64,000 bases of DNA from Paracoccaceae bacterium (GTDB lineage: Bacteria > Pseudomonadota > Alphaproteobacteria > Rhodobacterales > Rhodobacteraceae), in assembly GCA_020832445.1 (NCBI GenBank), contig JAFIEO010000030.1, positions 1 through 64,000 on the forward strand, written 5' to 3'. The notes beneath the pieces were generated by a model. It saw nothing but the letters and a program-made list of their open reading frames with translations. It was not told the origin of the DNA and made no database searches. The first letter of the stretch is position 1, and each line of letters opens with the position of its first letter. Shown piece after piece: positions 1 through 64,000 of this stretch. Position numbers and translations under genes: made by a program.

Positions 1-40
1 CCCCGATGCGCCCCCCACACATTCCTTGCAGGAAGTGGCG

Positions 41-997
41 TCAGCCCGAAATCATCTCGGACTGGCGCACAATCACTTCGGCCTGTTTGATCGATGCAAT
101 ATCAACCAGACGCCCCTTATAGACTGTCGCCCCTTCGCCGCGGGCTTTCGCAGCCTCCATCGCCGCCAGAATTTCACGCGCCTCGGCCACCGCATCAGTG
201 GACGGGGTGAACACCTCGTTGGCCAGGGCAATCTGTTTGGGGTGGATCGCCCATTTGCCCACCATGCCCAGCGTGGCAGAACGGCGCGCCTGCGCGCGAA
301 ACCCTTCGTCATCGCTGAAATCGCCAAACGGTCCGTCTACAGGCAAAACCCCATGCGTCCGGCAGGCCGCGACAATCGCGGATTGCGCCCAGTGCCACGG
401 GTCCGACCAATGACGCGCGCCATCATGCAGCATGTAGTAATTTTCCTGCGTGCCGCCGATCCCTGTTGTGGACATGCCCATGGATGCCGCGAAATCCGCC
501 GCCCCCAGACTGATGGCCTGCAAGCGCGGGCTGGATGCCGCAATCTCATCAACATTCGCAATACCTGCCGCAGATTCGATGATCACTTCAAAACTGATAC
601 GCCGCGTGCGCCCTTTGGCTGCTTCAATGGCCGTGACCAGCGCATCAACCGCATAAACATCCGCTGCACAGCCCACTTTCGGGATCATGATCTGGTCCAG
701 CCGGTCGCTGGATTGTTCCAGCAAATCAACAACATCACGATACCAGAATGGCGTATCCAGCCCGTTGATACGCACCGACAGGTATTTATTGCCCCAATCC
801 ACATCATGGGTCGCGGCGATGATATTCGCACGCGCCGTGTCCTTGTCGGACGGGGCGACCGAATCTTCCAGATCAAGGTTGATGACATCCGCAGCCGATG
901 CCGCCATTTTCCCGAATAACGCAACGCGCGAACCTGGCCCGAACAACTGGCAGCGATTGGGGCGCGCAGGCGGGGCCGGTTGGATACGAAAGCTCAT
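41..997 (-). CDS. mcl1: L-malyl-CoA/beta-methylmalyl-CoA lyase (HpcH/HpaI-citrate lyase family)
   Basis: This 318-residue protein belongs to the CitE/HpcH aldolase family and resembles Mcl1 of Rhodobacter in length and motifs. Mcl1 reversibly cleaves L-malyl-CoA to glyoxylate and acetyl-CoA and beta-methylmalyl-CoA to glyoxylate and propionyl-CoA, in the ethylmalonyl-CoA and related acetate-assimilation routes. INLDLEDSV (residues 39-47) and FEVIIESAAGI carry the acidic residues expected for metal and substrate binding, and GKWAIHPKQI is the usual C-terminal family motif. The ATG at 997 has a GAGGTG ribosome-binding site just upstream. It is divergent from the dgcN-like gene, with 257 bp between them. 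The family call is firm; the exact CoA ester is inferred from similarity. Confidence 0.88.
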   Translation of the reverse strand: MSFRIQPAPPARPNRCQLFGPGSRVALFGKMAASAADVINLDLEDSVAPSDKDTARANIIAATHDVDWGNKYLSVRINGLDTPFWYRDVVDLLEQSSDRLDQIMIPKVGCAADVYAVDALVTAIEAAKGRTRRISFEVIIESAAGIANVDEIAASSPRLQAISLGAADFAASMGMSTTGIGGTQENYYMLHDGARHWSDPWHWAQSAIVAACRTHGVLPVDGPFGDFSDDEGFRAQARRSATLGMVGKWAIHPKQIALANEVFTPSTDAVAEAREILAAMEAAKARGEGATVYKGRLVDIASIKQAEVIVRQSEMISG

Positions 998-1254
998 TCA
1001 TCACCTCATTGGACAGTAAATTTCGATTTGACCTTGCTTTGGGTTATAATGTTGCGCATCGCTTCGCAAGGCAATTTCTGCACCTGCACGATAGCGATGG
1101 CGATCAAACAGGCGAACGCAAAAAATCTGCGCATGATTGTCGTTCTGCACGATAATCTTGCTCAAACGCGTCTGCTTATCTTACAATTAACGATATACTT
1201 GCCCGAATTCCGCGCAAAACTACGGCAAAGTTCAACATCCTTCAGGAGCATACC

Positions 1255-2256
1255 ATGATTCAGACCCCTTACCTGCTGTTCCTGGGCGATGCGCCCGATC
1301 CGCTTGCCGCAAAGGTCGCGCAGGGCATCAAGGATTGGCGCCCGGATTACGCCATCGGCCAGTTCCGTATGGAGGGGTGCCGCGCAGATATGGGCCTGCC
1401 TGACATGACACTGGCCGACGCCAAAGCGGCGGGGGCCAAAACGCTGGTCATCGGCGTGGCCAATCGCGGCGGCGTCATTTCGAGCGCCTGGAAAAAGGTT
1501 CTGGTGACGGCCCTTGAAGAAGGCTTCGATCTGGCATCGGGGCTGCACAACCTGCTGCGCGACGAGCCGGACCTGAAAGCCGTGGCCGAGGCGACAGGAC
1601 GCCAGTTGCATGACGTGCGTGTTCCATCGGTGAAATACCCCATCGCCAATGGTGAAAGGCGCAGCGGCAAACGGTGTCTGGCAGTTGGAACCGATTGCTC
1701 GGTGGGCAAAATGTATACGGCCCTGTGCATGGAGCGCGAAATGGTCGCGCGCGGCATGAAAGCCACGTTTCGCGCGACCGGCCAGACCGGTATTCTGATA
1801 ACCGGCGACGGTGTGCCACTGGATGCCGTGATCGCGGATTTCATGGCAGGCGCCATCGAGTGGCTGACGCCGGACAATGAGGCTGACCACTGGGACCTGA
1901 TCGAAGGGCAGGGCAGCCTGTTTCATGTGTCCTATTCAGGTGTGACCATGGCATTGATCCATGGCGGACAGCCCGACGCATTGATCCTGTCGCATGAACC
2001 CACGCGCACGCATATGCGCGGCCTGCCCGGCTATGCCCTGCCGGACCTGACAGATTTGCGCGACACTGCGCTGCATCTGGCGCGGGTGGCAAACCCGGCC
2101 GCACAGGTCGTGGGCATTTCTGTCAATACGGCCGCCATGAGCGAGCAGGACGCGCTGGAGTATTGCGCCAGGGTCGAGGCGGAGATGGGCCTGCCGACTG
2201 TGGACCCGTATCGTCACGGGGCGGGAAAACTGGTGGATGCGCTGGCCGCGCTATAG
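1255..2256 (+). CDS. dgcN: DUF1611 protein, DgcN-like (D-glutamate N-acetyltransferase)
   Basis: A 333-residue DUF1611 protein. The C-terminal half carries a P-loop-like stretch, GTDCSVGKM (about residues 145-153), in a nucleotide-binding fold. The N-terminal half is a smaller alpha/beta domain. In marine bacteria DgcN acetylates D-glutamate and the enolase-family DgcA then racemises N-acetyl-D-glutamate. A DgcA-type gene lies immediately downstream, which supports this reading over a generic DUF1611 annotation. The ATG is preceded by AGGAG (ttcaggagcata). A repeat-like 99-bp spacer separates it from dgcA. The function is inferred from family plus neighbour; substrate is not readable from sequence. 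Confidence 0.78.
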   Translation: MIQTPYLLFLGDAPDPLAAKVAQGIKDWRPDYAIGQFRMEGCRADMGLPDMTLADAKAAGAKTLVIGVANRGGVISSAWKKVLVTALEEGFDLASGLHNLLRDEPDLKAVAEATGRQLHDVRVPSVKYPIANGERRSGKRCLAVGTDCSVGKMYTALCMEREMVARGMKATFRATGQTGILITGDGVPLDAVIADFMAGAIEWLTPDNEADHWDLIEGQGSLFHVSYSGVTMALIHGGQPDALILSHEPTRTHMRGLPGYALPDLTDLRDTALHLARVANPAAQVVGISVNTAAMSEQDALEYCARVEAEMGLPTVDPYRHGAGKLVDALAAL

Positions 2257-2281
2257 TCGCGCGCGGCATATGCTATGGGAA

Positions 2282-2347
2282 AGGGGCGTTGCCCCTCTGG
2301 GGCCTGCGGCCCCATTCACCCCAGGATATTTGAACCAGAATGAAAAG
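2282..2347. repeat. Possible dispersed intergenic repeat with two hairpins
   Basis: The spacer between dgcN and dgcA contains two adjacent perfect hairpins: AGGGGC-gtt-GCCCCT (2282-2296) and GGGGCC-tgc-GGCCCC (2299-2313). They are followed by a phrase of the type CCCCAGGATATTTGAACCAG. From memory, similar CCC(C/A)GGATATTTG-type strings are scattered between genes in Rhodobacterales genomes. That is recollection, not a search. It could also be a transcript-stabilising element between two co-transcribed genes. Confidence 0.4.
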
Positions 2348-2355
2348 GGCAGGAC

Positions 2356-3318
2356 ATGTTGACAGTGACCCATGACAGGTTTCGACTGGCCGAGGTGTTT
2401 ACAATCGCGCGCGGATCCCGGACCCATGCGGATGTGGTGACGGTCAGCGTGCAGCGTGACGGTGCAAGCGGACGCGGGGAATGTGTGCCCTATGCAAGAT
2501 ATGGTGAGAGTATTGAGTCGGTCAGTCGCGAGATTGAAGCGCTGGCGGACGGAATCAGGCGGGAGGCGTTGCAGGATGTTTTGCCAGCCGGTGCCGCGCG
2601 CAATGCCGTTGATTGTGCCTTGTGGGACCGGGAGGCCAAGCGGCGAGGCAAGCGTGTATGGGAGTTGGCAGGCCTGACGGCACCCGGACCGCTGGTGACG
2701 GCATTTACCCTGTCGCTGGATACGCCCCACAAGATGGAAGCGGCGGCGCGGCGCCATGCCGCGCGCCCCTTGCTGAAGATCAAACTGGGAACCCCTGACG
2801 ATATGCCGCGGCTGGAAGCCGTGCGGCGCGGGGCCCCCGATACGCGCATTATCATTGACGCGAATGAAGGCTGGAGTGCCGAGGTATATGCAGAGCTTGC
2901 GCCCCATCTGATAGGGTTGGGCGTGGCCATGGTCGAGCAACCCCTGCCCGCAGGTGACGACGGCATGCTGGGCGAAATTGCGCGCCCGCTGCCGGTTTGC
3001 GCCGACGAGTCCTGCCATGACCGCACCAGCCTGCCTACGCTGAAGGGCAAGTATGATATGGTGAATATCAAGCTGGACAAGACAGGCGGGCTGACAGAGG
3101 CACTGGCGCTGCGCGACGCCGCGCGCGCGGACGGGTTTGGCGTGATGGTGGGTTGCATGGTGGGCAGTTCGCTGGCCATGGCCCCTGCGGTGCTGGTGGC
3201 GCAAGGGGCGGATATTGTCGATCTTGACGGCCCGCTTTTGCTGGCAGAGGATCGTGATCCGCCACTGATTTATGATGAACAGGGCGCACACCCCCCCTTG
3301 CCTGCACTTTGGGGCTGA
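2356..3318 (+). CDS. dgcA: Enolase-superfamily racemase/epimerase, DgcA-like
   Basis: This 320-residue protein is a muconate-lactonising/dipeptide-epimerase subgroup member of the enolase superfamily. The barrel shows the expected series: a KIKLG lysine motif, the metal ligands in IIIDANEGW, VEQPLP and CADESCHD, and the second catalytic lysine in NIKLDKTGG. Enzymes of this group abstract an alpha proton next to a carboxylate or carbonyl. Many are annotated as L-Ala-D/L-Glu epimerase. The adjacent dgcN-like gene points instead to N-acetyl-D-glutamate racemisation during D-glutamate use. ilvD follows 60 bp later on the same strand. The superfamily is certain; the substrate is inferred. Confidence 0.78.
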   Translation: MLTVTHDRFRLAEVFTIARGSRTHADVVTVSVQRDGASGRGECVPYARYGESIESVSREIEALADGIRREALQDVLPAGAARNAVDCALWDREAKRRGKRVWELAGLTAPGPLVTAFTLSLDTPHKMEAAARRHAARPLLKIKLGTPDDMPRLEAVRRGAPDTRIIIDANEGWSAEVYAELAPHLIGLGVAMVEQPLPAGDDGMLGEIARPLPVCADESCHDRTSLPTLKGKYDMVNIKLDKTGGLTEALALRDAARADGFGVMVGCMVGSSLAMAPAVLVAQGADIVDLDGPLLLAEDRDPPLIYDEQGAHPPLPALWG

Positions 3319-3378
3319 CTACTCTTTCCCACGCCCCGCGCATGCGCTATGCATTGCGCGAAACCGGAGGACAGCCAG

Positions 3379-5220
3379 ATGCCAAGATACCGCTCTCGCA
3401 CGACGACACATGGACGCAACATGGCAGGCGCACGCGGCCTGTGGCGCGCAACGGGGATGAAGGAAGATGATTTCGGCAAGCCCATCATTGCCATTGTCAA
3501 CAGCTTCACCCAGTTCGTGCCGGGCCATGTGCATCTGAAAGATCTGGGCCAGATGGTCGCGCGCGAGGTCGAAAAAGCCGGTGGCGTGGCCAAGGAATTC
3601 AACACCATTGCGGTGGATGACGGCATTGCCATGGGCCATGACGGGATGCTGTATTCCCTGCCTTCGCGTGAAATCATCGCCGATTCGGTCGAGTATATGG
3701 TGAATGCCCATTGCGCAGATGCGATGGTGTGCATTTCCAACTGCGACAAGATCACACCGGGCATGCTGATGGCGGCCATGCGGCTGAATATTCCGGTTGT
3801 GTTCGTGTCCGGCGGGCCGATGGAGGCGGGCAAGATCGACGTGGATGGCGTGGACAAGGCGCTGGATCTGGTCGACGCGATGGTTGCGGCCGCAGATGAG
3901 AAATACACCGACGCGCAGGTTCAGGCAATTGAAGAAGCGGCCTGCCCGACATGCGGGTCCTGTTCTGGCATGTTCACCGCCAATTCCATGAACTGCCTGA
4001 CTGAAGCGCTGGGTCTGTCGCTGCCTGGCAACGGGTCGACGCTGGCCACACATGCCGACCGCAAGCAGCTGTTCCTGCGCGCCGGCCGTGTCATCGTTGA
4101 TCTGGCCAAGCGGTATTACGAGCAAGATGACGAAAGCGTATTGCCGCGCAATGTTGCAAGCTTCAAGGCGTTCGAGAATGCGATGTCGCTGGATATTGCC
4201 ATGGGCGGGTCCACGAACACGGTTCTGCACCTGCTGGCGGCCGCGCATGAGGGTGAGATTGATTTCACCATGCAGGATATTGACCGCCTGTCGCGGCGCG
4301 TGCCCTGCCTGTGCAAGGTCGCGCCCGCAAAGGATGATGTGCATATGGAAGATGTGCACCGCGCCGGTGGCATCATGTCGATCCTTGGGGAACTGGACCG
4401 CGCAGGCCTGCTGCACAGCGATTTGCCGACAGTTCACAGCACCACAATGGCCGAGGCCCTGAGCACATGGGACGTTCGGCGCACGAACAACCCAGATGTT
4501 CACAAATTCTTTGCCGCAGCCCCCGGTGGCGTGCGCACGACGACTGCGTTTTCACAAGATCGCCGGTATGAGTCCGTCGATATGGACCGCCAGAACGGCG
4601 TGATCCGCGACAAGGAGCATGCGTTTAGCCAGGATGGTGGGCTTGCGGTGCTGTTTGGCAATCTGGCCGAACAGGGCTGCATTGTAAAAACCGCCGGCGT
4701 GGACGATTCCATTCTGAAATTCAAAGGCCCTGCGCGGGTTTATGAATCGCAAGATGACGCGGTCAGCGGCATTCTGACTGGCAAGGTGAAGGCGGGTGAG
4801 GTGGTGATCATCCGCTATGAGGGGCCGCGCGGGGGGCCGGGCATGCAGGAAATGCTGTATCCGACCAGTTACCTGAAATCCAAAGGTCTGGGTGCGGCCT
4901 GTGCGCTGGTAACCGACGGGCGGTTTTCTGGCGGCACATCGGGCCTGTCGATTGGCCATGTCAGCCCCGAAGCTGAAGAAGGCGGGCTGATCGGTGTGGT
5001 GGAAACCGGCGATATGATCGAGATCGACATTCCCAACCGTACCATTCATCTGGCCGTGGATGACGCAACCCTTGCCGCGCGCCGCGCCGCACAGGATGAG
5101 AAGGGCTGGATGCCCGCAAAGCCGCGCCCGCGCAAAGTTACAACGGCGCTGCGTGCCTATGCTGCGCTGACCACATCGGCGGCCATGGGGGCCGTGCGCA
5201 AATTGCCCGAAGGATTCTAG
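3379..5220 (+). CDS. ilvD: Dihydroxy-acid dehydratase
   Basis: A 613-residue IlvD/Edd-family dehydratase that converts 2,3-dihydroxy-isovalerate (or methylvalerate) to the 2-keto acid in valine, leucine and isoleucine synthesis. Cysteines for the Fe-S cluster are visible in [11 protein letters not shown] and [20 protein letters not shown] near the C-terminus is the family signature. The ATG at 3379 is chosen over the upstream in-frame start at 3349 because it follows ACCGGAGGACAG and begins the family-typical [14 protein letters not shown]. Only three bases separate its stop from the aminotransferase gene, so the two are almost certainly co-transcribed. Confidence 0.95.
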
Positions 5221-5223
5221 AAC

Positions 5224-6087
5224 ATGAGCCGTATCGTCTATGTGAATGGTGACTACCTGCCCGAGGACGAGGCAAAGGTGTCCATCTTTGACCGCGGTTT
5301 TCTGATGGCTGATGGTGTCTATGAAGTCACAACAATCATAGATGGCAAGCTTATCGATTTTGACGGGCATTTCCAGCGGCTGGAACGGTCGCTTGGGGAG
5401 TTGGACATTGAAAACCCCCTGCCGCGCGAAGACTGGCTGGAGGTGCATCGCCAACTGGTTGCAAAGAATGACGTCGAACAGGGCATGATTTATTTGCAGG
5501 TCACGCGCGGTGCACCCGACGACAGGGATTTCGTGTTCCCCGACCCTGAAACCACCACGCCGACGGTCGTGCTGTTCAGCCAGTCAAACCCCGCACTGGT
5601 GGACAGCCCGAAAGCGCAAAAAGGTATCAAGGTTGTCACCATTGACGATATCCGCTGGGGGCGGCGCGACATCAAGACCGTGCAACTGCTGTATCCGTCC
5701 ATGGGCAAGATGATGGCCATCAAGCAAGGCGCGGATGATGCATGGATGGTTCAGGACGGGCTGGTGACCGAAGGCACGTCAAACAACGCCCATATCATCA
5801 AGGATGGCCGGATCATCACCCGTGCGCTGTCCAATGACATTCTGCACGGGATCACCCGCGCAGCCGTGTTGCGCTTTGCCCGAGAGGCACAAATGCCGGT
5901 CGAGGAACGCAGTTTCACCGTGGAAGAGGCAAAAGCCGCGGATGAGGCGTTCGTTACCTCTGCCAGTGCATTTGTGATGCCGGTGGTGGAAATTGACGGG
6001 ACAAAGCTGGGCACTGGCGCACCGGGGCCGCTGGCCACCCGTTTGCGCGAAATCTACATTGAAGAAAGCCGTAAATCCGCGATCTGA
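5224..6087 (+). CDS. dat: D-amino-acid transaminase (class IV aminotransferase)
   Basis: A 287-residue fold-type IV PLP enzyme. The Schiff-base lysine lies in the DIKTVQLL segment, as in D-alanine aminotransferase. GLVTEGTSNN is the phosphate-binding signature of the class. D-amino-acid transaminases exchange amino groups between D-Ala or D-Glu and keto acids. BCAT and aminodeoxychorismate lyase are related, but the N-terminus (YVNGDYLPEDEAKVS) and the DIK context favour D-AAT. AAGGA lies before the start, inside the end of ilvD. Together with dgcN-dgcA upstream it suggests a local D-amino-acid theme. Confidence 0.82.
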   Translation: MSRIVYVNGDYLPEDEAKVSIFDRGFLMADGVYEVTTIIDGKLIDFDGHFQRLERSLGELDIENPLPREDWLEVHRQLVAKNDVEQGMIYLQVTRGAPDDRDFVFPDPETTTPTVVLFSQSNPALVDSPKAQKGIKVVTIDDIRWGRRDIKTVQLLYPSMGKMMAIKQGADDAWMVQDGLVTEGTSNNAHIIKDGRIITRALSNDILHGITRAAVLRFAREAQMPVEERSFTVEEAKAADEAFVTSASAFVMPVVEIDGTKLGTGAPGPLATRLREIYIEESRKSAI

Positions 6088-6117
6088 GGGCCAGCGCCAT
6101 TTCGGGGACAGCCCAGA

Positions 6118-6435
6118 CTATCCGTCTTTGGGCTGTGTCACATTCTCGGCAAAGGACTTCGTGAACGCGGCCTGTTTGTCCGCGCCTGCCTCTGTCTGGT
6201 ATTTTTCGCGCCAGTCTGCATAAGGCATACCATGTATCGCTTCGCGCGCGGCATCCTTGTCGATGTCCAGCCCGCGCGCGTTGGCTGCTTCCTGATACCA
6301 GCGTGACAGGCAGTTGCGACAGAACCCGGCAAGGTTCATCATGTCGATATTCTGCACATCGTTGCGTTTGTCCAGATGCGCCAGAAGTGCCCGAAATGCG
6401 GCGGCTTCCAGTTCGGTGCGCGTGTTGTCGTCCAT
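6118..6435 (-). CDS. DUF1244 family protein
   Basis: A 105-residue soluble protein of the DUF1244 family, common in alpha- and gammaproteobacteria. It contains the typical FCRNCLSRWY segment, whose two cysteines are spaced CxxC, followed by GMPYADWREKYQ. The ATG at 6435 is selected because a perfect AGGAGG lies six bases upstream. The longer in-frame start at 6465 lacks one. It is convergent with dat, and an ACAGCCCA/TGGGCTGT inverted repeat straddles its stop codon. The function is not known to me; the CxxC could bind metal. Confidence 0.85.
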   Translation of the reverse strand: MDDNTRTELEAAAFRALLAHLDKRNDVQNIDMMNLAGFCRNCLSRWYQEAANARGLDIDKDAAREAIHGMPYADWREKYQTEAGADKQAAFTKSFAENVTQPKDG

Positions 6436-6639
6436 CAATTCCTCCTGCGGGTTGGTATTGGGCACCTGTTCATTCTTGTGCCCGACGTCAAGCTGACAGT
6501 ATCATGGGGCTTGATATTCTGCGCCAAAATGATAACCGTTTGCGCTAACAACTTCAGCAGATTGTCCATGGCTGCAATAAGGTGCCTGCACAACCGGCTG
6601 AACGCATTTCGGGGTCATACCCGCCTGAAAGGACCTTGC

Positions 6640-8097
6640 ATGACTGCCCTACGTCGCCACCGCATGATCAAGATTGTCGCCACACTTGGGCCATCCTCGT
6701 CCACCTATGAGATGATCCGCGCCCTGTTTGAGGCCGGCGCCGATGTGTTCCGCCTGAACATGAGCCATGGCACACATGAGGAAACGGCCCAGCGTCACGC
6801 CATTATCCGCAAGGTCGAGGCCGATCTGGGCCGCCCTATCGGCATTCTGGCGGATCTTCAGGGGCCGAAATTGCGGATTGGGGCTTTTGCAGATGGTCCT
6901 GTGGATTTGCAGGTCGGGCAGGCGTATCGCCTTGATCTGGACGACACACCGGGCGATGAAAAGCGCGTAAACCTGCCCCACCCGGAAATTTTTGAAGTTC
7001 TTGAACCCGGCGCGGAATTGCTGGTGAATGACGGCAAGGTGCGTTTGAAAGTCAATGACTGCGGGCCGGATTTCGCGGATTGCACTGTCACCGTCGGCGG
7101 GGTCATTTCGGACCGCAAAGGCGTGAACGTGCCCGATGCTGTGCTGCCGGTTGCAGCCCTGTCCGAAAAGGACCGCAAGGATCTGGAATTTGCCTGCCGT
7201 CTGGGTGTCGACTGGCTGGCGCTGTCATTTGTGCAGCGCCCGTCCGATGTGCTGGAAGCGCGTGAACTGGCACAGGGCCGCGCGGCAATTCTGTCCAAGA
7301 TTGAAAAACCCGCCGCCGTAAAGGCATTTGACGAAATTCTTGCCGTGTCTGATGGCATCATGGTGGCGCGTGGCGATCTGGGTGTGGAACTGCCCGTCCA
7401 GAATGTGCCGCCCATTCAGAAACGTCTGGTGCGCAAGTCGCGCGCGGCTGCAAAACCTGTGATCGTGGCAACCCAGATGCTGGAATCCATGATCGAAAGC
7501 CCCATGCCAACCCGCGCCGAAGTGTCAGACGTGGCAACCGCCATCTATGAAGGCGCAGATGCGGTGATGCTGTCGGCCGAATCCGCCGCAGGCCAGTTCC
7601 CGATTGAAGCTGTGACCACAATGAACAATGTCGCGATCGAGGTTGAAAGCGACCCGAACTATGTTGATGTGATCGACGCGTCGCGCAAGCATGTGAACCA
7701 CCATTCGATTGCCGATGGCATTGTCGCGGCTGCCCGCGAACTGGCCGAGAAAACGGATATTGCCGCCATTTGCTGCTTTACCGAATCGGGCACCACGGCC
7801 AGCCTTGTCGCGCGTGAACGCCCGCATGTGCCAATCTTGGCGCTGACGCCCTTTGTCGGCGTTGCGCGGCGCTATTCGCTGACATGGGGTGTGCATTGCG
7901 AACAGGTCACCGAGGTCGAGCGCTTCAAGCAGGCTGTCATCAATGCGGTGCGCGTGACACGCAAATACGGCTTCGCGACCGAAAAGGACCAGATCCTTGT
8001 GACCGCAGGCATCCCGTTCAACCAGCCCGGCACCACCAATATTCTGCGCGTTGCCCCCTGCGCGGAACACTTGATTGTTCAGGGAGAGCCAGAGTAA
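6640..8097 (+). CDS. pyk: Pyruvate kinase
   Basis: A 485-residue pyruvate kinase, catalysing phosphoenolpyruvate plus ADP to pyruvate plus ATP at the end of glycolysis. Readable motifs are KIVATLGPSS at the N-terminus, FRLNMSHG, ILADLQGPKLRIG, the catalytic-lysine segment ILSKIEKP and VARGDLGVE. The C-terminal domain carries ICCFTESGTTA and the closing VTAGIPF. The ATG at 6640 follows GAAAGGACC and gives the usual length. The reading frame stays open upstream to 6376, but that part is non-conserved and overlaps the divergent DUF1244 gene. Confidence 0.96.
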   Translation: MTALRRHRMIKIVATLGPSSSTYEMIRALFEAGADVFRLNMSHGTHEETAQRHAIIRKVEADLGRPIGILADLQGPKLRIGAFADGPVDLQVGQAYRLDLDDTPGDEKRVNLPHPEIFEVLEPGAELLVNDGKVRLKVNDCGPDFADCTVTVGGVISDRKGVNVPDAVLPVAALSEKDRKDLEFACRLGVDWLALSFVQRPSDVLEARELAQGRAAILSKIEKPAAVKAFDEILAVSDGIMVARGDLGVELPVQNVPPIQKRLVRKSRAAAKPVIVATQMLESMIESPMPTRAEVSDVATAIYEGADAVMLSAESAAGQFPIEAVTTMNNVAIEVESDPNYVDVIDASRKHVNHHSIADGIVAAARELAEKTDIAAICCFTESGTTASLVARERPHVPILALTPFVGVARRYSLTWGVHCEQVTEVERFKQAVINAVRVTRKYGFATEKDQILVTAGIPFNQPGTTNILRVAPCAEHLIVQGEPE

Positions 8098-8127
8098 CCT
8101 GACCACGCCTTTGGTCGCGTGGTGGTT

Positions 8128-8361
8128 ATGGACTTAGAAACCATGTTTCTGCTGGGCGTGTATCTGGTGCCATTGGCACTGGTCAGCGCGCTTTCCGCAT
8201 GGGCGGATAACCGCAAACCCGTTTTAGGCGGGATTTTACTGTTGGGCAGTGCCGGGCTTTTGGCCTGGGTCTGGGTTCAACGCCCCGAAGGCATGTATTC
8301 CCTGCGCGACATACCGGAACTTACAGTGGCATTGGCCGCGCAAATGATGGCACTTTTCTAG
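8128..8361 (+). CDS. Small two-TM membrane protein, function unknown
   Basis: A 77-residue protein with two hydrophobic helices: MFLLGVYLVPLALVSALSA near the start, then a segment beginning GGILLLGSAGLLAWVWV. Between them is a short polar loop, ADNRKP. It begins 30 bp after pyk and is probably transcribed with it. A GTG start at 8119 would add three residues. Neither start has a strong ribosome-binding site. I recognise no family beyond small Rhodobacterales membrane proteins that follow pyk. Confidence 0.62.
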   Translation: MDLETMFLLGVYLVPLALVSALSAWADNRKPVLGGILLLGSAGLLAWVWVQRPEGMYSLRDIPELTVALAAQMMALF

Positions 8362-8479
8362 CCGATCCGGCTTGCACGCCCCAAACTTCTGGTGTAGCGA
8401 GCACGCTCTAGTTGATGTGTCCGGCCATGTGGCATGCCGAGTCGCATCTTAAACCGGTTTTCGAACTAAGGAGTCGGAA

Positions 8480-8680
8480 ATGCCCAAGATGAAGACCAAA
8501 TCAGGCGCAAAAAAGCGCTTTTCCATGACCGCCAGCGGCAAGGTCAAAGCAGGTCAGGCCGGCAAACGCCACGGCATGATCAAGCGGACCAAGAAGTTCA
8601 TTCGCGACGCACGCGGCAATACCATCCTGTCTGATCAGGATGCGCGTATCGTCAAGAAATATATGCCCTACGACCGCTAA
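8480..8680 (+). CDS. rpmI: 50S ribosomal protein L35
   Basis: A 66-residue, highly basic ribosomal protein L35, starting [14 protein letters not shown] and ending KKYMPYDR as expected. A strong AAGGAG precedes the ATG. rplT begins 12 bp after its stop with its own AAGGAG, giving the standard rpmI-rplT operon. infC, which often heads this operon elsewhere, is not here. The 118-bp leader upstream may hold the promoter or L20 autoregulatory structure, but I could not identify either. Confidence 0.97.
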
Positions 8681-8692
8681 GGAGGCGCTGTC

Positions 8693-9055
8693 ATGTCCCG
8701 AGTTACTTCCGGCAAAGTCACCCATGCACGTCACCGCAAGGTCGTAAAAGCCGCAAAAGGCTATTATGGCGCGCGGTCGCGCAATTTCCGCACTGCAACG
8801 CAGGCGGTCGACAAGGCCAACCAATACGCAACACGCGACCGTAAGGTACGCAAGCGCAACTTCCGCGCGCTGTGGATTCAGCGCATCAACGCGGCCGTGC
8901 GTGAAATCGACCCGTCGCTGACCTATTCGCGTTTTATCAACGCACTGGGTCTGGCCGGTATCGAAGTGGACCGCAAGGTTCTGGCCGATCTGGCCGTGCA
9001 TGAACCCGAAGCATTTGGCCAGATCGTGGCCAAGGCACAGGCCGCAATGGCCTAA
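8693..9055 (+). CDS. rplT: 50S ribosomal protein L20
   Basis: A 120-residue L20, an early assembly protein of the large subunit that in many bacteria also represses its own operon. The N-terminus ([17 protein letters not shown]) and the [17 protein letters not shown] core are diagnostic. It is the second gene after rpmI, and a strong intrinsic terminator follows 28 bp after the stop. Confidence 0.97.
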
Positions 9056-9082
9056 GGGTTTCGTGATATCCGATCTGAAGGA

Positions 9083-9109
9083 ACCGCATGCCCGCGCATG
9101 CGGTTTTTT
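9083..9109 (+). terminator. Intrinsic terminator of rpmI-rplT
   Basis: ACCGCATGC pairs perfectly with GCATGCGGT around a CCGC loop. The stem is followed at once by a run of six T. It lies 28 bp past the rplT stop on the same strand. Confidence 0.92.
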
Positions 9110-9217
9110 CTTTGCCCCACGCGATCAAGCACGATATGCCAACTGAAACGGGCCACCCCCTTGGCCTTGGCACATCTACTGCCCATATAAGGCAAAATAG
9201 CAATACAGAGGGCGAAA

Positions 9218-10126
9218 ATGCTGGAACTGAACGCAGGCAAAAATGCAGCCGACGAAACCCTGATCACCGACGGCACGGACCGTGATTTCATGACGCAGGT
9301 TATCGAAGTCAGCAAGGACGTGCCGGTTATCGTCGATTTCTGGGCGCCATGGTGCGGGCCTTGCAAAACCCTTGGTCCCGCGCTGGAAGCAGAAGTTCGC
9401 GCCGCCGGTGGCAAGGTGCGCATGGTCAAAATCAACATTGATGAAAATCAGGCAATCGCCGGTCAGTTGCGGGTTCAATCCATTCCGACCGTCTATGCCT
9501 TTCATCAGGGCCAGCCGGTTGACGGGTTTCAAGGCGCACAACCCCCCGCCGCATTGAAGGAATTTGTGGCCAAGCTGGCAGCACTTTCTGCGGGTGATGA
9601 CGGGCTGGACGCTGCACTGGACGAGGCAGAGAACATGCTGGAACAGGGTGCGGCCACGGATGCGGCGCAGGTTTTCGCCGCCGTTCTGGCAGAAGAGCCT
9701 GAGAACGCACGCGCCTTTGGCGGGTTGGCCCGTGCCCATATCGCCGCCGGAAATCTGGATCAGTCAGAAGCCCTGATCGCAAATGTCCCCGCCGCCATCG
9801 CCACCACCACAGAGCTGGAGGCCGCACGCGCAAAGCTGGCCCTTGCCCGTCAGGCCGAAAGTGCCGGGCCAGTGGACGACCTGCGCGCACAGGTTCAGGC
9901 GGACCCAGATGACCATCAGGCGCGGTTCGATCTTGCGCAAGCGCTGTATGCAACCGACCAGATCGAAGCCGCAATCGACGAATTGCTGGAATTGTTCCGC
10001 CGTGATCGCGACTGGCAAGATGGCGCTGCCAAGACGCAATTGTTCACGATCTTTGACGCATTGAAGCCGAATGACCCGCTGGCAACCAAGGGACGGCGCA
10101 AACTTAGCTCGATGATATTTGCCTAA
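9218..10126 (+). CDS. cnoX: Thioredoxin-TPR protein, CnoX/YbbN-like co-chaperone
   Basis: A 302-residue protein with an N-terminal thioredoxin domain (about residues 20-125) and a C-terminal TPR-like helical region (about 130-300). This is the CnoX (YbbN) architecture. CnoX proteins bind unfolding clients under oxidative stress and pass them to GroEL or DnaK. The redox site WCGPCK is intact (Cys46, Cys49), unlike the altered site of E. coli CnoX, so disulphide activity is plausible. The Lon-N gene begins 27 bp downstream on the same strand, giving a small proteostasis cluster. Confidence 0.85.
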   Translation: MLELNAGKNAADETLITDGTDRDFMTQVIEVSKDVPVIVDFWAPWCGPCKTLGPALEAEVRAAGGKVRMVKINIDENQAIAGQLRVQSIPTVYAFHQGQPVDGFQGAQPPAALKEFVAKLAALSAGDDGLDAALDEAENMLEQGAATDAAQVFAAVLAEEPENARAFGGLARAHIAAGNLDQSEALIANVPAAIATTTELEAARAKLALARQAESAGPVDDLRAQVQADPDDHQARFDLAQALYATDQIEAAIDELLELFRRDRDWQDGAAKTQLFTIFDALKPNDPLATKGRRKLSSMIFA

Positions 10127-10153
10127 GCTGGTTTGCGGGTTAGGTTCACTTTC

Positions 10154-10795
10154 ATGGCGCGTATAAAAGATTTTCCTGACCTGATTCCCGTGTTCCCGCT
10201 GCCGGGGGCGTTGCTGTTGCCACGCGCCCGGCTGCCGTTGCATATTTTTGAACCCCGTTATCTGGCCATGCTGGATGACTGCATGAAAACACCCCAGCGG
10301 CTGATCGGAATGATCCAGCCGCGCAGTGTTCCGCAAAGCGACGAAAAGGCGTTGCACAGTATCGGTTGTGCCGGTCGTCTGACCGCATTTTCGGAAACCG
10401 AAGACGGGCGCTATATGATCACGCTGACAGGTATTTCACGGTTTCGCCTGCGTCAGGAAGTGTCGGGTTTCACACCCTATCGCCGCGCAGAAGTAAACTG
10501 GGACGGGTTCGAACGCGATTGCGGCGACGACGAACAAGACAGCGGGTTTGACCGCGACAAGTTTTTCGATGTGCTGAAGCGCTTCTTTACCATTCATGGC
10601 CTGTCGACCGATTGGGACAGCCTGACCGAAGCGGATGATGAATTGCTGATCAATTCATTGTCCATGCTGTGCCCGCTGGAACCCGACGACAAACAGGCCC
10701 TGCTGGAAGCCCCGTCCCTGACAACAAGGCGCGAAACGCTGGTCACATTGATGGAATTCGCACTACGCGGTGGCCCGGACGAGGCGATGCAATGA
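10154..10795 (+). CDS. LON peptidase substrate-binding (Lon-N) domain protein
   Basis: A 213-residue stand-alone Lon N-terminal domain protein with no ATPase or protease domain. It starts with the family pattern [19 protein letters not shown] and continues with [13 protein letters not shown], as in the substrate-binding domain of Lon. ATG 10154 is preferred because it begins directly before this conserved region. An in-frame start at 10133 would add seven residues. Proteins of this type are common next to cnoX in alphaproteobacteria. The biochemical role is unclear; substrate recruitment is a guess. The stop overlaps the next start (ATGA). Confidence 0.87.
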
Positions 10796-10980
10796 CCGAA
10801 ACCCCTGGCCGGAATTTTGACAGGCGCATGCTGGAAGCCCTTGTATGCCCGCTGACCAAAGGCAGGCTAAGCTATGATGCGCAGGCGCAGGAACTTGTGT
10901 CCAAGGCGGCGCATCTGGCCTTTCCCATCCGCAACGGCATTCCCATCATGCTGGTCGATGAAGCCCGCGAAGTTGACTGA
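10792..10980 (+). CDS. Trm112/YcaR family protein
   Basis: A 62-residue protein of the Trm112/UPF0434 family, with the pattern [13 protein letters not shown] followed by [16 protein letters not shown]. Relatives act as small partner subunits of methyltransferases or as zinc-ribbon proteins. Here only one cysteine of the usual CPxCxG pair remains (CPLTKG), so zinc binding is doubtful. It is translationally coupled to the Lon-N gene by a 4-bp overlap. Confidence 0.85.
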
Positions 10981-11022
10981 CGTTCACAACAAGCGCCGGA
11001 ACAAGGGGGCTTGAAATAGATA

Positions 11023-11046
11023 CGCCCTGACCGAAGGGTCAGGGCG
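11023..11046 (-). terminator. Hairpin terminator of the 45-residue mini-gene
   Basis: CGCCCTGACC pairs perfectly with GGTCAGGGCG across GAAG, a 10-bp stem. On the minus strand it is followed by TATCTATTTC, a modest T-rich tail, which fits the small leftward gene ending at 11072. It may also serve the convergent Trm112 gene. Confidence 0.7.
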
Positions 11047-11071
11047 ATCCGAGCAGTAAACGTGCCGTTGG

Positions 11072-11209
11072 TCAGGCGACACGGGCGGAGATCGGGCGGC
11101 CAGTAAGCGTTTGCTTTCCTGCCCGAATTACAATGTGACCATTCCCCAATGCGCGCACAAAAACACCCTGAGCGGTGATATATTTGCCGATCTTGATCGT
11201 GCGTATCAT
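11072..11209 (-). CDS. Small basic protein (45 residues), function unknown
   Basis: A short leftward frame encoding 45 residues, from MIRTIKIGKYITAQGVFV to GRPISARVA. It is basic and predicted beta-rich, with no cysteine. Support comes from AAGGGA seven bases before the ATG, a perfect hairpin 26 bp after the stop, and the absence of any other gene in the slot. The content (alternating hydrophobic and polar residues, glycine turns) looks coding. I do not recognise a family. Confidence 0.5.
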   Translation of the reverse strand: MIRTIKIGKYITAQGVFVRALGNGHIVIRAGKQTLTGRPISARVA

Positions 11210-11431
11210 GGTCTAGTCCCTTTTCGCGGTGCCGTGTTCCGCAAGGATAGCCCCCGAACCGGCGTTGGTACCAATGTGCCAGATTTCGCCACCAAAACAA
11301 CGCTTAGACCTTTCTGCTTCCTTAATTCTGACAAAGTTTTTGACAAAGGCGCAAACGGTCGTTTCCAAAATCGAAACAGTTTTGGAATTTGACGTGTTGA
11401 ATGCAAAATTCGGAAACACGCAGGGCCGCAT

Positions 11432-11830
11432 TTACAGCCAGTCGCGCAGAATCGGTATCAGGGGCAGGTCTGCGGCGGGCATCGGGTAGTCCCGCAAATT
11501 TGCGGCGCGCACCCATTTCAGCGCCTGCCCTTCGCGCGATTGCACCTGCCCGTCCCATTTGCGGCAGGCAAATAGCGGCATCAGCAAATGAAAATCATCA
11601 TAGGCATGGCTGGCAAATGTCAGTGGCGCAAGACAGCTAGACGATGTGTTTATGCCAAGTTCCTCGTGCAACTCGCGTATCAGCGCCGTTTCGGGGGTTT
11701 CGCCCGCTTCCACCTTGCCGCCCGGAAATTCCCATAAGCCCGCCATGGATTTGCCTTCGGGGCGTTGTGCAAGCAAAACGCGCCCGTCAGCATCAATCAG
11801 CGCAACGGCAGAAACCAGAACCAGCTTCAC
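11432..11830 (-). CDS. mutT: 8-oxo-dGTP diphosphatase (Nudix hydrolase)
   Basis: A 132-residue Nudix protein that removes oxidised dGTP from the nucleotide pool. The Nudix box is complete, running from GGKVEAGE through RELHEELG with the metal-binding REXXEE pattern (about residues 37-59). LAQRPEGKSMAGLWEFPGG is typical of MutT. Its start overlaps the argJ stop by 4 bp, so it is translated from the argJ transcript. Confidence 0.92.
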   Translation of the reverse strand: MKLVLVSAVALIDADGRVLLAQRPEGKSMAGLWEFPGGKVEAGETPETALIRELHEELGINTSSSCLAPLTFASHAYDDFHLLMPLFACRKWDGQVQSREGQALKWVRAANLRDYPMPAADLPLIPILRDWL

Positions 11831-13146
11831 GAACGGTAATCCGTATTGATGTCGATATACCGGTGCGTCAGATCACAGGTCCAGACCGTTGACGCGCCCA
11901 CGCCAAGACGCAGGTCAACCCCGATCACCAGATCCTGCTGGCGCATATATTCCGCGCCCACCTGTTCGGCATAACTGGGCGCAACCTGCCCCTGAAAAGC
12001 CACCAGATGCGGCCCGAACCGGATTGACAGGCGGTCGCGGTCGGCCTCGGCCCCGGATTTGCCAACGGCCATGACAATACGGCCCCAATTCGGATCTTCG
12101 CCCGCGATTGCGGTTTTGACCAAGGGTGAATTCGCAATCGCCATGGCGACCTTGCGCGCATCGGCGTCGGAACGCGCGCCGGACACGGACACTTCCACAA
12201 ATTTTGTGGCCCCTTCGCCATCGCGCACGACCTGATGCGCCAGATCCAGCATGACCTTGCCCAAGGCGTCTGAAAACGCGCGGGCTGCGTCACTGGCGGC
12301 ATCATCAATCACGGGCATGTCGGCTTGCCCTGTGGCCCCAACCAACACCATATCGGATGTTGATGTGTCGCTGTCCACGGTAATGCAGTTGAAACTGCGG
12401 TCAGTCTGCTGCGACAGAATGGACTGCAAGACAGGGCGCGTGATCTTTGCATCGGTGAAGATATAGACCAGCATCGTTGCCATATCGGGCGCAACCATGC
12501 CGGACCCTTTGGCGATACCCGCGATCGTAACGGGCGAACCGTCAATATCGGCTGTGACACTGGACCCTTTGGGGAACGTGTCGGTTGTCATGATGGCGCG
12601 GGCCGCATCCTGCAAGGCCGCGCCGGACAGCCCGACGGTCAGTTCATCCAGCACCGCGATAATGCGGTCATGCGGCAGCGGCTCGCCGATCACACCGGTC
12701 GAGGATGTGAAGACGCGCGTGGCAGGCAGGCCCAGCTTTTGCGACAGGGCGGTGCCAAGCGCGGTGACCGAAGCCACCCCCGCCGCACCGGTGAACGCGT
12801 TTGCGTTGCCGGAATTGACAAGGATAGCGGCCCCTTCGGTGCCGTCGCCCGCGATCTTGGCCTGTGCATCCAGCACCGATGCCGACCGTGTGGCAGAACG
12901 GGTGAAGGTACCCGCGACAACCGAAGCCGGGTCCAGCACCGCCAGCATGACATCAGTGCGCCCCGTGTAGCGCACGCCCGCAGCCGCCGTGGCCAGACGC
13001 ACCCCCCGGATGGCGGGCAGATCAGGAAATTGCGCAGGTGCCAGCGGCGACACCAAAGGTGCATTCCGGGCCACGCCTTGCGCGGCCTGTTTTACCTGTG
13101 CCTTCAGCGATTTGATCTTTTTCTTCAGCTTCTTTTTCGCGCCCAT
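11827..13146 (-). CDS. argJ: Bifunctional ornithine acetyltransferase/N-acetylglutamate synthase
   Basis: A 439-residue ArgJ, the arginine-pathway enzyme that recycles the acetyl group from N-acetylornithine to glutamate. It is made as a precursor that cleaves itself before a conserved threonine, seen here in PDMATMLVYIF. ILVNSGNANAFTG and EDPNWGRI are also diagnostic. The ATG at 13146 and an adjacent in-frame GTG at 13149 are both possible. The first ~30 residues form a lysine-rich extension (KKKLKKKIKSLKAQVKQ) ahead of the usual VSPLAPAQFPDLP start. mutT overlaps its end. Confidence 0.94.
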   Translation of the reverse strand: MGAKKKLKKKIKSLKAQVKQAAQGVARNAPLVSPLAPAQFPDLPAIRGVRLATAAAGVRYTGRTDVMLAVLDPASVVAGTFTRSATRSASVLDAQAKIAGDGTEGAAILVNSGNANAFTGAAGVASVTALGTALSQKLGLPATRVFTSSTGVIGEPLPHDRIIAVLDELTVGLSGAALQDAARAIMTTDTFPKGSSVTADIDGSPVTIAGIAKGSGMVAPDMATMLVYIFTDAKITRPVLQSILSQQTDRSFNCITVDSDTSTSDMVLVGATGQADMPVIDDAASDAARAFSDALGKVMLDLAHQVVRDGEGATKFVEVSVSGARSDADARKVAMAIANSPLVKTAIAGEDPNWGRIVMAVGKSGAEADRDRLSIRFGPHLVAFQGQVAPSYAEQVGAEYMRQQDLVIGVDLRLGVGASTVWTCDLTHRYIDINTDYRS

Positions 13147-13165
13147 CACACTTCCCCAAAGAAAA

Positions 13166-13187
13166 GCCGACCCGCAACCGGGTCGGC
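13166..13187 (-). terminator. Intrinsic terminator of the parvulin gene
   Basis: GCCGACCCG pairs with CGGGTCGGC around CAAC. On the minus strand the stem is followed by TTTTCTTT. It lies 30 bp past the parvulin stop and just before argJ, separating the two leftward genes. Confidence 0.88.
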
Positions 13188-13216
13188 GCTATGCTGTCAG
13201 GTTACACCCAGTCTTG

Positions 13217-14074
13217 TCAGTCGTCCAGAAGCTCTGAGCGGTTCATGACATCGGGCATCAGCCCTTCATAGGCGCGTTCAATCGTGGCAGATTCAGTCGC
13301 GCGCTCCAGTTCTGCCTGTGCGGCTTCGCGCTGGATATTCTGAACCAGTGCTTCGCGCACTTCTTCCAGTTCCGGCGCCTGCGACATGCGCATGTCATTC
13401 AGCAAAACCAGATGCCAGCCGAACTGGGTTTCCAGCGGGCCCATATATTCGCCAACTTCCAGCGCTTCGACAGCTTCTTCGAATTCCGGGATCATTGCGC
13501 CCGGTCCGAACCAGCCAAGCGACCCGCCATTTGCAGCCGCACCGTCGAACGAATGCTCGCGGGCCAGTTCGGCAAAATCCGCACCGTCATCAAGCTCGGC
13601 GCGCAGGGCTGCGGCCTCTTCTTCGGTTTCGACGATGATATGCGATGCATTATATTCAGGCGTGGGTTCCTGGCCGTCAAACTCGGTTACAAATGCGCCA
13701 TAGGCTTCGTCGATCATATCATCAGTGACCGCATTTTCTGCGACACGCGACAGGGCTGCGTTGGCGACAAATGCACGCTGTTCGTTTTCCAGCATGATCT
13801 GTTCGCGCGCACTCAGCGTGCCTTCGGCCTGTTGCATGATGGCAGTCTGCTCGATCAGTTGCTCGACCAGCGGTTCAAACAGCGCATCAGGGGGCAGGTC
13901 ACGGAACTGTTCGGGCAGCACATCGCGGGCAGCCAGAAGGTGGCCCAATGTAATGCTGGTACCGTTCACGGTTGCCAGAACCGTGTCGCGCGTTACGTCA
14001 TCTTGCGCAATGGCGGGCGCGGAAAACGCCAGCCCTGCCGCAAGAACAACACTCATTCGTGTAAATCTGCCCAT
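13217..14074 (-). CDS. Exported parvulin-type peptidyl-prolyl isomerase
   Basis: A 285-residue periplasmic folding factor of the PrsA/SurA-like parvulin group. A signal peptide is clear: basic MGRFTRMS, hydrophobic [11 protein letters not shown], cleavage near AIAQD. An N-terminal helical chaperone region follows. The rotamase domain (about residues 130-235) runs from [19 protein letters not shown] through [19 protein letters not shown] to [12 protein letters not shown] 14074 is chosen for its AAAGGAAC site and because the signal peptide begins there. It is divergent from secA, an arrangement that suits a protein-export role. Confidence 0.9.
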
Positions 14075-14296
14075 ATTCTTGTTCCTTTCCCTGTGCGACA
14101 GGCGCACATCGTTGACACTTTTGGGGTCGACCATTACATCGCAGACTGGTTCTGCATTGCTAGGGGCCGCGCGGTTCACATGCCCTTCTATGGAAGCCAG
14201 CGCGTTCCGACAACCCCGGCAGCATTAGTGCAACATGACGATTTCTTTAGCGGCCGTCAAAACGGGTCGCATCAGATGGAACGAGGCGGAGACAGA

Positions 14297-16987
14297 ATGC
14301 TGGGTTTGGGCGCGATTTCGAAAAAGGTTTTCGGCACTGCAAATGACCGCAAGGTCAAAGCAGCCCGCCCGATTGTTGCAAAGATCAACGCATTGGAGTC
14401 GGAGTTTCAGGCCCTGTCCGATGAAGGGCTTGTTGCCAAAACCGAAGAACTGAAAGCCCGCGTTGCAAACGGCGAGTCACTGGACGCCATTCTGCCCGAA
14501 GCCTTCGCCAATTGCCGCGAAGGGGCACGCCGCGCGCTGGGGCTGCGGGCTTTTGACGTGCAGTTGATCGGGGGCATGTTCCTGCATCAGGGCAATATCG
14601 CCGAAATGAAAACCGGCGAGGGCAAGACCCTTGTGGCCACACTTCCTGCCTATCTGAACGCACTGACAGGCAACGGCGTGCATGTCGTGACCGTCAACGA
14701 TTATCTGGCCAGACGCGATTCCGAATGGATGGGCAAGGTGTTTGAGCGCCTTGGTATGCGGTGCGGGGTCGTCTATTCCCAACAACCCGATGCCGAAAAG
14801 AAAGACGCCTACGCCGCCGATGTGACATATGCCACCAATAACGAGCTTGGCTTTGATTATTTGCGCGACAACATGCGCATGCGTCTGGAAGATATGAACC
14901 AGCGCGGCCATGCCTTCGCCATCGTCGACGAGGTGGACAGCATCTTGATTGATGAGGCCCGCACGCCGCTTATCATTTCCGGCCCTGCGGAAGACAAAAG
15001 CGATCTGTATGTCAAGGTCGACAAACTGATTCCAAACCTGGCCACAGAGCATTTCACCATCGACGAAAAAATTCGCAATGCGACCCTGACCGAGGACGGC
15101 AACGAGTTTATCGAGGAACAGTTGCGCGAAGCGGGCCTGCTGACCGAAGAACAATCCCTGTACGACCCTGAATCAACATCGCTTGTGCATCATGTCAATC
15201 AGGGCCTGCGCGCGCATAAACTGTTCCACAAGGACCAGAATTACATTGTCCGCGACGGACAGGTTGTGCTGATCGACGAATTTACAGGGCGCATGATGGC
15301 AGGGCGCCGCCTGTCCGAAGGACTGCATCAGGCGATCGAGGCCAAGGAAGGCGTTGCCATCCAGCCTGAAAACGTGACTTACGCATCGGTCACGTTCCAG
15401 AATTACTTCCGCATGTATAAAAAACTGGCGGGCATGACGGGCACGGCATCCACCGAAGCATCGGAATTCCGCGAAATCTACGACCTTGGCGTGGTCGAAA
15501 TCCCGACCAACCTGCCGATCTCGCGTCTGGATGAACATGATCAGGTGTATCGCACATCGCAAGAAAAGCTGGATGGTGTGCTGTCGGAAATCCGCACCGC
15601 GCATGAAAAGGGCCAGCCCATCCTTGTGGGCACCACATCCATTGAGAAATCAGAAGAATTATCCGCACTGCTGACCAAGGCAGAGATCACGCATAATGTC
15701 CTGAACGCACGCCAGCACGAACAGGAAGCGCAGATCGTGGCCGATGCAGGCCGCTTTGGCGCGGTGACCATCGCAACAAACATGGCCGGTCGCGGCACCG
15801 ATATTCAGTTGGGCGGCAATGTCGACATGCAGGTGATGCAGGCGCTGGACGCGGACGCGGATGCCGACCCCGCTGAATTGCGCGCCCGCATCGAGGCCGA
15901 AGTCGCGGAAGAAAAGGCCAAGGTCATCACGGCAGGCGGTCTGTTCGTTCTGGCCACCGAACGCCACGAAAGCCGCCGCATCGACAACCAGCTGCGCGGC
16001 CGTTCCGGGCGGCAGGGCGATCCGGGGCGTTCTGTATTCTTCCTGTCGCTTGAAGATGACCTGATGCGCATTTTCGGGTCTGAGCGGCTGGAAAAAGTGC
16101 TGTCCACCCTTGGCATGAAAGAAGGCGAGGCCATCGTTCACCCATGGGTCAACAAATCGCTGGAGAAGGCACAAGCCAAGGTCGAGGCACGCAATTTCGA
16201 CATTCGCAAGGAATTGCTGAAATACGACAACGTGATGAACGAACAGCGCCGCGTTGTATTTGAACAACGCCGCGATATCATGGAAGCGGATGATCTGTCC
16301 GAAATCATAGAAGATATGCGCCATCAGGTGGTCGATGATCTGGTCGACACCCATATGCCGCCCAATTCCTATGCCGAACAATGGGATATGGACGCGCTGA
16401 ATACCGCCGTGCGCGACAAGCTGGGTCTGGACCTGCCTGTTGTCGAATGGGGCGAAGAAGATGGCGTCGATCAGGACGTGGTGCGCGAGCGGCTTTGCGA
16501 AGCGTCCGATACGCTGATGGAACAGAAGCAGGAGCAGTTCGGGTCTGATACGCTGCGCAATCTGGAAAAGCAGATCCTGCTGGAAACCATTGACCGCAAG
16601 TGGCGCGAACATCTGATGACACTGGATCATTTGCGTTCTGCCGTGCGCTTCCGTGGATATGCCCAGAAAGACCCGCTGAACGAATACAAGGCCGAAGGGT
16701 TCCTGCTGTTTGAAGCGATGCTGAATTCGCTGCGCGAAGATGTGTCGGCCTATCTGTCGCGCATCCGCCCGCTGTCAGAAGAAGAACAGAAATCGATGTT
16801 GCAGCGCATGGCCCTGCAACAACATAACGCACAAATTGCCGCAGAAAACGCAGGCGAAGCGCCCGCACCCATTGTGGACGGGTTTGACGAAGCCGACCCC
16901 GCGACATGGGGCAACCCCGGTCGCAATGATCTGTGCCCTTGCGGGTCCGGCAAGAAGTTCAAGCATTGCCACGGGCGGCTGGCCTGA
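14297..16987 (+). CDS. secA: Preprotein translocase ATPase SecA
   Basis: An 896-residue SecA motor that drives Sec-dependent export through SecYEG. Walker A is [16 protein letters not shown], and the DEAD-type motif is in [14 protein letters not shown]. The [11 protein letters not shown] and [11 protein letters not shown] stretches mark the second ATPase domain. The C-terminus carries the zinc-binding SEC-C motif [14 protein letters not shown], which binds SecB and phospholipid. The start at 14297 gives the conserved [17 protein letters not shown]. The open frame reaching back to 13412 is antisense to the parvulin gene and is not part of SecA. Its last 29 bp overlap pdeM tail to tail. Confidence 0.97.
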
Positions 16988-17609
16988 CAGCCCCATAGGG
17001 CACAGCCCGCGCAACGCGCCCTGTCAAAATGGCCAGCCCCGGCCCGACCAGCCCCGTCAACACGGGGCTGTTTGCGTCCAGCCCCCCTGTATAAGTGCCA
17101 AAGGCGGGCAATATCAGATGATCCCTGCCCACTAGAAACGCTGCATATCCGCGCCCTGCCAGTTTGAATTTGGGGTGGAAATGGCCTGAAATATCGGGGG
17201 CGCCGTGCAGTGCGGCCTGATGGCGCAGGGCAATGCCCGCAAGCGTCACGTCCGGCGCACCATGGGCCGGATCATGATTGCCGCTGATGGATACCAGTTG
17301 CGTCATGTCCTGCAACCGCTGCCAGTGCGGCCCAGCCGTCACGTCCCCCGCCGCGTCATCATCGTCGAACGTATCGCCCAGCAAGATGGTTTGCGCGGCC
17401 CCTGTTGCGCCCACGTCCTGCGCCAGCCGGTGCAGGGTGTCTTGCGCCTCAAACGGGGGCAACAGGCCACCGCCGCGCCGCGCCATACGCGCGGATTTGC
17501 CCAGATGCAGGTCAGCCACGATCAACGTGTTTTGTGCAGGCCACCATAGCGCACCTGTGGGGCGTGCCGTGAACTGCGCCCCCGCGAAACTGAAGTCATA
17601 CCCGTTCAT
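16959..17609 (-). CDS. pdeM: Ligase-associated metallophosphoesterase PdeM
   Basis: A 216-residue calcineurin-like phosphoesterase of the ligase-associated DNA damage response group. The metal-binding motifs are present: [25 protein letters not shown] and GHFHPK. In this group the enzyme is encoded with a DEXH helicase, an ATP-dependent ligase and an MBL-fold exonuclease, and all four are contiguous here. Its start overlaps the helicase stop (ATGA). Its 3' end overlaps secA by 29 bp. It is thought to act as a DNA endonuclease or phosphodiesterase in repair. Confidence 0.9.
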
Positions 17610-19981
17610 GCCAGCCCCGCATCTGCCAGCATGCGCGCGGCTTCTTCATCCAGCAGGCGTTCATGACCCAGCCCGCGAATGGGCACACGCCCTGCCTCCA
17701 GCATCAGGGGCGCGGCAAGGGGCGTCACGCGCGCGCATGTGGTATGCACAATTTGCGGGCGGTCGCGCAGCATTTGTTCAATACGGCCGAAATCCACCAG
17801 CCCATGCGCCGCCTGATCGTGGGTAATGCGCAACAGCAAATGGTCGGGGTCGTATTTGCGCAAGGTGTCATACAGGATATCGCTGGAAAATGTGGCCTGT
17901 TTGCCGGTTTTCCGTTTGCCGGGCAAGTTGCGCTGGATCAGACCCGCAATCGTGGCCACCGCGCGGAAACTGCGCTTCATCACGGCATTTTCGGCCAGCC
18001 AGTCGGCCAGCCCATCGCGCAAGCCATGCGGGTCCAGCAAGGGCGCGGGGTTTGTCACCGCGTCCAGTGACCAGACCAGAACCGCATAATCCGTGGCCAC
18101 AAACCCCAATGGGCCAAGGCCCGCCCCTTCCATCCGGCGGGTCAGCAACAGGCCCAGCGTTTGATGCGCATTATACCCCGCAAACCCGTACAGGCAGAAA
18201 TACGCCCGCCCCCCGCGCGAATAGGTTTCGCAAGTCAGCGTTCCGGGTTTGGGCAGTTGCGATATATCCGCCTGAAGGCGCAGCCATTGCGCAGTTGCGG
18301 CCGGCAGCGCCCCCCATTGCGCCGGATCGCCGATCAGGGCCAGCACACGGTCGCTAAGCAGGGTGGATGTGGACATCTTCAACCCGCCAAACACTGCAAT
18401 TTTCGGCTGTCGGGCGGGTTGCAGGGTCACTTCGACCACCATATCGCGCAGCGTGTCATAGCGTACTGTTTGCCCGCCAATCAGAAACGTATCCCCCGGC
18501 GTCAGGCTGGCGGCAAAACCCTCGTCCACCTCGCCCAATGGCATGCCGCCGCGTCCCTTGCGGCGCACTTTCAGCGTTTCTGACGCGGTGATGGTGCCTA
18601 TATTCATGCGAATGTCGCGGGCCGCACGCGGGTCGCGCAACTGCCACAGCCCGCCGCGCAGAACCAGCCTTTGCCACCTGTCATAGGCCCGCAACGCATA
18701 GCCGCCAGTGGCACAAAATTCCACGCAGGCATCGAATTCAGCGCGCGTCACAGCCGCATAGGGACCGGCGCGCGTGATCTCTTGGAACAGGGTATCTGGA
18801 CAAAACGGCCCCGCACAGGCCATCAGCAGAATATGCTGGCACAGCACATCAAGCCCGCCTGCGGGGCGCGGGTCGCCATCCAGCCTGCCGTCTTGCACGG
18901 CTTGCAGGGCGGCCACACATTCCAACACTTCGAACCGGTTGGTGGGCACGATCCGCGCGCGTGATGGTGTGTTATACTGGTGGTTTGCCCGCCCGATACG
19001 CTGGACCAGCCGTTTGACATTCTTGGGCGCACCCACCTGCAACACCAGATCGACATCGCCCCAGTCAATGCCCAGATCCAGACTGCCGGTGCAGACCATG
19101 GCGCGCAACTGTCCGGCGGCCATGGCCGCTTCGGCACGCGCGCGCACATCGCGCGACAGGCTGGAATGGTGCAGCCCGATGGGCAGGTTGGTGTCATTCA
19201 CCTCCCACAGCGCCTGATAGAACAGCTCCGCCTGCGCGCGGGTGTTGATGAACACCAGTGTCATGCGCGCGTCTTCTATCGCGCGCATCACATCGCGCGC
19301 GGCATAATGCCCGCCTGCGCCCGACCATGGCGGGGGTGTGGTAACCGGCAGCATGGCAATATCGGGCGTGGGGCCGGGGTCCGCGTGCAAGACCTGCGCG
19401 CCACCCATGAACGCGGCCAGCGCGGCTGGGTTTTCCACAGTTGCCGACAGGCCCGTAACCGTCAGCGCAGGCGCAAGGCTGCGCAACCGCGACAGCCCCA
19501 GCATAAGCTGGTCGCCGCGTTTGGATTCGGCCAATGCGTGGATTTCGTCAATCACGACACGGCGCAGCGTGCCAAAAATGCGCGGCGCTTCCGGGTAGGA
19601 CAGCATCAGCGCCAGTGATTCAGGTGTGGTCAGCAAAATATGCGGCGGGTCAACACGCTGGCGCGCGCGGGTCGTGGCGGTGGTGTCGCCGGTGCGGTCC
19701 TCAACGCGGATATCAAGCCCCAGCCCCGCAACGGGCCGCGCCAGATTGCGCGCAATGTCATGGGTCAGCGCCTTGAGCGGCGACACATACAGCGTGTGCA
19801 ACCCCGTATAGGGCTGTTGCAAATCGCACAAGCTGCGCAAAAATCCCGCCAAGGTCTTGCCCCCGCCGGTGGGCGCAATCAGCAACGTGTCGCAATCTGT
19901 GCCCGCCAGCGCAATCTGGTGGGGGTGGGGCTGCCAGCCCTGGGCTGCAAACCAGTCCTGAACAGGGGGCGGCAATGTCAT
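17606..19981 (-). CDS. Ligase-associated DEXH-box DNA helicase (Lhr-like)
   Basis: A 791-residue superfamily 2 helicase. Walker A is APTGGGKTLAG and motif II is VIDEIHAL (DEIH). Motif III is LSATVENPAALAAFMG, and the C-terminal helicase domain contains VLQVGAPKNVKRLVQRIGRA with the arginine finger. The C-terminal third is the Lhr-type extension. It is the second-to-last gene of the leftward repair operon and overlaps both neighbours by 4 bp, so expression is coupled. It probably unwinds or anneals DNA at lesions processed by the ligase and nucleases. Confidence 0.93.
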   Translation of the reverse strand: MTLPPPVQDWFAAQGWQPHPHQIALAGTDCDTLLIAPTGGGKTLAGFLRSLCDLQQPYTGLHTLYVSPLKALTHDIARNLARPVAGLGLDIRVEDRTGDTTATTRARQRVDPPHILLTTPESLALMLSYPEAPRIFGTLRRVVIDEIHALAESKRGDQLMLGLSRLRSLAPALTVTGLSATVENPAALAAFMGGAQVLHADPGPTPDIAMLPVTTPPPWSGAGGHYAARDVMRAIEDARMTLVFINTRAQAELFYQALWEVNDTNLPIGLHHSSLSRDVRARAEAAMAAGQLRAMVCTGSLDLGIDWGDVDLVLQVGAPKNVKRLVQRIGRANHQYNTPSRARIVPTNRFEVLECVAALQAVQDGRLDGDPRPAGGLDVLCQHILLMACAGPFCPDTLFQEITRAGPYAAVTRAEFDACVEFCATGGYALRAYDRWQRLVLRGGLWQLRDPRAARDIRMNIGTITASETLKVRRKGRGGMPLGEVDEGFAASLTPGDTFLIGGQTVRYDTLRDMVVEVTLQPARQPKIAVFGGLKMSTSTLLSDRVLALIGDPAQWGALPAATAQWLRLQADISQLPKPGTLTCETYSRGGRAYFCLYGFAGYNAHQTLGLLLTRRMEGAGLGPLGFVATDYAVLVWSLDAVTNPAPLLDPHGLRDGLADWLAENAVMKRSFRAVATIAGLIQRNLPGKRKTGKQATFSSDILYDTLRKYDPDHLLLRITHDQAAHGLVDFGRIEQMLRDRPQIVHTTCARVTPLAAPLMLEAGRVPIRGLGHERLLDEEAARMLADAGLA

Positions 19982-21546
19982 TTCGGCAGCAGGTCTTGCA
20001 GCGTTTCAAGCGTGTCCGCTTGTGCTGCGGGTTTGTCATCGCGGATGCGGCTGATCCGCGGAAAGCGCATGGCCACACCGGATTTGTGGCGCGGGGACCG
20101 GTTCAACCCTTCAAACGCAACCTCGACCACCTTCAGCGGTTTGACCGCGCGCACGGGGCCGAAGCGGTCGGTTGTGTTGTCGCGCACGAAGCGGTCCAGC
20201 GCCTTCAGTTCTGCGTCGGTGAACCCGAAATACGCCTTGCCGACAGGCACCAGAACATCCCCGTCCCACACCCCGAAAGTGAAATCCGAATAATAGCCCG
20301 ACCGCTTGCCATGCCCGCGCTGCGCATACAGCAACACGGCGTCAATCACGAAAGGGTCGCGTTTCCATTTGAACCAATGCCCTTTGGCGCGCCCCGCGAT
20401 ATAGGGGCTGGCGCGGCGCTTAATCATCACCCCTTCGATCACCGGATCGGACGGGTTGGCGCGCAGGGCCGCCAGATCGTCCCATGTTGTGAAATCCAGC
20501 CTTGGCGAGTGGTCAATCTGCGCGGGCAGCGCGGGGGTGGCCGCATCCAGCACCGCACGGCGCGCGTCATAGGGCTGGTTGCGCATGTCCTGCCCCTGCC
20601 AGACCAGCACATCATAAACACGCAATCCGGCAGGGTGGCTGCGCAGCATGGCGGCGCTGACGGTCTTGCGGTTCAGGCGTTGCTGCAAATCCCCGAACGG
20701 GGCCACAATACCGTCGCGCCGGACCAGCAATTCCCCGTCAAGCACCCCGTCGAATTCCAGCAGGGCCAGCACATCGGGAAACGCGTTTGATATATCTTCG
20801 CCGGTGCGGGAATACAGACGCCGCGTGCCACGGTCACTGACCGCCTGCACACGAATGCCGTCCCATTTCCATTCCGCCGCAAAATCGGCAGGGGACCGGG
20901 CCGCCATGGTGACCGCATCCCATGCGGTTGCCAGCATGACAGGGCGAAACGGCGCATAGGCGGCAGTTTCAGGCTTCGCGCCACCCTGCGCCCATGCGAA
21001 CAGGTCCAGATAGGGGGGCGTCAGGCCGTGCCAAATCTCCTCAACCTCGGTCAGGGGCAGGTTGGCCCATTTGGAAAATGCCGTGCGCGCCAGCCGCGCC
21101 GACACGCCCACACGCAAGCCCCCTGTCGCCAGTTTCAGGCACGCATAGCGTTGTGACGGGCCAAGATTGTCCAGCAGCGCCACAATCACATCCCCAAGGC
21201 GCGCTTTGGATGTGTCGCGCAACTGCCCCACCACATCGGCCAATGACGGGTTTTCAGAACCGTCCACAGGCCAGATCAGCGCAATGGTTTCCGCCAGATC
21301 ACCCACAAAATCATAGCTAAGGGCAAACAGTTCGGCATCGACCCTGCCTGACACCAGCCCGCGCAACAGGGACGGGCGCACCTGCCGCAGATCCAGATCA
21401 CCGGTCAGGGCGGCCAGTGCAAGCCCGCGTTCGGGGTCGGGCTGGGTGGCGAACCAGTCGGCCAGCACCCGTTCCTTACCCGACCGCTGCGGGGTGAAGG
21501 CCAGCTGTTCCAGCAGCCGCGCGAATGCCGCAAGACCGCCTGTCAT
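19978..21546 (-). CDS. ATP-dependent DNA ligase, ligase-associated repair type
   Basis: A 522-residue ATP-dependent DNA ligase. An N-terminal DNA-binding domain (residues ~1-200) precedes the nucleotidyltransferase domain. The adenylated lysine is in EWKWDGIRVQ, with RLYSRTGEDI, LDGELLVRRDG, EGVMIKRR and WFKWKRD as later motifs. An OB-fold follows. This is the bacterial class clustered with an Lhr-type helicase and two nucleases, distinct from LigD of Ku-dependent end joining. It overlaps the exonuclease upstream and the helicase downstream by 4 bp each. Confidence 0.94.
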   Translation of the reverse strand: MTGGLAAFARLLEQLAFTPQRSGKERVLADWFATQPDPERGLALAALTGDLDLRQVRPSLLRGLVSGRVDAELFALSYDFVGDLAETIALIWPVDGSENPSLADVVGQLRDTSKARLGDVIVALLDNLGPSQRYACLKLATGGLRVGVSARLARTAFSKWANLPLTEVEEIWHGLTPPYLDLFAWAQGGAKPETAAYAPFRPVMLATAWDAVTMAARSPADFAAEWKWDGIRVQAVSDRGTRRLYSRTGEDISNAFPDVLALLEFDGVLDGELLVRRDGIVAPFGDLQQRLNRKTVSAAMLRSHPAGLRVYDVLVWQGQDMRNQPYDARRAVLDAATPALPAQIDHSPRLDFTTWDDLAALRANPSDPVIEGVMIKRRASPYIAGRAKGHWFKWKRDPFVIDAVLLYAQRGHGKRSGYYSDFTFGVWDGDVLVPVGKAYFGFTDAELKALDRFVRDNTTDRFGPVRAVKPLKVVEVAFEGLNRSPRHKSGVAMRFPRISRIRDDKPAAQADTLETLQDLLPK

Positions 21547-22541
21547 TCTGCCTCGTCCTCATACCCTATCAGGCGCAGGGGGTGGGCGGCGCGCCCGTTC
21601 AGGCTGCACCAGCGCATGACCGCGTCTTCGCGCCCATGGGTGACCCAGACCTGCGCGGGGTCCAGTTCGGTGATGGTGCGCGTCAGGTCGGGCCAGTCCA
21701 CATGATCGGATATGAGAAGCGGCAATTCAACACCGCGCTGGCGGGCGCGGGCACGCACCTGCATCCAGCCGGATGCAAAGCAGATGACCGGATCGGGAAA
21801 ACGCTGCGACCATGTGGCCGCAAAGGCAGATGGCGGCGCAAGCACGATTGCGCCCGCGAAATCCGGCTTGCGCCCGCGTTCAAGGGTGGCAGGCCGCAAA
21901 TCCCCCAGCGCCACACCTTGGGCAATGTGATAATCGCACAGTTTTTGCAACGCACCGTGAATATGGATTGGCCCGTCATAGCCTGCCTGCCGCAACAGCA
22001 TGATAACGCGCTGCGCCTTGCCCAGCGCATAAGCGCCGATCAGATGTGCGCGGTCAGGTTGCGCACGCACAGATGCCAGAAGTTTGGCGATTTCACCCAA
22101 CGGGTCAGGGTGGCGGAACACTGGCAGGCCGAATGTCGCTTCGGTCACGAAAATATCGCAGGGCACGGGTTCAAACGGCGCGCAGGCGGGGTTTGGCACG
22201 CGGCTGTAATCGCCCGACACAACAATGCGCCCCTGTGCGCCGGTGACCGCAATCTGCGCCGATCCCAGCACATGGCCAGCAGGGTGAAAGCTGACCGTCA
22301 CATCGCCAATGCGTACCGGCCCGTCATAAGGCTGGCGGCTTTGGGTGAATTCCGCGCCATAGCGCAGCGCCATGATGTCCAGTGTCTGCGCCGTGGCCAT
22401 CACGGCCCCATGCCCCGCGCGGGCGTGGTCGGCATGGCCATGGGTGACAAGCGCACGTGCCACAGGGCGCACAGGGTCAATAAAGAACCCGCCCGCCGGA
22501 CAAAACAACCCTTCAGGTTTTGGAACCAGAATCGGGTCCAT
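21543..22541 (-). CDS. Ligase-associated MBL-fold DNA exonuclease
   Basis: A 332-residue metallo-beta-lactamase fold protein related to SNM1/Pso2-type and CPSF-type nucleases. The zinc site HGHADHARAG is intact, and GSAQIAVTGAQGRIVVSGDYS is the beta-CASP-like segment. It is the first gene of the four-gene leftward repair operon, and the likely promoter lies in the 79 bp between it and the symporter gene, or just upstream. A role in trimming cross-linked or damaged ends before ligation is inferred from the family. Confidence 0.91.
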   Translation of the reverse strand: MDPILVPKPEGLFCPAGGFFIDPVRPVARALVTHGHADHARAGHGAVMATAQTLDIMALRYGAEFTQSRQPYDGPVRIGDVTVSFHPAGHVLGSAQIAVTGAQGRIVVSGDYSRVPNPACAPFEPVPCDIFVTEATFGLPVFRHPDPLGEIAKLLASVRAQPDRAHLIGAYALGKAQRVIMLLRQAGYDGPIHIHGALQKLCDYHIAQGVALGDLRPATLERGRKPDFAGAIVLAPPSAFAATWSQRFPDPVICFASGWMQVRARARQRGVELPLLISDHVDWPDLTRTITELDPAQVWVTHGREDAVMRWCSLNGRAAHPLRLIGYEDEAE

Positions 22542-22620
22542 TCATCCCCCGCAATGCATGGCAGGGCCAGCCCCTGCACAACCGCAAAATGTGGCAGGGG
22601 CGCGGGAAATCAAGCCGTGA

Positions 22621-23526
22621 TCACGCGTCCTGTATGACCTTGGCGGCGTCACGGGCCAGCGCTTCGCGCGTGGCGCTGCGGCGATACCACAGCATCACTG
22701 CGGTGGAACTCAGCACAATGAACAGCGAATACAGCACCGGAATAAGCAGTACCGCCTGTTGCTGCGCCGCTGTGAAACTAAGCGTGATAACCAGCACCGC
22801 CAGCGGGCCGTTCTGAATGCCCGTTTCCAGACTGATGGTGCGGGCGCGGTTGGTGTCCTGCCCCAACCCCCGCGCAACCCAATAACCAAACAACATGCCA
22901 ATCAGGCCAATGCCGATGGTTGCTGCATAAATCGGCGCGGGCGTGTCCAGCAACAACTGGTAATTGCGCGGCACCCAACTGATGATCAGGAACAAGATCA
23001 CCACCACCCCCATGAAAGACCCGATCAATTCCACGGTCGCGCCCACATTCGGGTTCATCCGCCGCAAGATCATGCCCAGCATTGTGGGCACCAGCAACAC
23101 GGCCAGAATTTGCGCTACATTGCCCGGCGGGATAACATAATCCGCGCCCACACCCGCAAGCCCGCCGAAAAACGACAGCAGAACCGGCACCATGACCACA
23201 GCCGCCATCGTGGACACAGTGGTCATCATGATGGACAGCGCCAGCACGCCCTTGCTGAAATAGGCAAATATATTCGATGTTGTGCCGCCCGGCATACAGG
23301 CAATCAGCAACAGCCCCACAACCAGCGCAGGCGGCAGACCCAGCAACACCGCCAGCAGGAACCCCAGAAAGGGCATGACCGCAAACTGGCTTACCAGCCC
23401 GACCAGAATCCCCTTCGGTTTGCGAAAGGCGATCAGAAAATCGCGCGGTGTCATGCTGGCCCCCATGCCCAGCATAATCACCATCATCATGATACCCAGT
23501 AGCGTGGTTTCCAGTTCTGTCAGCAT
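22621..23526 (-). CDS. Bile acid:Na+ symporter family (BASS/SBF) transporter
   Basis: A 301-residue integral membrane protein with nine or ten hydrophobic helices. It carries the family segments PFLGFLLAVLLGLPPALVVG and ACMPGGTTSNIFAYFSKG, the latter being the Na+-binding crossover region. Bacterial members carry small organic anions such as pantoate, pyruvate-like acids or sterol acids. The acyl-CoA synthetase gene ends 4 bp upstream, so the pair forms an operon. Uptake of an acid that is then CoA-activated is a reasonable inference, but the substrate is unknown. Confidence 0.88.
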   Translation of the reverse strand: MLTELETTLLGIMMMVIMLGMGASMTPRDFLIAFRKPKGILVGLVSQFAVMPFLGFLLAVLLGLPPALVVGLLLIACMPGGTTSNIFAYFSKGVLALSIMMTTVSTMAAVVMVPVLLSFFGGLAGVGADYVIPPGNVAQILAVLLVPTMLGMILRRMNPNVGATVELIGSFMGVVVILFLIISWVPRNYQLLLDTPAPIYAATIGIGLIGMLFGYWVARGLGQDTNRARTISLETGIQNGPLAVLVITLSFTAAQQQAVLLIPVLYSLFIVLSSTAVMLWYRRSATREALARDAAKVIQDA

Positions 23527-23530
23527 GGCA

Positions 23531-25264
23531 TCAGACCTTTCCAGCGAATTCGGCGCGCACTTCGGCCTTCAGGTCCTTGCGCAGGATTTTCCCGATAGGG
23601 GATTTCGGCAGCTCATCGCGGATAATCACGCTTCTGGGCACCTTGTAGGCGGCCAGATATTTGCGGCAATGCGCAATCACATCCTGCTTGGTCAATTCAT
23701 CGGGCTGGTCGGGGTTTCGCACGACATAGGCGCGCACCGCCTCGCCCGATTTTGCGTCTGGTGTGCCGACGACAGCGGCTTCCAGCACTGTGGGCAGTTT
23801 GGCCAGACAATCCTCGACCTCATTGGGGTAGACATTGAAGCCCGAGACAAGAACCATGTCTTTCTTGCGATCCACGATGCGCAGATAGCCGTCTTCGTCC
23901 ATCGTGGCCACGTCACCGGTGAACAGCCAGCCATTCTGCACCGTCTTGGCCGTATCATCAGGGCGGTTCCAGTAGCCCAGCATGATTTGCGGCCCCTTGA
24001 CCAGCAATTCGCCGGGTTGTCCGTCATCGACGGGGTCGGCATTATCATCGACCAGCGCAACTTCCGTTCCCGGAACCGGCACCCCGATGGAGCCTGCGCG
24101 CATGGGTTGTTCCAGCGGGTTGAATGTCACCAGGGGCGAGGATTCGGTCAGCCCGTATCCTTCGGCCACGCGGGTGCCGGTGATCTTTTGCCAGCGTTCA
24201 GCCACGGCGCCATGCAGGGCCGTGCCGCCCGCGATGGCTGCGGTCAGGGTTTTCGGCGGATAGGCCGCAAACCATTCTTCATTCATCAGCCCGTTGAACA
24301 ACGTGTTGACGCCGGTAATCCATGTCACAGGGTAATTTTCCAGCGCCCGCTGGATATTCTGCACAGGGCGCGGCGAAGGCACCAGAATATTGCGCGCCCC
24401 AAGTGCAAAGAACGTCATCAAATTGGCCGTAAAGGCAAAGATATGATAGACAGGCAACGCAGTCAGCACGCAATCCTTGCCCGTCATATGATGCGACCCC
24501 ATGGCGCGCACCTGTTCCAGATTGGCCAGAATATTGCCATGGCTAAGCATTGCGCCCTTGGCCACACCCGTGGTGCCGCCGGTATATTGCAACAAGGCCA
24601 GATCATTGGGTTTCAATACATCCCAATCGGTGACTTTGGGATGCGCGCGCCCCTTGCGCAGCGCTTCGCGGATGCGCAGGACCGGCACACCCAGTTTGGG
24701 CAAGGGCGGCAGGCTGCGTGTCCAGACTTTCTGGACGCTGCGGATTATGAATTCCGGCACGCGTGGGAAAAATTCGGGCACACCTGCCAGTACAACATGG
24801 CGAATGCCGGTCTGCGGAATCACTTCGGCCAGCTTGTCGGTAAACATGTCGCTGATCACCAGAACCTCGACCCCGGCATCATTGAACTGATGTGTCATCT
24901 CGGATGCGGTATAAAGCGGGTTGGTATTGACCAGAACGCAGCCCGCCTTGAACGCACCAAAGGCCGCCACCGGATAGGCCAGCCCGTTGGGCAGTTGCAC
25001 AGCCACCCGCGCGCCCCGTTTCAAACCGCATTCATGGCGCAGGAAACTGGCAAATTCATCCGACAGCTTGCCCACTTGCGCGAATGTGTGGGTGCCACTC
25101 ATGCCATTTGGCACAACACAGGTGAAGGCTTTGTTCCTGGCGAATTTCGTGCAGGCATCCTGCACCAGTTCAGCCAGATTGGCATAGGGCGACGGGGCAA
25201 GCATGGGCGATATGTCGCTGCCATATGCCGCCAGCCATGGACGGTCTGGTGCAATGTTGTTCAA
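23531..25264 (-). CDS. Long-chain-fatty-acid--CoA ligase (AMP-forming)
   Basis: A 577-residue ANL-superfamily ligase. The P-loop is LLQYTGGTTGVAKGAM. GYGLTESSPLVTFN binds adenylate, GWLFTGDVATMDEDGYLRI carries the hinge aspartate, and PKSPIGKILRKDL holds the catalytic lysine. Length and motifs resemble FadD. I chose the TTG at 25264 because GGGAGGA sits at proper distance before it. An ATG at 25318 in the same frame gives 595 residues with a weakly conserved N-terminus. It is co-transcribed with the BASS-family carrier just downstream. Confidence 0.86.
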   Translation of the reverse strand: MNNIAPDRPWLAAYGSDISPMLAPSPYANLAELVQDACTKFARNKAFTCVVPNGMSGTHTFAQVGKLSDEFASFLRHECGLKRGARVAVQLPNGLAYPVAAFGAFKAGCVLVNTNPLYTASEMTHQFNDAGVEVLVISDMFTDKLAEVIPQTGIRHVVLAGVPEFFPRVPEFIIRSVQKVWTRSLPPLPKLGVPVLRIREALRKGRAHPKVTDWDVLKPNDLALLQYTGGTTGVAKGAMLSHGNILANLEQVRAMGSHHMTGKDCVLTALPVYHIFAFTANLMTFFALGARNILVPSPRPVQNIQRALENYPVTWITGVNTLFNGLMNEEWFAAYPPKTLTAAIAGGTALHGAVAERWQKITGTRVAEGYGLTESSPLVTFNPLEQPMRAGSIGVPVPGTEVALVDDNADPVDDGQPGELLVKGPQIMLGYWNRPDDTAKTVQNGWLFTGDVATMDEDGYLRIVDRKKDMVLVSGFNVYPNEVEDCLAKLPTVLEAAVVGTPDAKSGEAVRAYVVRNPDQPDELTKQDVIAHCRKYLAAYKVPRSVIIRDELPKSPIGKILRKDLKAEVRAEFAGKV

Positions 25265-25410
25265 GGTATCCTCCCTCACCCGCGTTTTCGATACAGGCGT
25301 TAGGTCAACATTCCCCACTATAGCGATGCAAACAAGCCCTGACGTTCAGTCGACGCGGGGGTATTTTGAAAAAAACCTTGCGTCACTTCGCCGGTCGCAG
25401 GGTGGTCAGG

Positions 25411-26136
25411 CTATTTCAACGCCGCCTCTGCCATCAATTCATCGGAATGCTGTTCGATCACCGTTTCCATCTGGACCAGAAATTCGCGCGGGGCCAGACC
25501 TGCGGGAATGGGGGGCAGGAATTCCACCACCGCCAGACCGGGTTTGCGATACAGGCTGTGTTTTGGCCAGAACATGCCCACATTGGTGGCAACCGGCACG
25601 CATTCCCCGCGCATCTGGTCATACAGAACCGCCGTGCCCACCTTGTAGGGCATTTTTGCACCTGGCGCGACGCGGGTTCCCTGCGGATAGATGATCAGCT
25701 GACCCGCTTCTTCCTGCCCTGCCGCGACACGTTTCATCATGTCCTTGATCGCCGACCCGCGCTTGCCGCGATCAACGGGCACACAACCGATACGCATGGC
25801 ATACCACCCCAGCAGCGGTGCCCATTTCAACTGTTTCTTCATCACAAAGCGCGGGCGCGGCAATGCCCCGAATATCAGGATAATGTCAAAAAACGACTGA
25901 TGCTTGGCCGCGACCAGAACAGCGCCATCGGGCACAGTGCCACGAATTTCGGAACGCAGGCCCGCAATCCATGCCGCGGACCAGCGCACATAATGGCAAA
26001 AGCTGTGGCATGCCCGCAGCGCCATATCCCGCCGCACCAGTGCAAGGGGCGCGAATGCGACCGCCAGAACCAGCATTGCAACATACATCTGCGCAATGAA
26101 AATCACAGACCGGACCCATTGGACCGCATAGCGCAT
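25411..26136 (-). CDS. plsC: 1-acyl-sn-glycerol-3-phosphate acyltransferase
   Basis: A 241-residue LPLAT-family acyltransferase with an N-terminal membrane helix (FIAQMYVAMLVLAVAFAPLA). The catalytic HX4D motif is in AAKHQSFFD, and the acceptor-binding motif is YPQGTRVAPG. It makes phosphatidic acid from lysophosphatidate. The start codon overlaps the ftsX stop (TGATG), so it is the third gene of the leftward ftsE-ftsX-plsC operon, linking division and membrane synthesis. Confidence 0.92.
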   Translation of the reverse strand: MRYAVQWVRSVIFIAQMYVAMLVLAVAFAPLALVRRDMALRACHSFCHYVRWSAAWIAGLRSEIRGTVPDGAVLVAAKHQSFFDIILIFGALPRPRFVMKKQLKWAPLLGWYAMRIGCVPVDRGKRGSAIKDMMKRVAAGQEEAGQLIIYPQGTRVAPGAKMPYKVGTAVLYDQMRGECVPVATNVGMFWPKHSLYRKPGLAVVEFLPPIPAGLAPREFLVQMETVIEQHSDELMAEAALK

Positions 26137-27008
26137 CAGGTAACTCCTTTCAGAACGCCAAAGGCGGTCGCCTTGGCAGAAGCCCAGGCCAGAATGGCCG
26201 TCACGACAGGCAGGGACACTGGCAGCAACCAGCCTATGCCCTGAAACCCCAACCCCGACAGGACACTGCTGCCAGTTGCAGGATCAGGCAGCAACAGCAT
26301 TGCAATAGCCCCCAGCGCGGCCCCTGCGGCCGCACCCAAGGTGGCGCGCAATGTCATGCGCCTGACAAAGGCTTGCGCAATAAACCGGTCCTGCGCCCCC
26401 ACCAGCCGCAGCACGCGGATCACCTGCGCATTTGACGCAAGCGACGCGCTGGAGGCCAGCATGACAATCGCCGCCATCACCGACCCGATCAGCACCAGCG
26501 ACAGGTTCGCCAACTGGCGCAACCGCGCAGCCCCTTCGGCCAGCGGCCTGCGCCAGCGCGTGTGATCATCATAAACCGCACCGGGCGCTTCGGCAGACAG
26601 CCGCAGGCGCAAACCCTGCCTGTCCGGCCCGCCCGGGGTTTCGGTTACATCTATCAGGCGCGGTAAAGGCAGCGCATCCAGCGGCAGGTCGGGACCAAGC
26701 CACGCTTCCAGCAGGCCCGCCTGTTCATCATCCGTCATTTCGCGGGCGTCAGCAATGCCGGGGGTGGTGCGCAACACTTCCAGCACAATGGCGGTTTGTT
26801 CCACCATTTCTTCGGGTGGGGCAGATATCCGCACGGTCGCCGTCTGGGACAGTGCCGCCTGCCAGTTCTGCGCCAGCCGCGCCGCCGAAACTGACAACGC
26901 CAGCGCAAACACCGCCAGAAAGGCCATTGCCGCCGCACTTAAACCGACCAGCCAGACCCCGCGCCCGCTGCGGGGCACCACAAGGCGGGATATCTGATAG
27001 CGGTTCAT
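26136..27008 (-). CDS. ftsX: Cell division ABC transporter permease FtsX
   Basis: A 290-residue FtsX-type permease. The first membrane helix (near AAAMAFLAVFALALSVSA) is followed by a periplasmic domain, then three C-terminal helices. This is the four-helix FtsX layout. With FtsE it couples divisome ATP hydrolysis to peptidoglycan hydrolase activation. The gene overlaps ftsE by 4 bp and plsC by 1 bp. Confidence 0.92.
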   Translation of the reverse strand: MNRYQISRLVVPRSGRGVWLVGLSAAAMAFLAVFALALSVSAARLAQNWQAALSQTATVRISAPPEEMVEQTAIVLEVLRTTPGIADAREMTDDEQAGLLEAWLGPDLPLDALPLPRLIDVTETPGGPDRQGLRLRLSAEAPGAVYDDHTRWRRPLAEGAARLRQLANLSLVLIGSVMAAIVMLASSASLASNAQVIRVLRLVGAQDRFIAQAFVRRMTLRATLGAAAGAALGAIAMLLLPDPATGSSVLSGLGFQGIGWLLPVSLPVVTAILAWASAKATAFGVLKGVT

Positions 27009-27676
27009 AAATCCGCACCGGCTGTCTGCACCTCGCCGCGCGCAATGCGCAAGACCCGCGCAGACACTTGCGTTTTCACAAAGCGGATCAGGTTCATGTC
27101 ATGCGTTGCAATCAAAACCGCCGTGCCCATGCGGTTCAACTCCACCATCAGGGACACCAGACGCTGGGACATGTCCCAATCCAGATTGCCCGTCGGTTCA
27201 TCTGCCAGCAACACCTCGGGCGAAGCAATGATGGCGCGCGCAAGTGCGGTGCGCTGCCGTTCCCCCCCAGACAAGGTTGGCGGCAGCGCGCGGGCCTGCC
27301 CTGCCAGCCCGACCCAGCCCAGCAAATCTGCAAGATTGTCCTGCGACACGGTGCGCCCTGTCGCACTTAGGGGCAGCGCCACATTCTGCTCGACAGTCAG
27401 ATGGTCCAGAAACTGGCAATCCTGATGCACAATTCCAATCCTTTGGCGGGTGCGGGCCAGATCGTCGCGCGACATTGTGTTCATGTCCTGCCCCAACAGG
27501 GCGACACTGCCAGATGTCGGGCGCAGTTCGCCATAACAAAGTTTCAGAAACGTGCTTTTGCCCGCCCCCGAAGGACCGGTCAGAAAATGGAAGCTGCCTT
27601 TTTCCAAAGTTATGGTCGCATCGCGGAATAATGGCCCGCCACCATAGTCATGGGCAACATCCTGAAATGCGATCAT
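27005..27676 (-). CDS. ftsE: Cell division ATP-binding protein FtsE
   Basis: A 223-residue ABC ATPase. Walker A is GPSGAGKSTFLKL, the signature is LSGGERQRTALARA, and Walker B is VLLADEPTGNLD followed by the switch histidine in IATHDMNLI. It is the first gene of the leftward ftsE-ftsX-plsC operon. The 179 bp upstream separate it from the divergent zinc-ribbon gene and must hold both promoters. Confidence 0.94.
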   Translation of the reverse strand: MIAFQDVAHDYGGGPLFRDATITLEKGSFHFLTGPSGAGKSTFLKLCYGELRPTSGSVALLGQDMNTMSRDDLARTRQRIGIVHQDCQFLDHLTVEQNVALPLSATGRTVSQDNLADLLGWVGLAGQARALPPTLSGGERQRTALARAIIASPEVLLADEPTGNLDWDMSQRLVSLMVELNRMGTAVLIATHDMNLIRFVKTQVSARVLRIARGEVQTAGADL

Positions 27677-27855
27677 AGTGCACCCATCCTTGTCTTCTAC
27701 ACTGCACGCGCCGTCACAAACATCACCGCTGGTGCCATTCCGGTCATTTCTGTTGTCCGGTCAGGCCAGCAATACCTTGGAACACGCCTGATCGCTTGCT
27801 ACAATAGATGACGAACAGCGCCAATCCTGCATTTCGCAAGGCGAAGGATCTATTG

Positions 27856-28632
27856 ATGCGTATCACCTGTCCAAGTTGCCTTGCGCAATACGAAATTGAA
27901 CCGGACCTGCTGCCCGCAGAGGGGCGAGAGGTGCAGTGCTCGGCGTGCAGCCATATCTGGTTTCAGCATCCGGCCAGCGCGAAAGCCCCACCGGCAACGC
28001 CCGCCCCCGCTGAACGCGCACCCGATACACAGGACCAGACCCCGGACAACGACGCCGAAAGCACCGAAGAAAGTGCCGCAGCCCCTACGCCCGAAAACGC
28101 AGCGCTTGCTGATGCCGCGCCTGCTGATACCATGCCAAAACCCAAATCGCGCAGACTGGACCCGTCTGTTGCGGATGTCCTGCGCGAAGAAGCGCAGTTC
28201 GAAGCAAGCCAGCGCCAACGCGAAGCAGAAGGCCTGCAATCCCAGCCCGACCTTGGCTTGTTGGGGGGCGCACCGTGGCCGTCGGCAGGGGCCGCATCAT
28301 CGGGTGATGATACTGTATCCACGCCGCATTCATCTGCTGGCACGCAATCCGCATTTCCCGACATTGATGATATCAGCGCCACACTAGAACCGGCAGGCGA
28401 GGCCCGCAGTCGCGGTGATTTCCAGCTTCCCCAGACCACGCAGGCACGGCAACGCAGCTTTTGGCGCGGTTTCATCGTGCCGCCCGTTCTGGCGGCGCTG
28501 TTGGTCGGGCTGTATGTTGTGGCCCCGCAACTGGTGGACGTGCTGCCCGCATCCGCCCCTGTCGTGCAGGGCTATGTTGGCGCGATCGATACAGCACGCA
28601 ACGGGTTGCACACTATTCTGGCACGGTTTTGA
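27856..28632 (+). CDS. Zinc-ribbon membrane protein (MJ0042-type N-terminus)
   Basis: A 258-residue protein. The N-terminal ~37 residues form a zinc ribbon with two CxxC knuckles (CPSCLAQYEIE and CSACSHIWFQ). A long acidic, alanine- and proline-rich region, probably disordered, follows. One membrane helix (VPPVLAALLVGLYVVAPQLV) lies near the C-terminus. The ATG at 27856 has GAAGGA upstream and starts directly at the ribbon. Proteins of this layout sit divergent to ftsE in many Rhodobacterales. The function is unknown; the context suggests a link to envelope or division. Confidence 0.82.
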   Translation: MRITCPSCLAQYEIEPDLLPAEGREVQCSACSHIWFQHPASAKAPPATPAPAERAPDTQDQTPDNDAESTEESAAAPTPENAALADAAPADTMPKPKSRRLDPSVADVLREEAQFEASQRQREAEGLQSQPDLGLLGGAPWPSAGAASSGDDTVSTPHSSAGTQSAFPDIDDISATLEPAGEARSRGDFQLPQTTQARQRSFWRGFIVPPVLAALLVGLYVVAPQLVDVLPASAPVVQGYVGAIDTARNGLHTILARF

Positions 28633-28655
28633 CGGGCCAGCCCTGATACACCAGA

Positions 28656-30830
28656 TCAGTTTCCGCCGAAAATAGACCCCAGTATCCCGCGAATGGTGTC
28701 ATCCAGTGATGATGCAGGGCCGCGTGCGGGTTCAGGGGCCGCGCGGAAATTCTGGTCGGCAGGTTCATCCATGACGGGGCGCTGCGGTTCCAGCATCGGC
28801 AGATCACGCGCAGGCAAGCCCTGATGCACGCGTGTCATGACTTCGCGCCAGATTTCGGCCGGAAGCCCCCCGCCGGTTACGCCCGTCAGGGGTGAATTGT
28901 CGTCATACCCCATCCAGACACCGGTGACATAATCCGCAGTAAAACCAATAAACCACGCGTCACGAAAGGACTGCGTTGTGCCCGTTTTACCTGCGGCCTG
29001 CCGGTCGGGCAGGCGCGCACGGGTTCCTGTGCCATCTTCCAGAACACGGCTCATCATCCATGTCAGCAGTCGCGACGAATGCTCGGTGATAACACGGTCA
29101 CTGATTCCGGTGCTGGCCCCGAACAAGGGCGTTGATTCCCCCATAAGGGTCAGATCGTGAATGCCGAACGGGCGCACGGCACTGCCACCGTTCAGAATAC
29201 CTGCATAGGCTGCGGTCATTTCCAACAGCGTGGATTCCGATGCCCCAAGCGCCAGCGCCGGACCTTCGGCCAACTCGCTGCGCAGCCCGAACTGATTGGC
29301 TACGGCGCGCACCTGATCACGCCCCATAGCTTCGGATATGCGCACCGCAGGGGTGTTCAGCGATTTGGCCAAAGCTTCGGTCAGGGTAACAAACCCTTGA
29401 AAGTCGCCAGTGTAGTTGCGTGGGGACCACGGACCAGAGCCGGGAATGTTGATCGTCAGTGGCGCATCCTCGACAATGTCGAACGGTTCAAACCCGTTTT
29501 CCAGCGCGGCTGCATACAGGAACGGCTTGAACGCCGAACCGGTCTGCCGCATCGCCTGTGTTGCGCGGTTAAACCCGCCAACGGACGGGTTACGCCCGCC
29601 GACCATCGCGCGCACGGCCCCGTCTGCGGACATGACAACCACGGCCACTTCGGCCTCGGACCCTTCGCGGACACGGTTTTCAAACACATCGGTGACTGCA
29701 TCCTCTGCGGCGGCTTGCAGGCGCGCATCAAAGGTGGTGCGCATGATCACATCTTCGGTTGTGTCGCGCGTCAGATAGGCAGGGCCGCTTTGCATAAGCC
29801 AGTCGGCAAAATGGATGCCACGGCGCGCTTCGGCAGAATCCGACAAGGTTGCGGGATAGGACCGCGCCTCTGCCAGTTCGTAATCGGTCAAAAGCCCCTG
29901 CTCATGCATCAGGTTGATCACGACATTGGCCCGCGCCTGCGCGCGCGTCAGGTTGCGGGTGGGCGCATAATAGGATGGCGCAACCAGTAGGCCAGCCAGC
30001 ATCGCGGCCTCTGACGGGCCAACCTCATTTGCCGAACGCCCGAAATAGCGCTGCGCTGCCGCTTCAAAACCGCGCGACCCAGCCCCCAGAAAAGCGCGGT
30101 TCATGTAGATTGTCAGAATGTCATCTTTTGAAAGTTTGGCTTCCAGTGCAAAAGCATACGGCAATTCCCTGATCTTGCGCCAGACAGTGCCACGACGGCA
30201 ATCAGCTTCATAGGCCGCTTCTGATTCCCATTCATCAGGATCAAAGGGCACACCAAGACACAGAAGTTTTGCCACCTGCTGCGTGATGGTCGAACCGCCC
30301 GCACCCGAAAACGCACTGCGCCCTGACGACATGTTCGACCGGATCGCGCCAGCAATACCGCGCGGGGACACGCCAAAGTGCCAGTAAAAGCGCCTGTCTT
30401 CTGTCGCTATGATAGCGTTCTTCAGATAAGGTGACACAGTATCTGCGGTAATGGCCCCCCCAAAAGATTCACCCCGCCACGCAAAAACAGTGCCGTCGCG
30501 GTCCATCATGGTGACTGATCCGCGCGCGCGCGCATCCAGCAAATCCGCAAGGGGTGGCATGTTGGCATAGAAGTAGAATGTGGCACCCGCCAGAATAAGC
30601 GCGATAACAGCCGTTGTGCGCCAGAATACGCCCCAGACCACGCGCCAGATGAACCGGAACAACCCCCCGAAAAAGCGGGTTATGAAATTGCCCGATGATG
30701 CCCTGGCGCGCGCTGGTTTGGACCTGCGCGCCGCCTTGGACGAGGTTCCCGTGCCTTTGGACCGCGGTGCAGCTTTTGCACCACGCTTTTCCGCGACCAG
30801 ATTTCCGCGCTTATTTCCCGCACCACCCAT
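28656..30830 (-). CDS. Class A penicillin-binding protein (PBP1A family)
   Basis: A 724-residue bifunctional peptidoglycan synthase. A lysine- and serine-rich cytoplasmic tail (residues 1-50) precedes one membrane helix (~65-92). The GT51 glycosyltransferase domain follows, with ATEDRRFYWHFG and GGSTITQQVAKLL. The transpeptidase domain has the SxxK serine in TGSAFKPF, SLN in AKSLNTP and KTG in AGKTGTTQ. All catalytic motifs are intact. It polymerises glycan strands and crosslinks peptides in the periplasm. The ~30 residues at the C-terminus are proline-rich. It ends 23 bp from the convergent zinc-ribbon gene. Confidence 0.92.
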   Translation of the reverse strand: MGGAGNKRGNLVAEKRGAKAAPRSKGTGTSSKAARRSKPARARASSGNFITRFFGGLFRFIWRVVWGVFWRTTAVIALILAGATFYFYANMPPLADLLDARARGSVTMMDRDGTVFAWRGESFGGAITADTVSPYLKNAIIATEDRRFYWHFGVSPRGIAGAIRSNMSSGRSAFSGAGGSTITQQVAKLLCLGVPFDPDEWESEAAYEADCRRGTVWRKIRELPYAFALEAKLSKDDILTIYMNRAFLGAGSRGFEAAAQRYFGRSANEVGPSEAAMLAGLLVAPSYYAPTRNLTRAQARANVVINLMHEQGLLTDYELAEARSYPATLSDSAEARRGIHFADWLMQSGPAYLTRDTTEDVIMRTTFDARLQAAAEDAVTDVFENRVREGSEAEVAVVVMSADGAVRAMVGGRNPSVGGFNRATQAMRQTGSAFKPFLYAAALENGFEPFDIVEDAPLTINIPGSGPWSPRNYTGDFQGFVTLTEALAKSLNTPAVRISEAMGRDQVRAVANQFGLRSELAEGPALALGASESTLLEMTAAYAGILNGGSAVRPFGIHDLTLMGESTPLFGASTGISDRVITEHSSRLLTWMMSRVLEDGTGTRARLPDRQAAGKTGTTQSFRDAWFIGFTADYVTGVWMGYDDNSPLTGVTGGGLPAEIWREVMTRVHQGLPARDLPMLEPQRPVMDEPADQNFRAAPEPARGPASSLDDTIRGILGSIFGGN

Positions 30831-31141
30831 TCAAACCAACCTGCTCAACCCAAACACATTACAATGCCATTCTGGCATACTGCCAATTTTGTCGCCCTTT
30901 TGCCATCGCACATGGCATCTGACCAGCACCTTCGCAACAATGTGTTGCGGTGTTTGCGTCAAGTCACGATTCAGTTTTGCCCACTATTTGTGCATCGATG
31001 CTATTTTGTGCATTTTTTTTCGGTTTTCATGATCTCAGGCCGTCCGTTGCACGGCAAATGATTGAGGCCCTACCCCCTTTCCGCGCTGATTGTGCCTGAG
31101 GCCCGAGGGGGTCCCTGCAGTAGTGGAAAGGGGAACGTACA
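30831..31141 (+). promoter_or_regulatory. PBP/glnK divergent intergenic region
   Basis: A 311-bp gap between the leftward PBP gene and glnK. It is AT-richer than its surroundings and should contain both promoters. A GG-N10-GC pair near 30911 (TGGCATCTGACCAGCA) faintly resembles a sigma-54 element but lacks the TTGC core. The last 70 bp form the glnK leader described separately. No convincing gene is present; the short rightward frames here lack ribosome-binding sites. Confidence 0.5.
31074..31133 (+). promoter_or_regulatory. glnK leader hairpin that can mask the ribosome-binding site
   Basis: CCCCTTTCCGC (31074-31084) can pair with GTGGAAAGGGG (31123-31133) over 11 bp with a single G-U. The right arm contains the only good Shine-Dalgarno sequence for the GTG start of glnK at 31142. 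The 38 bases between the arms are GC-rich and can fold further. Pairing is seen directly in the sequence; a regulatory role is inferred. Confidence 0.5.
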
Positions 31142-31480
31142 GTGAAATACATCATAGCGGCAATAAAACCGTTCAAGCTGGAAGAGGTGCGCGAAGCGCT
31201 TACCTCGATCGGCGTGCGCGGAATGATGGTCACCGAAATCAAAGGCTTCGGCGCACAATCAGGTCATACAGAAATCTATCGCGGCGCTGAATATGCCGTG
31301 AATTTCGTGCCGAAACTGAAACTGGAAATCGCTGTGTCCGACGGCATGGCCGATCAGGTCGTGGACACGCTGCAAAAAACGGCGCGCACCGACAAAATCG
31401 GCGATGGCAAGATTTTCGTGCTGGATCTGGCGGCAGCAACACGCGTGCGCACCGGTGAAACCGGCGACGACGCACTTTGA
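31142..31480 (+). CDS. glnK: Nitrogen regulatory protein P-II
   Basis: A 112-residue PII signal protein that senses 2-oxoglutarate and ATP/ADP and binds AmtB. The T-loop contains the uridylylated Tyr51 in GHTEIYRGAEY, and VRTGETGDDAL is the C-terminal signature. Translation starts at GTG 31142, with GGAAAGGGG upstream; that site can be sequestered by the leader. amtB starts 35 bp downstream, so this is the standard glnK-amtB operon and the GlnK name is preferred over GlnB. Confidence 0.95.
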   Translation: MKYIIAAIKPFKLEEVREALTSIGVRGMMVTEIKGFGAQSGHTEIYRGAEYAVNFVPKLKLEIAVSDGMADQVVDTLQKTARTDKIGDGKIFVLDLAAATRVRTGETGDDAL

Positions 31481-31515
31481 AACGCGGAAACTCTGGGAAA
31501 AGACCAAAAGGACAA

Positions 31516-32889
31516 ATGCAGATGCAACTTAAAAAACTCATACCCCTTGTGGCCGCGGCTGCGCTGCTGCCCAGTCTGGGCTTCGCGCAGGAAGCCGCGG
31601 AAGCGGCAGACGCCGTCGCAGAAACCGGCATGGATTCAGTTGAACGCCTGAACATGGAAATGGTGTTCATCATGAACTCGCTGCTGTTTCTGGTTGGCGG
31701 TTTTCTGGTGTTCTTCATGGCTGCCGGCTTTTGTATGCTGGAAACCGGCCTTGTGCGTTCCAAGAACGCCACAATGCAGCTTATCAAAAACGTAGCCCTG
31801 TTTTCGGTTGCGACCGTTGCCTATTTCGTCGTCGGGTTTAACCTGATGTACCCGCTGGGCGATTGGGTTGTCGAAGGCTGGCTGGGTGGCATTGCGCCAA
31901 CCGTACTGGAACCTGTCGGCGTCGCATTCGAGGATCTGGATGATGTTGAGTATGCCTCCATCGGGTCAGACTTCATCTTCCAGCTGATGTTCTGTGCAGC
32001 TGTCGCATCGATCGTATCGGGTGCTGTCGCTGAACGCATCAAACTGTGGCCCTTCCTTGGGTTTGTGATTGTCTTGACCGGCATCATCTATCCCATTCAG
32101 GCCAGCTGGAGCTGGGGCGAAGGCTTCCTGGACGAGTTGGGCTTCCTTGACTTTGCCGGGTCTTCCATCGTGCACGGTGCCGGTGGCTGGGCTGCATTGG
32201 CCGGGGTTATCGTTCTGGGCGCACGCGCAGGCAAATATGGCAAGGATGGCCGCGTCACGGTTATGGCCGGTTCAAACCTGCCACTGGCCACGCTGGGCAT
32301 GTTCATCCTGTGGCTGGGTTGGTTCGGCTTTAACGGCGCGTCGCAACTTGCCATGGGCACTGTCAGCGATGTTGCAGATGTCAGCCGTATCTTCGCAAAC
32401 ACCAACACGGCCGCTGCCGGTGGTGCGATTGCCGCGCTGATCCTGTCGAAGTTCCTGTATACCAAGCCTGACCTGACGATGGTTCTGAACGGCGCACTGG
32501 CTGGTCTGGTGTCGATCACCGCAGAACCCCTGACACCGGGTCTGGGTGCGGCAACGCTGATCGGCGCTGTTGGCGGTGTGATCGTTGTTCTGACCGTTCC
32601 GTTGATGGACAAGCTGAAGCTGGATGATGTCGTAGGCGCAATTCCGGTTCACCTGTTCGCAGGTATCTGGGGCACGCTGGCGGTTGTTCTGACCAACCCC
32701 GACGCGACGCTGTCAGCGCAGATCATCGGGATCGTGGCAATCGGTGCATTCATGTTCACAGCATCGCTGATTGTGTGGCTGATCCTGAAAGCCATCGTGG
32801 GTATCCGCGTCAGTGACGAAGATCAGATCACCGGTCTGGACACAACCGAACTGGGCATGGAAGCCTATCCTGAATTCAGCAAAGGCTAA
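31516..32889 (+). CDS. amtB: Ammonium transporter
   Basis: A 457-residue Amt/MEP channel with an apparent N-terminal signal sequence (LKKLIPLVAAAALLPSLGFA) followed by eleven membrane helices. The twin histidines of the pore are in SIVHGAGGWAA and IPVHLFAGIWG, and FYGLA-like gate segments are recognisable. It conducts ammonium into the cell and is blocked by GlnK under nitrogen excess. ATG 31516 is chosen because AAAAGGACA precedes it. The open frame begins at a TTG overlapping the glnK stop, which lacks such a site. Confidence 0.95.
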   Translation: MQMQLKKLIPLVAAAALLPSLGFAQEAAEAADAVAETGMDSVERLNMEMVFIMNSLLFLVGGFLVFFMAAGFCMLETGLVRSKNATMQLIKNVALFSVATVAYFVVGFNLMYPLGDWVVEGWLGGIAPTVLEPVGVAFEDLDDVEYASIGSDFIFQLMFCAAVASIVSGAVAERIKLWPFLGFVIVLTGIIYPIQASWSWGEGFLDELGFLDFAGSSIVHGAGGWAALAGVIVLGARAGKYGKDGRVTVMAGSNLPLATLGMFILWLGWFGFNGASQLAMGTVSDVADVSRIFANTNTAAAGGAIAALILSKFLYTKPDLTMVLNGALAGLVSITAEPLTPGLGAATLIGAVGGVIVVLTVPLMDKLKLDDVVGAIPVHLFAGIWGTLAVVLTNPDATLSAQIIGIVAIGAFMFTASLIVWLILKAIVGIRVSDEDQITGLDTTELGMEAYPEFSKG

Positions 32890-32910
32890 GCTGAAACACC
32901 CTTGAACACC

Positions 32911-32943
32911 AAAAGGCCCGGTCACTGGATCGGGCCTTTTTCT
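32911..32943 (+). terminator. Intrinsic terminator of glnK-amtB
   Basis: AAAAGGCCCG pairs with CGGGCCTTTT around a 10-base loop, and the stem runs into TTTTT. It lies 22 bp after the amtB stop. Confidence 0.93.
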
Positions 32944-33018
32944 ATGTGAAACGGGCCTGAAACACGCAACCGGATGCACATATAATTGCGCGGGGCAGGC
33001 CATACTAATCAAGGGGAA

Positions 33019-33093
33019 TGGTGGGCGATAACGGATTTGAACCGCTGACATCTTCGATGTGAACGAAGCGCTCTACCGCTGAGCTAATCGCCC
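33019..33093 (-). tRNA. tRNA-Val (anticodon CAC)
   Basis: Read on the minus strand, this 75-nt sequence starts GGGCGATTAGCTCAGCGG and ends with an encoded CCA. The acceptor GGGCGAT/ATCGCCC pairs fully. The anticodon stem CTTCG/CGAAG encloses TTCACAT, giving anticodon CAC (Val, GUG codons). The T arm contains GGTTCAAATCC. All arms fold in the normal cloverleaf. Confidence 0.95.
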
Positions 33094-33161
33094 CCTGTGC
33101 GGTTCATTACCCGCAAGACTGCACCTGCGCAAGAGGGGCAGACAACGAAACCTCATAGAAA

Positions 33162-33185
33162 AAACCGCCCCCTTGGGGGCGGTTT
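33162..33185 (-). terminator. Intrinsic terminator of lon
   Basis: AAACCGCCCCC pairs perfectly with GGGGGCGGTTT. On the minus strand the stem is followed by TTTTTTC. It lies 21 bp past the lon stop and separates lon from the tRNA gene downstream. Confidence 0.92.
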
Positions 33186-33205
33186 CGTGGTTTCATGTCA
33201 GCGCA

Positions 33206-35611
33206 TCAATGTGCGGCGCGGGGCTTGTCATTCGATGAGGGCGCCGCGATCCGCGCCAGACGCGCGGCTTCATCAGCCGCTTCATCCCATTCCACGGGGC
33301 TTGGCTGCGAGACAAGCGCATGCACCAACACATCACGCACATTCTCGACCGGAATAATGGTCAGCCCCTCTTTGACATTGTCGGGGATCTCGCTCAGGTC
33401 CTTGACGTTGTCCTGCGGAATAAGAACAGTCGTTATTCCACCGCGCAAGGCTGCCAGCAGTTTTTCCTTCAGCCCGCCGATGGCCAGCACGTTGCCGCGC
33501 AAGGTCACTTCGCCGGTCATGGCAATATCGCGACGCACCGGAATTTGCGTCAGCACCGACACAATAGATGTCACCATCGCAACGCCGGCACTTGGCCCGT
33601 CTTTTGGCGTCGCACCTTCGGGAACGTGAACGTGGATGTCCAGCGCGTCAAAACGCGGCGGTTTTACCCCGATATCGGGCGCGATCGAGCGCACGAAGGA
33701 ATTTGCCGCATCGATGGATTCCTTCATCACATCGCCCAGCTTGCCGGTGGTTTTCATCCGGCCCTTGCCCGGCAGGCGCAGCGCTTCGATTTGCAGCAGA
33801 TCGCCGCCCACCTGTGTCCATGCAAGGCCCGTGACAACGCCGATCTGGTCTTCCTTTTCGGCCAGACCAAAGCGGAACCGCGACACACCCAGAAAATCCG
33901 ACAGGTTGTCCCGCGCGACAATCACCTTGTCGGTTTCCTTCTTGATGATCTTGGTCACCGCCTTGCGCGCAATCTTGTTCAGTTCGCGTTCAAGGTTCCG
34001 CACGCCCGCTTCGCGCGTATAGCGGCGGATGATTTCGGTGATGGCCCCGTCAGAAATCGTCATTTCCCCGCGGCGCAAACCATGGTTCTTGACGGATTTT
34101 GGCAGCAAATGGTGCCGCGCGATTTCCAGCTTCTCATCCTCGGTGTAGCCGGACAGGGGAATAACCTCCATCCGGTCCAGAAGCGGGCCGGGCATGTTGT
34201 AGGTGTTGGCCGTGGTCAGGAACATGACATTGGACAGGTCGTATTCGACTTCCAGATAATGATCCACAAAGGTGGAGTTTTGTTCAGGGTCCAGAACCTC
34301 CAGCATGGCGCTGGCAGGGTCGCCGCGGAAATCCTGCCCCATCTTGTCAATCTCATCCAGCAGGATCAGCGGGTTCGTGGTCTTGGCTTTCTTCAGCGCC
34401 TGAATGATCTTGCCCGGCATGGACCCGATATAGGTGCGCCGGTGGCCGCGAATTTCGGATTCGTCGCGCACACCACCCAGCGAGATGCGGATGAATTCGC
34501 GCCCTGTCGCCTTCGCAACCGACCGGCCAAGGCTGGTTTTGCCCACACCCGGCGGGCCGACAAGGCACATGATCGGGCCTTTCAGCTTGGCTGAACGCGC
34601 CTGAACGGCCAGGTATTCGACAATGCGTTCCTTGACCTTGTCCAGACTGTAGTGATCCTGATCCAGCACTTCCTGCGCGCGGCCAAGATCTTTCTTGACG
34701 CGGCTTTTGGTGCCCCACGGGATGGCCAGCATCCAGTCCAGATAGTTGCGCACCACGGTCGCTTCTGCGGACATGGGGGACATGTTCTTCAGCTTCTTGA
34801 CCTCGGCCTCGGCCTTGGTGCGGGCTTCCTTGGACAATTTGGTGGCCGCGATGCGCTGCTCCAGTTCGGCCACTTCATTCTGGCCATCTTCGCCGTCGCC
34901 CAACTCCTTCTGAATGGCCTTCATCTGCTCATTCAGGTAATATTCACGCTGGGTGCGTTCCATCTGGCTTTTCACGCGGGTCTTGATCTTGCGTTCCACC
35001 TGAAGGACCGACAATTCCCCCTGCATCAGCCCGTAAATTTCTTCCAGACGGGCAGCAATATCCTGCTTTTCCAGAAGGTCTTGTTTCTGCTCAACGCTGG
35101 CCCCCAGATGGCCTGCGGCCAGATCTGCAAGCGTTGCAGAATCGGTGGCTTCGGCAATGGCGGTCTGCGCTTCATCGGGGATGTTCTTGCGCACCTTGGC
35201 ATAGCGTTCGAATTCACCCTGAACCGAACGCATCAGCGCTTTCGTTGTGGCTGTATCACCGGGTTTATCCGGCACCGGCTGCACCAGGGCTTCGAAATAG
35301 GCATCATTTTCCAAAAACTCTGAAATTCGCACACGCGCCCGCCCTTCGACCAGCACCTTGACTGTGCCATCGGGCAGTTTCAGCAATTGCAGGACATTGG
35401 CCAGCACACCGATGCGGTAAATGTCATCACTGCCCGGATCTTCCTGCGTGTGATCTTTTTGCGAGACAAGCAGGATCTGCTTGTCATCCGCCATCACAGC
35501 TTCCAGTGCGCGCACGGATTTTTCCCGCCCCACGAACAGGGGAACAATCATATGGGGAAACACCACCATGTCACGCAGCGGCAAAACCGGGAAACTGCTG
35601 AATTCACTCAT
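33206..35611 (-). CDS. lon: ATP-dependent protease Lon
   Basis: An 801-residue Lon protease that degrades misfolded and regulatory proteins. The N-terminal substrate domain starts FPVLPLRDMVVFPHM and is followed by a coiled-coil region. The AAA+ domain has Walker A GPPGVGKTSLG. The protease domain holds the catalytic serine in KDGPSAGVAM and the lysine in IGGLKEKLLAA. ATG 35611 is selected because it begins the conserved MSEFSSFPVLPLRD. The open frame extends 25 codons upstream without conservation. A possible heat-shock promoter lies about 50 bp ahead. Confidence 0.97.
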   Translation of the reverse strand: MSEFSSFPVLPLRDMVVFPHMIVPLFVGREKSVRALEAVMADDKQILLVSQKDHTQEDPGSDDIYRIGVLANVLQLLKLPDGTVKVLVEGRARVRISEFLENDAYFEALVQPVPDKPGDTATTKALMRSVQGEFERYAKVRKNIPDEAQTAIAEATDSATLADLAAGHLGASVEQKQDLLEKQDIAARLEEIYGLMQGELSVLQVERKIKTRVKSQMERTQREYYLNEQMKAIQKELGDGEDGQNEVAELEQRIAATKLSKEARTKAEAEVKKLKNMSPMSAEATVVRNYLDWMLAIPWGTKSRVKKDLGRAQEVLDQDHYSLDKVKERIVEYLAVQARSAKLKGPIMCLVGPPGVGKTSLGRSVAKATGREFIRISLGGVRDESEIRGHRRTYIGSMPGKIIQALKKAKTTNPLILLDEIDKMGQDFRGDPASAMLEVLDPEQNSTFVDHYLEVEYDLSNVMFLTTANTYNMPGPLLDRMEVIPLSGYTEDEKLEIARHHLLPKSVKNHGLRRGEMTISDGAITEIIRRYTREAGVRNLERELNKIARKAVTKIIKKETDKVIVARDNLSDFLGVSRFRFGLAEKEDQIGVVTGLAWTQVGGDLLQIEALRLPGKGRMKTTGKLGDVMKESIDAANSFVRSIAPDIGVKPPRFDALDIHVHVPEGATPKDGPSAGVAMVTSIVSVLTQIPVRRDIAMTGEVTLRGNVLAIGGLKEKLLAALRGGITTVLIPQDNVKDLSEIPDNVKEGLTIIPVENVRDVLVHALVSQPSPVEWDEAADEAARLARIAAPSSNDKPRAAH

Positions 35612-35950
35612 GACCAAGTCCTTTGTTCTGGCGGCGCCAACGGCACCTACAACGCACAGATAAGGGTCTGCGTCGGGTTGTTTCAACCTACCGCCTGAAA
35701 AATTCCATCACAATCGGAATACTGCCGGAAAAAGGTCATTTCTGGACCGGCATCTGACAATGCCGTGTCAAACCGGACATAAAGGCAAATAATAAGGAAA
35801 CGGGGCCGCGCATAGATCGCGGCCCCACTCACCCATATGCCCTTCACAGCACCGGAAGAAAAAGGCCGGCCATCCTGACCCGCCCTTAGATCAAAGCAGT
35901 CATGCCCGCCAATTACAAGCGAACAAAACCTAAAAATTGAATTACTGCGG
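35612..35950 (-). promoter_or_regulatory. lon upstream region between DUF2853 gene and lon
   Basis: This 339-bp stretch lies between the DUF2853 stop and the lon start, both leftward. It contains no credible gene; short frames in it lack ribosome-binding sites. Apart from the putative lon promoter at 35658-35687, I see no repeat or strong terminator. The half nearest DUF2853 (35687-35950) is unassigned. Confidence 0.45.
35658..35687 (-). promoter_or_regulatory. Possible RpoH (heat-shock) promoter of lon
   Basis: On the minus strand GTTGAAA is followed after about 19 bases by CTTATCTG. This resembles the alphaproteobacterial RpoH pattern CTTG-N17/18-CYTATNT, with one substitution and one extra spacer base. 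It ends about 47 bp before the lon ATG. lon is a heat-shock gene in many bacteria. The match is imperfect. Confidence 0.35.
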
Positions 35951-36292
35951 TTAGTTGTAGACAGCTTCCTTGCCGAAATGCCTGACCAACAAATAATAGA
36001 CAACCGCGCGGTATTTGTTCCGTTCTGACCGGCCATATTGTTCAATGACCGCATCAATTGCGGCGTTCAGTTCCGGCCCGTCGGGCAAACCGAGTTTCTT
36101 GATCAAAAAGCCCCTGCGCACAGTATCAAGTTCGTGTTGCTGGGTGGCCGCAACGGTGCTGGCATCTGCATTATAGATGGATGGGCCACATCCTATCGTC
36201 ACTTTGCGCAGAAGCTCCATATCGGGGTTTACCCCGCATTTTTCCCGTAGATCAGAAGCATAGCGTTCAATCAAATCATCCCTGCGTCCCAT
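35951..36292 (-). CDS. DUF2853 family protein
   Basis: A 113-residue soluble, helical protein of the DUF2853 family. It has the typical start (RRDDLIERYASDLREKCG) and ends YRAVVYYLLVRHFGKEAVY. GGAG lies before the ATG. No catalytic motif is evident. It is flanked by lon downstream and a lytic transglycosylase gene 128 bp upstream, all leftward but probably separate transcripts. The function is unknown. Confidence 0.82.
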   Translation of the reverse strand: MGRRDDLIERYASDLREKCGVNPDMELLRKVTIGCGPSIYNADASTVAATQQHELDTVRRGFLIKKLGLPDGPELNAAIDAVIEQYGRSERNKYRAVVYYLLVRHFGKEAVYN

Positions 36293-36420
36293 GGCGTCAC
36301 TCCATTAACTTGCACAATTACATTTCTTCTGCGCGACCCTCACGCAGGCGTGAAGAGTGTAAGAAAATCCGCGCAAAACCAACATAAATTTGCACAAGCG
36401 CCTGAAATGCCGCAATCGCG

Positions 36421-37599
36421 CTACAGCATGCGCAACAATTGCGGCGTGGGCCAACCATCTGCGGGCAGGCCAAGCTGCGCCTGTATATCCTGCACCGCCG
36501 CGCGCGTATTTGCACCCAGAATGCCGTCAATACCGCCCACATCGAACCCGCGCTGTGCCAGTTTTTGCTGCAACTGGCGCATCTGGTCCTGATTCAGCCC
36601 CTGTTCGGGATTGCCGGCCTGATAGACAGGCGCCCCCATCAGGCGCGTGGCAAAATAGGCGGCTGTGGTGATGTAGATAAAGCTTTGGTTCCATTCAAAC
36701 AGCGTGTTGAAATTCGGGAACACCATGAACGCTGGTCCGCGATGGCCCTGCGGCAGGATGACAGACGCGCGCATATTCCCCGATGGCAGGCTGCCATGGG
36801 TGGGACGCACACCCAGTTGTTGCCACTGGCTGACAGTCAGTTCGGTGCGCAGCCCTGTCTGGGTCAGGTCCAGCCCGCCTGGCAGGGCGACTTCATGCAT
36901 CCACGGCTCGTTCGCGCGCCAGCCCTTGGCGCGCAGCATGGACGCGGCCGAAAGAATGGAATCGGGGACAGAGTTTTGCAGGTCAATACGCCCGTCACCG
37001 TCCCCATCGACCGCATGATTTATGATGTCCGACGGCAATTTCTGCACCATGCCGATTTCGCCAGCCCATGCGCCGCGCGTGCGTGCGGGGTCCAGCATGC
37101 CACGGCGATACATTTCAATCGCGGAAAACACCTGCGGGCGGAACAATTCGGGGCGACGGCAATCATGCGACAACGTGACCAGCGCGTTCACGGTGTTGAA
37201 ATCGCCCTGAACCGCGCCGAAATCCGTCTCAAACGCCCAGAACGCCAACAAAATGCCCGGTTGAACACCATAGGTCTGTTGCGCCGCGCGAAAAATATTC
37301 GCGTGACGGTCGGCATTGGCCCGCCCCGCATTCATCCGGTTTTGCGAAATCAACGCGCGCGAGAAATCCAGAAACGGGCGTTGAAAGATGCCCTGCCGCC
37401 GGTCCGCATTCAGAACAGATTGTTCATGCCGGACATTGGCAAAGAAATTTTCAATCAACGCGCGGTCAAAGCCGCGGGTCGCTGCCTCTGATTTCAGGCC
37501 CTGAACAAATGATCCGAAATTGCCACCGCAACTTTGCGCCTGTGCCGTTGCGCCCAAACCAAAACTAAGAACTGCCGCCAGAACCGGAAGAAAACGCAT
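36421..37599 (-). CDS. Lytic murein transglycosylase (MltB-type) with peptidoglycan-binding domain
   Basis: A 392-residue exported enzyme. The signal peptide is MRFLPVLAAVLSFGLGATAQAQ. The SLT/MltB-like catalytic domain covers about residues 30-310. The catalytic glutamate is probably in LLAFWAFETDFGAVQGD, followed by GAWAGEIGMVQKLPSD. A PG-binding_1 domain occupies the last ~60 residues (LAQRGFDVGGIDGILGANTR). It cleaves peptidoglycan to 1,6-anhydromuropeptides. No lipobox is seen, so it is likely soluble in the periplasm. Start 37599 is chosen because the signal peptide begins there. Confidence 0.9.
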   Translation of the reverse strand: MRFLPVLAAVLSFGLGATAQAQSCGGNFGSFVQGLKSEAATRGFDRALIENFFANVRHEQSVLNADRRQGIFQRPFLDFSRALISQNRMNAGRANADRHANIFRAAQQTYGVQPGILLAFWAFETDFGAVQGDFNTVNALVTLSHDCRRPELFRPQVFSAIEMYRRGMLDPARTRGAWAGEIGMVQKLPSDIINHAVDGDGDGRIDLQNSVPDSILSAASMLRAKGWRANEPWMHEVALPGGLDLTQTGLRTELTVSQWQQLGVRPTHGSLPSGNMRASVILPQGHRGPAFMVFPNFNTLFEWNQSFIYITTAAYFATRLMGAPVYQAGNPEQGLNQDQMRQLQQKLAQRGFDVGGIDGILGANTRAAVQDIQAQLGLPADGWPTPQLLRML

Positions 37600-37684
37600 A
37601 CCACCCCCTAAAAATTTGTCCCACGTTAGCGCAGGACAAATCTTATGGGAATCGCTTTTGTGTGAACAGTGCGGCAGCGCCTGA

Positions 37685-38665
37685 TCAAAGCGCGGCACGA
37701 CCATGGGGTGCGTTGAAATCAAGATCCGGGTTGATGGGAATAATCCGGTTCGGGTTTATCGTATCGTGGCTGTAATGGTAATGCCGCACGATATGGGCAA
37801 AATTCACCGTTTCCGCGACACCCGCATGCTGGAACAGATCGCGCGTATAGGCCCACAATGCGGGGTAATCCACAATCCGGCGGCGATTGCATTTGAAATG
37901 CAGGTGATACACGCTGTCAAACCGCACCAATGTGGTGAACAGCCGCCAGTCGGCTTCGGTCAGGGTATCACCCATCAGGTAGCGCTGCCCGGTCAGGCGG
38001 TCCTCCAGCCAGTCAAGGGACTGGAACAGGGGGACCACCGCTTCATCATAGGCGGCCTGGGTTGTGGCAAAGCCGGATTTGTAAACGCCATTGTTCACCG
38101 TGTCATAGATACGGTCGTTCACGGCCTCAATATCGGCCCGCAGCGCCTGCGGGTAGTAATCGTCAGTATTGCCGGTCAGCCCGTCAAAGGCTGAATTGAA
38201 CATGCGGATAATTTCGGCAGACTCGTTCGACACGATTGTGCCGCGCTTTTTGTCCCACAGCACAGGCACCGTGACGCGGCCTGAAATCTTTGGATCGGCC
38301 TGTGTATAGACATCGCGCATGAATTTATGCCCGAACAGCCGGTCGCCGGTTGCACCGTCAAAATCCTCTGCGAAGGTCCAGCCGTCATTCAGCATGTCGG
38401 GGTGAACCGCCGACACGTCAATCAGCCCGTCCAGCCCTTTCAGCTTGCGGAAAATCAGTGTGCGATGTGCCCATGGGCATGCATAAGACACATACAGATG
38501 ATAGCGCCCCGCTTCCGCCTTGAACCCGCCTTCGCCCGATGGCCCTGCGCTGCCATCTGCTGTGACCCAGTTGCGAAACCGCGACGTGTCGCGTTTGAAC
38601 GCGCCGCCGGTTTTACTGGTATCATACCATTCACTTGACCATTCGCCGTCAATCAATCGGCCCAT
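37685..38665 (-). CDS. Glutathione S-transferase, glutathionyl-hydroquinone reductase type
   Basis: A 326-residue member of the ECM4/YqjG/PcpF group of Xi-class glutathione transferases. The catalytic cysteine lies in YACPWAHRT (CPWA motif). The thioredoxin-fold N-terminal and helical C-terminal domains are both complete, including WRLFTTLVRFDSVYH in the latter. These enzymes reduce glutathionyl-hydroquinones to hydroquinones. The ATG at 38665 has GGAGGG nearby and fits the family start (MGRLIDGEW). Confidence 0.92.
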   Translation of the reverse strand: MGRLIDGEWSSEWYDTSKTGGAFKRDTSRFRNWVTADGSAGPSGEGGFKAEAGRYHLYVSYACPWAHRTLIFRKLKGLDGLIDVSAVHPDMLNDGWTFAEDFDGATGDRLFGHKFMRDVYTQADPKISGRVTVPVLWDKKRGTIVSNESAEIIRMFNSAFDGLTGNTDDYYPQALRADIEAVNDRIYDTVNNGVYKSGFATTQAAYDEAVVPLFQSLDWLEDRLTGQRYLMGDTLTEADWRLFTTLVRFDSVYHLHFKCNRRRIVDYPALWAYTRDLFQHAGVAETVNFAHIVRHYHYSHDTINPNRIIPINPDLDFNAPHGRAAL

Positions 38666-38764
38666 ATTAAACCCTCCATTTGCTTGGATGGACATATGGG
38701 CCAAGGTGGTGGTGGCGCAATCTGCATTCACGCACGCGCCCTGTGCATTAGCTGCGCACACACC

Positions 38765-39937
38765 CTATTGCAGGTCTTTGAACGCCGCCTGCAAGCGCGC
38801 CACCGCAGTTTCAACCACTGATCGCGGCGCCCCAAGGTTGAAACGCAGATAGGATGTGCCGCCCGTGCCAAATGTCGGCCCGTGATTGGCGGCAATTTGG
38901 GCGTCACGCTCGACCCTTGCGGTGAATTCCTGCGGGTCCATGCCCGTGCCCGAAAAATCCACCCAAGCCAGATAGGTGGATTGCAACGCCATGGACTGCA
39001 CACCGGGAATGGCATTCATGCCTGCATCAAACACCCGCCGGTTGCCATCCAGATAGGTGCACAGCGCATCAACCCATTCCGCGCCCGCTGGCGAATACGC
39101 CGCCGTCACCGCATGCAGACCAAAGGAATTGGGCGAAATGCCCATCGCGGCCATTGTCGTGGCGAACTGCCCGCGCAATTTGTCATCGGCAATGATGACA
39201 TTGCCGCAATGCGTGCCAGCAAGGTTGAATGTCTTGGATGCGGCGGTCAGCATAACCAGACGGTCCGCGCAATCCGGTGCGGCCACCGGCATGGGAACAT
39301 GCGTGGCACCGGGCATGACCAGATCATGGTGAATTTCATCTGACACCAACAGCAGATCATGACGCGCGCAGAAATCGGCGACATCACGCAATTCCTGCGC
39401 CGTCCACACACGCCCGCCGGGGTTATGCGGTGAACACAGGATCAGCATGCGTTCCTGCCCCGTCATCAGTGCATCAGCGGCGTCGAAATCCATTTCATAG
39501 GCACCCTCATTCAGCGCCAGCGGGCATTCGACCACCTTGCGCCCTGCGGCGTGAATGGTGCGCGCAAAGGCATGATAGACGGGCGTGAACAGCACCACCC
39601 CGTCACCCGGCTGTGTCCATGTGTGCAAACACAGGCCAACTGCATTCACCAACCCGTGCGTGGTGAAAATATGGGCAGAATCCACCTGCCAGCCATGGCG
39701 GTTTGCCATCCACCAGCAAATTGCGGCGCGATACGCATCATCATCACCGAAATAGCCATACACGCCATGGTCCACCGCCTTTTGCAGCGCGTCCTGCACA
39801 CAGGAAGGCGGGCGAAAGTCCATATCGGCCACCCACATGGAAATTCCGGTGTCGGGGGATACGCCATAGCGGTCCTGCATCATGTCCCATTTCATGGAAT
39901 GGGTGCCGCGCCGGTCGATGATCTGGTCAAAATTCAT
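38765..39937 (-). CDS. MalY/PatB-type cystathionine beta-lyase/aminotransferase
   Basis: A 390-residue fold-type I PLP enzyme of the MalY/PatB group. NFDQIIDRRGTHSMKWD is the family N-terminus, and the PLP lysine is in LTAASKTFNLAG. CSPHNPGGRVW is also typical. Members cleave C-S bonds (cystathionine or cysteine conjugates) or act as aminotransferases. Beta C-S lyase is the best guess. The start at 39937 is set by GGAGG upstream. It is divergent from the def-def2-fmt operon. Confidence 0.88.
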   Translation of the reverse strand: MNFDQIIDRRGTHSMKWDMMQDRYGVSPDTGISMWVADMDFRPPSCVQDALQKAVDHGVYGYFGDDDAYRAAICWWMANRHGWQVDSAHIFTTHGLVNAVGLCLHTWTQPGDGVVLFTPVYHAFARTIHAAGRKVVECPLALNEGAYEMDFDAADALMTGQERMLILCSPHNPGGRVWTAQELRDVADFCARHDLLLVSDEIHHDLVMPGATHVPMPVAAPDCADRLVMLTAASKTFNLAGTHCGNVIIADDKLRGQFATTMAAMGISPNSFGLHAVTAAYSPAGAEWVDALCTYLDGNRRVFDAGMNAIPGVQSMALQSTYLAWVDFSGTGMDPQEFTARVERDAQIAANHGPTFGTGGTSYLRFNLGAPRSVVETAVARLQAAFKDLQ

Positions 39938-40039
39938 GAGGTGCCTCCGGTTTTGGAACAAGCTGGCCTGTGCGCGTGCGCGCTGCAAGCGGAAAATGCC
40001 CCATTGAACAGGCGTGTGGCTTGGCTTAAATCGCAAATC

Positions 40040-40561
40040 ATGACCCTGCGCCCGATCCTGATACACCCCGACCCGCGGCTGAAGAAGCCTTGCACCCCGA
40101 TTGACGGGATAACCCCTGATATTGGCAAGCTGGCAGAAGATATGCTGCAAACCATGTATGATGCCCCCGGCATTGGACTGGCCGCGCCACAAGTGGGCGT
40201 GTTAAAGCGCATGTTCGTCATCGATTGCGTCAAGGAAGAAGGCGAGGCCCCCCGCCCCATGGTGCTGATCAACCCCGAAATCATCGCCACATCGGACGAG
40301 ATGAACACCTATGAAGAAGGGTGTCTGTCCATCCCCGAACACTACGCCGAAGTCACCCGCCCCAAGCTGGTAACCATGCGCTGGATGGGCCTTGACGGGA
40401 AAATGCACGAAGACGAATTTGACGGGCTTTGGGCCACCTGTGCACAGCATGAGCTGGACCACCTGAACGGCAAGCTGTTCATCGACCATCTGGGCGCGAT
40501 CAAACGTCAGATGATCACGCGCAAGATGGTCAAACTGAAACGCGAACAGGCCCGTGGATGA
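40040..40561 (+). CDS. def: Peptide deformylase
   Basis: A 173-residue deformylase that removes the formyl group from nascent proteins. All three motifs are intact: GIGLAAPQ, EGCLS (Cys95) and HELDH (His137, Glu138, His141), which bind the metal and activate water. The start at 40040 gives the family MTLRPILIHPDPRL. It is the first gene of def-def2-fmt and overlaps the second copy by 4 bp (ATGA). Confidence 0.96.
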   Translation: MTLRPILIHPDPRLKKPCTPIDGITPDIGKLAEDMLQTMYDAPGIGLAAPQVGVLKRMFVIDCVKEEGEAPRPMVLINPEIIATSDEMNTYEEGCLSIPEHYAEVTRPKLVTMRWMGLDGKMHEDEFDGLWATCAQHELDHLNGKLFIDHLGAIKRQMITRKMVKLKREQARG

Positions 40562-41052
40562 GTGTGCGGCCCTGTATCCCGTGGCCTGATAAACGCCTGC
40601 GCAGTCCTGCGGCACCGGTTGATGCAATTACCGACGACATTCGCGCCATCTGGGCGGATATGATCGACACGATGGAAGCGATGCCCGGTGTCGGGCTGGC
40701 CGCGCCGCAAATTGGCGTCATGCTGCGGCTGGCGGTGGTGGACGCGTCGGACAATCGCGGGCAGGTGGTGCGCATGGCCAACCCCGAAATTCTGCACGCC
40801 AGCGCGCAGATGCGCAGCCATGACGAAGCCAGCCCCAACCTGCCCGGTGTCTGGGCCAGCATCGACCGGCCCCGCGCCGTGACGGTGCGGTTTATTAATG
40901 ACACCGGCGCACCCGAAGACCGTGATTTCGTGGGTCTTTGGGCAACGTCCGTGCAGCACCAGATCGACCACCTGAACGGCAAGATGTATTTTGACCACCT
41001 AAGCAAGCTGAAGCGCGACATGCTGTTGCGCCGCGCCAGAAAGGCGGGTTGA
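40558..41052 (+). CDS. Deformylase paralog lacking active-site residues
   Basis: A 164-residue peptide-deformylase paralog directly behind def. Motif 1 (GVGLAAPQ) is kept. Motif 2, normally EGCLS, reads EASPN, with Ser92 at the metal-binding cysteine. Motif 3, normally HExxDH, reads HQIDH, with Gln135 replacing the catalytic glutamate. The fold should be preserved, but classical metal-dependent deformylation is unlikely. It overlaps def by 4 bp and abuts fmt with no gap, so its expression is tied to both. The intact frame argues against decay. A structural or regulatory role is a guess. Confidence 0.88.
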   Translation: MSVRPCIPWPDKRLRSPAAPVDAITDDIRAIWADMIDTMEAMPGVGLAAPQIGVMLRLAVVDASDNRGQVVRMANPEILHASAQMRSHDEASPNLPGVWASIDRPRAVTVRFINDTGAPEDRDFVGLWATSVQHQIDHLNGKMYFDHLSKLKRDMLLRRARKAG

Positions 41053-41955
41053 ATGCGCGTTATCTTCATGGGCACGCCGGATTTTTCGGTTGCCGCACTT
41101 GATGCAATCCATGCCGCGCATGATGTCGTGTGCGTCTATACCCAGCCCCCGCGCCCTGCGGGCCGTGGCAAACAGCCCCGCCCGACGGCGGTGCATGCGC
41201 GCGCCGATGCACTTGGCCTGCCTGTGCGCCACCCCGTCAGCCTGAAGGATGCACAGGCGCAGGCCGAATTTGCAGCCCTTGGCGCGGATGTGGCCGTAGT
41301 GGTGGCCTACGGGCTGATCCTGCCGCAAGCTGTGCTGGATGCGCCGCGCATGGGCTGCCTGAATATCCACGCCTCGCTTCTGCCGCGTTGGCGGGGGGCG
41401 GCGCCGATCCAGCGTGCGATCATGGCAGGCGATGATGACACCGGCATTTGCATCATGCAGATGGAAGCGGGGCTGGATACAGGGCCGGTTCTGCTGTTTG
41501 ACTCCACCCCCATTGGCGACGATGACACCGCCCAGACCCTGCATGACCGCCTGTCGCAGATGGGTGCGGGGCTTATTGTCCGCGCGCTTGACCGCCTGCC
41601 CGACCTGACGCCCCAACCGCAGCCCGAAACGGGCGTCACCTATGCCGCCAAGATCGACAAGGCCGAAGCCCGCATTGACTGGACGCGCCCCGCTGATGAG
41701 GTTGCACGCCAGATCCGCGCGCTGTCGCCCTTTCCGGGCGCATGGTGCGAAACCCCGTTGGGGCGGCTGAAACTGCTGCAAGCGCAGGCCGTTGACGGAA
41801 CCGGCGCACCGGGCGAAGTGCTGACAGGGCTGACAATCGCCTGCGGCAAGGGGGCGGTGCAGGTGACTGACGTGCAACGCGAAGGCAAGCGCGCCATGTC
41901 AGCGGCGGAACTGCTGCGTGGGGCGGGGTCCGTGACAGGTGTGGTTTTCAGCTAA
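41053..41955 (+). CDS. fmt: Methionyl-tRNA formyltransferase
   Basis: A 300-residue formyltransferase that makes fMet-tRNA with 10-formyl-THF. The catalytic triad is visible in the [17 protein letters not shown] motif (Asn and His) and in GLDTGPVLL (Asp). The C-terminal OB-like domain is present. The start directly follows the def2 stop, completing the def-def2-fmt operon. Confidence 0.96.
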
Positions 41956-42033
41956 GGCTAGGCAGGCAGGGTCGACGCTGGCGGGATGGGGCGTTTTGGT
42001 ATTCCCAAGGCGCGGAGCAAAGGCCGTAGGCCG

Positions 42034-42173
42034 CCGCGCCATCGGTGGGCCGTCCCGCGGCCTGCCGATTTGGCCAGCGACACGCCAAGCCATTTAAGTA
42101 AGGGGTATGCAGCTTGCATAAAGTGCACCCCTCACATGTCGGATCGGCAGCCCCCGGCCCACCGATAGCGCGG
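42034..42173. repeat. Nested ~140-bp imperfect palindrome
   Basis: The outer arms CCGCGCCATCGGTGGGCCG (42034-42052) and CGGCCCACCGATAGCGCGG (42155-42173) are complementary at 18 of 19 positions. Inside are CTGCCGAT/ATCGGCAG (42062-42069, 42143-42150), AGGGGT/ACCCCT and ATGCA-gct-TGCAT. Together they could form one long cruciform or RNA hairpin. It fills the 268-bp gap between fmt and the convergent trmB. There is no T-run at its edge, so a simple terminator is unlikely. A dispersed palindromic element or a structured RNA are the alternatives. Confidence 0.6.
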
Positions 42174-42223
42174 GCTTTGCAAGTGCTTCAATGTTGCAAT
42201 CCAGCCAGTTTCACACGCCAGCG

Positions 42224-42949
42224 TCACCCCCGCACAGGGTGTTCATTGCGCCGAAACGTCAGGTAATGGGGCGCACGCCCTTCGCGCAGGGCTTTTTGTT
42301 CATACCGTGTGGAATACCAGTCATCCCATGGCTGCACCCAATCGGCGGGCGCGGGCGTCAGGCAATCGAAACCGGCGGCGGGCACTTCGTCCATTGTCTG
42401 GCGCACATAATCGGGAATATCGGTTGCCACGCGAAATATCGCACCCGGTTTCAGCACCCGCGCCAACTGGTCCAGATATCCCGCCGTCACAAAACGGCGG
42501 CGGTGGTGGCGGGCTTTGGGCCATGGGTCGGGATACAGCAAAAACGCACGATCAAGGCATTCGTCGGGCAGCACATCAAACAGGTCACGCACATCCCATG
42601 GATAGACGCGCAGGTTGCGCACACCCGCCTGCCGGATTTTGCCCAACAACATGGCCACGCCATTGATATAGGGTTCACAGCCGATAATCCCCACATCAGG
42701 ATTTTGCGCGCATTGATGCACCAGATGCTCGCCCCCGCCAAACCCCACTTCCAGCCAAAGCGGGCGCGCATCGCCGAAGAAATCTTCGGGGTTCACAATA
42801 TGCCGGTCGGGGTTGTCTTGCACGCTGACACCCTTGGGGTGCAACTGGGCCAGATCCTGATCCAGATAGCGCTGTTGCGCGGGCTTCAGGGACTTTCCCT
42901 TGATTCGGCCGTAAAAATTGCGCGTCTGCGGTGCCTTGGGCGGTAACAT
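42224..42949 (-). CDS. trmB: tRNA (guanine-N7-)-methyltransferase
   Basis: A 241-residue class I methyltransferase forming m7G46 in tRNA. The SAM-binding motif is WLEVGFGGGEHL, and PDPWPKARHHRRR is the diagnostic TrmB segment. The N-terminus (RNFYGRIKGKSLKPAQ) is typical. The start at 42949 is the most conserved choice; in-frame codons further up extend into non-conserved sequence. It is convergent with fmt and divergent from the FKBP gene. Confidence 0.94.
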   Translation of the reverse strand: MLPPKAPQTRNFYGRIKGKSLKPAQQRYLDQDLAQLHPKGVSVQDNPDRHIVNPEDFFGDARPLWLEVGFGGGEHLVHQCAQNPDVGIIGCEPYINGVAMLLGKIRQAGVRNLRVYPWDVRDLFDVLPDECLDRAFLLYPDPWPKARHHRRRFVTAGYLDQLARVLKPGAIFRVATDIPDYVRQTMDEVPAAGFDCLTPAPADWVQPWDDWYSTRYEQKALREGRAPHYLTFRRNEHPVRG

Positions 42950-43135
42950 ATGCTCATTCCATGGGTTTTGCGCGGTCGGTATGCAGGTGCAGGCAGCTTG
43001 GGTCAAGCTGCTTGGGGGAATGGGTTTACAAACAGCATCCAAACCCCCATGTTTGAACCTGCAAGCCCAGAGTCACCGTGCGAGATTGCGCGCCTCTGAC
43101 AAACCCACAACTCCCCCTACTCGGAAGGATATACC

Positions 43136-43564
43136 ATGACGCAAGCAAAAGCGGGCGATACTGTGCGTATTCACTACACTGGAACCTTGGCAGACGGGTC
43201 GGTTTTCGACAGCTCCGAAGGCCGCGATCCGCTGGAATTCCAGCTTGGCGCAGGCGCAATCATCCCCGGTCTGGACCGCGCGATTGACGGCATGACGGTC
43301 GGCGACCAGAAAACCGTGACCATCCCCAGCACCGAAGCTTACGGCGAGTACCAGCCCGAAGCCCGCCAAGACGTTCCGCGCGACCAGATTCCCGCCGATA
43401 TTCCGCTGGACCCGGGCACCATGTTGCAGATGCAAACCCCCGACGGGCGCGCAATGCCGGTCACTGTGGCCGAAGTGACAGAACAGGCGGTAACGCTGGA
43501 TGCGAACCACCCGCTGGCCGGCAAAGACCTGACCTTCGCGGTAGAGGTCGTTTCAGTAAATTGA
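43136..43564 (+). CDS. FKBP-type peptidyl-prolyl isomerase, SlyD-like
   Basis: A 142-residue FKBP with the SlyD-type insert-in-flap arrangement: VRIHYTGTLADGSVFDSSEG, then PGLDRAIDGMTVGD, then the IF domain and VDFAVEVVSV-like end. It isomerises prolyl bonds and probably binds unfolded chains. There is no metal-binding histidine tail as in E. coli SlyD. AAGGA precedes the ATG. A 17-bp stem terminator follows immediately. Confidence 0.93.
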   Translation: MTQAKAGDTVRIHYTGTLADGSVFDSSEGRDPLEFQLGAGAIIPGLDRAIDGMTVGDQKTVTIPSTEAYGEYQPEARQDVPRDQIPADIPLDPGTMLQMQTPDGRAMPVTVAEVTEQAVTLDANHPLAGKDLTFAVEVVSVN

Positions 43565-43570
43565 TAACAC

Positions 43571-43613
43571 AACACCACAAGCGGGCATCCTTGCATTGCC
43601 CGCTTGTGGTGTT
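43571..43613. terminator. Bidirectional terminator between FKBP and RTX-type genes
   Basis: AACACCACAAGCGGGCA pairs perfectly with TGCCCGCTTGTGGTGTT over 17 bp with a 9-base loop. It lies between the convergent FKBP and RTX-repeat genes and can end both transcripts, although the flanking T-tracts are short. Confidence 0.85.
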
Positions 43614-43626
43614 CCCGCGCGTCCCG

Positions 43627-44631
43627 TCATTCTGCGGCAATACCCAACAGGTCGGGGTATTCCGGCACCAGCGCAATATCCTGCGCAGTCAGCCCCGCAC
43701 CATGGGCAACATTGGCAATCAAATGACCATCCAGCCAGATCTGTGCCGTGTCAGGGTCAGTGGGGCTGAACTGCACTGAAAGCTGCGGCTCGGTCAGTCG
43801 CGACGGGTCGTAGTGCAAAACAATCTGATCATCCTGCGGGTTGAAATCGACAATGGTGACAGCGGCCTGTCCATGCAACCAATCGCCCAGCGCAAATGTA
43901 TCAGAACCATCGCCGCCATTCAGGTAATCGCCCTGACCGGCAATCAGCAAATCATCGCCGTCGCCGCCATTCAGGAAATTGCGCCCGCTGATATCATGCC
44001 CGTCGTCATCCAGCGCAACACCCACCAGCGTGTCATTGCCCGCACCGCCATTCAGCGTGTTGTTGCCTTCACCGGCAATCAGCAGATCATCCCCTGCGCC
44101 GCCAATCAGTGTATCATCCCCCGCGCCACCGATCAGCGTGTCATTCCCTTCGCCGCCATTCATATAGGCATCGCCCTGACCGGCTTGCAGCCAGTCATCG
44201 CCGCCAAGGCCCGCAAGGGTGTCGTTTCCGGCCCCGCCAGTCAGCGTGTCGTCCAGATTGCTGCCTTGTAACAACGCCGCACTGTCCCCGCCATTCAGGT
44301 TCAGCGGTTCTTCAGGGTCCGGTTCCGGGAATTTGTCAGAGCTGTGAATGCGTTCATCCAGATCATCGAACAATCCCGCCACATCCGGCGCATCGAAGAA
44401 ATACAAGGCTTCTTCCTGATCTGCGGCACTGCCATTCACACCGTCATCCGCATCAAGCTGGCCCAGCACACCGCCTGAGCTTGTTGTCATAGCGGACTGC
44501 GATTCCGCATCATCATTGACGTCATCGGGGGAATCATCCGCCTGATCTTCAGACTCTTTGGACGTTGCAAGCATGCCGTCCGCCGCAATGCCTGCAAGCA
44601 AGGCACCAAACAAACCCATCATCAAAAACAT
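43627..44631 (-). CDS. RTX-type calcium-binding repeat protein
   Basis: A 334-residue acidic protein. An N-terminal hydrophobic stretch ([18 protein letters not shown]) is followed by ~90 acidic, probably disordered residues. The repeat region then carries about ten GGxGxDxLx nonapeptides (for example [10 protein letters not shown] and [10 protein letters not shown]). Such repeats form calcium-binding parallel beta-rolls. The C-terminal ~90 residues resemble the end of RTX proteins secreted by type I systems, but no ABC or membrane-fusion genes are near. Frames starting at 44646 add five residues. Target and role are unknown. Confidence 0.85.
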
Positions 44632-44897
44632 ATTGCACCACCCCACATGGCAACGAGTAACCGAAATTCATTTCGCTTAATGTTCTTATTATCTCATAGT
44701 TTGCGGGATTCTCACAGCGGTATCCGGCAAACCCGCAGGTGAATCTGGGAAACTAGTTAACGCCGGTCATGGAAAAATAGGCTTTTCTTGGTGCCGTAAA
44801 TGGTCTATCCGGCGCGCCTGTGCCTTTGGCATGGTATAACGGCCCTGCTGGACGACATCCCGGCCTGCGCCAAAACCCTAATACACAGGAGATCCCG

Positions 44898-45167
44898 ATG
44901 TCGATCACCGTAGAAGACAAGACCCGCCTGATTCAAGAATTTGCCCGTGGCGAAGGCGACACCGGCTCGCCCGAAGTTCAGGTTGCTGTGCTGACCAAGC
45001 GCATCACCAACCTGACAGAGCATTTCAAAACCCACAAAAAAGACAACCATTCCCGTCGTGGGCTTTTGAAACTGGTGGCCACACGCCGCAAGCTGCTGGA
45101 TTATGTGCGCAGCAAGGATGAAGCCCGTTACCGCGTTCTTATCGCGAAACTGGGCATCCGCCGCTAA
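44898..45167 (+). CDS. rpsO: 30S ribosomal protein S15
   Basis: An 89-residue S15 that binds 16S rRNA. The sequence starts [18 protein letters not shown] and contains [20 protein letters not shown], both diagnostic. The ATG at 44898 has AGGAGA upstream. pnp, often adjacent, is not in the window. An intrinsic terminator follows 23 bp after the stop. Confidence 0.97.
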
Positions 45168-45190
45168 GTCGCGACATATACCAGGATTTG

Positions 45191-45222
45191 AACGCCCGTC
45201 TTGCAAAAGACGGGCGTTTTCA
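45191..45222 (+). terminator. Intrinsic terminator of rpsO
   Basis: AACGCCCGTCTT pairs perfectly with AAGACGGGCGTT around a GCAA tetraloop, followed by TTT. It separates rpsO from the biosynthetic cluster that begins at 45375. Confidence 0.92.
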
Positions 45223-45374
45223 TTTCAGGCAGTCCGCCCGCAGATAGGGCAAAAGTGACAGCATATGGCCGTTAAATTGCCTTATTTCTGTCGCCAAACA
45301 GCGCCATACGCTGATACATATCACGATAAGGAAACAATCGCGTTCTAGAAGTGCGTCCGGTGGCAGGTATGATT

Positions 45375-46256
45375 ATGGTAAACACGCGAAAGCTGGAACA
45401 GCTTATGAAGCGTTCGGGACCGGCCAGAACACCTGGCAAGGGGCAGCCGGATACCATGCCGGTGCGGCGCGGACTTGCACTTTCGGGCGGTCCTGCGCAG
45501 CGCAATGATATTGCCAGCCCCCCTGCCGAAGCGCCTGTCGTTCCATGGAATGCCGAGGCGTGGGACCACCTTGATGCGGTTACCCCCGACACCCGCGTGG
45601 AAAAAAACGTTCGTTTATTCAACCAACACGCCCGCACCCCGGCGGTGACGGCAATGTTTGATGTCTTGCGCACCCAGCTTGTGCAGACCTTTCGCAAACG
45701 CGGCTACCGCTGTCTGGGGATCGCATCGCCCTATGCAGATGCAGGCGCCAGTTTTGTCACTGCCGGGCTTTTGGCCAGTTTCGCGCGGCGCTCTGATCTG
45801 CATGTCGTAGGGCTTGACCTTAATTTTGCCGACCCCGCCCTGCACCGCTATTTCGAAGCGGTGCCAAACGGGCCTATCCTGCCTGCGCTGACGGGTGAAA
45901 TCCCGATAGAATCGCATCTGCGGCGCGCCAATTCGGCGCTGGCCCTTGGGTTCAACCAGCCCGCCCCCCAAACCGCGCAAGGCAACGCCGCATTCCCCGC
46001 CGAGGATTTTGCAGATTTCGTGCAGGATATTCTGGGCTTTATTGCACCGGATTTCATTATCTGCGACCTGCCCCCCCTGCTAAAGGGTGACACGGCCATG
46101 AACCTTCTTCCGGGGATCGATGCGGTTCTGGTGGTTTCCGACAGTCGCAAAACCAGCGCCGAAGATATTGCAGCCTGTGAACGGGTGCTGGACGATCAGG
46201 CGGCGTTTCTTGGCGTTGTGATGAACCGCGCAGCCGCCGCACCAGAGGGGCGCTGA
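45375..46256 (+). CDS. CpsD/CapB-like (BY-kinase-like) protein without P-loop lysine
   Basis: A 293-residue soluble protein related to bacterial tyrosine kinases and ParA/MinD-type ATPases that accompany Wzz proteins. The Walker A region reads SPYADAGAS (residues 118-126), with Ala125 where the catalytic lysine belongs. The Walker A'-like segment VVGLDLNFADP keeps Asp148. IICDLPPLLKGD is the later family motif. There is no tyrosine-rich tail. It is therefore probably inactive as a kinase. ATG 45375 is favoured by GGCAGG at proper spacing; in-frame GTG 45351 and ATG 45369 lack this. It is the first gene of the cluster. Confidence 0.75.
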   Translation: MVNTRKLEQLMKRSGPARTPGKGQPDTMPVRRGLALSGGPAQRNDIASPPAEAPVVPWNAEAWDHLDAVTPDTRVEKNVRLFNQHARTPAVTAMFDVLRTQLVQTFRKRGYRCLGIASPYADAGASFVTAGLLASFARRSDLHVVGLDLNFADPALHRYFEAVPNGPILPALTGEIPIESHLRRANSALALGFNQPAPQTAQGNAAFPAEDFADFVQDILGFIAPDFIICDLPPLLKGDTAMNLLPGIDAVLVVSDSRKTSAEDIAACERVLDDQAAFLGVVMNRAAAAPEGR

Positions 46257-46258
46257 CA

Positions 46259-47545
46259 ATGGGTCCGATACAGTCCCTTGCCGAACTTTACGGCTTCGTG
46301 CGTCGCCGCCTTGACCTGTTGCTTGTCACAGTGGGAATCGGCACCATCGTCGCGGCGGCTTTGGCGCTGCAAACCACCCCTGTGTACCAGTCACATACAG
46401 TCCTGTCAGCGCGCCTGAATACTGTTTCCGGCGAATTTGCCGGTATGACGGGCGTTCAGAATGCGCCCGTGCGCCTGCTGCAACTGGTGGAACAGCGCCT
46501 GACAACGCGTGAAAACATGCTTGCGCTGGCCGACAAATATGATCTTTACCCCGGCCTGCCGACCCAGGAACGGGTCGAGGCCACGCGCGCATCCATCACA
46601 TTTTTAAGCAGCGAGGCCGTGACAATCGGGTTTGCCCGCGATGGAATGCTGTCCTCGATCGTTGTGCAAGCGCGCGCTGACAATGGCGCAAAAGCTGCGA
46701 ACATCGCCAATGAACTGGCCACCATGATCATTGCCGAAACCGGTGCCGGACGAGAGGCCCGCGCGCGCGAAACCTTGTCGTTTTTGCGCGAACGTCTGGA
46801 ACGTAATGAAGCCAGCCTGCGCGAAGTCGAGGCAGAACAACGCGCCTTCGCAGCCCTGCACCCCGACGCGATGCCCTTCAATGTGGAACTGCGCCGTTCT
46901 GAATTGCTGCAACTGACCACAGCAATTCAATCCACCGAAGCCGAAATCGTAGCACTGGAATCAGAACTGGCGGCACAAAACCGCCAAGGCAGCACCCAGC
47001 GCAGGCTTGCGCAGCTTGGTGACCAGCTGGTCACGCGCCAGGCCGAACTTGACCGGCTGAATGCACGCCGCGACGAACTGGAGCCGTTTTTCACCCGCGT
47101 GGCCGAGATCGAACGCGATCAGGCCGCGATTGCGCAACGCGAAGAACGTCTACAGGACAGTTTACGCGATATTTCCGACCAGATCGCCAGCGCTGAAACC
47201 AATCTGCGGCTGGAAACGGGCCAGCAGATTGCCGCGTTCGAGGTTCTGGAACCCGCGACACCTGCGGAATATCCAATGTCGCGCAGCCGCAAGGTCACTA
47301 TGCTGATGGGGGTGTTCGGCTCGGTTGTTCTGGCGGTCATGGCGGCATTCGCATATGAGGTGTTGCGCCCTGCATTGCGCAGTGCGGGACAGGTTGAACG
47401 CGAAACCGGCATGCGCCCTGTTCTGGTCTTGCCAGAACTGGTTTTGCCATCTGAGCGGCGGCGCATACGCATCGCGCGCCTTGCCGGGCTGGCGTTGTTT
47501 GTCCTGGCATTGGCAGCAACGCTTAGCCCCCTGATCCAGCAATAG
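46259..47545 (+). CDS. Wzz/GumC-like chain-length determinant protein
   Basis: A 428-residue polysaccharide co-polymerase of the Wzz/GNVR type. A first membrane helix (residues ~18-38) leads to a long periplasmic coiled coil (~150-320, heptad-rich with many Glu, Arg and Ala). Two C-terminal helices follow (near VTMLMGVFGSVVLAVMAAFA and LAGLALFVLALAATLSPLI). The protein has no fused kinase domain; the separate CpsD-like protein is encoded 2 bp upstream. Such pairs regulate the length and export of exopolysaccharide chains. Confidence 0.85.
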   Translation: MGPIQSLAELYGFVRRRLDLLLVTVGIGTIVAAALALQTTPVYQSHTVLSARLNTVSGEFAGMTGVQNAPVRLLQLVEQRLTTRENMLALADKYDLYPGLPTQERVEATRASITFLSSEAVTIGFARDGMLSSIVVQARADNGAKAANIANELATMIIAETGAGREARARETLSFLRERLERNEASLREVEAEQRAFAALHPDAMPFNVELRRSELLQLTTAIQSTEAEIVALESELAAQNRQGSTQRRLAQLGDQLVTRQAELDRLNARRDELEPFFTRVAEIERDQAAIAQREERLQDSLRDISDQIASAETNLRLETGQQIAAFEVLEPATPAEYPMSRSRKVTMLMGVFGSVVLAVMAAFAYEVLRPALRSAGQVERETGMRPVLVLPELVLPSERRRIRIARLAGLALFVLALAATLSPLIQQ

Positions 47546-47563
47546 CGCGGGGGGTATCCAGCC

Positions 47564-49048
47564 ATGCCCAACGCCATTGCCTATACCGCACTTCTGATCT
47601 GGCCATTGATCATCGTGGTGATGTTTCGCAAAATGTCACCGGAACGCGCCTTTATCTGGGCCATTCTGGGCGGGTATATGGTGCTGCCGGAACTGACCGA
47701 AATCAACGTGCCGGTCATTCCCGCGTTCGACAAGACATCGATTCCCAACCTGACGGCATTCGCGCTTTGTCTGGTGATGCTGAACATGCGTCCCCGTTTG
47801 TTGCCCGACGGCCTGCTGGGCAAGGTATTGGTGGTTGCGCTGTGCACAGCGCCGGTGATTGCAGTGTTTTTCAACACCGACCCGCTGGAATTCGGAACCA
47901 CACAAAGCGGTCGCCTGACCATGACAGGCGAATATACGACATCTGTTCCGGGCATGCGCATTTACGATTCCGTGTCCATTCTGGTGCGGCAGCTTATCAT
48001 GATCCTGCCCTTCTTTCTGGCGCGTCACCTGCTGGCCAGCGAACAGGCATTAACCGAACTGCTGCGCGCACTGATGATTGCGGGCCTGATTTATTCTGTT
48101 CCAATCCTGTGGGAAGTCCGCTTCAGCCCGCAGCTGCACACCAATATCTATGGTTTTTTCCAGCATGATTTCAGTCAGATGATACGCCAGGGCGGGTTCC
48201 GGCCTATTGTTTTCATGCCGCACGGGCTGTGGTTGTCGCTGTTCATGGTCATGACCGCTGTTTCTGCACTGCATTTTGCAAAACAGGCCACACCGTCGGA
48301 CCGGATGCGCGCCATCATCATCGCAGCATTCCTGTTCGCAATGGTACTTCTGACCAAAAGCCTTGGGCCGTTGTTAATCCTGCTGTGCGTGTCTGCGCTG
48401 GTGATCTTTCTGAAGCCCAGGATGCAGCTGCGCATCGCAGGTCTGGCGGCCCTTCTGGCCCTAAGCTATCCGTTGTTGCGCGGTGCGGGGCTGGTTCCCA
48501 CAGACAGGTTTGTCGCGCTGGCCAATGCGCGCAGTCCGGAACGGGCGCAATCGTTGCAATTCCGGTATGACAACGAAGACATGCTGCTGGACCGCGCAGC
48601 CGAGAAACTGTTCTTTGGCTGGGGCGGATACGGGCGCAATCAGATTTTCGACGCCGACACCGGCCAGATGATATCTGTCAGCGACGGGCAATGGGTCATC
48701 ACCATCGGGCAATGGGGCTGGGTGGGGTATCTGGCATTGTTCGGGCTGTTATGCCTGCCATTGCTGGCGCTGTGGTGGCGGTATCGGATGGTGCCTGACA
48801 GTGCAATTCCCCCACAGGCGGGCGTTCTGGCGCTGATACTTGGGGCCAGTCTGGTGGACCTGCTGCCCAATGCCACGCTGGTTTCGCTGACATGGCTGAT
48901 TGCAGGCGCACTGCTGGGGCATGCCGAATTGCAGCACCGGCGCAGCCGCACGGCCCAACTGGAACACTGGCGCAATTTGCCTGGCCGCACCGGGCTTATG
49001 GCAGCCGCGCGAACACCCGAACCCGCCCTGAAACGCAGCTTTCTGTAA
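47564..49048 (+). CDS. O-antigen polymerase/ligase-like (Wzy/WaaL-type) membrane protein
   Basis: A 494-residue protein with about ten to twelve hydrophobic segments and a large periplasmic loop around residues 320-390. Its position behind the Wzz gene and its overall layout fit the Wzy/WaaL O-antigen polymerase family, whose primary sequences are poorly conserved. It would polymerise repeat units in the periplasm. GGGGGG sits before the ATG. The 38-bp gap to the PKS gene suggests continued transcription. Polymerase versus ligase cannot be settled from the sequence. Confidence 0.72.
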   Translation: MPNAIAYTALLIWPLIIVVMFRKMSPERAFIWAILGGYMVLPELTEINVPVIPAFDKTSIPNLTAFALCLVMLNMRPRLLPDGLLGKVLVVALCTAPVIAVFFNTDPLEFGTTQSGRLTMTGEYTTSVPGMRIYDSVSILVRQLIMILPFFLARHLLASEQALTELLRALMIAGLIYSVPILWEVRFSPQLHTNIYGFFQHDFSQMIRQGGFRPIVFMPHGLWLSLFMVMTAVSALHFAKQATPSDRMRAIIIAAFLFAMVLLTKSLGPLLILLCVSALVIFLKPRMQLRIAGLAALLALSYPLLRGAGLVPTDRFVALANARSPERAQSLQFRYDNEDMLLDRAAEKLFFGWGGYGRNQIFDADTGQMISVSDGQWVITIGQWGWVGYLALFGLLCLPLLALWWRYRMVPDSAIPPQAGVLALILGASLVDLLPNATLVSLTWLIAGALLGHAELQHRRSRTAQLEHWRNLPGRTGLMAAARTPEPALKRSFL

Positions 49049-49086
49049 GGGCTGCAACACAACCGCAACTGAAAAGCGCATATATC

Positions 49087-52000
49087 ATGACTGACCTACC
49101 CGACCAATTCAGCGAAAACGACATTGCCGTTATCGGCATGGCCGCGCATTTGCCGGGGGCGGGGTCTGTCGTTGAATTCTGGGAAAACCTGCGCGCGGGC
49201 CGCAGCGCCATTCGCAAGCTAAGTGAAGCCGAACTTCTGGAAGGGGGGGAAGCCGCCGCGACCTTGCGCAAGCCCAACTATGTGCCCCATGCCGCCACGC
49301 TGGACGGTTTTGCGGAATTTGACCCCGATTTCTTTGGCTTTTCCCCCAAGGAAGCGGCCATTCTGGACCCCCAGCACCGCCAGTTTCTGGAAGTGGCGTG
49401 GGAAGCGTTCGAGGATGCAGGCCATCCGCCCGCCGCATTCCCCGGCCCTGTGGGGGTGTTTTCCGGCTGTGGTATGGGCAGTTATTTCTATTTCAACCTG
49501 TGCTCAAACCCGCATCTGGTTGATGATGTTGGCATGTTCCTGTTGCGCCATACGGGCAATGACAAGGATTTTCTGGCCACCCGTGTCAGCCATATTTTCG
49601 ATTTGCGCGGCCCGTCGGTCAATGTGCAGACGGCGTGTTCCACATCGCTTGTTGCGGTGCATTATGCGGTGCAATCGCTGCTGACAGGGGAATGCGACAT
49701 GGCGCTTGCAGGCGGCGTGACAATCGAATTGCCCCATGGGCGCGGCTATCTGTTCAAGGAAAACGAAATCCTGTCGCCAGACGGGGAATGCCACGCATTC
49801 GATCACCGCGCGCAAGGCACGGTCTTCGGGTCGGGCGCGGGCGCTGTGGTGCTGCGCCGCCTGTCCGACGCACTGCGCGATGGCGACCGCATCATTGCCG
49901 TGATCAAGGGCAGTGCGGTCAACAATGACGGCGCCGCCAAGGCGGGCTATCTGGCGCCGTCAGTCGAAGGGCAGGCCGCCGCCGTGGCAGAGGCGCATCT
50001 GGTCGCAGGCGTGTCCGCCGACAGCGTGTCCTATATCGAATGCCACGGCACAGGCACATATCTGGGCGATCCCATTGAAATTGCCGCACTGACGCAGGCA
50101 TTTTCTGCAACCACCGACAAGACCGGCTTTTGCCGCATCGGGTCGGTGAAAACCAATATCGGCCATCTGGACACCGCCGCCGGTGTGGCCAGCCTGATCA
50201 AGGTGGCCTCCGCGCTGGAACACCGCGAATTGCCCCCCAGCCTTGGATATGAAGCGCCCAACCCCGCGATTGATTTTGCCAGCACCCCCTTTGTCGTCAA
50301 TGACCGCCTGTCACCGTGGCAGGGTGACGCGCCGCTGCGCGCGGGCGTCAATTCGCTGGGCGTGGGCGGCACAAATGCCCATGTCATTTTGCAAGAAGCG
50401 CCCGCGCGCGTGCCCTCAGATGCAAGCGACTGGCCCTTCCAGCTTCTGACCCTGTCGGCGCGCAGCAAGCCCGCGCTGGAGGATACCGCGCGCAACCTTG
50501 CAACCCATTTGCGCGCCCATCCCGACCAGCCGCTGGCCGACGTGGCCTTTACCCTGCGCGAAGGGCGCACGGCATTTGCCCAGCGCCGCGTTGTCGTGGC
50601 CGAAACCCATGAAGATGCCGCCACACTGCTGGATGCCGACAACCCCGCCCGCGTGTTTACCCATACGGCGCTGGATAACCCCGACATGGTGTTCATGTTC
50701 CCCGGCGGGGGCGCGCAATATGCGGGCATGGCGCGCGAATTATATGAAACCGAGCCGGTCTTTGCGGAATGGATGGATCGGGGGCTGGCCCATCTGCAAC
50801 CCAAACTGGGCTATGACCTGCGCGCGTTGTGGCTGCCTGAACCCCAAGATATGGAACACGCAACCACGGCCTTGAAGCGCCCGTCCGTGCAATTGCCGCT
50901 GATCATGATGACCGAATATGCGCTGGCGCAGTTGTTCATCGACTGGGGCGTAACCCCGTCAGTGCTGGTCGGCCATTCCATGGGCGAAAACACGGCCGCC
51001 GCGCTGGCGGGGGTCATCGGGTTTGAAGATTGCATCGATCTGGTGCATCTGCGCGGGCAGTTATTCGACACGGTGCCCGCAGGCGGCATGCTGTCCGTGC
51101 CGCTGTCACTGGATGCGTTGCGCCCCTATCTGGGGCCGGATCATGACATTGCATCGCTGAACGCGCCGGAACTGACCGTCATATCCGGCCCGCAAGCAGC
51201 ACTTGACCAGCTGGACGCGGCGCTACGTGCAGATGACATTACCGCCCAGCGCGTGCCCATCGACATTGCCGCCCATAGCCGCATGCTGGACCCCATTCTG
51301 GGGCAATTCCGCGCGTTCTTGCAGGGCGTGCCCCTGAACGCGCCGCGCCTTCCCGTCATTTCCAACCGCACCGGCCAGCCGCTGACACCGCAGCAGGCCT
51401 GCGACCCCGAATATTGGGTGCAACATCTGCGCAATACGGTCCTGTTTGGCGATTGCATCACCACATTGGCCGCCCGTCCCAACCGCATCTATCTGGAAAT
51501 GGGGCCGGGCAAGGCGCTGTCATCGCTGACGCGCATGAACGGGGCCGTGCCGGGGCAACAGGTGCTGTCCGTTCTGCGCCACCCTGACGAAGACATTGCC
51601 GATGATCTGTATCATATGGGCACGCTTGGGCGCATCTGGGCGCTGGGCGGGCAGTTTGACTGGGCGCAGATCTGGGGCGACGCGCGGCGCCAGCGCGTGC
51701 GCCTGCCCACATACCCGTTCCAGCGCGCGCGCTATTTCATTGAACCGGGCAGCACCAGCGCCGCCGATACCCCCGCGCTGGACCGTATTGATGATGTCAC
51801 CGGGTGGGGTTTTGCCACCGGCTGGAAACCGGCCTATGCCGATTGCGATATCGATGTGACGCGCGATTTGTCCACCCTACCCGACACATGGCTGATTTTT
51901 GCAGATGATGCGGTCATTGCGGCACCGGTTATCGCGCAACTGCGTGGCAGCGGCGCGCGCGTGATCGACGTGCATGCGGGCGACACATTCGCGCGCAAAT

Positions 52001-55000
52001 CCGCAGACAGTTATACACTGGCCCCCGAACAGGGCGCTGACGGGTATATGCAGCTTCTGCAAGAACTGATCGCGGATGGCGTGACCCCCACCCGCATCGG
52101 GCATTTCTGGCTTGCGGACCCGCGCGACACCTTCAGGCCCGGCTCCAGTGCCATGCACCGCAATATGGAACAGGGGTTTTATTCCCTGCTGTATCTGGCG
52201 CAGGCCATCCAGTCCGAAAACCTGCCCCTGCCCGTTCATCTGTGCATCATCACCACCGGCGCACAAGCGCTGAACGGGCAACCGCTGGCCCACCCTGAAA
52301 AGGCCATGATCGCAGGCCCCGCGCGCGTGGCCCCGCGCGAAATGCCGGGCCTGACCTGCGCCACGCTGGATATTGATGTGGCCAGCACTGACCTGACGCA
52401 AACCCTGCTGGAAGAGTTATGCGCCACACCCGCCAACACCACCGCCTTGTTGCGCGGCCAGCGGCGCTATGTCCAGACCATCCGCCCCGCGCCCTTGCCG
52501 GATGAATTGCCGGACCTGCCAGACGGCGCGCATTGGGTTATTACCGGCGGTTTCGGCGGCATCGGCCTGACACTGGCCGAAGCGCTGATTACAAAAAGCG
52601 CCGCGCGCATTACCCTGATCAGCCGCTCACCCATGCCCGCCCGTGATGATTGGGACGGGTGGCTGGCCGCCCATTCGCCCGCAGACCAGACCAGCCGCCG
52701 CATTCAGGCCATAGGGCGGCTGGAATCCCTTGGCGGGCGGGTCCATGTTGCCTGCGCCGATGTGTGCAATATTGATGATATGCGCCGCGCGCTGGACGGT
52801 GCGCGCGACACCTTCGGCGCACCCTACGGGCTGATCCATGCGGCGGGCCATATCGCTGATGCGCCCCTTCTGGGCAAATCCCCCGCCGATGTGGAAGATG
52901 TGCTGGCCCCCAAACTGCACGGGCTTCAGGTGCTGGACGCATTGCTGCCCGATGGCACGCTGGATGTGATGGTGCTGTTTTCATCCACATCCACGCTGAC
53001 CACCCCTGTGGGTCAGGTGGATTATGTGGCCGCGAATGAATACCTGAACGCGTTTGCGCGGGCGCGCACTGGTGGAAAAACCCGCGTGCTGTCGCTGAAC
53101 TGGGGCGTGTGGGCAGATGCTGGCATGGCCGCTGACGCAATGGCCGCACGTCTGGGCCAGACGCCCGCTGTCCCCGCGATGCCCTGCGCACAGCCCCTTT
53201 ATGACGCGATGGATTTTGATGCCGCAGGCAACCGCCGCCTGACCCTGCATCTGGATACAAGCCATTGGATTGTGGACCAGCACCGCACCAGTGACGGAAC
53301 CGCCATTCTGCCCGGCACCGCCTATCTGGACCTGTGCGCGCAGGCGCTACGCGCGCAAGGCGAAACCGGCCCGTTTGAATTGCGCGATATCTGGCTGTTG
53401 CGCGCGTTAAGCGTGGCGGATGACAGCCCGCGCAAGCTGCGCGCGACATTGGCGCGCAACACCACAGGCTATGATTTCACCCTGCGCAGCGATGTCCGCC
53501 ATGGCGGGGCCACAGGGTATGTGCTGAACGCGCGCGCAAATGTGGTGCCGGGCACGCCGGATACACCCGCCCCGATAGACCCAGCCGCCATTGCCGCGCG
53601 CTGCCCCGATGTGACCGAAGGTGCCGGCCTGCGCACCCCGCAAGAAGCGCATCTGAAGTTCGGCCCGCGCTGGCGCGTCATTACCCGCACCGCCTATGGC
53701 ACTGGCGAAGGGCTGGCGCATCTGGAACTGCCTGCCGCGTTTCAGGGTGATCTGGACGCGGGCCATGTGCTGCACCCCGCGCTGATGGATCTGGCCACCG
53801 GTTGGGCCATGGGGCTGATACCGGGCTATCAGGCCCGCGCGCTTTGGGTGCCGGTGTCCTATGACAGCGTGACGGTCTTTGCCGATCTGCCCGCGCGGAT
53901 TGTCAGCCACGCGCGCCTTTGCCCCGACACAGGCACCGACACGGGCACGGGGTTTGCCAGTTTCGATTTGACGCTGGCCTCACCGGACGGGCGCGTGCTG
54001 GTCGAAATCCGGCGCTTCACCATCAAGCAGTTGACCGATACAGCCTTTGGCGATGCGCCCCCCCTGCGCCCGTCCGAGGTGGAACGCGAAACCGCCACCA
54101 ACACCGCCCTGTCCCCCGCAGAAGAACGCCTGCGCGACATGCTGGGCCTTGGGATTACCGCACCGGAAGGCGCACATGCCTTCCTGCGCGCCCTGCGGTC
54201 GGACCATGCGGCCTTTGTGGTGTCGTCCATCGACCCGCGCGCGCTGATCGCGCAAGCCGATCACGACGTCATTGCCAAGCCCCAGACCAAATTCGACCGC
54301 CCCGACCTTGGCACCCAGATGGTTGCGCCACGCAACGATATTGAACGCCGCCTGACAGAATTCTGGCAGGATTTGCTGGGTGTGGACCAGATCGGGGTTG
54401 AAGACAACTTCTTCGATCTTGGCGGGCATTCGCTGATTGCCGTGCGCCTGTTTGCGCAGGTCAAGAAAGCCTATCAGGTGGATTTCCCCATATCTGTGCT
54501 GTTTCAGGCCCCCACCATCGCGGCCTGTGCGGCCATGATTGCCGAACAGACAGGGCTGGACCCTGACGCGGACGGCGCGCTGCCGCACACCGACCAGCCC
54601 GCACGCGCGGCATTCACCCATCTGGTGCCAATGGACGGCCAGAACAACACCGCGCAGACGCCGTTTTTCCTTGTGGCAGGCATGTTCGGCAATGTGCTGA
54701 ATCTGCGCCATCTTGCACTGCTGATCGGGCGGGACAGGCCGTTTTACGGGCTACAGGCGCGCGGGTTGCTGGGCGGTGATGCCCCCCATGACCGTATCGA
54801 GGACGCGGCGCACGATTACATTGCCGAAATGCGGCAGGTGCAACCACATGGCCCCTATATGCTGGGCGGGTTTTCTGGCGGCGGGATTACAGCCTATGAA
54901 ATTGCCCGCCAGCTGGAAGCAGCGGGCGAAAAGGTCGATCTGGTAGTTCTGCTGGACACGCCCCTGCCCCTGCGCCCTGCCCTGACGCGCACCGACAAGG

Positions 55001-55437
55001 CGCTGATAAAGCTGGCCGAATTGCGCCGTAAGGGGCCGGGATATGTGCTGGAATGGTGGCGCGCACGGCAGGCATGGAAGCGCCAGCTTGCCACTGGCCC
55101 CGCCGCTGACAGCGATGATGCCTTCCATAACACCGCGATCGAGGCGGCGTTTCGCCGCGCGGTGGCCGCCTATCAGGTGCAGCCATGGGATGGTAATCTG
55201 GTTCTGTTCCGCCCGCCGCTGGATCACCACTGGAAAGTGTCGGGTGGCAACTGGGTCAGCAGCCAGCGTGAATATGTATTCCCTGACAATGACTGGACGC
55301 GCCACGCCCCGAACCTGCGCGTGATCGAGGTGCCGGGCGATCATGACAGCATGGTTCTGGAACCCAATGTCCGCGTTATGGTGTCAAGATTGCGCGGCCT
55401 GATGCCCGCAGCCCACATAAAACAAGCGGCCGAGTAG
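49087..55437 (+). CDS. Type I polyketide synthase KS-AT-KR-DH-ACP-TE
   Basis: A 2116-residue single-module PKS. KS (residues ~8-435) has Cys184 in TACSTSL and His320 and His360 in CHGTG and NIGHLD. AT (~535-880) has Ser631 in GHSMGE; its specificity motif (AAHS) is ambiguous. KR (~1148-1350) has TGGFGGIG at 1153 and Ser1299/Tyr1313/Asn1317. A DH double hot-dog (~1385-1650) follows with His1399 and Asp1568. ACP has Ser1782 in GGHS. TE (~1850-2116) has Ser1930 in GFSGG and His2086. KR precedes DH, unlike the usual order, and there is no ER. It should add one extender, reduce and dehydrate it, then release the acid or amide. Confidence 0.92.
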   Translation: MTDLPDQFSENDIAVIGMAAHLPGAGSVVEFWENLRAGRSAIRKLSEAELLEGGEAAATLRKPNYVPHAATLDGFAEFDPDFFGFSPKEAAILDPQHRQFLEVAWEAFEDAGHPPAAFPGPVGVFSGCGMGSYFYFNLCSNPHLVDDVGMFLLRHTGNDKDFLATRVSHIFDLRGPSVNVQTACSTSLVAVHYAVQSLLTGECDMALAGGVTIELPHGRGYLFKENEILSPDGECHAFDHRAQGTVFGSGAGAVVLRRLSDALRDGDRIIAVIKGSAVNNDGAAKAGYLAPSVEGQAAAVAEAHLVAGVSADSVSYIECHGTGTYLGDPIEIAALTQAFSATTDKTGFCRIGSVKTNIGHLDTAAGVASLIKVASALEHRELPPSLGYEAPNPAIDFASTPFVVNDRLSPWQGDAPLRAGVNSLGVGGTNAHVILQEAPARVPSDASDWPFQLLTLSARSKPALEDTARNLATHLRAHPDQPLADVAFTLREGRTAFAQRRVVVAETHEDAATLLDADNPARVFTHTALDNPDMVFMFPGGGAQYAGMARELYETEPVFAEWMDRGLAHLQPKLGYDLRALWLPEPQDMEHATTALKRPSVQLPLIMMTEYALAQLFIDWGVTPSVLVGHSMGENTAAALAGVIGFEDCIDLVHLRGQLFDTVPAGGMLSVPLSLDALRPYLGPDHDIASLNAPELTVISGPQAALDQLDAALRADDITAQRVPIDIAAHSRMLDPILGQFRAFLQGVPLNAPRLPVISNRTGQPLTPQQACDPEYWVQHLRNTVLFGDCITTLAARPNRIYLEMGPGKALSSLTRMNGAVPGQQVLSVLRHPDEDIADDLYHMGTLGRIWALGGQFDWAQIWGDARRQRVRLPTYPFQRARYFIEPGSTSAADTPALDRIDDVTGWGFATGWKPAYADCDIDVTRDLSTLPDTWLIFADDAVIAAPVIAQLRGSGARVIDVHAGDTFARKSADSYTLAPEQGADGYMQLLQELIADGVTPTRIGHFWLADPRDTFRPGSSAMHRNMEQGFYSLLYLAQAIQSENLPLPVHLCIITTGAQALNGQPLAHPEKAMIAGPARVAPREMPGLTCATLDIDVASTDLTQTLLEELCATPANTTALLRGQRRYVQTIRPAPLPDELPDLPDGAHWVITGGFGGIGLTLAEALITKSAARITLISRSPMPARDDWDGWLAAHSPADQTSRRIQAIGRLESLGGRVHVACADVCNIDDMRRALDGARDTFGAPYGLIHAAGHIADAPLLGKSPADVEDVLAPKLHGLQVLDALLPDGTLDVMVLFSSTSTLTTPVGQVDYVAANEYLNAFARARTGGKTRVLSLNWGVWADAGMAADAMAARLGQTPAVPAMPCAQPLYDAMDFDAAGNRRLTLHLDTSHWIVDQHRTSDGTAILPGTAYLDLCAQALRAQGETGPFELRDIWLLRALSVADDSPRKLRATLARNTTGYDFTLRSDVRHGGATGYVLNARANVVPGTPDTPAPIDPAAIAARCPDVTEGAGLRTPQEAHLKFGPRWRVITRTAYGTGEGLAHLELPAAFQGDLDAGHVLHPALMDLATGWAMGLIPGYQARALWVPVSYDSVTVFADLPARIVSHARLCPDTGTDTGTGFASFDLTLASPDGRVLVEIRRFTIKQLTDTAFGDAPPLRPSEVERETATNTALSPAEERLRDMLGLGITAPEGAHAFLRALRSDHAAFVVSSIDPRALIAQADHDVIAKPQTKFDRPDLGTQMVAPRNDIERRLTEFWQDLLGVDQIGVEDNFFDLGGHSLIAVRLFAQVKKAYQVDFPISVLFQAPTIAACAAMIAEQTGLDPDADGALPHTDQPARAAFTHLVPMDGQNNTAQTPFFLVAGMFGNVLNLRHLALLIGRDRPFYGLQARGLLGGDAPHDRIEDAAHDYIAEMRQVQPHGPYMLGGFSGGGITAYEIARQLEAAGEKVDLVVLLDTPLPLRPALTRTDKALIKLAELRRKGPGYVLEWWRARQAWKRQLATGPAADSDDAFHNTAIEAAFRRAVAAYQVQPWDGNLVLFRPPLDHHWKVSGGNWVSSQREYVFPDNDWTRHAPNLRVIEVPGDHDSMVLEPNVRVMVSRLRGLMPAAHIKQAAE

Positions 55438-55442
55438 CACCC

Positions 55443-56426
55443 ATGAACGCAAGCGTCCTGACCATCATCGTCAATTACAAAAGCGCCGAAATGACACTGC
55501 AATCCGCGCAGGCAGCAGATCGCGCCATGCAAGATATCGACGGCGCGATCACCATTATCGACAATGACAGTCAGGACGGGTCTTTTGATTTCCTGCGCGA
55601 TCACACCCGCGACATGCCACGCGTCCGGGTGCTTCAGTCCGGCCATAACGGGGGGTTCGGCTTTGGCAATAATGTGGCCATCCGCGCCGCCATGGCAGAC
55701 GGGCCGCAACCTGATTTCATCTATTTGCTGAACCCTGATGCCTTTCCTGACCCTGATGCGATAATGCTGCTGCGCGATCATATGCTGGCGCACCCCCAGA
55801 CGGGCTTTGCAGGCAGTGCTGTTCGCGGTGATGACGGCGCCCCGCATGAAGTGGCCTTTCGCTTTCCGACAATCTGGTCGGAATTCGAAGCGGCGGCCAA
55901 TACCGGCGCGGTGACCAGACTGCTGCAAAATTACCGCGTTCCCATAGGCTTTCCGCAAAGCACATGCGCGGTGGATTGGTGTTCTGGCGCCAGTGTGATG
56001 TTCCGTCGCACTATGCTGGACCAGATTGGCCTGTTTGACGAAACCTTTTTCTTGTATTTTGAAGAGACAGAGTTGTGCCACCGTGCACGCGCCGCAGGCT
56101 GGACAGGCATGCATCTGCCACAGGCCAGTGTCATGCATATCGGGTCCGTGTCGACCGGCATGAAGAAGAAATCGCGCGTGCCGCGCTATTGGTTCAATTC
56201 GCGCGCGCATTATTTTCGCAAGACGGGTGGCGCAGGATATCTGGCGCTTGCGACACTGTTCTATGTGCTGGGTGCATCCATTTGGAAAATGCGCAGGCTT
56301 GTCGAACAGAAAGAGGATCGAATTCCGCCATATTTTCTCCGTGATCTTGTGGCACACACATTGCGAACACTTATGCCGGGCGTATCGGCAAATCGTGGGC
56401 GGACAGGGGCGCAGAACGCGCCCTGA
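55443..56426 (+). CDS. GT2 family glycosyltransferase (WbbL/rhamnosyltransferase-like)
   Basis: A 327-residue GT-A glycosyltransferase. LTIIVNYKSAEMT opens the nucleotide-sugar fold, IDNDSQDGS follows, and LLNPDAFPDPDA contains the metal-binding aspartates. GLFDETFFLYFEETELCHRA is the acceptor and catalytic region typical of WbbL-like rhamnosyl or mannosyl transferases. A weak amphipathic or membrane segment lies near the C-terminus. It lies 5 bp after the PKS gene and 13 bp before the NRPS gene, so the sugar transfer step is built into the same operon. The sugar is not predictable. Confidence 0.85.
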   Translation: MNASVLTIIVNYKSAEMTLQSAQAADRAMQDIDGAITIIDNDSQDGSFDFLRDHTRDMPRVRVLQSGHNGGFGFGNNVAIRAAMADGPQPDFIYLLNPDAFPDPDAIMLLRDHMLAHPQTGFAGSAVRGDDGAPHEVAFRFPTIWSEFEAAANTGAVTRLLQNYRVPIGFPQSTCAVDWCSGASVMFRRTMLDQIGLFDETFFLYFEETELCHRARAAGWTGMHLPQASVMHIGSVSTGMKKKSRVPRYWFNSRAHYFRKTGGAGYLALATLFYVLGASIWKMRRLVEQKEDRIPPYFLRDLVAHTLRTLMPGVSANRGRTGAQNAP

Positions 56427-56439
56427 AAAGGGGTAGTGT

Positions 56440-59400
56440 ATGCTGTTTTCAAGTGTTGTTGTTGGCGATGAAAGCCTGGCTGCGGAATGCAGCAATCAAC
56501 TGTTGGCGCGCGGACACACGATCTCGGCTGTCGTTACTGCCAATGCACAGCTTGCTGACTGGGCTGCCAGCCATGCGATTGCAGTCATTTCCCCCGGTGC
56601 CGGGCTGGCCGACCGGCTGGCGGGGCTTCAGTTCGACTGGCTGCTGAATATCGCGGGGCTGCGCGTACTGCCGCCCGAAGTGCTGGCGCGTCCCTCTCGG
56701 GGCGCGGTAAATTTCCATGACGGGCCGTTGCCACGCCATGCGGGGCTGAACGCCCCTGTCTGGGCGTTGATGGCCGGAAATGCACAGCACGGCGTCACAT
56801 GGCACATGATCACCGAACGCGTTGATCAGGGCGATATTCTGGCCCGCGCGGGGTTTGACATCACCGATGATGACACGGCACTGACCCTGAACGCAAAATG
56901 CTTTGCCGCAGGCTTGGATAGCTTCGCGCAGGTGCTGGACATGCTGGAACGCGGACAGCTCACACGCCAGCCGCAGGACAAAACCGCGCGCAGCGTGCAT
57001 CTGCGCAATGACCGCCCCCCCCATGACGGCTTGCTGGATTTCACGCGACCCGCACCGGAACTGGAACGCATGGTGCGCGCGCTTGATCACGGGCCATACT
57101 GGAACCCGCTAAGTGCGGCCAAGCTGCGCCTTGGCGCGCAGCTGGCCTGTATCGGCACAGCGCGGCTGGTATCCGGCCAGGGACAGGCCGGTCAGGTGCT
57201 GGATGTGGACGCAGACGGCGTGAGCGTGGCTTGCGGGCAGGGCACGGCACTGCATCTGTCAGGTTTGCTGTGCGTGCAAGGTGTGCCCGTCAACCCGATG
57301 CAGCATGTGAAATTAAACGACATTCTGGCCGCGCCCCCCGAAGGTGTCACACAGGCCATGACGCGCATTGTCGGGGGCGACCAGCATTGGCGCAATGCCT
57401 TGCGCGCCATGGTCCCCGCCACCCGGCTTGCGCCCCAATCCGACACCCGCGACACGCTGGCGCTTGATCTGCCGGACATGCCAGAGGCGCACACCATTAC
57501 TGCATTCGGCACCGCACTGGCGCGCCATTTCGGCCTGTCCCGTATCGATCTGGCATGGCGCAATACCGCCATTGCCAAGGCCGCAGCGGCCGCGCCCGAC
57601 CATATTTCGGGATGGGTGCCCGTGCAGGTTGATGTGCACTGCGCAAACCCCGCAGCAGAAGTCGGCAACCGCCTGAAACTGGCCAGATCTGCACCCGGTT
57701 TTGCGCGCGACATCAGCGCACGCGATCCGGCCCTTGGGATGATCGATGCGCCGCATGCCGCTGTGGTCTATGGCGCAGATGCGCGCAGCGCCGCGATTGT
57801 CCTTGATCTGGGCGCAAATCAGGGCACGGGCGAATTGCGCTATGATCCGGCGCTGCTCGGCGGCGCGGATGCGGCGCGTATCAAGGCCATGATCACAACG
57901 CCGCAGCCCGCGGCAGATGACATGACGCGCCTGAACGACACCGCCCGCCCCTATGACCGCATATGCATCCATCATGCGTTTGAAGCGCAGGTTCAAAAAA
58001 CGCCGGACGCCATTGCGCTAAGTTTTGAAAACCAGTCCCTGACCTATGCAGACCTGAACGCGCGCGCCAACCGCGTAGCGCATGTGCTGGCGGATATGGG
58101 CGTTGGCCCTGATACGCCGGTGGCGCTGTGCACGGCGCGCGGGCCGAACCTGCTGATTGGCGCGCTTGGTATCCTGAAGGCGGGTGGTGCCTATGTGCCG
58201 CTTGACCCCGCCTACCCCGCCGACCGGCTGGCGCATTACTTAAACGACTCCGCCGCGCCTGTTGTGGTAAGCGAACATGCGCAGCTGGACATCCTGCCCG
58301 ACCATAGCGCGGCGCTTTTGCAACTGGACACGGACACGCGGCTGGGTGTGGCACCCGACACCAACCCCGACTGTGCCGCCACGCCTGACAATCTGGCCTA
58401 TCTGATCTATACATCCGGTTCCACCGGTGCGCCCAAAGGCGTGATGGTCGAGCATGGAAATGTCGCCAATTTCTTTGCAGGTATGGACGACTGTGTCCGG
58501 CATGACCCCCCCGGCGTCTGGCTGGCTGTCACATCGCTTAGTTTTGACATTTCGGTTCTGGAACTTTTCTGGACACTGGCGCGGGGATTCAAACTTGTCC
58601 TGATGGGCGATGAGGACCGCACCGCAGTGTCGCGCGGGCCAGTGCGCGTGTCCGACAAGGCCATGGAATTCAGCCTGATGTATTGGGGCAATGATGACGG
58701 GCAGGGACCGCAGAAATACCGCCTGCTGCTGGAAGGCGCGAAATTCGCCGACACGCACGGGTTTTGCGCGGTCTGGACCCCTGAACGCCATTTCCATGCC
58801 TTTGGCGGGCCGTTCCCCAACCCGTCGGTTTCCGGCGCTGCGGTGGCGGCGGTCACACAAAATCTGGCTGTGCGCGCAGGGTCTTGCGTGGCGCCGCTGC
58901 ACCATCCGGTGCGCATAGCCGAAGAATGGGCCATGATCGACAACCTGACCAACGGGCGCACGGGCCTGGGCATTGCGTCAGGCTGGCATCCGGTGGATTT
59001 TGTCATTCGCCCCGAAAACCGGCCCCCGAACAACAAAAAAGCCATGTTCGAAATGATCGACACGCTGCGCAAACTGTGGCGCGGCGACACTGTCGAATTT
59101 GACAAAGGTGACGGGCCGGTGCCTGTGCAAACACTGCCCCGTCCGGTGTCGCGGGAATTGCCGATCTGGCTGACAACGGCGGGCAACCCCGAAACATGGC
59201 GCGAAGCCGGTCACCTTGGGGCGAATGTGCTGACCCACCTGCTGGGCCAATCCATTGCCGAGGTGGCCGAGAAGATCACCGTCTATCACACCGCCCTGCG
59301 CGAGGCGGGCCATGACCCTGCCGATTTTACCGTAACCCTGATGCTGCACAGCTTCGTTGCGCGCGACCGCGACCATGCGCGCGAAGTGGCACGCGGCCCG

Positions 59401-60984
59401 ATGAAATCCTATCTGCTGGCGGCAGCGGGACTGGTGAAACAATATGCATGGGCCTTTCCGGCGTTCAAACGCCCGCAGGGTGCCAAAAACCCCATGGATA
59501 TTGACCTGTCATCCCTGTCGCAGGACGAAGTGGACGGCATTCTTGATTTCGCCTTCAACCGCTATTTTGAAGACTCCGGCCTGTTCGGCACGGTCGATGA
59601 TTGTCTGGACCGGGTCGAGCAACTCAAGGCGATCGGCGTGACCGAAATTGCCTGCCTGATTGATTACGGCATCAACACCGATCAGGTTCTGGAAGGGCTG
59701 TTTCCGCTGGCCGAGGTGGTCAAGCGCGCCAATGCTGGGCTGGATCTGCCGGATGATGATTTCTCGATCGCGGCACAAATTCACCGCCACAAGGTCACGC
59801 ATCTGCAATGCACACCGTCCATGGCGCGCATGCTGGTCATGAATGACGACAGCCGCGCCGCACTTGCCAAAGTCGGCAATGTCATGATCGGCGGCGAGGC
59901 GTTGCCGGGTGTTCTGGCGCGCGACATTGCGCAACTGACCGGCCAGCCGGTATTGAACATGTATGGCCCGACAGAAACCACCATCTGGTCCACAACCCAC
60001 CCCACCAAGGGCGGCACCGGCATTGTGGAAATCGGCACGCCTATTGCCAACACGCAGGTTTATATCCTTGATGATGATTTCCAGCCCGCCAACGAGGGCG
60101 AATTGTTCATTGGCGGCGACGGGGTTACGCGCGGTTACTGGAACCGGGCAGAGCTGACAAAAGACCGCTTCATTGCAAACCCGTTTGGCATGGGTCGGCT
60201 GTATCGCACCGGTGATCTGGTGCGTCGGGGGGCTGACGGTATCCGGTTTCTGGGCCGTGTCGACCATCAGGTAAAAATTCGCGGTCACCGCATTGAACTG
60301 GGCGAGATTGACGCGGCCCTTGATGCGCAGCCCGGCATTACCGCCGCTGTTGCCATCGCCCGCGAGGACCGCGACGGCGACATCCGGTTGGTGGCCTATT
60401 ACACTGGCAGCCCTGCGGGCGATCTGCGCGCCGCACTGGCGCAGCGCCTGCCCGCGCATATGGTGCCCGCGCATTTTGTGCCGTTGGCCGAAATGCCCCT
60501 GACCCCCAACAAGAAGATCGACCGCAAGGCCCTGCCTGCACCCGCCGCCGCGCAACAACCCGCACAAAACGCGGCCATTGTGGCACCTGCGGGGGCAGAT
60601 AACGACACGGCGGGCCAGATTGCCGCCATCTGGTGCGATGTGCTGGGTATCGCACAGGTTAATCCGTCGGATAACTTCTTTCACCTGGGGGGGCATTCGC
60701 TTCTGGCCGTTCAGGCGCACCGCGAAATGCGCGCCCGCCTGAACATACCCGGCCTGTCCATCACGGATTTGTTCCGCTTTCCGGTGCTGGGCGAACTTGC
60801 GCGCCATCTGGACAGCAAACTGCGCCCGCTTGCCGCGGTTCGTATTCCCGCCCCCGTTCAGCAATCGGGTAGCCCGACGCCGCCCCACGCTGCGCCACCC
60901 GCGCCGCAACCGGCGCCAGCGGACAGAATGCAGGCCATGGCCAAACGGCGCGCCATGCGCGCAGAAAGGACCGGCAGAGGATGA
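56440..60984 (+). CDS. NRPS: formyltransferase-(C remnant)-A with luciferase-like monooxygenase insert-T
   Basis: A 1514-residue protein. Residues ~1-190 are a 10-formyl-THF-type formyltransferase with Asn91, His93 and Asp129 of the catalytic triad. A small C-terminal subdomain ends near 290. Residues ~300-495 resemble the second half of a condensation domain but have no HHxxxDG. The adenylation domain starts near 508 with YTSGSTGAPKG at ~657. A ~365-residue flavin-dependent luciferase-like monooxygenase (~735-1100) is inserted, then A resumes with YGPTETTIW (~1170) and ends NKKIDRKAL. The carrier has Ser1420. The specificity residues read D-I-L-Q-M-G-M-I-W-K, which is close to the glycine code. 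There is no thioesterase. Confidence 0.9.
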   Translation: MLFSSVVVGDESLAAECSNQLLARGHTISAVVTANAQLADWAASHAIAVISPGAGLADRLAGLQFDWLLNIAGLRVLPPEVLARPSRGAVNFHDGPLPRHAGLNAPVWALMAGNAQHGVTWHMITERVDQGDILARAGFDITDDDTALTLNAKCFAAGLDSFAQVLDMLERGQLTRQPQDKTARSVHLRNDRPPHDGLLDFTRPAPELERMVRALDHGPYWNPLSAAKLRLGAQLACIGTARLVSGQGQAGQVLDVDADGVSVACGQGTALHLSGLLCVQGVPVNPMQHVKLNDILAAPPEGVTQAMTRIVGGDQHWRNALRAMVPATRLAPQSDTRDTLALDLPDMPEAHTITAFGTALARHFGLSRIDLAWRNTAIAKAAAAAPDHISGWVPVQVDVHCANPAAEVGNRLKLARSAPGFARDISARDPALGMIDAPHAAVVYGADARSAAIVLDLGANQGTGELRYDPALLGGADAARIKAMITTPQPAADDMTRLNDTARPYDRICIHHAFEAQVQKTPDAIALSFENQSLTYADLNARANRVAHVLADMGVGPDTPVALCTARGPNLLIGALGILKAGGAYVPLDPAYPADRLAHYLNDSAAPVVVSEHAQLDILPDHSAALLQLDTDTRLGVAPDTNPDCAATPDNLAYLIYTSGSTGAPKGVMVEHGNVANFFAGMDDCVRHDPPGVWLAVTSLSFDISVLELFWTLARGFKLVLMGDEDRTAVSRGPVRVSDKAMEFSLMYWGNDDGQGPQKYRLLLEGAKFADTHGFCAVWTPERHFHAFGGPFPNPSVSGAAVAAVTQNLAVRAGSCVAPLHHPVRIAEEWAMIDNLTNGRTGLGIASGWHPVDFVIRPENRPPNNKKAMFEMIDTLRKLWRGDTVEFDKGDGPVPVQTLPRPVSRELPIWLTTAGNPETWREAGHLGANVLTHLLGQSIAEVAEKITVYHTALREAGHDPADFTVTLMLHSFVARDRDHAREVARGPMKSYLLAAAGLVKQYAWAFPAFKRPQGAKNPMDIDLSSLSQDEVDGILDFAFNRYFEDSGLFGTVDDCLDRVEQLKAIGVTEIACLIDYGINTDQVLEGLFPLAEVVKRANAGLDLPDDDFSIAAQIHRHKVTHLQCTPSMARMLVMNDDSRAALAKVGNVMIGGEALPGVLARDIAQLTGQPVLNMYGPTETTIWSTTHPTKGGTGIVEIGTPIANTQVYILDDDFQPANEGELFIGGDGVTRGYWNRAELTKDRFIANPFGMGRLYRTGDLVRRGADGIRFLGRVDHQVKIRGHRIELGEIDAALDAQPGITAAVAIAREDRDGDIRLVAYYTGSPAGDLRAALAQRLPAHMVPAHFVPLAEMPLTPNKKIDRKALPAPAAAQQPAQNAAIVAPAGADNDTAGQIAAIWCDVLGIAQVNPSDNFFHLGGHSLLAVQAHREMRARLNIPGLSITDLFRFPVLGELARHLDSKLRPLAAVRIPAPVQQSGSPTPPHAAPPAPQPAPADRMQAMAKRRAMRAERTGRG

Positions 60985-61661
60985 TCCAACAACGCTTTTG
61001 CCTTGCAGAATATGCCCGCCCCCTGTTCAGCGACAGGGTTGCCATGGGCTGGGCCGACCCAAAGGCCCCCATGCCGCGCCTGATGGGTGACGAAGTGCTG
61101 GCCATTGAACAGGTTGCCGCCCGACGCGCGCGCGAATTTGCCGCCGGACGCGCCGCTGCACGCAGCGCCATGGAACAGCTTGGCCATATGCCGCGCCCCG
61201 TGCTGCACGGCGATGATCGCGCGCCCATCTGGCCCGCTGGTATGACAGGGTCCATCACGCATACCGACCATGACGCGCTGGCCGTGGTGACAGACGACCC
61301 CGCCATTCTGGCCCTTGGCCTTGATATGGAACCCACCGCCCCGTTGGAGCCGAACCTGTGGCCGGTCATCTGCACGCAGAATGATCTGCTGTGGCTGGCG
61401 GGGCTTGGCCCGACCCAGCGCGGGAATTTTGTGAAGCTTTTATTCTCGGCCAAGGAGGCAGTTTACAAGGCGCAGTATCAGATCAGCCGGTGCATGCTGG
61501 ATTTTCACGCCCTTGACCTGACACCCGATCTGGCATCTGGCCGCTTTGTCGCAACGTTACGTCAGGACGTGCCGCATCTGCCCGAGGGCACCCGATTCGA
61601 TGGCCGCTTTTCGATTCTTGCCAACTCCATCATCACAGCCGTCGAAATACATCGTGGCTAA
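60981..61661 (+). CDS. 4'-phosphopantetheinyl transferase (EntD/Sfp-type)
   Basis: A 226-residue Sfp/EntD-type transferase that would load phosphopantetheine on the PKS and NRPS carriers. GSITHTDHDALAV, the metal-binding LGLDMEP and FSAKEAVYKAQ are in proper order. Its start overlaps the NRPS stop by 4 bp (ATGA), so it is translated together with it. No other PPTase lies near, and its presence supports the two carriers being active. Confidence 0.93.
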   Translation: MIQQRFCLAEYARPLFSDRVAMGWADPKAPMPRLMGDEVLAIEQVAARRAREFAAGRAAARSAMEQLGHMPRPVLHGDDRAPIWPAGMTGSITHTDHDALAVVTDDPAILALGLDMEPTAPLEPNLWPVICTQNDLLWLAGLGPTQRGNFVKLLFSAKEAVYKAQYQISRCMLDFHALDLTPDLASGRFVATLRQDVPHLPEGTRFDGRFSILANSIITAVEIHRG

Positions 61662-61818
61662 GGCAATGGCGGTTGCAATTGTAGCACGTTTGACAGGCTG
61701 GCCCGTCTATGGATGGTAGTTGCAAAAGGCGTTGCCCCTACATCTGATCAACACCTTGGTAACAAGCGCGACATCATGACCAATTCTTCAAAAACAATGG
61801 TAAAATCGCGCGATTATC

Positions 61819-61827
61819 TGGTATAAT
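61819..61827 (+). promoter_or_regulatory. Extended -10 promoter of the small secreted-protein gene
   Basis: TGGTATAAT at 61819-61827 is an exact extended -10 element in an AT-rich stretch. It is about 100 bp before the start at 61930. No good -35 is seen, which is acceptable for an extended -10 promoter. Confidence 0.45.
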
Positions 61828-61929
61828 TTGCCCACAACCCAACCAGAGGCAGCTTGCTGTTAGTTTGTTAACCAACCGGTCATTAGAACCGGCAACAGCA
61901 AATCAGAGTCAGAAAGAATCGAGGGCAGA

Positions 61930-62247
61930 ATGAAGAAAACACTGATTGCCGCCACCCTTTCGGCATTCATTATCCCCGCAATCCCGACACCAGCCACCGC
62001 CAGCGCAATAGAATCCGCGTGCCTGCGGTCGGACCGCGCACAGGCTACGCGCGCAATGTGCCGGTGCATCGGGTCTGTTGCGAATGAAACGCTGACACGC
62101 GCCGAACAACGCCGTGCGGCAGCATTTTTCCGTGATCCGCAACTGGCACAGGATGTGCGCATGTCCAAAAGCGACCGCGACAATGCGTTCTGGGCACGGT
62201 ATCGCGCATTCGGGGACCGCGCCGAACAGTTCTGCGCAGGCCGCTGA
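61930..62247 (+). CDS. Small exported protein, function unknown
   Basis: A 105-residue protein with a clear signal peptide (MKKTLIAATLSAFIIPAIPTPATASA). The ~80-residue mature part contains four cysteines (in ESACL, AMCRC and EQFC), enough for two disulphides, and many charged helices. It is monocistronic: a promoter-like element lies upstream and a strong terminator downstream. It follows the biosynthetic cluster but has a separate promoter, so membership in the cluster is doubtful. I recognise no family. Confidence 0.7.
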   Translation: MKKTLIAATLSAFIIPAIPTPATASAIESACLRSDRAQATRAMCRCIGSVANETLTRAEQRRAAAFFRDPQLAQDVRMSKSDRDNAFWARYRAFGDRAEQFCAGR

Positions 62248-62291
62248 ACCATATAGGGGCACCCCTTTTCAGAAATGCCCCGTCAGTTTCT

Positions 62292-62325
62292 GACCCCGAA
62301 CCATGTTCGGGGTCTTATTATTTTC
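62292..62325 (+). terminator. Intrinsic terminator of the small exported-protein gene
   Basis: GACCCCGAAC pairs perfectly with GTTCGGGGTC around CAT, followed by TTATTATTTTC. It lies 44 bp past the stop and abuts the repeat at 62325. Confidence 0.88.
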
Positions 62326-62432
62326 TAGAGCATATCATGTTCATTCGCATTCACGAAACATGCCCTGACTTATTGATTTCGCATGTTCGAGAAGCTCAAA
62401 ACCAGTTCCCACTTTTGAGCAACATGCTCTAG
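62325..62432. repeat. Palindromic dispersed-type repeat overlapping a stop codon
   Basis: A 108-bp element with complementary ends CTAGAGCAT (62325-62333) and ATGCTCTAG (62424-62432). Internally GCTCAAAA/TTTTGAGC (62394-62401, 62413-62420) encloses a loop, and CATGTT/AACATG pairs near the left side. The minus-strand phrase of the type AAAAGTGGGAACTGGTTTTGAG strongly resembles repeats I recall from Rhizobiales intergenic regions. Its right end provides the TAG of the leftward PCu(A)C gene. Copy number in this genome is unknown. Confidence 0.65.
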
Positions 62433-62923
62433 TCATGGCTATGGGTATGGCCGTGACTATGGCTGTGATCATGCCCACCGCCATGATCGGTGGTGCGTTC
62501 CAGATCGACAGGGATAATCACTTCAAGATCGTCACCATTTTCAAGAACAAGCGTTACGGACACTTCATCACCGTGGCTTAGGGTCTGGTTCAGGCCCAGG
62601 AACATGACATGGTCACCGCCGCGCGCAAGCGCGTGCATACCTTCAGCAGGCACGGTGAACCCTTCTTCAACCTCGACCATGCGCATGACGCCATCGGCAT
62701 CTTCAAGATGGGTGTGCAATTCCACGCGCTGCGCCACATCGGACCGCGCGCCAATGATGCGGCAGTCTGTGGCTGAATGGTTCATGACATGCATAAACGC
62801 AGCACCCGATTGCGACATTGCGGTCGATGTGCGCGCATAAGCGTCATGAACTTCCAACTCGCACGCGAAAGCGGGCAGGGCAAATGTGACTGCCGCAGCA
62901 GTCGTCATCATTAACTTTTTCAT
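62429..62923 (-). CDS. Copper chaperone PCu(A)C
   Basis: A 164-residue periplasmic protein of the PCu(A)C family that delivers Cu(I) to the cytochrome oxidase CuA site. MKKLMMTTAAAVTFALPAFA is the signal peptide. Copper ligands are expected from AFMHVMNHS, VELHTHLEDADGVMRM and GGDHVMFLGL. A histidine-rich tail (HDHSHSHGHTHSHD) extends the usual domain and could bind extra metal. AAGGAA precedes the start at 62923. The TAG stop lies in the end of a palindromic repeat. It is 37 bp downstream of the CPDC protein gene in one transcript. Confidence 0.9.
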   Translation of the reverse strand: MKKLMMTTAAAVTFALPAFACELEVHDAYARTSTAMSQSGAAFMHVMNHSATDCRIIGARSDVAQRVELHTHLEDADGVMRMVEVEEGFTVPAEGMHALARGGDHVMFLGLNQTLSHGDEVSVTLVLENGDDLEVIIPVDLERTTDHGGGHDHSHSHGHTHSHD

Positions 62924-62960
62924 TCTGTGGTTCCTTGTCTGACAGATAAATCCCGTGCAA

Positions 62961-63314
62961 TCAGACAAATTCCGGCGGCGCGCGCGATCTGGCCCAGAAC
63001 CCCGCCGCACCCGCATACCAGACCGGCGCGCCCGCGTCCCATGTCATGCGATAGGGCCGCGACATGGCAACAGGCAACAGCACCGAAGCAGGCAGACCAG
63101 CGGCAACAGTCATCACACAATCGGGGCAGGGCAGCGTATGTTCAACCGGATTGCCGTCTGCATCAATCGTGATGGAGACCAGACCATAGCCCGTGCAGAT
63201 AACAAGCGTCTGCGCACCCGCAGCAAGATGGCGCGCCTGAACAAAACCGATACTGGCCAGCGCCAATGACAGCGCCAGCGCAACAACGGACAGGCTGCGC
63301 ATTAGTTTGAACAT
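62961..63314 (-). CDS. DUF2946-like exported/membrane protein
   Basis: A 117-residue protein. An N-terminal hydrophobic stretch (LSVVALALSLALASIGFVQA) acts as signal or anchor. A single CPDC motif lies in TLPCPDCVMTVAAGLP, ahead of a second hydrophobic region. Short proteins of this kind (DUF2946 and relatives) are often encoded beside PCu(A)C. Here it precedes that gene by 37 bp on the same strand. A role in copper handling is inferred from the CxxC and context only. Confidence 0.7.
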   Translation of the reverse strand: MFKLMRSLSVVALALSLALASIGFVQARHLAAGAQTLVICTGYGLVSITIDADGNPVEHTLPCPDCVMTVAAGLPASVLLPVAMSRPYRMTWDAGAPVWYAGAAGFWARSRAPPEFV

Positions 63315-63357
63315 GGCGGCAATCTATGCCTTTGGCCGGATCATGAAAAGCGGCATC

Positions 63358-63972
63358 TTAGGGTATCATACGCTTTATCGCCGCGACATGTTCGCCCGAT
63401 GCGGCCGCCGCGTTCTGGGTCAGGGCCATGGCGTCTGCCAACAATGCATCAGGTTCCGCCAGCCTGTCCACCAAGCCCCATGCCAGCGCCTCAGACGCGT
63501 CAATGCGCGCGCCTGCCATAAGGATCATCTTGGCGCGCGCCGGTCCCACCAATGCGGCCAGTCGCGCGGGGTCGGACGGTTGCGGCAGAAACCCCAGTTT
63601 CATGACCGGATAGAAGAACTTCGCCTGCGGCACCGCCACACGCAGATCACAGGCCAGCGCCATGCCAAACGCGCCGCCCGCCAGCGTGCCGTTCAACGCC
63701 GCAATCGTCAGGCAGGGGGCCGCCGCAACCCGCCCCGACAGCGCTTCCCACAGGTCCGATGTGGCCAATCCCGCACGCGCTTCATCCAGATCGGCGCCCG
63801 CGCTGAACACCTTGCCGCGCCCTGTCAGAACCAGCGCACGCGCCCCTGCCCTGCTGGCCGCATCAACAGCGTTGCACAGGTCTTGCAGCATTTGCGCGGT
63901 CAGTGAATTGGCCTTGTCGGGCCTGTCCAGTGTCAGGGTCCAGACATGGCCCGCATCGTTCACATGGATCAT
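63358..63972 (-). CDS. Enoyl-CoA hydratase/isomerase family protein (short)
   Basis: A 204-residue crotonase-fold protein, shorter than the usual ~260 residues and lacking most of the C-terminal helical part. The oxyanion-hole segments VFSAGADLDE and NGTLAGGAFGMALACDLR are present. The position of the typical catalytic glutamate is less clear (YPVMKLGFLP). It might be an isomerase or a binding protein rather than an active hydratase. The frame is intact from ATG 63972 and no frameshift is seen. It is 43 bp upstream of the CPDC protein gene, so read-through is possible. Confidence 0.8.
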   Translation of the reverse strand: MIHVNDAGHVWTLTLDRPDKANSLTAQMLQDLCNAVDAASRAGARALVLTGRGKVFSAGADLDEARAGLATSDLWEALSGRVAAAPCLTIAALNGTLAGGAFGMALACDLRVAVPQAKFFYPVMKLGFLPQPSDPARLAALVGPARAKMILMAGARIDASEALAWGLVDRLAEPDALLADAMALTQNAAAASGEHVAAIKRMIP

Positions 63973-64000
63973 TGCACGCCCACACGCGCGCGAATATCGG

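Follow-up and report, generated by a model that had tools for sequence, protein, structure and literature searches.

Relation to described assembly lines

Two kinds of described nonribosomal peptide synthetase (NRPS) module resemble the protein studied here. According to PMC4504003, the formyltransferase–adenylation–carrier (F-A-PCP) modules of LgrA (linear gramicidin) and CongA (conglobatin) formylate the tethered amino acid, and CongA, which is predicted to use glycine, feeds a polyketide synthase (PKS). In the myxothiazol/melithiazol and corallorazine-like systems, PMC11342130 describes a monooxygenase embedded in a glycine-recruiting A domain. We analyzed a 64,000-nucleotide stretch of a Paracoccaceae contig (hereafter, the window), in which a single plus-strand frame, open throughout from 56,440 to 60,984, encodes a 1514-residue protein with the order F, part of a condensation (C) domain, A with an inserted luciferase-like monooxygenase (LLM), and PCP, as assigned by Pfam, NCBIfam and motifs.

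The likeness to LgrA, the top whole-protein match in the PDB, and to CongA lies in the fusion of a formyltransferase to an A-PCP loading module. Unlike both, the window protein holds a monooxygenase in its A domain, has a partial condensation domain between F and A, and is encoded in a polysaccharide block; its F domain is also nearer to Fmt/ArnA than to the F domain of LgrA (phmmer). With the myxothiazol type it shares an LLM-family monooxygenase within the A domain and a glycine-type pocket, but the myxothiazol type is described as cutting a chain by alpha-hydroxylation, whereas here there is a formyltransferase and no upstream condensation domain (the known domains being compared by description), and action on a peptide chain from an upstream module does not apply. 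The closest solved relative of the insert by sequence is PuwE of the puwainaphycin pathway (PDB 6ket; E 1.9e-105, query residues 2–349 of 359 aligned), which belongs to the same monooxygenase family but to a different assembly line.

In Phaeobacter inhibens, a member of the same bacterial family as the window, PMC4062626 reports an orphan PKS and NRPS (Inhi_1972 and Inhi_1974) two locus numbers apart, leaving room for one gene between them; gene order suggests that they may be the same pair. While the parts are known, their combination and apparent use look new. No paper was found that combines a formyltransferase, a luciferase-like monooxygenase, an adenylation domain and an NRPS, and among the open-licence papers found, no title or abstract opening states a link between PKS/NRPS lines and polysaccharides, a weak negative.

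Domain architecture and active sites

The formyltransferase domain (residues 1–290; 56,440–57,309) matches Pfam Formyl_trans_N at residues 58–158 (1.1e-18) and Formyl_trans_C at 194–272 (2.6e-5), and its nearest solved relatives are methionyl-tRNA formyltransferase and ArnA. Its triad, N91, H93 and D129, is kept in 70, 70 and 69 members, respectively, of a 71-protein alignment comprising 65 of the 76 related loci (query cover at least 90%), the window protein and five further proteins. The fusion of a formyltransferase with an intact Asn-His-Asp triad to A-PCP is that of a formylating initiation module.

Residues ~291–508 (57,310–57,963) probably form a truncated, non-catalytic condensation fold of about 220 residues. 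An AF2 model of residues 286–510 (pLDDT 88.8) had NRPS condensation domains as its top Foldseek matches (E 7.8e-6, probability 1.00, TMq 0.55/TMt 0.32). A sequence search of the PDB with the linker returned no match at all, profile comparison with a condensation domain gave a probability of 12%, and Pfam Condensation had no match on the 1514-residue protein at E 0.001. The module begins with F, and the A domain is not preceded by any working condensation domain.

The A domain is split into an N-terminal piece carrying motif A4 (residues 509–740; 57,964–58,659) and a C-terminal piece carrying motif A5 (residues 1101–1365; 59,740–60,534), and Pfam AMP-binding accordingly matches in two pieces (3.2e-86 over the whole protein; best piece 514–727). 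Between A4 (residue 701) and A5 (residue 1173) lies the luciferase-like FMN monooxygenase (residues 741–1100; 58,660–59,739), recognized by Pfam Bac_luciferase at 752–1068 (5.8e-49) and by TIGR04020, the 'MupA/Atu3671 family' of monooxygenases, at 744–1093, where it scores 473 bits, above the family cut-off of 244.45. The myxothiazol insert reportedly occupies the same A4–A5 point. Motif alignment gave D-I-L-S-M-G-M-I-W-K as the pocket code of the window protein. Seven of its ten positions agree with DILQLGLIWK, the glycine code used as reference, and the 71 aligned proteins showed only the pattern DILS[M/L/V/Y]G[M/L]IWK. The pocket therefore appears to be glycine-type, and glycine is the predicted substrate. 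The peptidyl carrier domain (residues 1388–1460; 60,601–60,819) matches PP-binding at 1393–1457 (2.3e-13) and carries its serine at residue 1420. No thioesterase (TE) or reductase domain was detected on the protein by Pfam or NCBIfam.

These searches and alignments agree with the initial annotation in placing a formyltransferase with its triad, an adenylation domain with a glycine-like pocket, an embedded flavin monooxygenase and a carrier in one protein; the logic of formylating tethered glycine that it proposed is backed by the LgrA and CongA precedent (PMC4504003). The condensation fold, the missing thioesterase, the seven-gene block and the polysaccharide setting lay outside that annotation.

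A seven-gene block with a polyketide synthase

The NRPS gene is the sixth of seven plus-strand genes separated by 2, 18, 38, 5, 13 and −4 bases, which are likely co-transcribed. The block opens with genes for a polysaccharide tyrosine-autokinase-like protein (45,351–46,256; TIGR03018, 4.2e-12), a Wzz-like chain-length determinant (46,259–47,545; TIGR03007, 3.1e-20) and a Wzy/O-antigen-ligase-like membrane protein (47,564–49,048; Pfam Wzy_C, 26.3 bits against a cut-off of 31.7), all three matching below curated cut-offs but recurring as types in relatives. A type I PKS (49,087–55,437, the probable start of a frame that opens at 48,892), a family 2 glycosyltransferase gene lying between PKS and NRPS (55,443–56,426; Pfam) and, overlapping the NRPS gene by 4 bases, a 4'-phosphopantetheinyl transferase gene (60,981–61,661; Pfam) complete it.

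Pfam and aligned residues assign the PKS the order KS-AT-psiKR-KR-DH-ACP-TE. In an alignment of 60 PKS proteins (59 loci and the window protein), the KS, AT, KR-Tyr, DH, ACP and TE residues checked were kept in all 60, apart from one gap at the TE histidine; the AT loop reads IAAHS, which points to no clear specificity. The KS of this PKS, two genes upstream of the NRPS, is the only acceptor in the block. Pfam and NCBIfam named none of the seven genes as a small-molecule exporter, resistance gene, regulator or CongE-like cyclodehydratase.

Conservation with polysaccharide genes

The PKS accompanies the NRPS in 69 of 76 related loci; six of the seven exceptions lie on contigs that break off around the NRPS gene, and the seventh (L038) has no PKS in the stretch examined. 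Matches to the glycosyltransferase (gt2) profile occur in 69 of the 76 loci and to the phosphopantetheinyl transferase in 67. Polysaccharide-assembly genes are present at 65 of the 76, including all 56 loci of at least 20 kb, while the 11 loci lacking them are stretches of only 5.3–17.1 kb. At non-orthologous NRPS loci the corresponding figure was 5 of 20, a comparison that favors the orthologs because the exopolysaccharide profiles were derived from ortholog loci and because these were longer, up to 26.8 kb, than the control loci, none of which exceeded 19.9 kb. Three of the control loci are short (5.3, 7.4 and 11.8 kb). Individually, wzz recurred at 45 of the 76 loci, the kinase at 43, wzy at 44 and a flippase (Wzx) at 36; a single query for a Ruegeria-related flippase, run with no positive control, found none in the window's own genome. 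On annotated plasmids, four of the five loci examined (from 16 records with at least 80% cover) sit among polysaccharide genes.

The family was sampled at 149 genera, and a hand tally placed the NRPS in 57 of them, counting split or partial matches (e.g., G009, G022, G028, G085, G097, G114, G118 and G147). In a class-wide sample outside the family, G454 and G382 carried other formyl-NRPS proteins lacking the monooxygenase profile, and the sequence from G397 was incomplete.

An SGNH esterase-like gene (SGNH1) was found in 30 of the 149 genera, every one of them also NRPS-positive, although the Fisher test of this association ignores kinship among genera. In nine of the 30 the two genes were more than 20 kb apart or on separate contigs. 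Structural matches to the SGNH1 model, all with weak scores, are carbohydrate esterase family 3, PatB and an LPS acetyltransferase. In the window's own genome, SGNH1 stands on another contig (C27) between adjacent WecG and GT2 genes.

Variant and outer loci bear on how far this pattern holds. Locus L082 has lost the monooxygenase and lacks the oxidation, reduction and dehydration steps, yet the glycine pocket, the formyl triad and the carrier are retained, as are the polysaccharide genes, so that tailoring may vary between lineages. In L083 the carrier serine is tryptophan, and the formyl triad and the KS, AT, KR and DH residues of the PKS are lost, indicating that it is probably a decayed copy and not a working glycine loader with switched chemistry; this leaves one variant instead of two and slightly lowers the case for the broader hybrid-polymer reading given below. 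The sequence of L084 ends before the insert and is uninformative on the monooxygenase. In the outer clade, the module adjoins larger PKS/NRPS genes in a starter-like position. L113 (51 kb examined) and L086 (54 kb) are multi-module PKS/NRPS clusters lacking polysaccharide genes, L113 being excluded as a two-gene pair by A-ACP-TE domains that continue from its PKS; L101 is an NRPS-PKS pair with no polysaccharide genes in the 47 kb examined, and an Aliiroseovarius plasmid locus also has none nearby.

Proposed role and alternative readings

We propose, at close to even odds (a probability of about 0.47), that the protein is a glycine-loading starter module for the PKS, and that the two together build a C4 acyl group, bearing a formamido function, which is destined for an exopolysaccharide. 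From the domains, intact active sites, gene block and conservation with polysaccharide genes, all read from sequence, we infer a substrate, an oxidation site, a hand-over, a single extension and attachment to the polysaccharide. The A domain would load glycine onto the carrier, the formyltransferase would cap its nitrogen, and the inserted monooxygenase would hydroxylate its alpha carbon; the carrier would then pass the N-formyl-alpha-hydroxyglycyl unit to the neighboring PKS for one malonyl-type extension, reduction and dehydration, after which the TE would release or transfer the product. The predicted skeleton is 4-formamido-4-hydroxybut-2-enoyl, which might close to a butenolide. The line would be dedicated to the exopolysaccharide of the kinase-, Wzz- and Wzy-like genes and of the second locus with WecG, the SGNH esterase-like gene and a glycosyltransferase, and the acyl group would most likely decorate the sugar polymer. 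This reading is weakened by the outer relatives and the Aliiroseovarius locus that lack polysaccharide genes nearby, by the below-cut-off Wzy-, Wzz- and kinase-like matches and the flippase not found in the own genome, and by the absence of SGNH1 from 27 of 57 NRPS-positive genomes; no enzyme transferring the product to sugar was identified.

The four outer loci with no polysaccharide genes in the stretches examined, three of which belong to larger PKS/NRPS clusters, would suit a line that frees a diffusible C4 metabolite (a butenolide, or a conglobatin-like oxazole) as a signal or antibiotic, with polysaccharide genes as neighbors because both serve surface life. An intact TE ends the PKS, and the F-A(Gly)-PCP of CongA starts a free polyketide (PMC4504003). 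We nevertheless consider this unlikely given the polysaccharide genes at every long locus from the genome scan, the presence of the NRPS in all SGNH1-positive genera, and a block that includes no named exporter, resistance gene, regulator or CongE-like cyclodehydratase. Another route would preserve the PKS hand-over and change the starter: alpha-hydroxylation would split the N-C bond, formamide would leave, and a glyoxylyl-S-carrier would start a 4-oxo acid. Embedded domains have been described, in PMC11342130, to cause N-C cleavage by alpha-hydroxylation and to leave carrier-bound glyoxylate, and by analogy with myxothiazol such breakdown of a hydroxylated N-acyl-glycine may count against our best explanation. 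However, the known cases cut an upstream chain, whereas here there is a formyl cap and no upstream condensation domain, and the formylation would presumably go to waste, which makes this route rather improbable.

The initial annotation left the oxidation site between nitrogen and carbon and named hadacidin (N-formyl-N-hydroxyglycine) as the product of the nitrogen option. N-formyl-N-hydroxy groups occur in siderophores, the known N-hydroxylases of which form a separate flavin family. By analogy, a tethered N-formyl-N-hydroxyglycine could carry its hydroxamate into the product, the regiochemistry here being predicted; because alpha-carbon hydroxylation is the reaction reported for monooxygenases embedded in glycine A domains (PMC11342130), the carbon option is favored, and N-hydroxylation, on that precedent and with the siderophore enzymes belonging to another family, seems quite improbable. 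Free hadacidin, released as an antimetabolite after loading, formylation and N-oxidation, would account for the combination of formyltransferase, glycine-type A domain and monooxygenase, but it is hardly tenable, and we rejected it as the principal interpretation: a release domain is missing from the protein, the block offers no acceptor other than the PKS KS, the NRPS is conserved together with PKS and polysaccharide genes, the published precedent is C-hydroxylating, and in L082 the monooxygenase is gone from an otherwise retained module. No title among the papers listed concerned hadacidin biosynthesis. The tight block with a PKS and slime-sugar genes makes a polysaccharide substituent the likelier product.

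More broadly, and more tentatively, we suggest that such NRPS-PKS lines could make a non-sugar substituent that is an integral part of a secreted polysaccharide, giving a hybrid polymer of polyketide, peptide and polysaccharide that would occur in at least two bacterial phyla. The module, in which three predicted reactions (loading, formylation and oxidation) on one starter are naturally joined in a single protein, may be of use in engineering. If the proposed role is correct, it would open polysaccharide chemistry to direct testing, would account for the NRPS-PKS pair in 57 of the 149 genera sampled (tallied on the NRPS) and tie it to surface life, and would mean that assembly lines viewed as antibiotic factories also furnish chemical groups for bacterial slime.

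Architecture of the NRPS and its gene block

The NRPS gene (56440-60984, + strand) is one open frame of 1514 residues in which the N- and C-terminal parts of a formyltransferase (F; triad N91, H93 and D129) are followed by a linker, a first adenylation (A) piece, a TIGR04020 luciferase-like monooxygenase, a second A piece and a carrier (PCP) with its serine at Ser1420. The monooxygenase is inserted between motifs A4 (residue 701) and A5 (1173). The linker, modelled with a pLDDT of 88.8, folds like part of a condensation (C) domain, and the top Foldseek matches of the model were NRPS condensation domains (E 7.8e-6); by sequence, a PDB search of the linker gave no match and profile comparison with the condensation domain gave a probability of 12%. 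The modelled fold suggests that the protein may have begun as an ordinary C-A-PCP module, which lost part of its condensation domain and acquired the formyltransferase and monooxygenase. A stand-alone methionyl-tRNA-type formyltransferase gene with both Pfam parts lies ~14.5 kb upstream (41053-41955, + strand), its product sharing 33% identity with the F domain over 211 alignment columns.

Seven same-strand genes spanning 45351-61661 encode, in order, tyrosine-kinase-like, Wzz-like and Wzy-like proteins, a PKS (start at 49087), a glycosyltransferase, the NRPS and a phosphopantetheinyl transferase, with successive gaps of 2, 18, 38, 5, 13 and -4 bases. The three polysaccharide-type proteins match their families below curated cut-offs, so their names are based on the recurrent gene set rather than on single scores. 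An RTX calcium-binding-repeat protein is encoded shortly ahead of the block (43627-44646, - strand). The PKS carries KS, AT, psiKR, KR, DH, ACP and TE domains, and the KS, AT, KR-tyrosine, DH, ACP and TE residues checked were invariant among 60 aligned proteins apart from one gap at the TE histidine. A PKS was found in 69 of the 76 loci that a single scan of public genomes returned as relatives; in six of the remaining seven the contig is cut off in or close to the NRPS gene, and the seventh, the myxococcal locus L038, has none within its available stretch.

Conservation, distribution and proposed chemistry

We aligned 71 NRPS proteins, comprising those from 65 of the 76 loci, that of the window and five more. 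The triad residues N91, H93 and D129 are retained in 70, 70 and 69 of these, and all 71 have the pocket DILS[M/L/V/Y]G[M/L]IWK. This pocket is close to DILQLGLIWK, which we take to be the glycine code of A domains, making glycine the likely substrate as judged from sequence. The C-terminal A piece matched LgrA module 2, presumably the glycine module, at 172 bits versus 150 bits for module 1.

By a hand tally that counted split matches, the NRPS is present in 57 of 149 genera of its own family of bacteria. It was rarer in wider draws from the class (10/385 genomes) and phylum (15/398), counts that were obtained with query residues 1-554 at E <= 1e-30, include members of the family and take in some formyl-NRPS proteins of other kinds. 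One relative on an assembled-genome contig labelled 'Verrucomicrobiales' (L066) was placed within the Hydrogenophaga branch of the tree, likely through binning error or recent transfer.

Three precedents combined lead us to a reaction sequence. MOx domains within glycine-recruiting A domains are described as hydroxylating the alpha carbon, after which the N-C bond breaks (PMC11342130), and the same chemistry is described for myxothiazol (also in PMC9396620); an F-A(Gly)-PCP starter feeds a PKS in conglobatin, and formylation is required before extension in linear gramicidin, according to the account in PMC4504003. We propose that the NRPS would load glycine onto its carrier, formylate it and hydroxylate its alpha carbon, and that the PKS would extend the product, presumably once, before reduction, dehydration and release. 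The predicted acyl unit, 4-formamido-4-hydroxybut-2-enoyl (as the released acid, C5H7NO4), would likely be used to decorate the exopolysaccharide.

Association with polysaccharide assembly

We scored flippase, Wzz, Wzy, kinase, WecG, WcaJ-type, export and SGNH genes as polysaccharide-assembly genes. At least one occurred in 65 of the 76 loci, including all 56 of >=20 kb, versus 5 of 20 control NRPS loci (non-orthologous, same family of bacteria), a comparison tilted toward the polysaccharide reading because the profiles derive from the related loci, these loci reach 26.8 kb versus <=19.9 kb for controls, and three control contigs are short. Two control loci (L118 and L121) have Wzz-like and kinase-like genes close by; NRPSs of other types may likewise contribute to polysaccharides.

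Co-occurrence with an SGNH esterase-like gene, SGNH1, is a better test of the link. SGNH1 (E <= 1e-40) was found in 30 of 149 genera, every one of them also NRPS-positive (Fisher p 5e-16, kinship ignored), and a further 27 NRPS-positive genera were without it. In nine of the 30 genera, including that of the window, the two genes either lay on different contigs or were more than 20 kb apart. Some of these cases may stem from fragmented assemblies; in two genomes (G034 and G121) the genes share one contig at distances of >160 kb. In the genome from which the window comes, SGNH1 is clustered with WecG and a glycosyltransferase on contig C27. A result against the link is that a single query found no flippase in this genome. 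GHSL and a D-x-x-H pair are invariant in 21 aligned SGNH1 proteins, and the SGNH1 model resembles, at weak E values of about 6e-4 to 4e-3, a family 3 carbohydrate esterase, PatB and an LPS acetyltransferase.

Annotated plasmids provide an independent view. In those of Ruegeria, Shinella, Aminobacter and Paracoccus, the NRPS is surrounded by sugar-polymer genes, with glycosyltransferases in all four loci, a flippase in three, and varied mixes of sugar transferase, export protein or O-antigen ligase. The myxococcal relatives L044 and L038 have nearby genes (within 5 kb) for an undecaprenyl-phosphate glucose phosphotransferase (533 bits in L044, cut-off 411) and an export protein. A Hydrogenophaga locus (L012, 18789-24800) also encodes a 2003-aa fatty-acyl-AMP-ligase-carrier-C-A-PCP-TE protein, which would give this polysaccharide-type locus a second assembly line, with an XrtA-associated-ATPase-like gene upstream (277 bits, cut-off 324.5).

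Other loci argue against an exclusive link. In 40 kb of an Aliiroseovarius plasmid, the NRPS is not among sugar-polymer genes, though the stretch does include an acetylxylan esterase and a glycosyltransferase. An outer clade (support 0.999) unites L100, L101, L113 and L086. The neighbours of L100 look polysaccharide-type from sequence beginnings and weak profile matches; no polysaccharide genes were recognised around the NRPS-PKS pair of L101 (47 kb), where phenylalanine replaces the triad histidine, or in L113 (51 kb) and L086 (54 kb), where the module lies inside larger PKS/NRPS clusters. From these gene contents, the F-A(monooxygenase)-PCP module is predicted to serve ordinary PKS/NRPS lines as well, and its tie to polysaccharide may have arisen later. 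Such modules adjoin larger PKS/NRPS genes in L113 with L155, in L086 with L156 and L157, and in L153; no polysaccharide genes were recognised near any of these, and the modules are probably starters of ordinary natural-product lines.

Natural variants

The monooxygenase is absent from two of the 71 aligned proteins, on separate tree branches. One (L082, 3677-13953, with L106; genome G085, contig C42) retains the formyl triad, pocket and carrier serine, and its PKS has no DH and a substituted KR tyrosine. The locus adjoins flippase-, Wzy-, WcaJ- and SGNH2-like genes. As a single case, it hints at a coupling between oxidation, reduction and dehydration. The other (L083, 9190-19515; genome G097, contig C17) retains the pocket, ACP serine and TE residues, and still adjoins Wzz-, kinase-, glycosyltransferase- and phosphopantetheinyl-transferase-like genes. 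This copy has probably decayed, since substitutions have removed its carrier serine, its formyl triad and the KS, AT, KR and DH active residues, and one in-frame stop interrupts the PKS.

Relation to known systems

Passages of PMC4062626 list Phaeobacter inhibens PKS and NRPS genes and name no product for them; we infer, from gene order, that Inhi_1972 and Inhi_1974 correspond to the PKS and NRPS of the window. In the open-licence literature, searched mostly by titles and abstract starts, we found no description of an F-A(monooxygenase)-PCP starter, nor of such an NRPS-PKS line tied to polysaccharide. Each part of the system is already known, and the polysaccharide setting is a surprising context for these parts.
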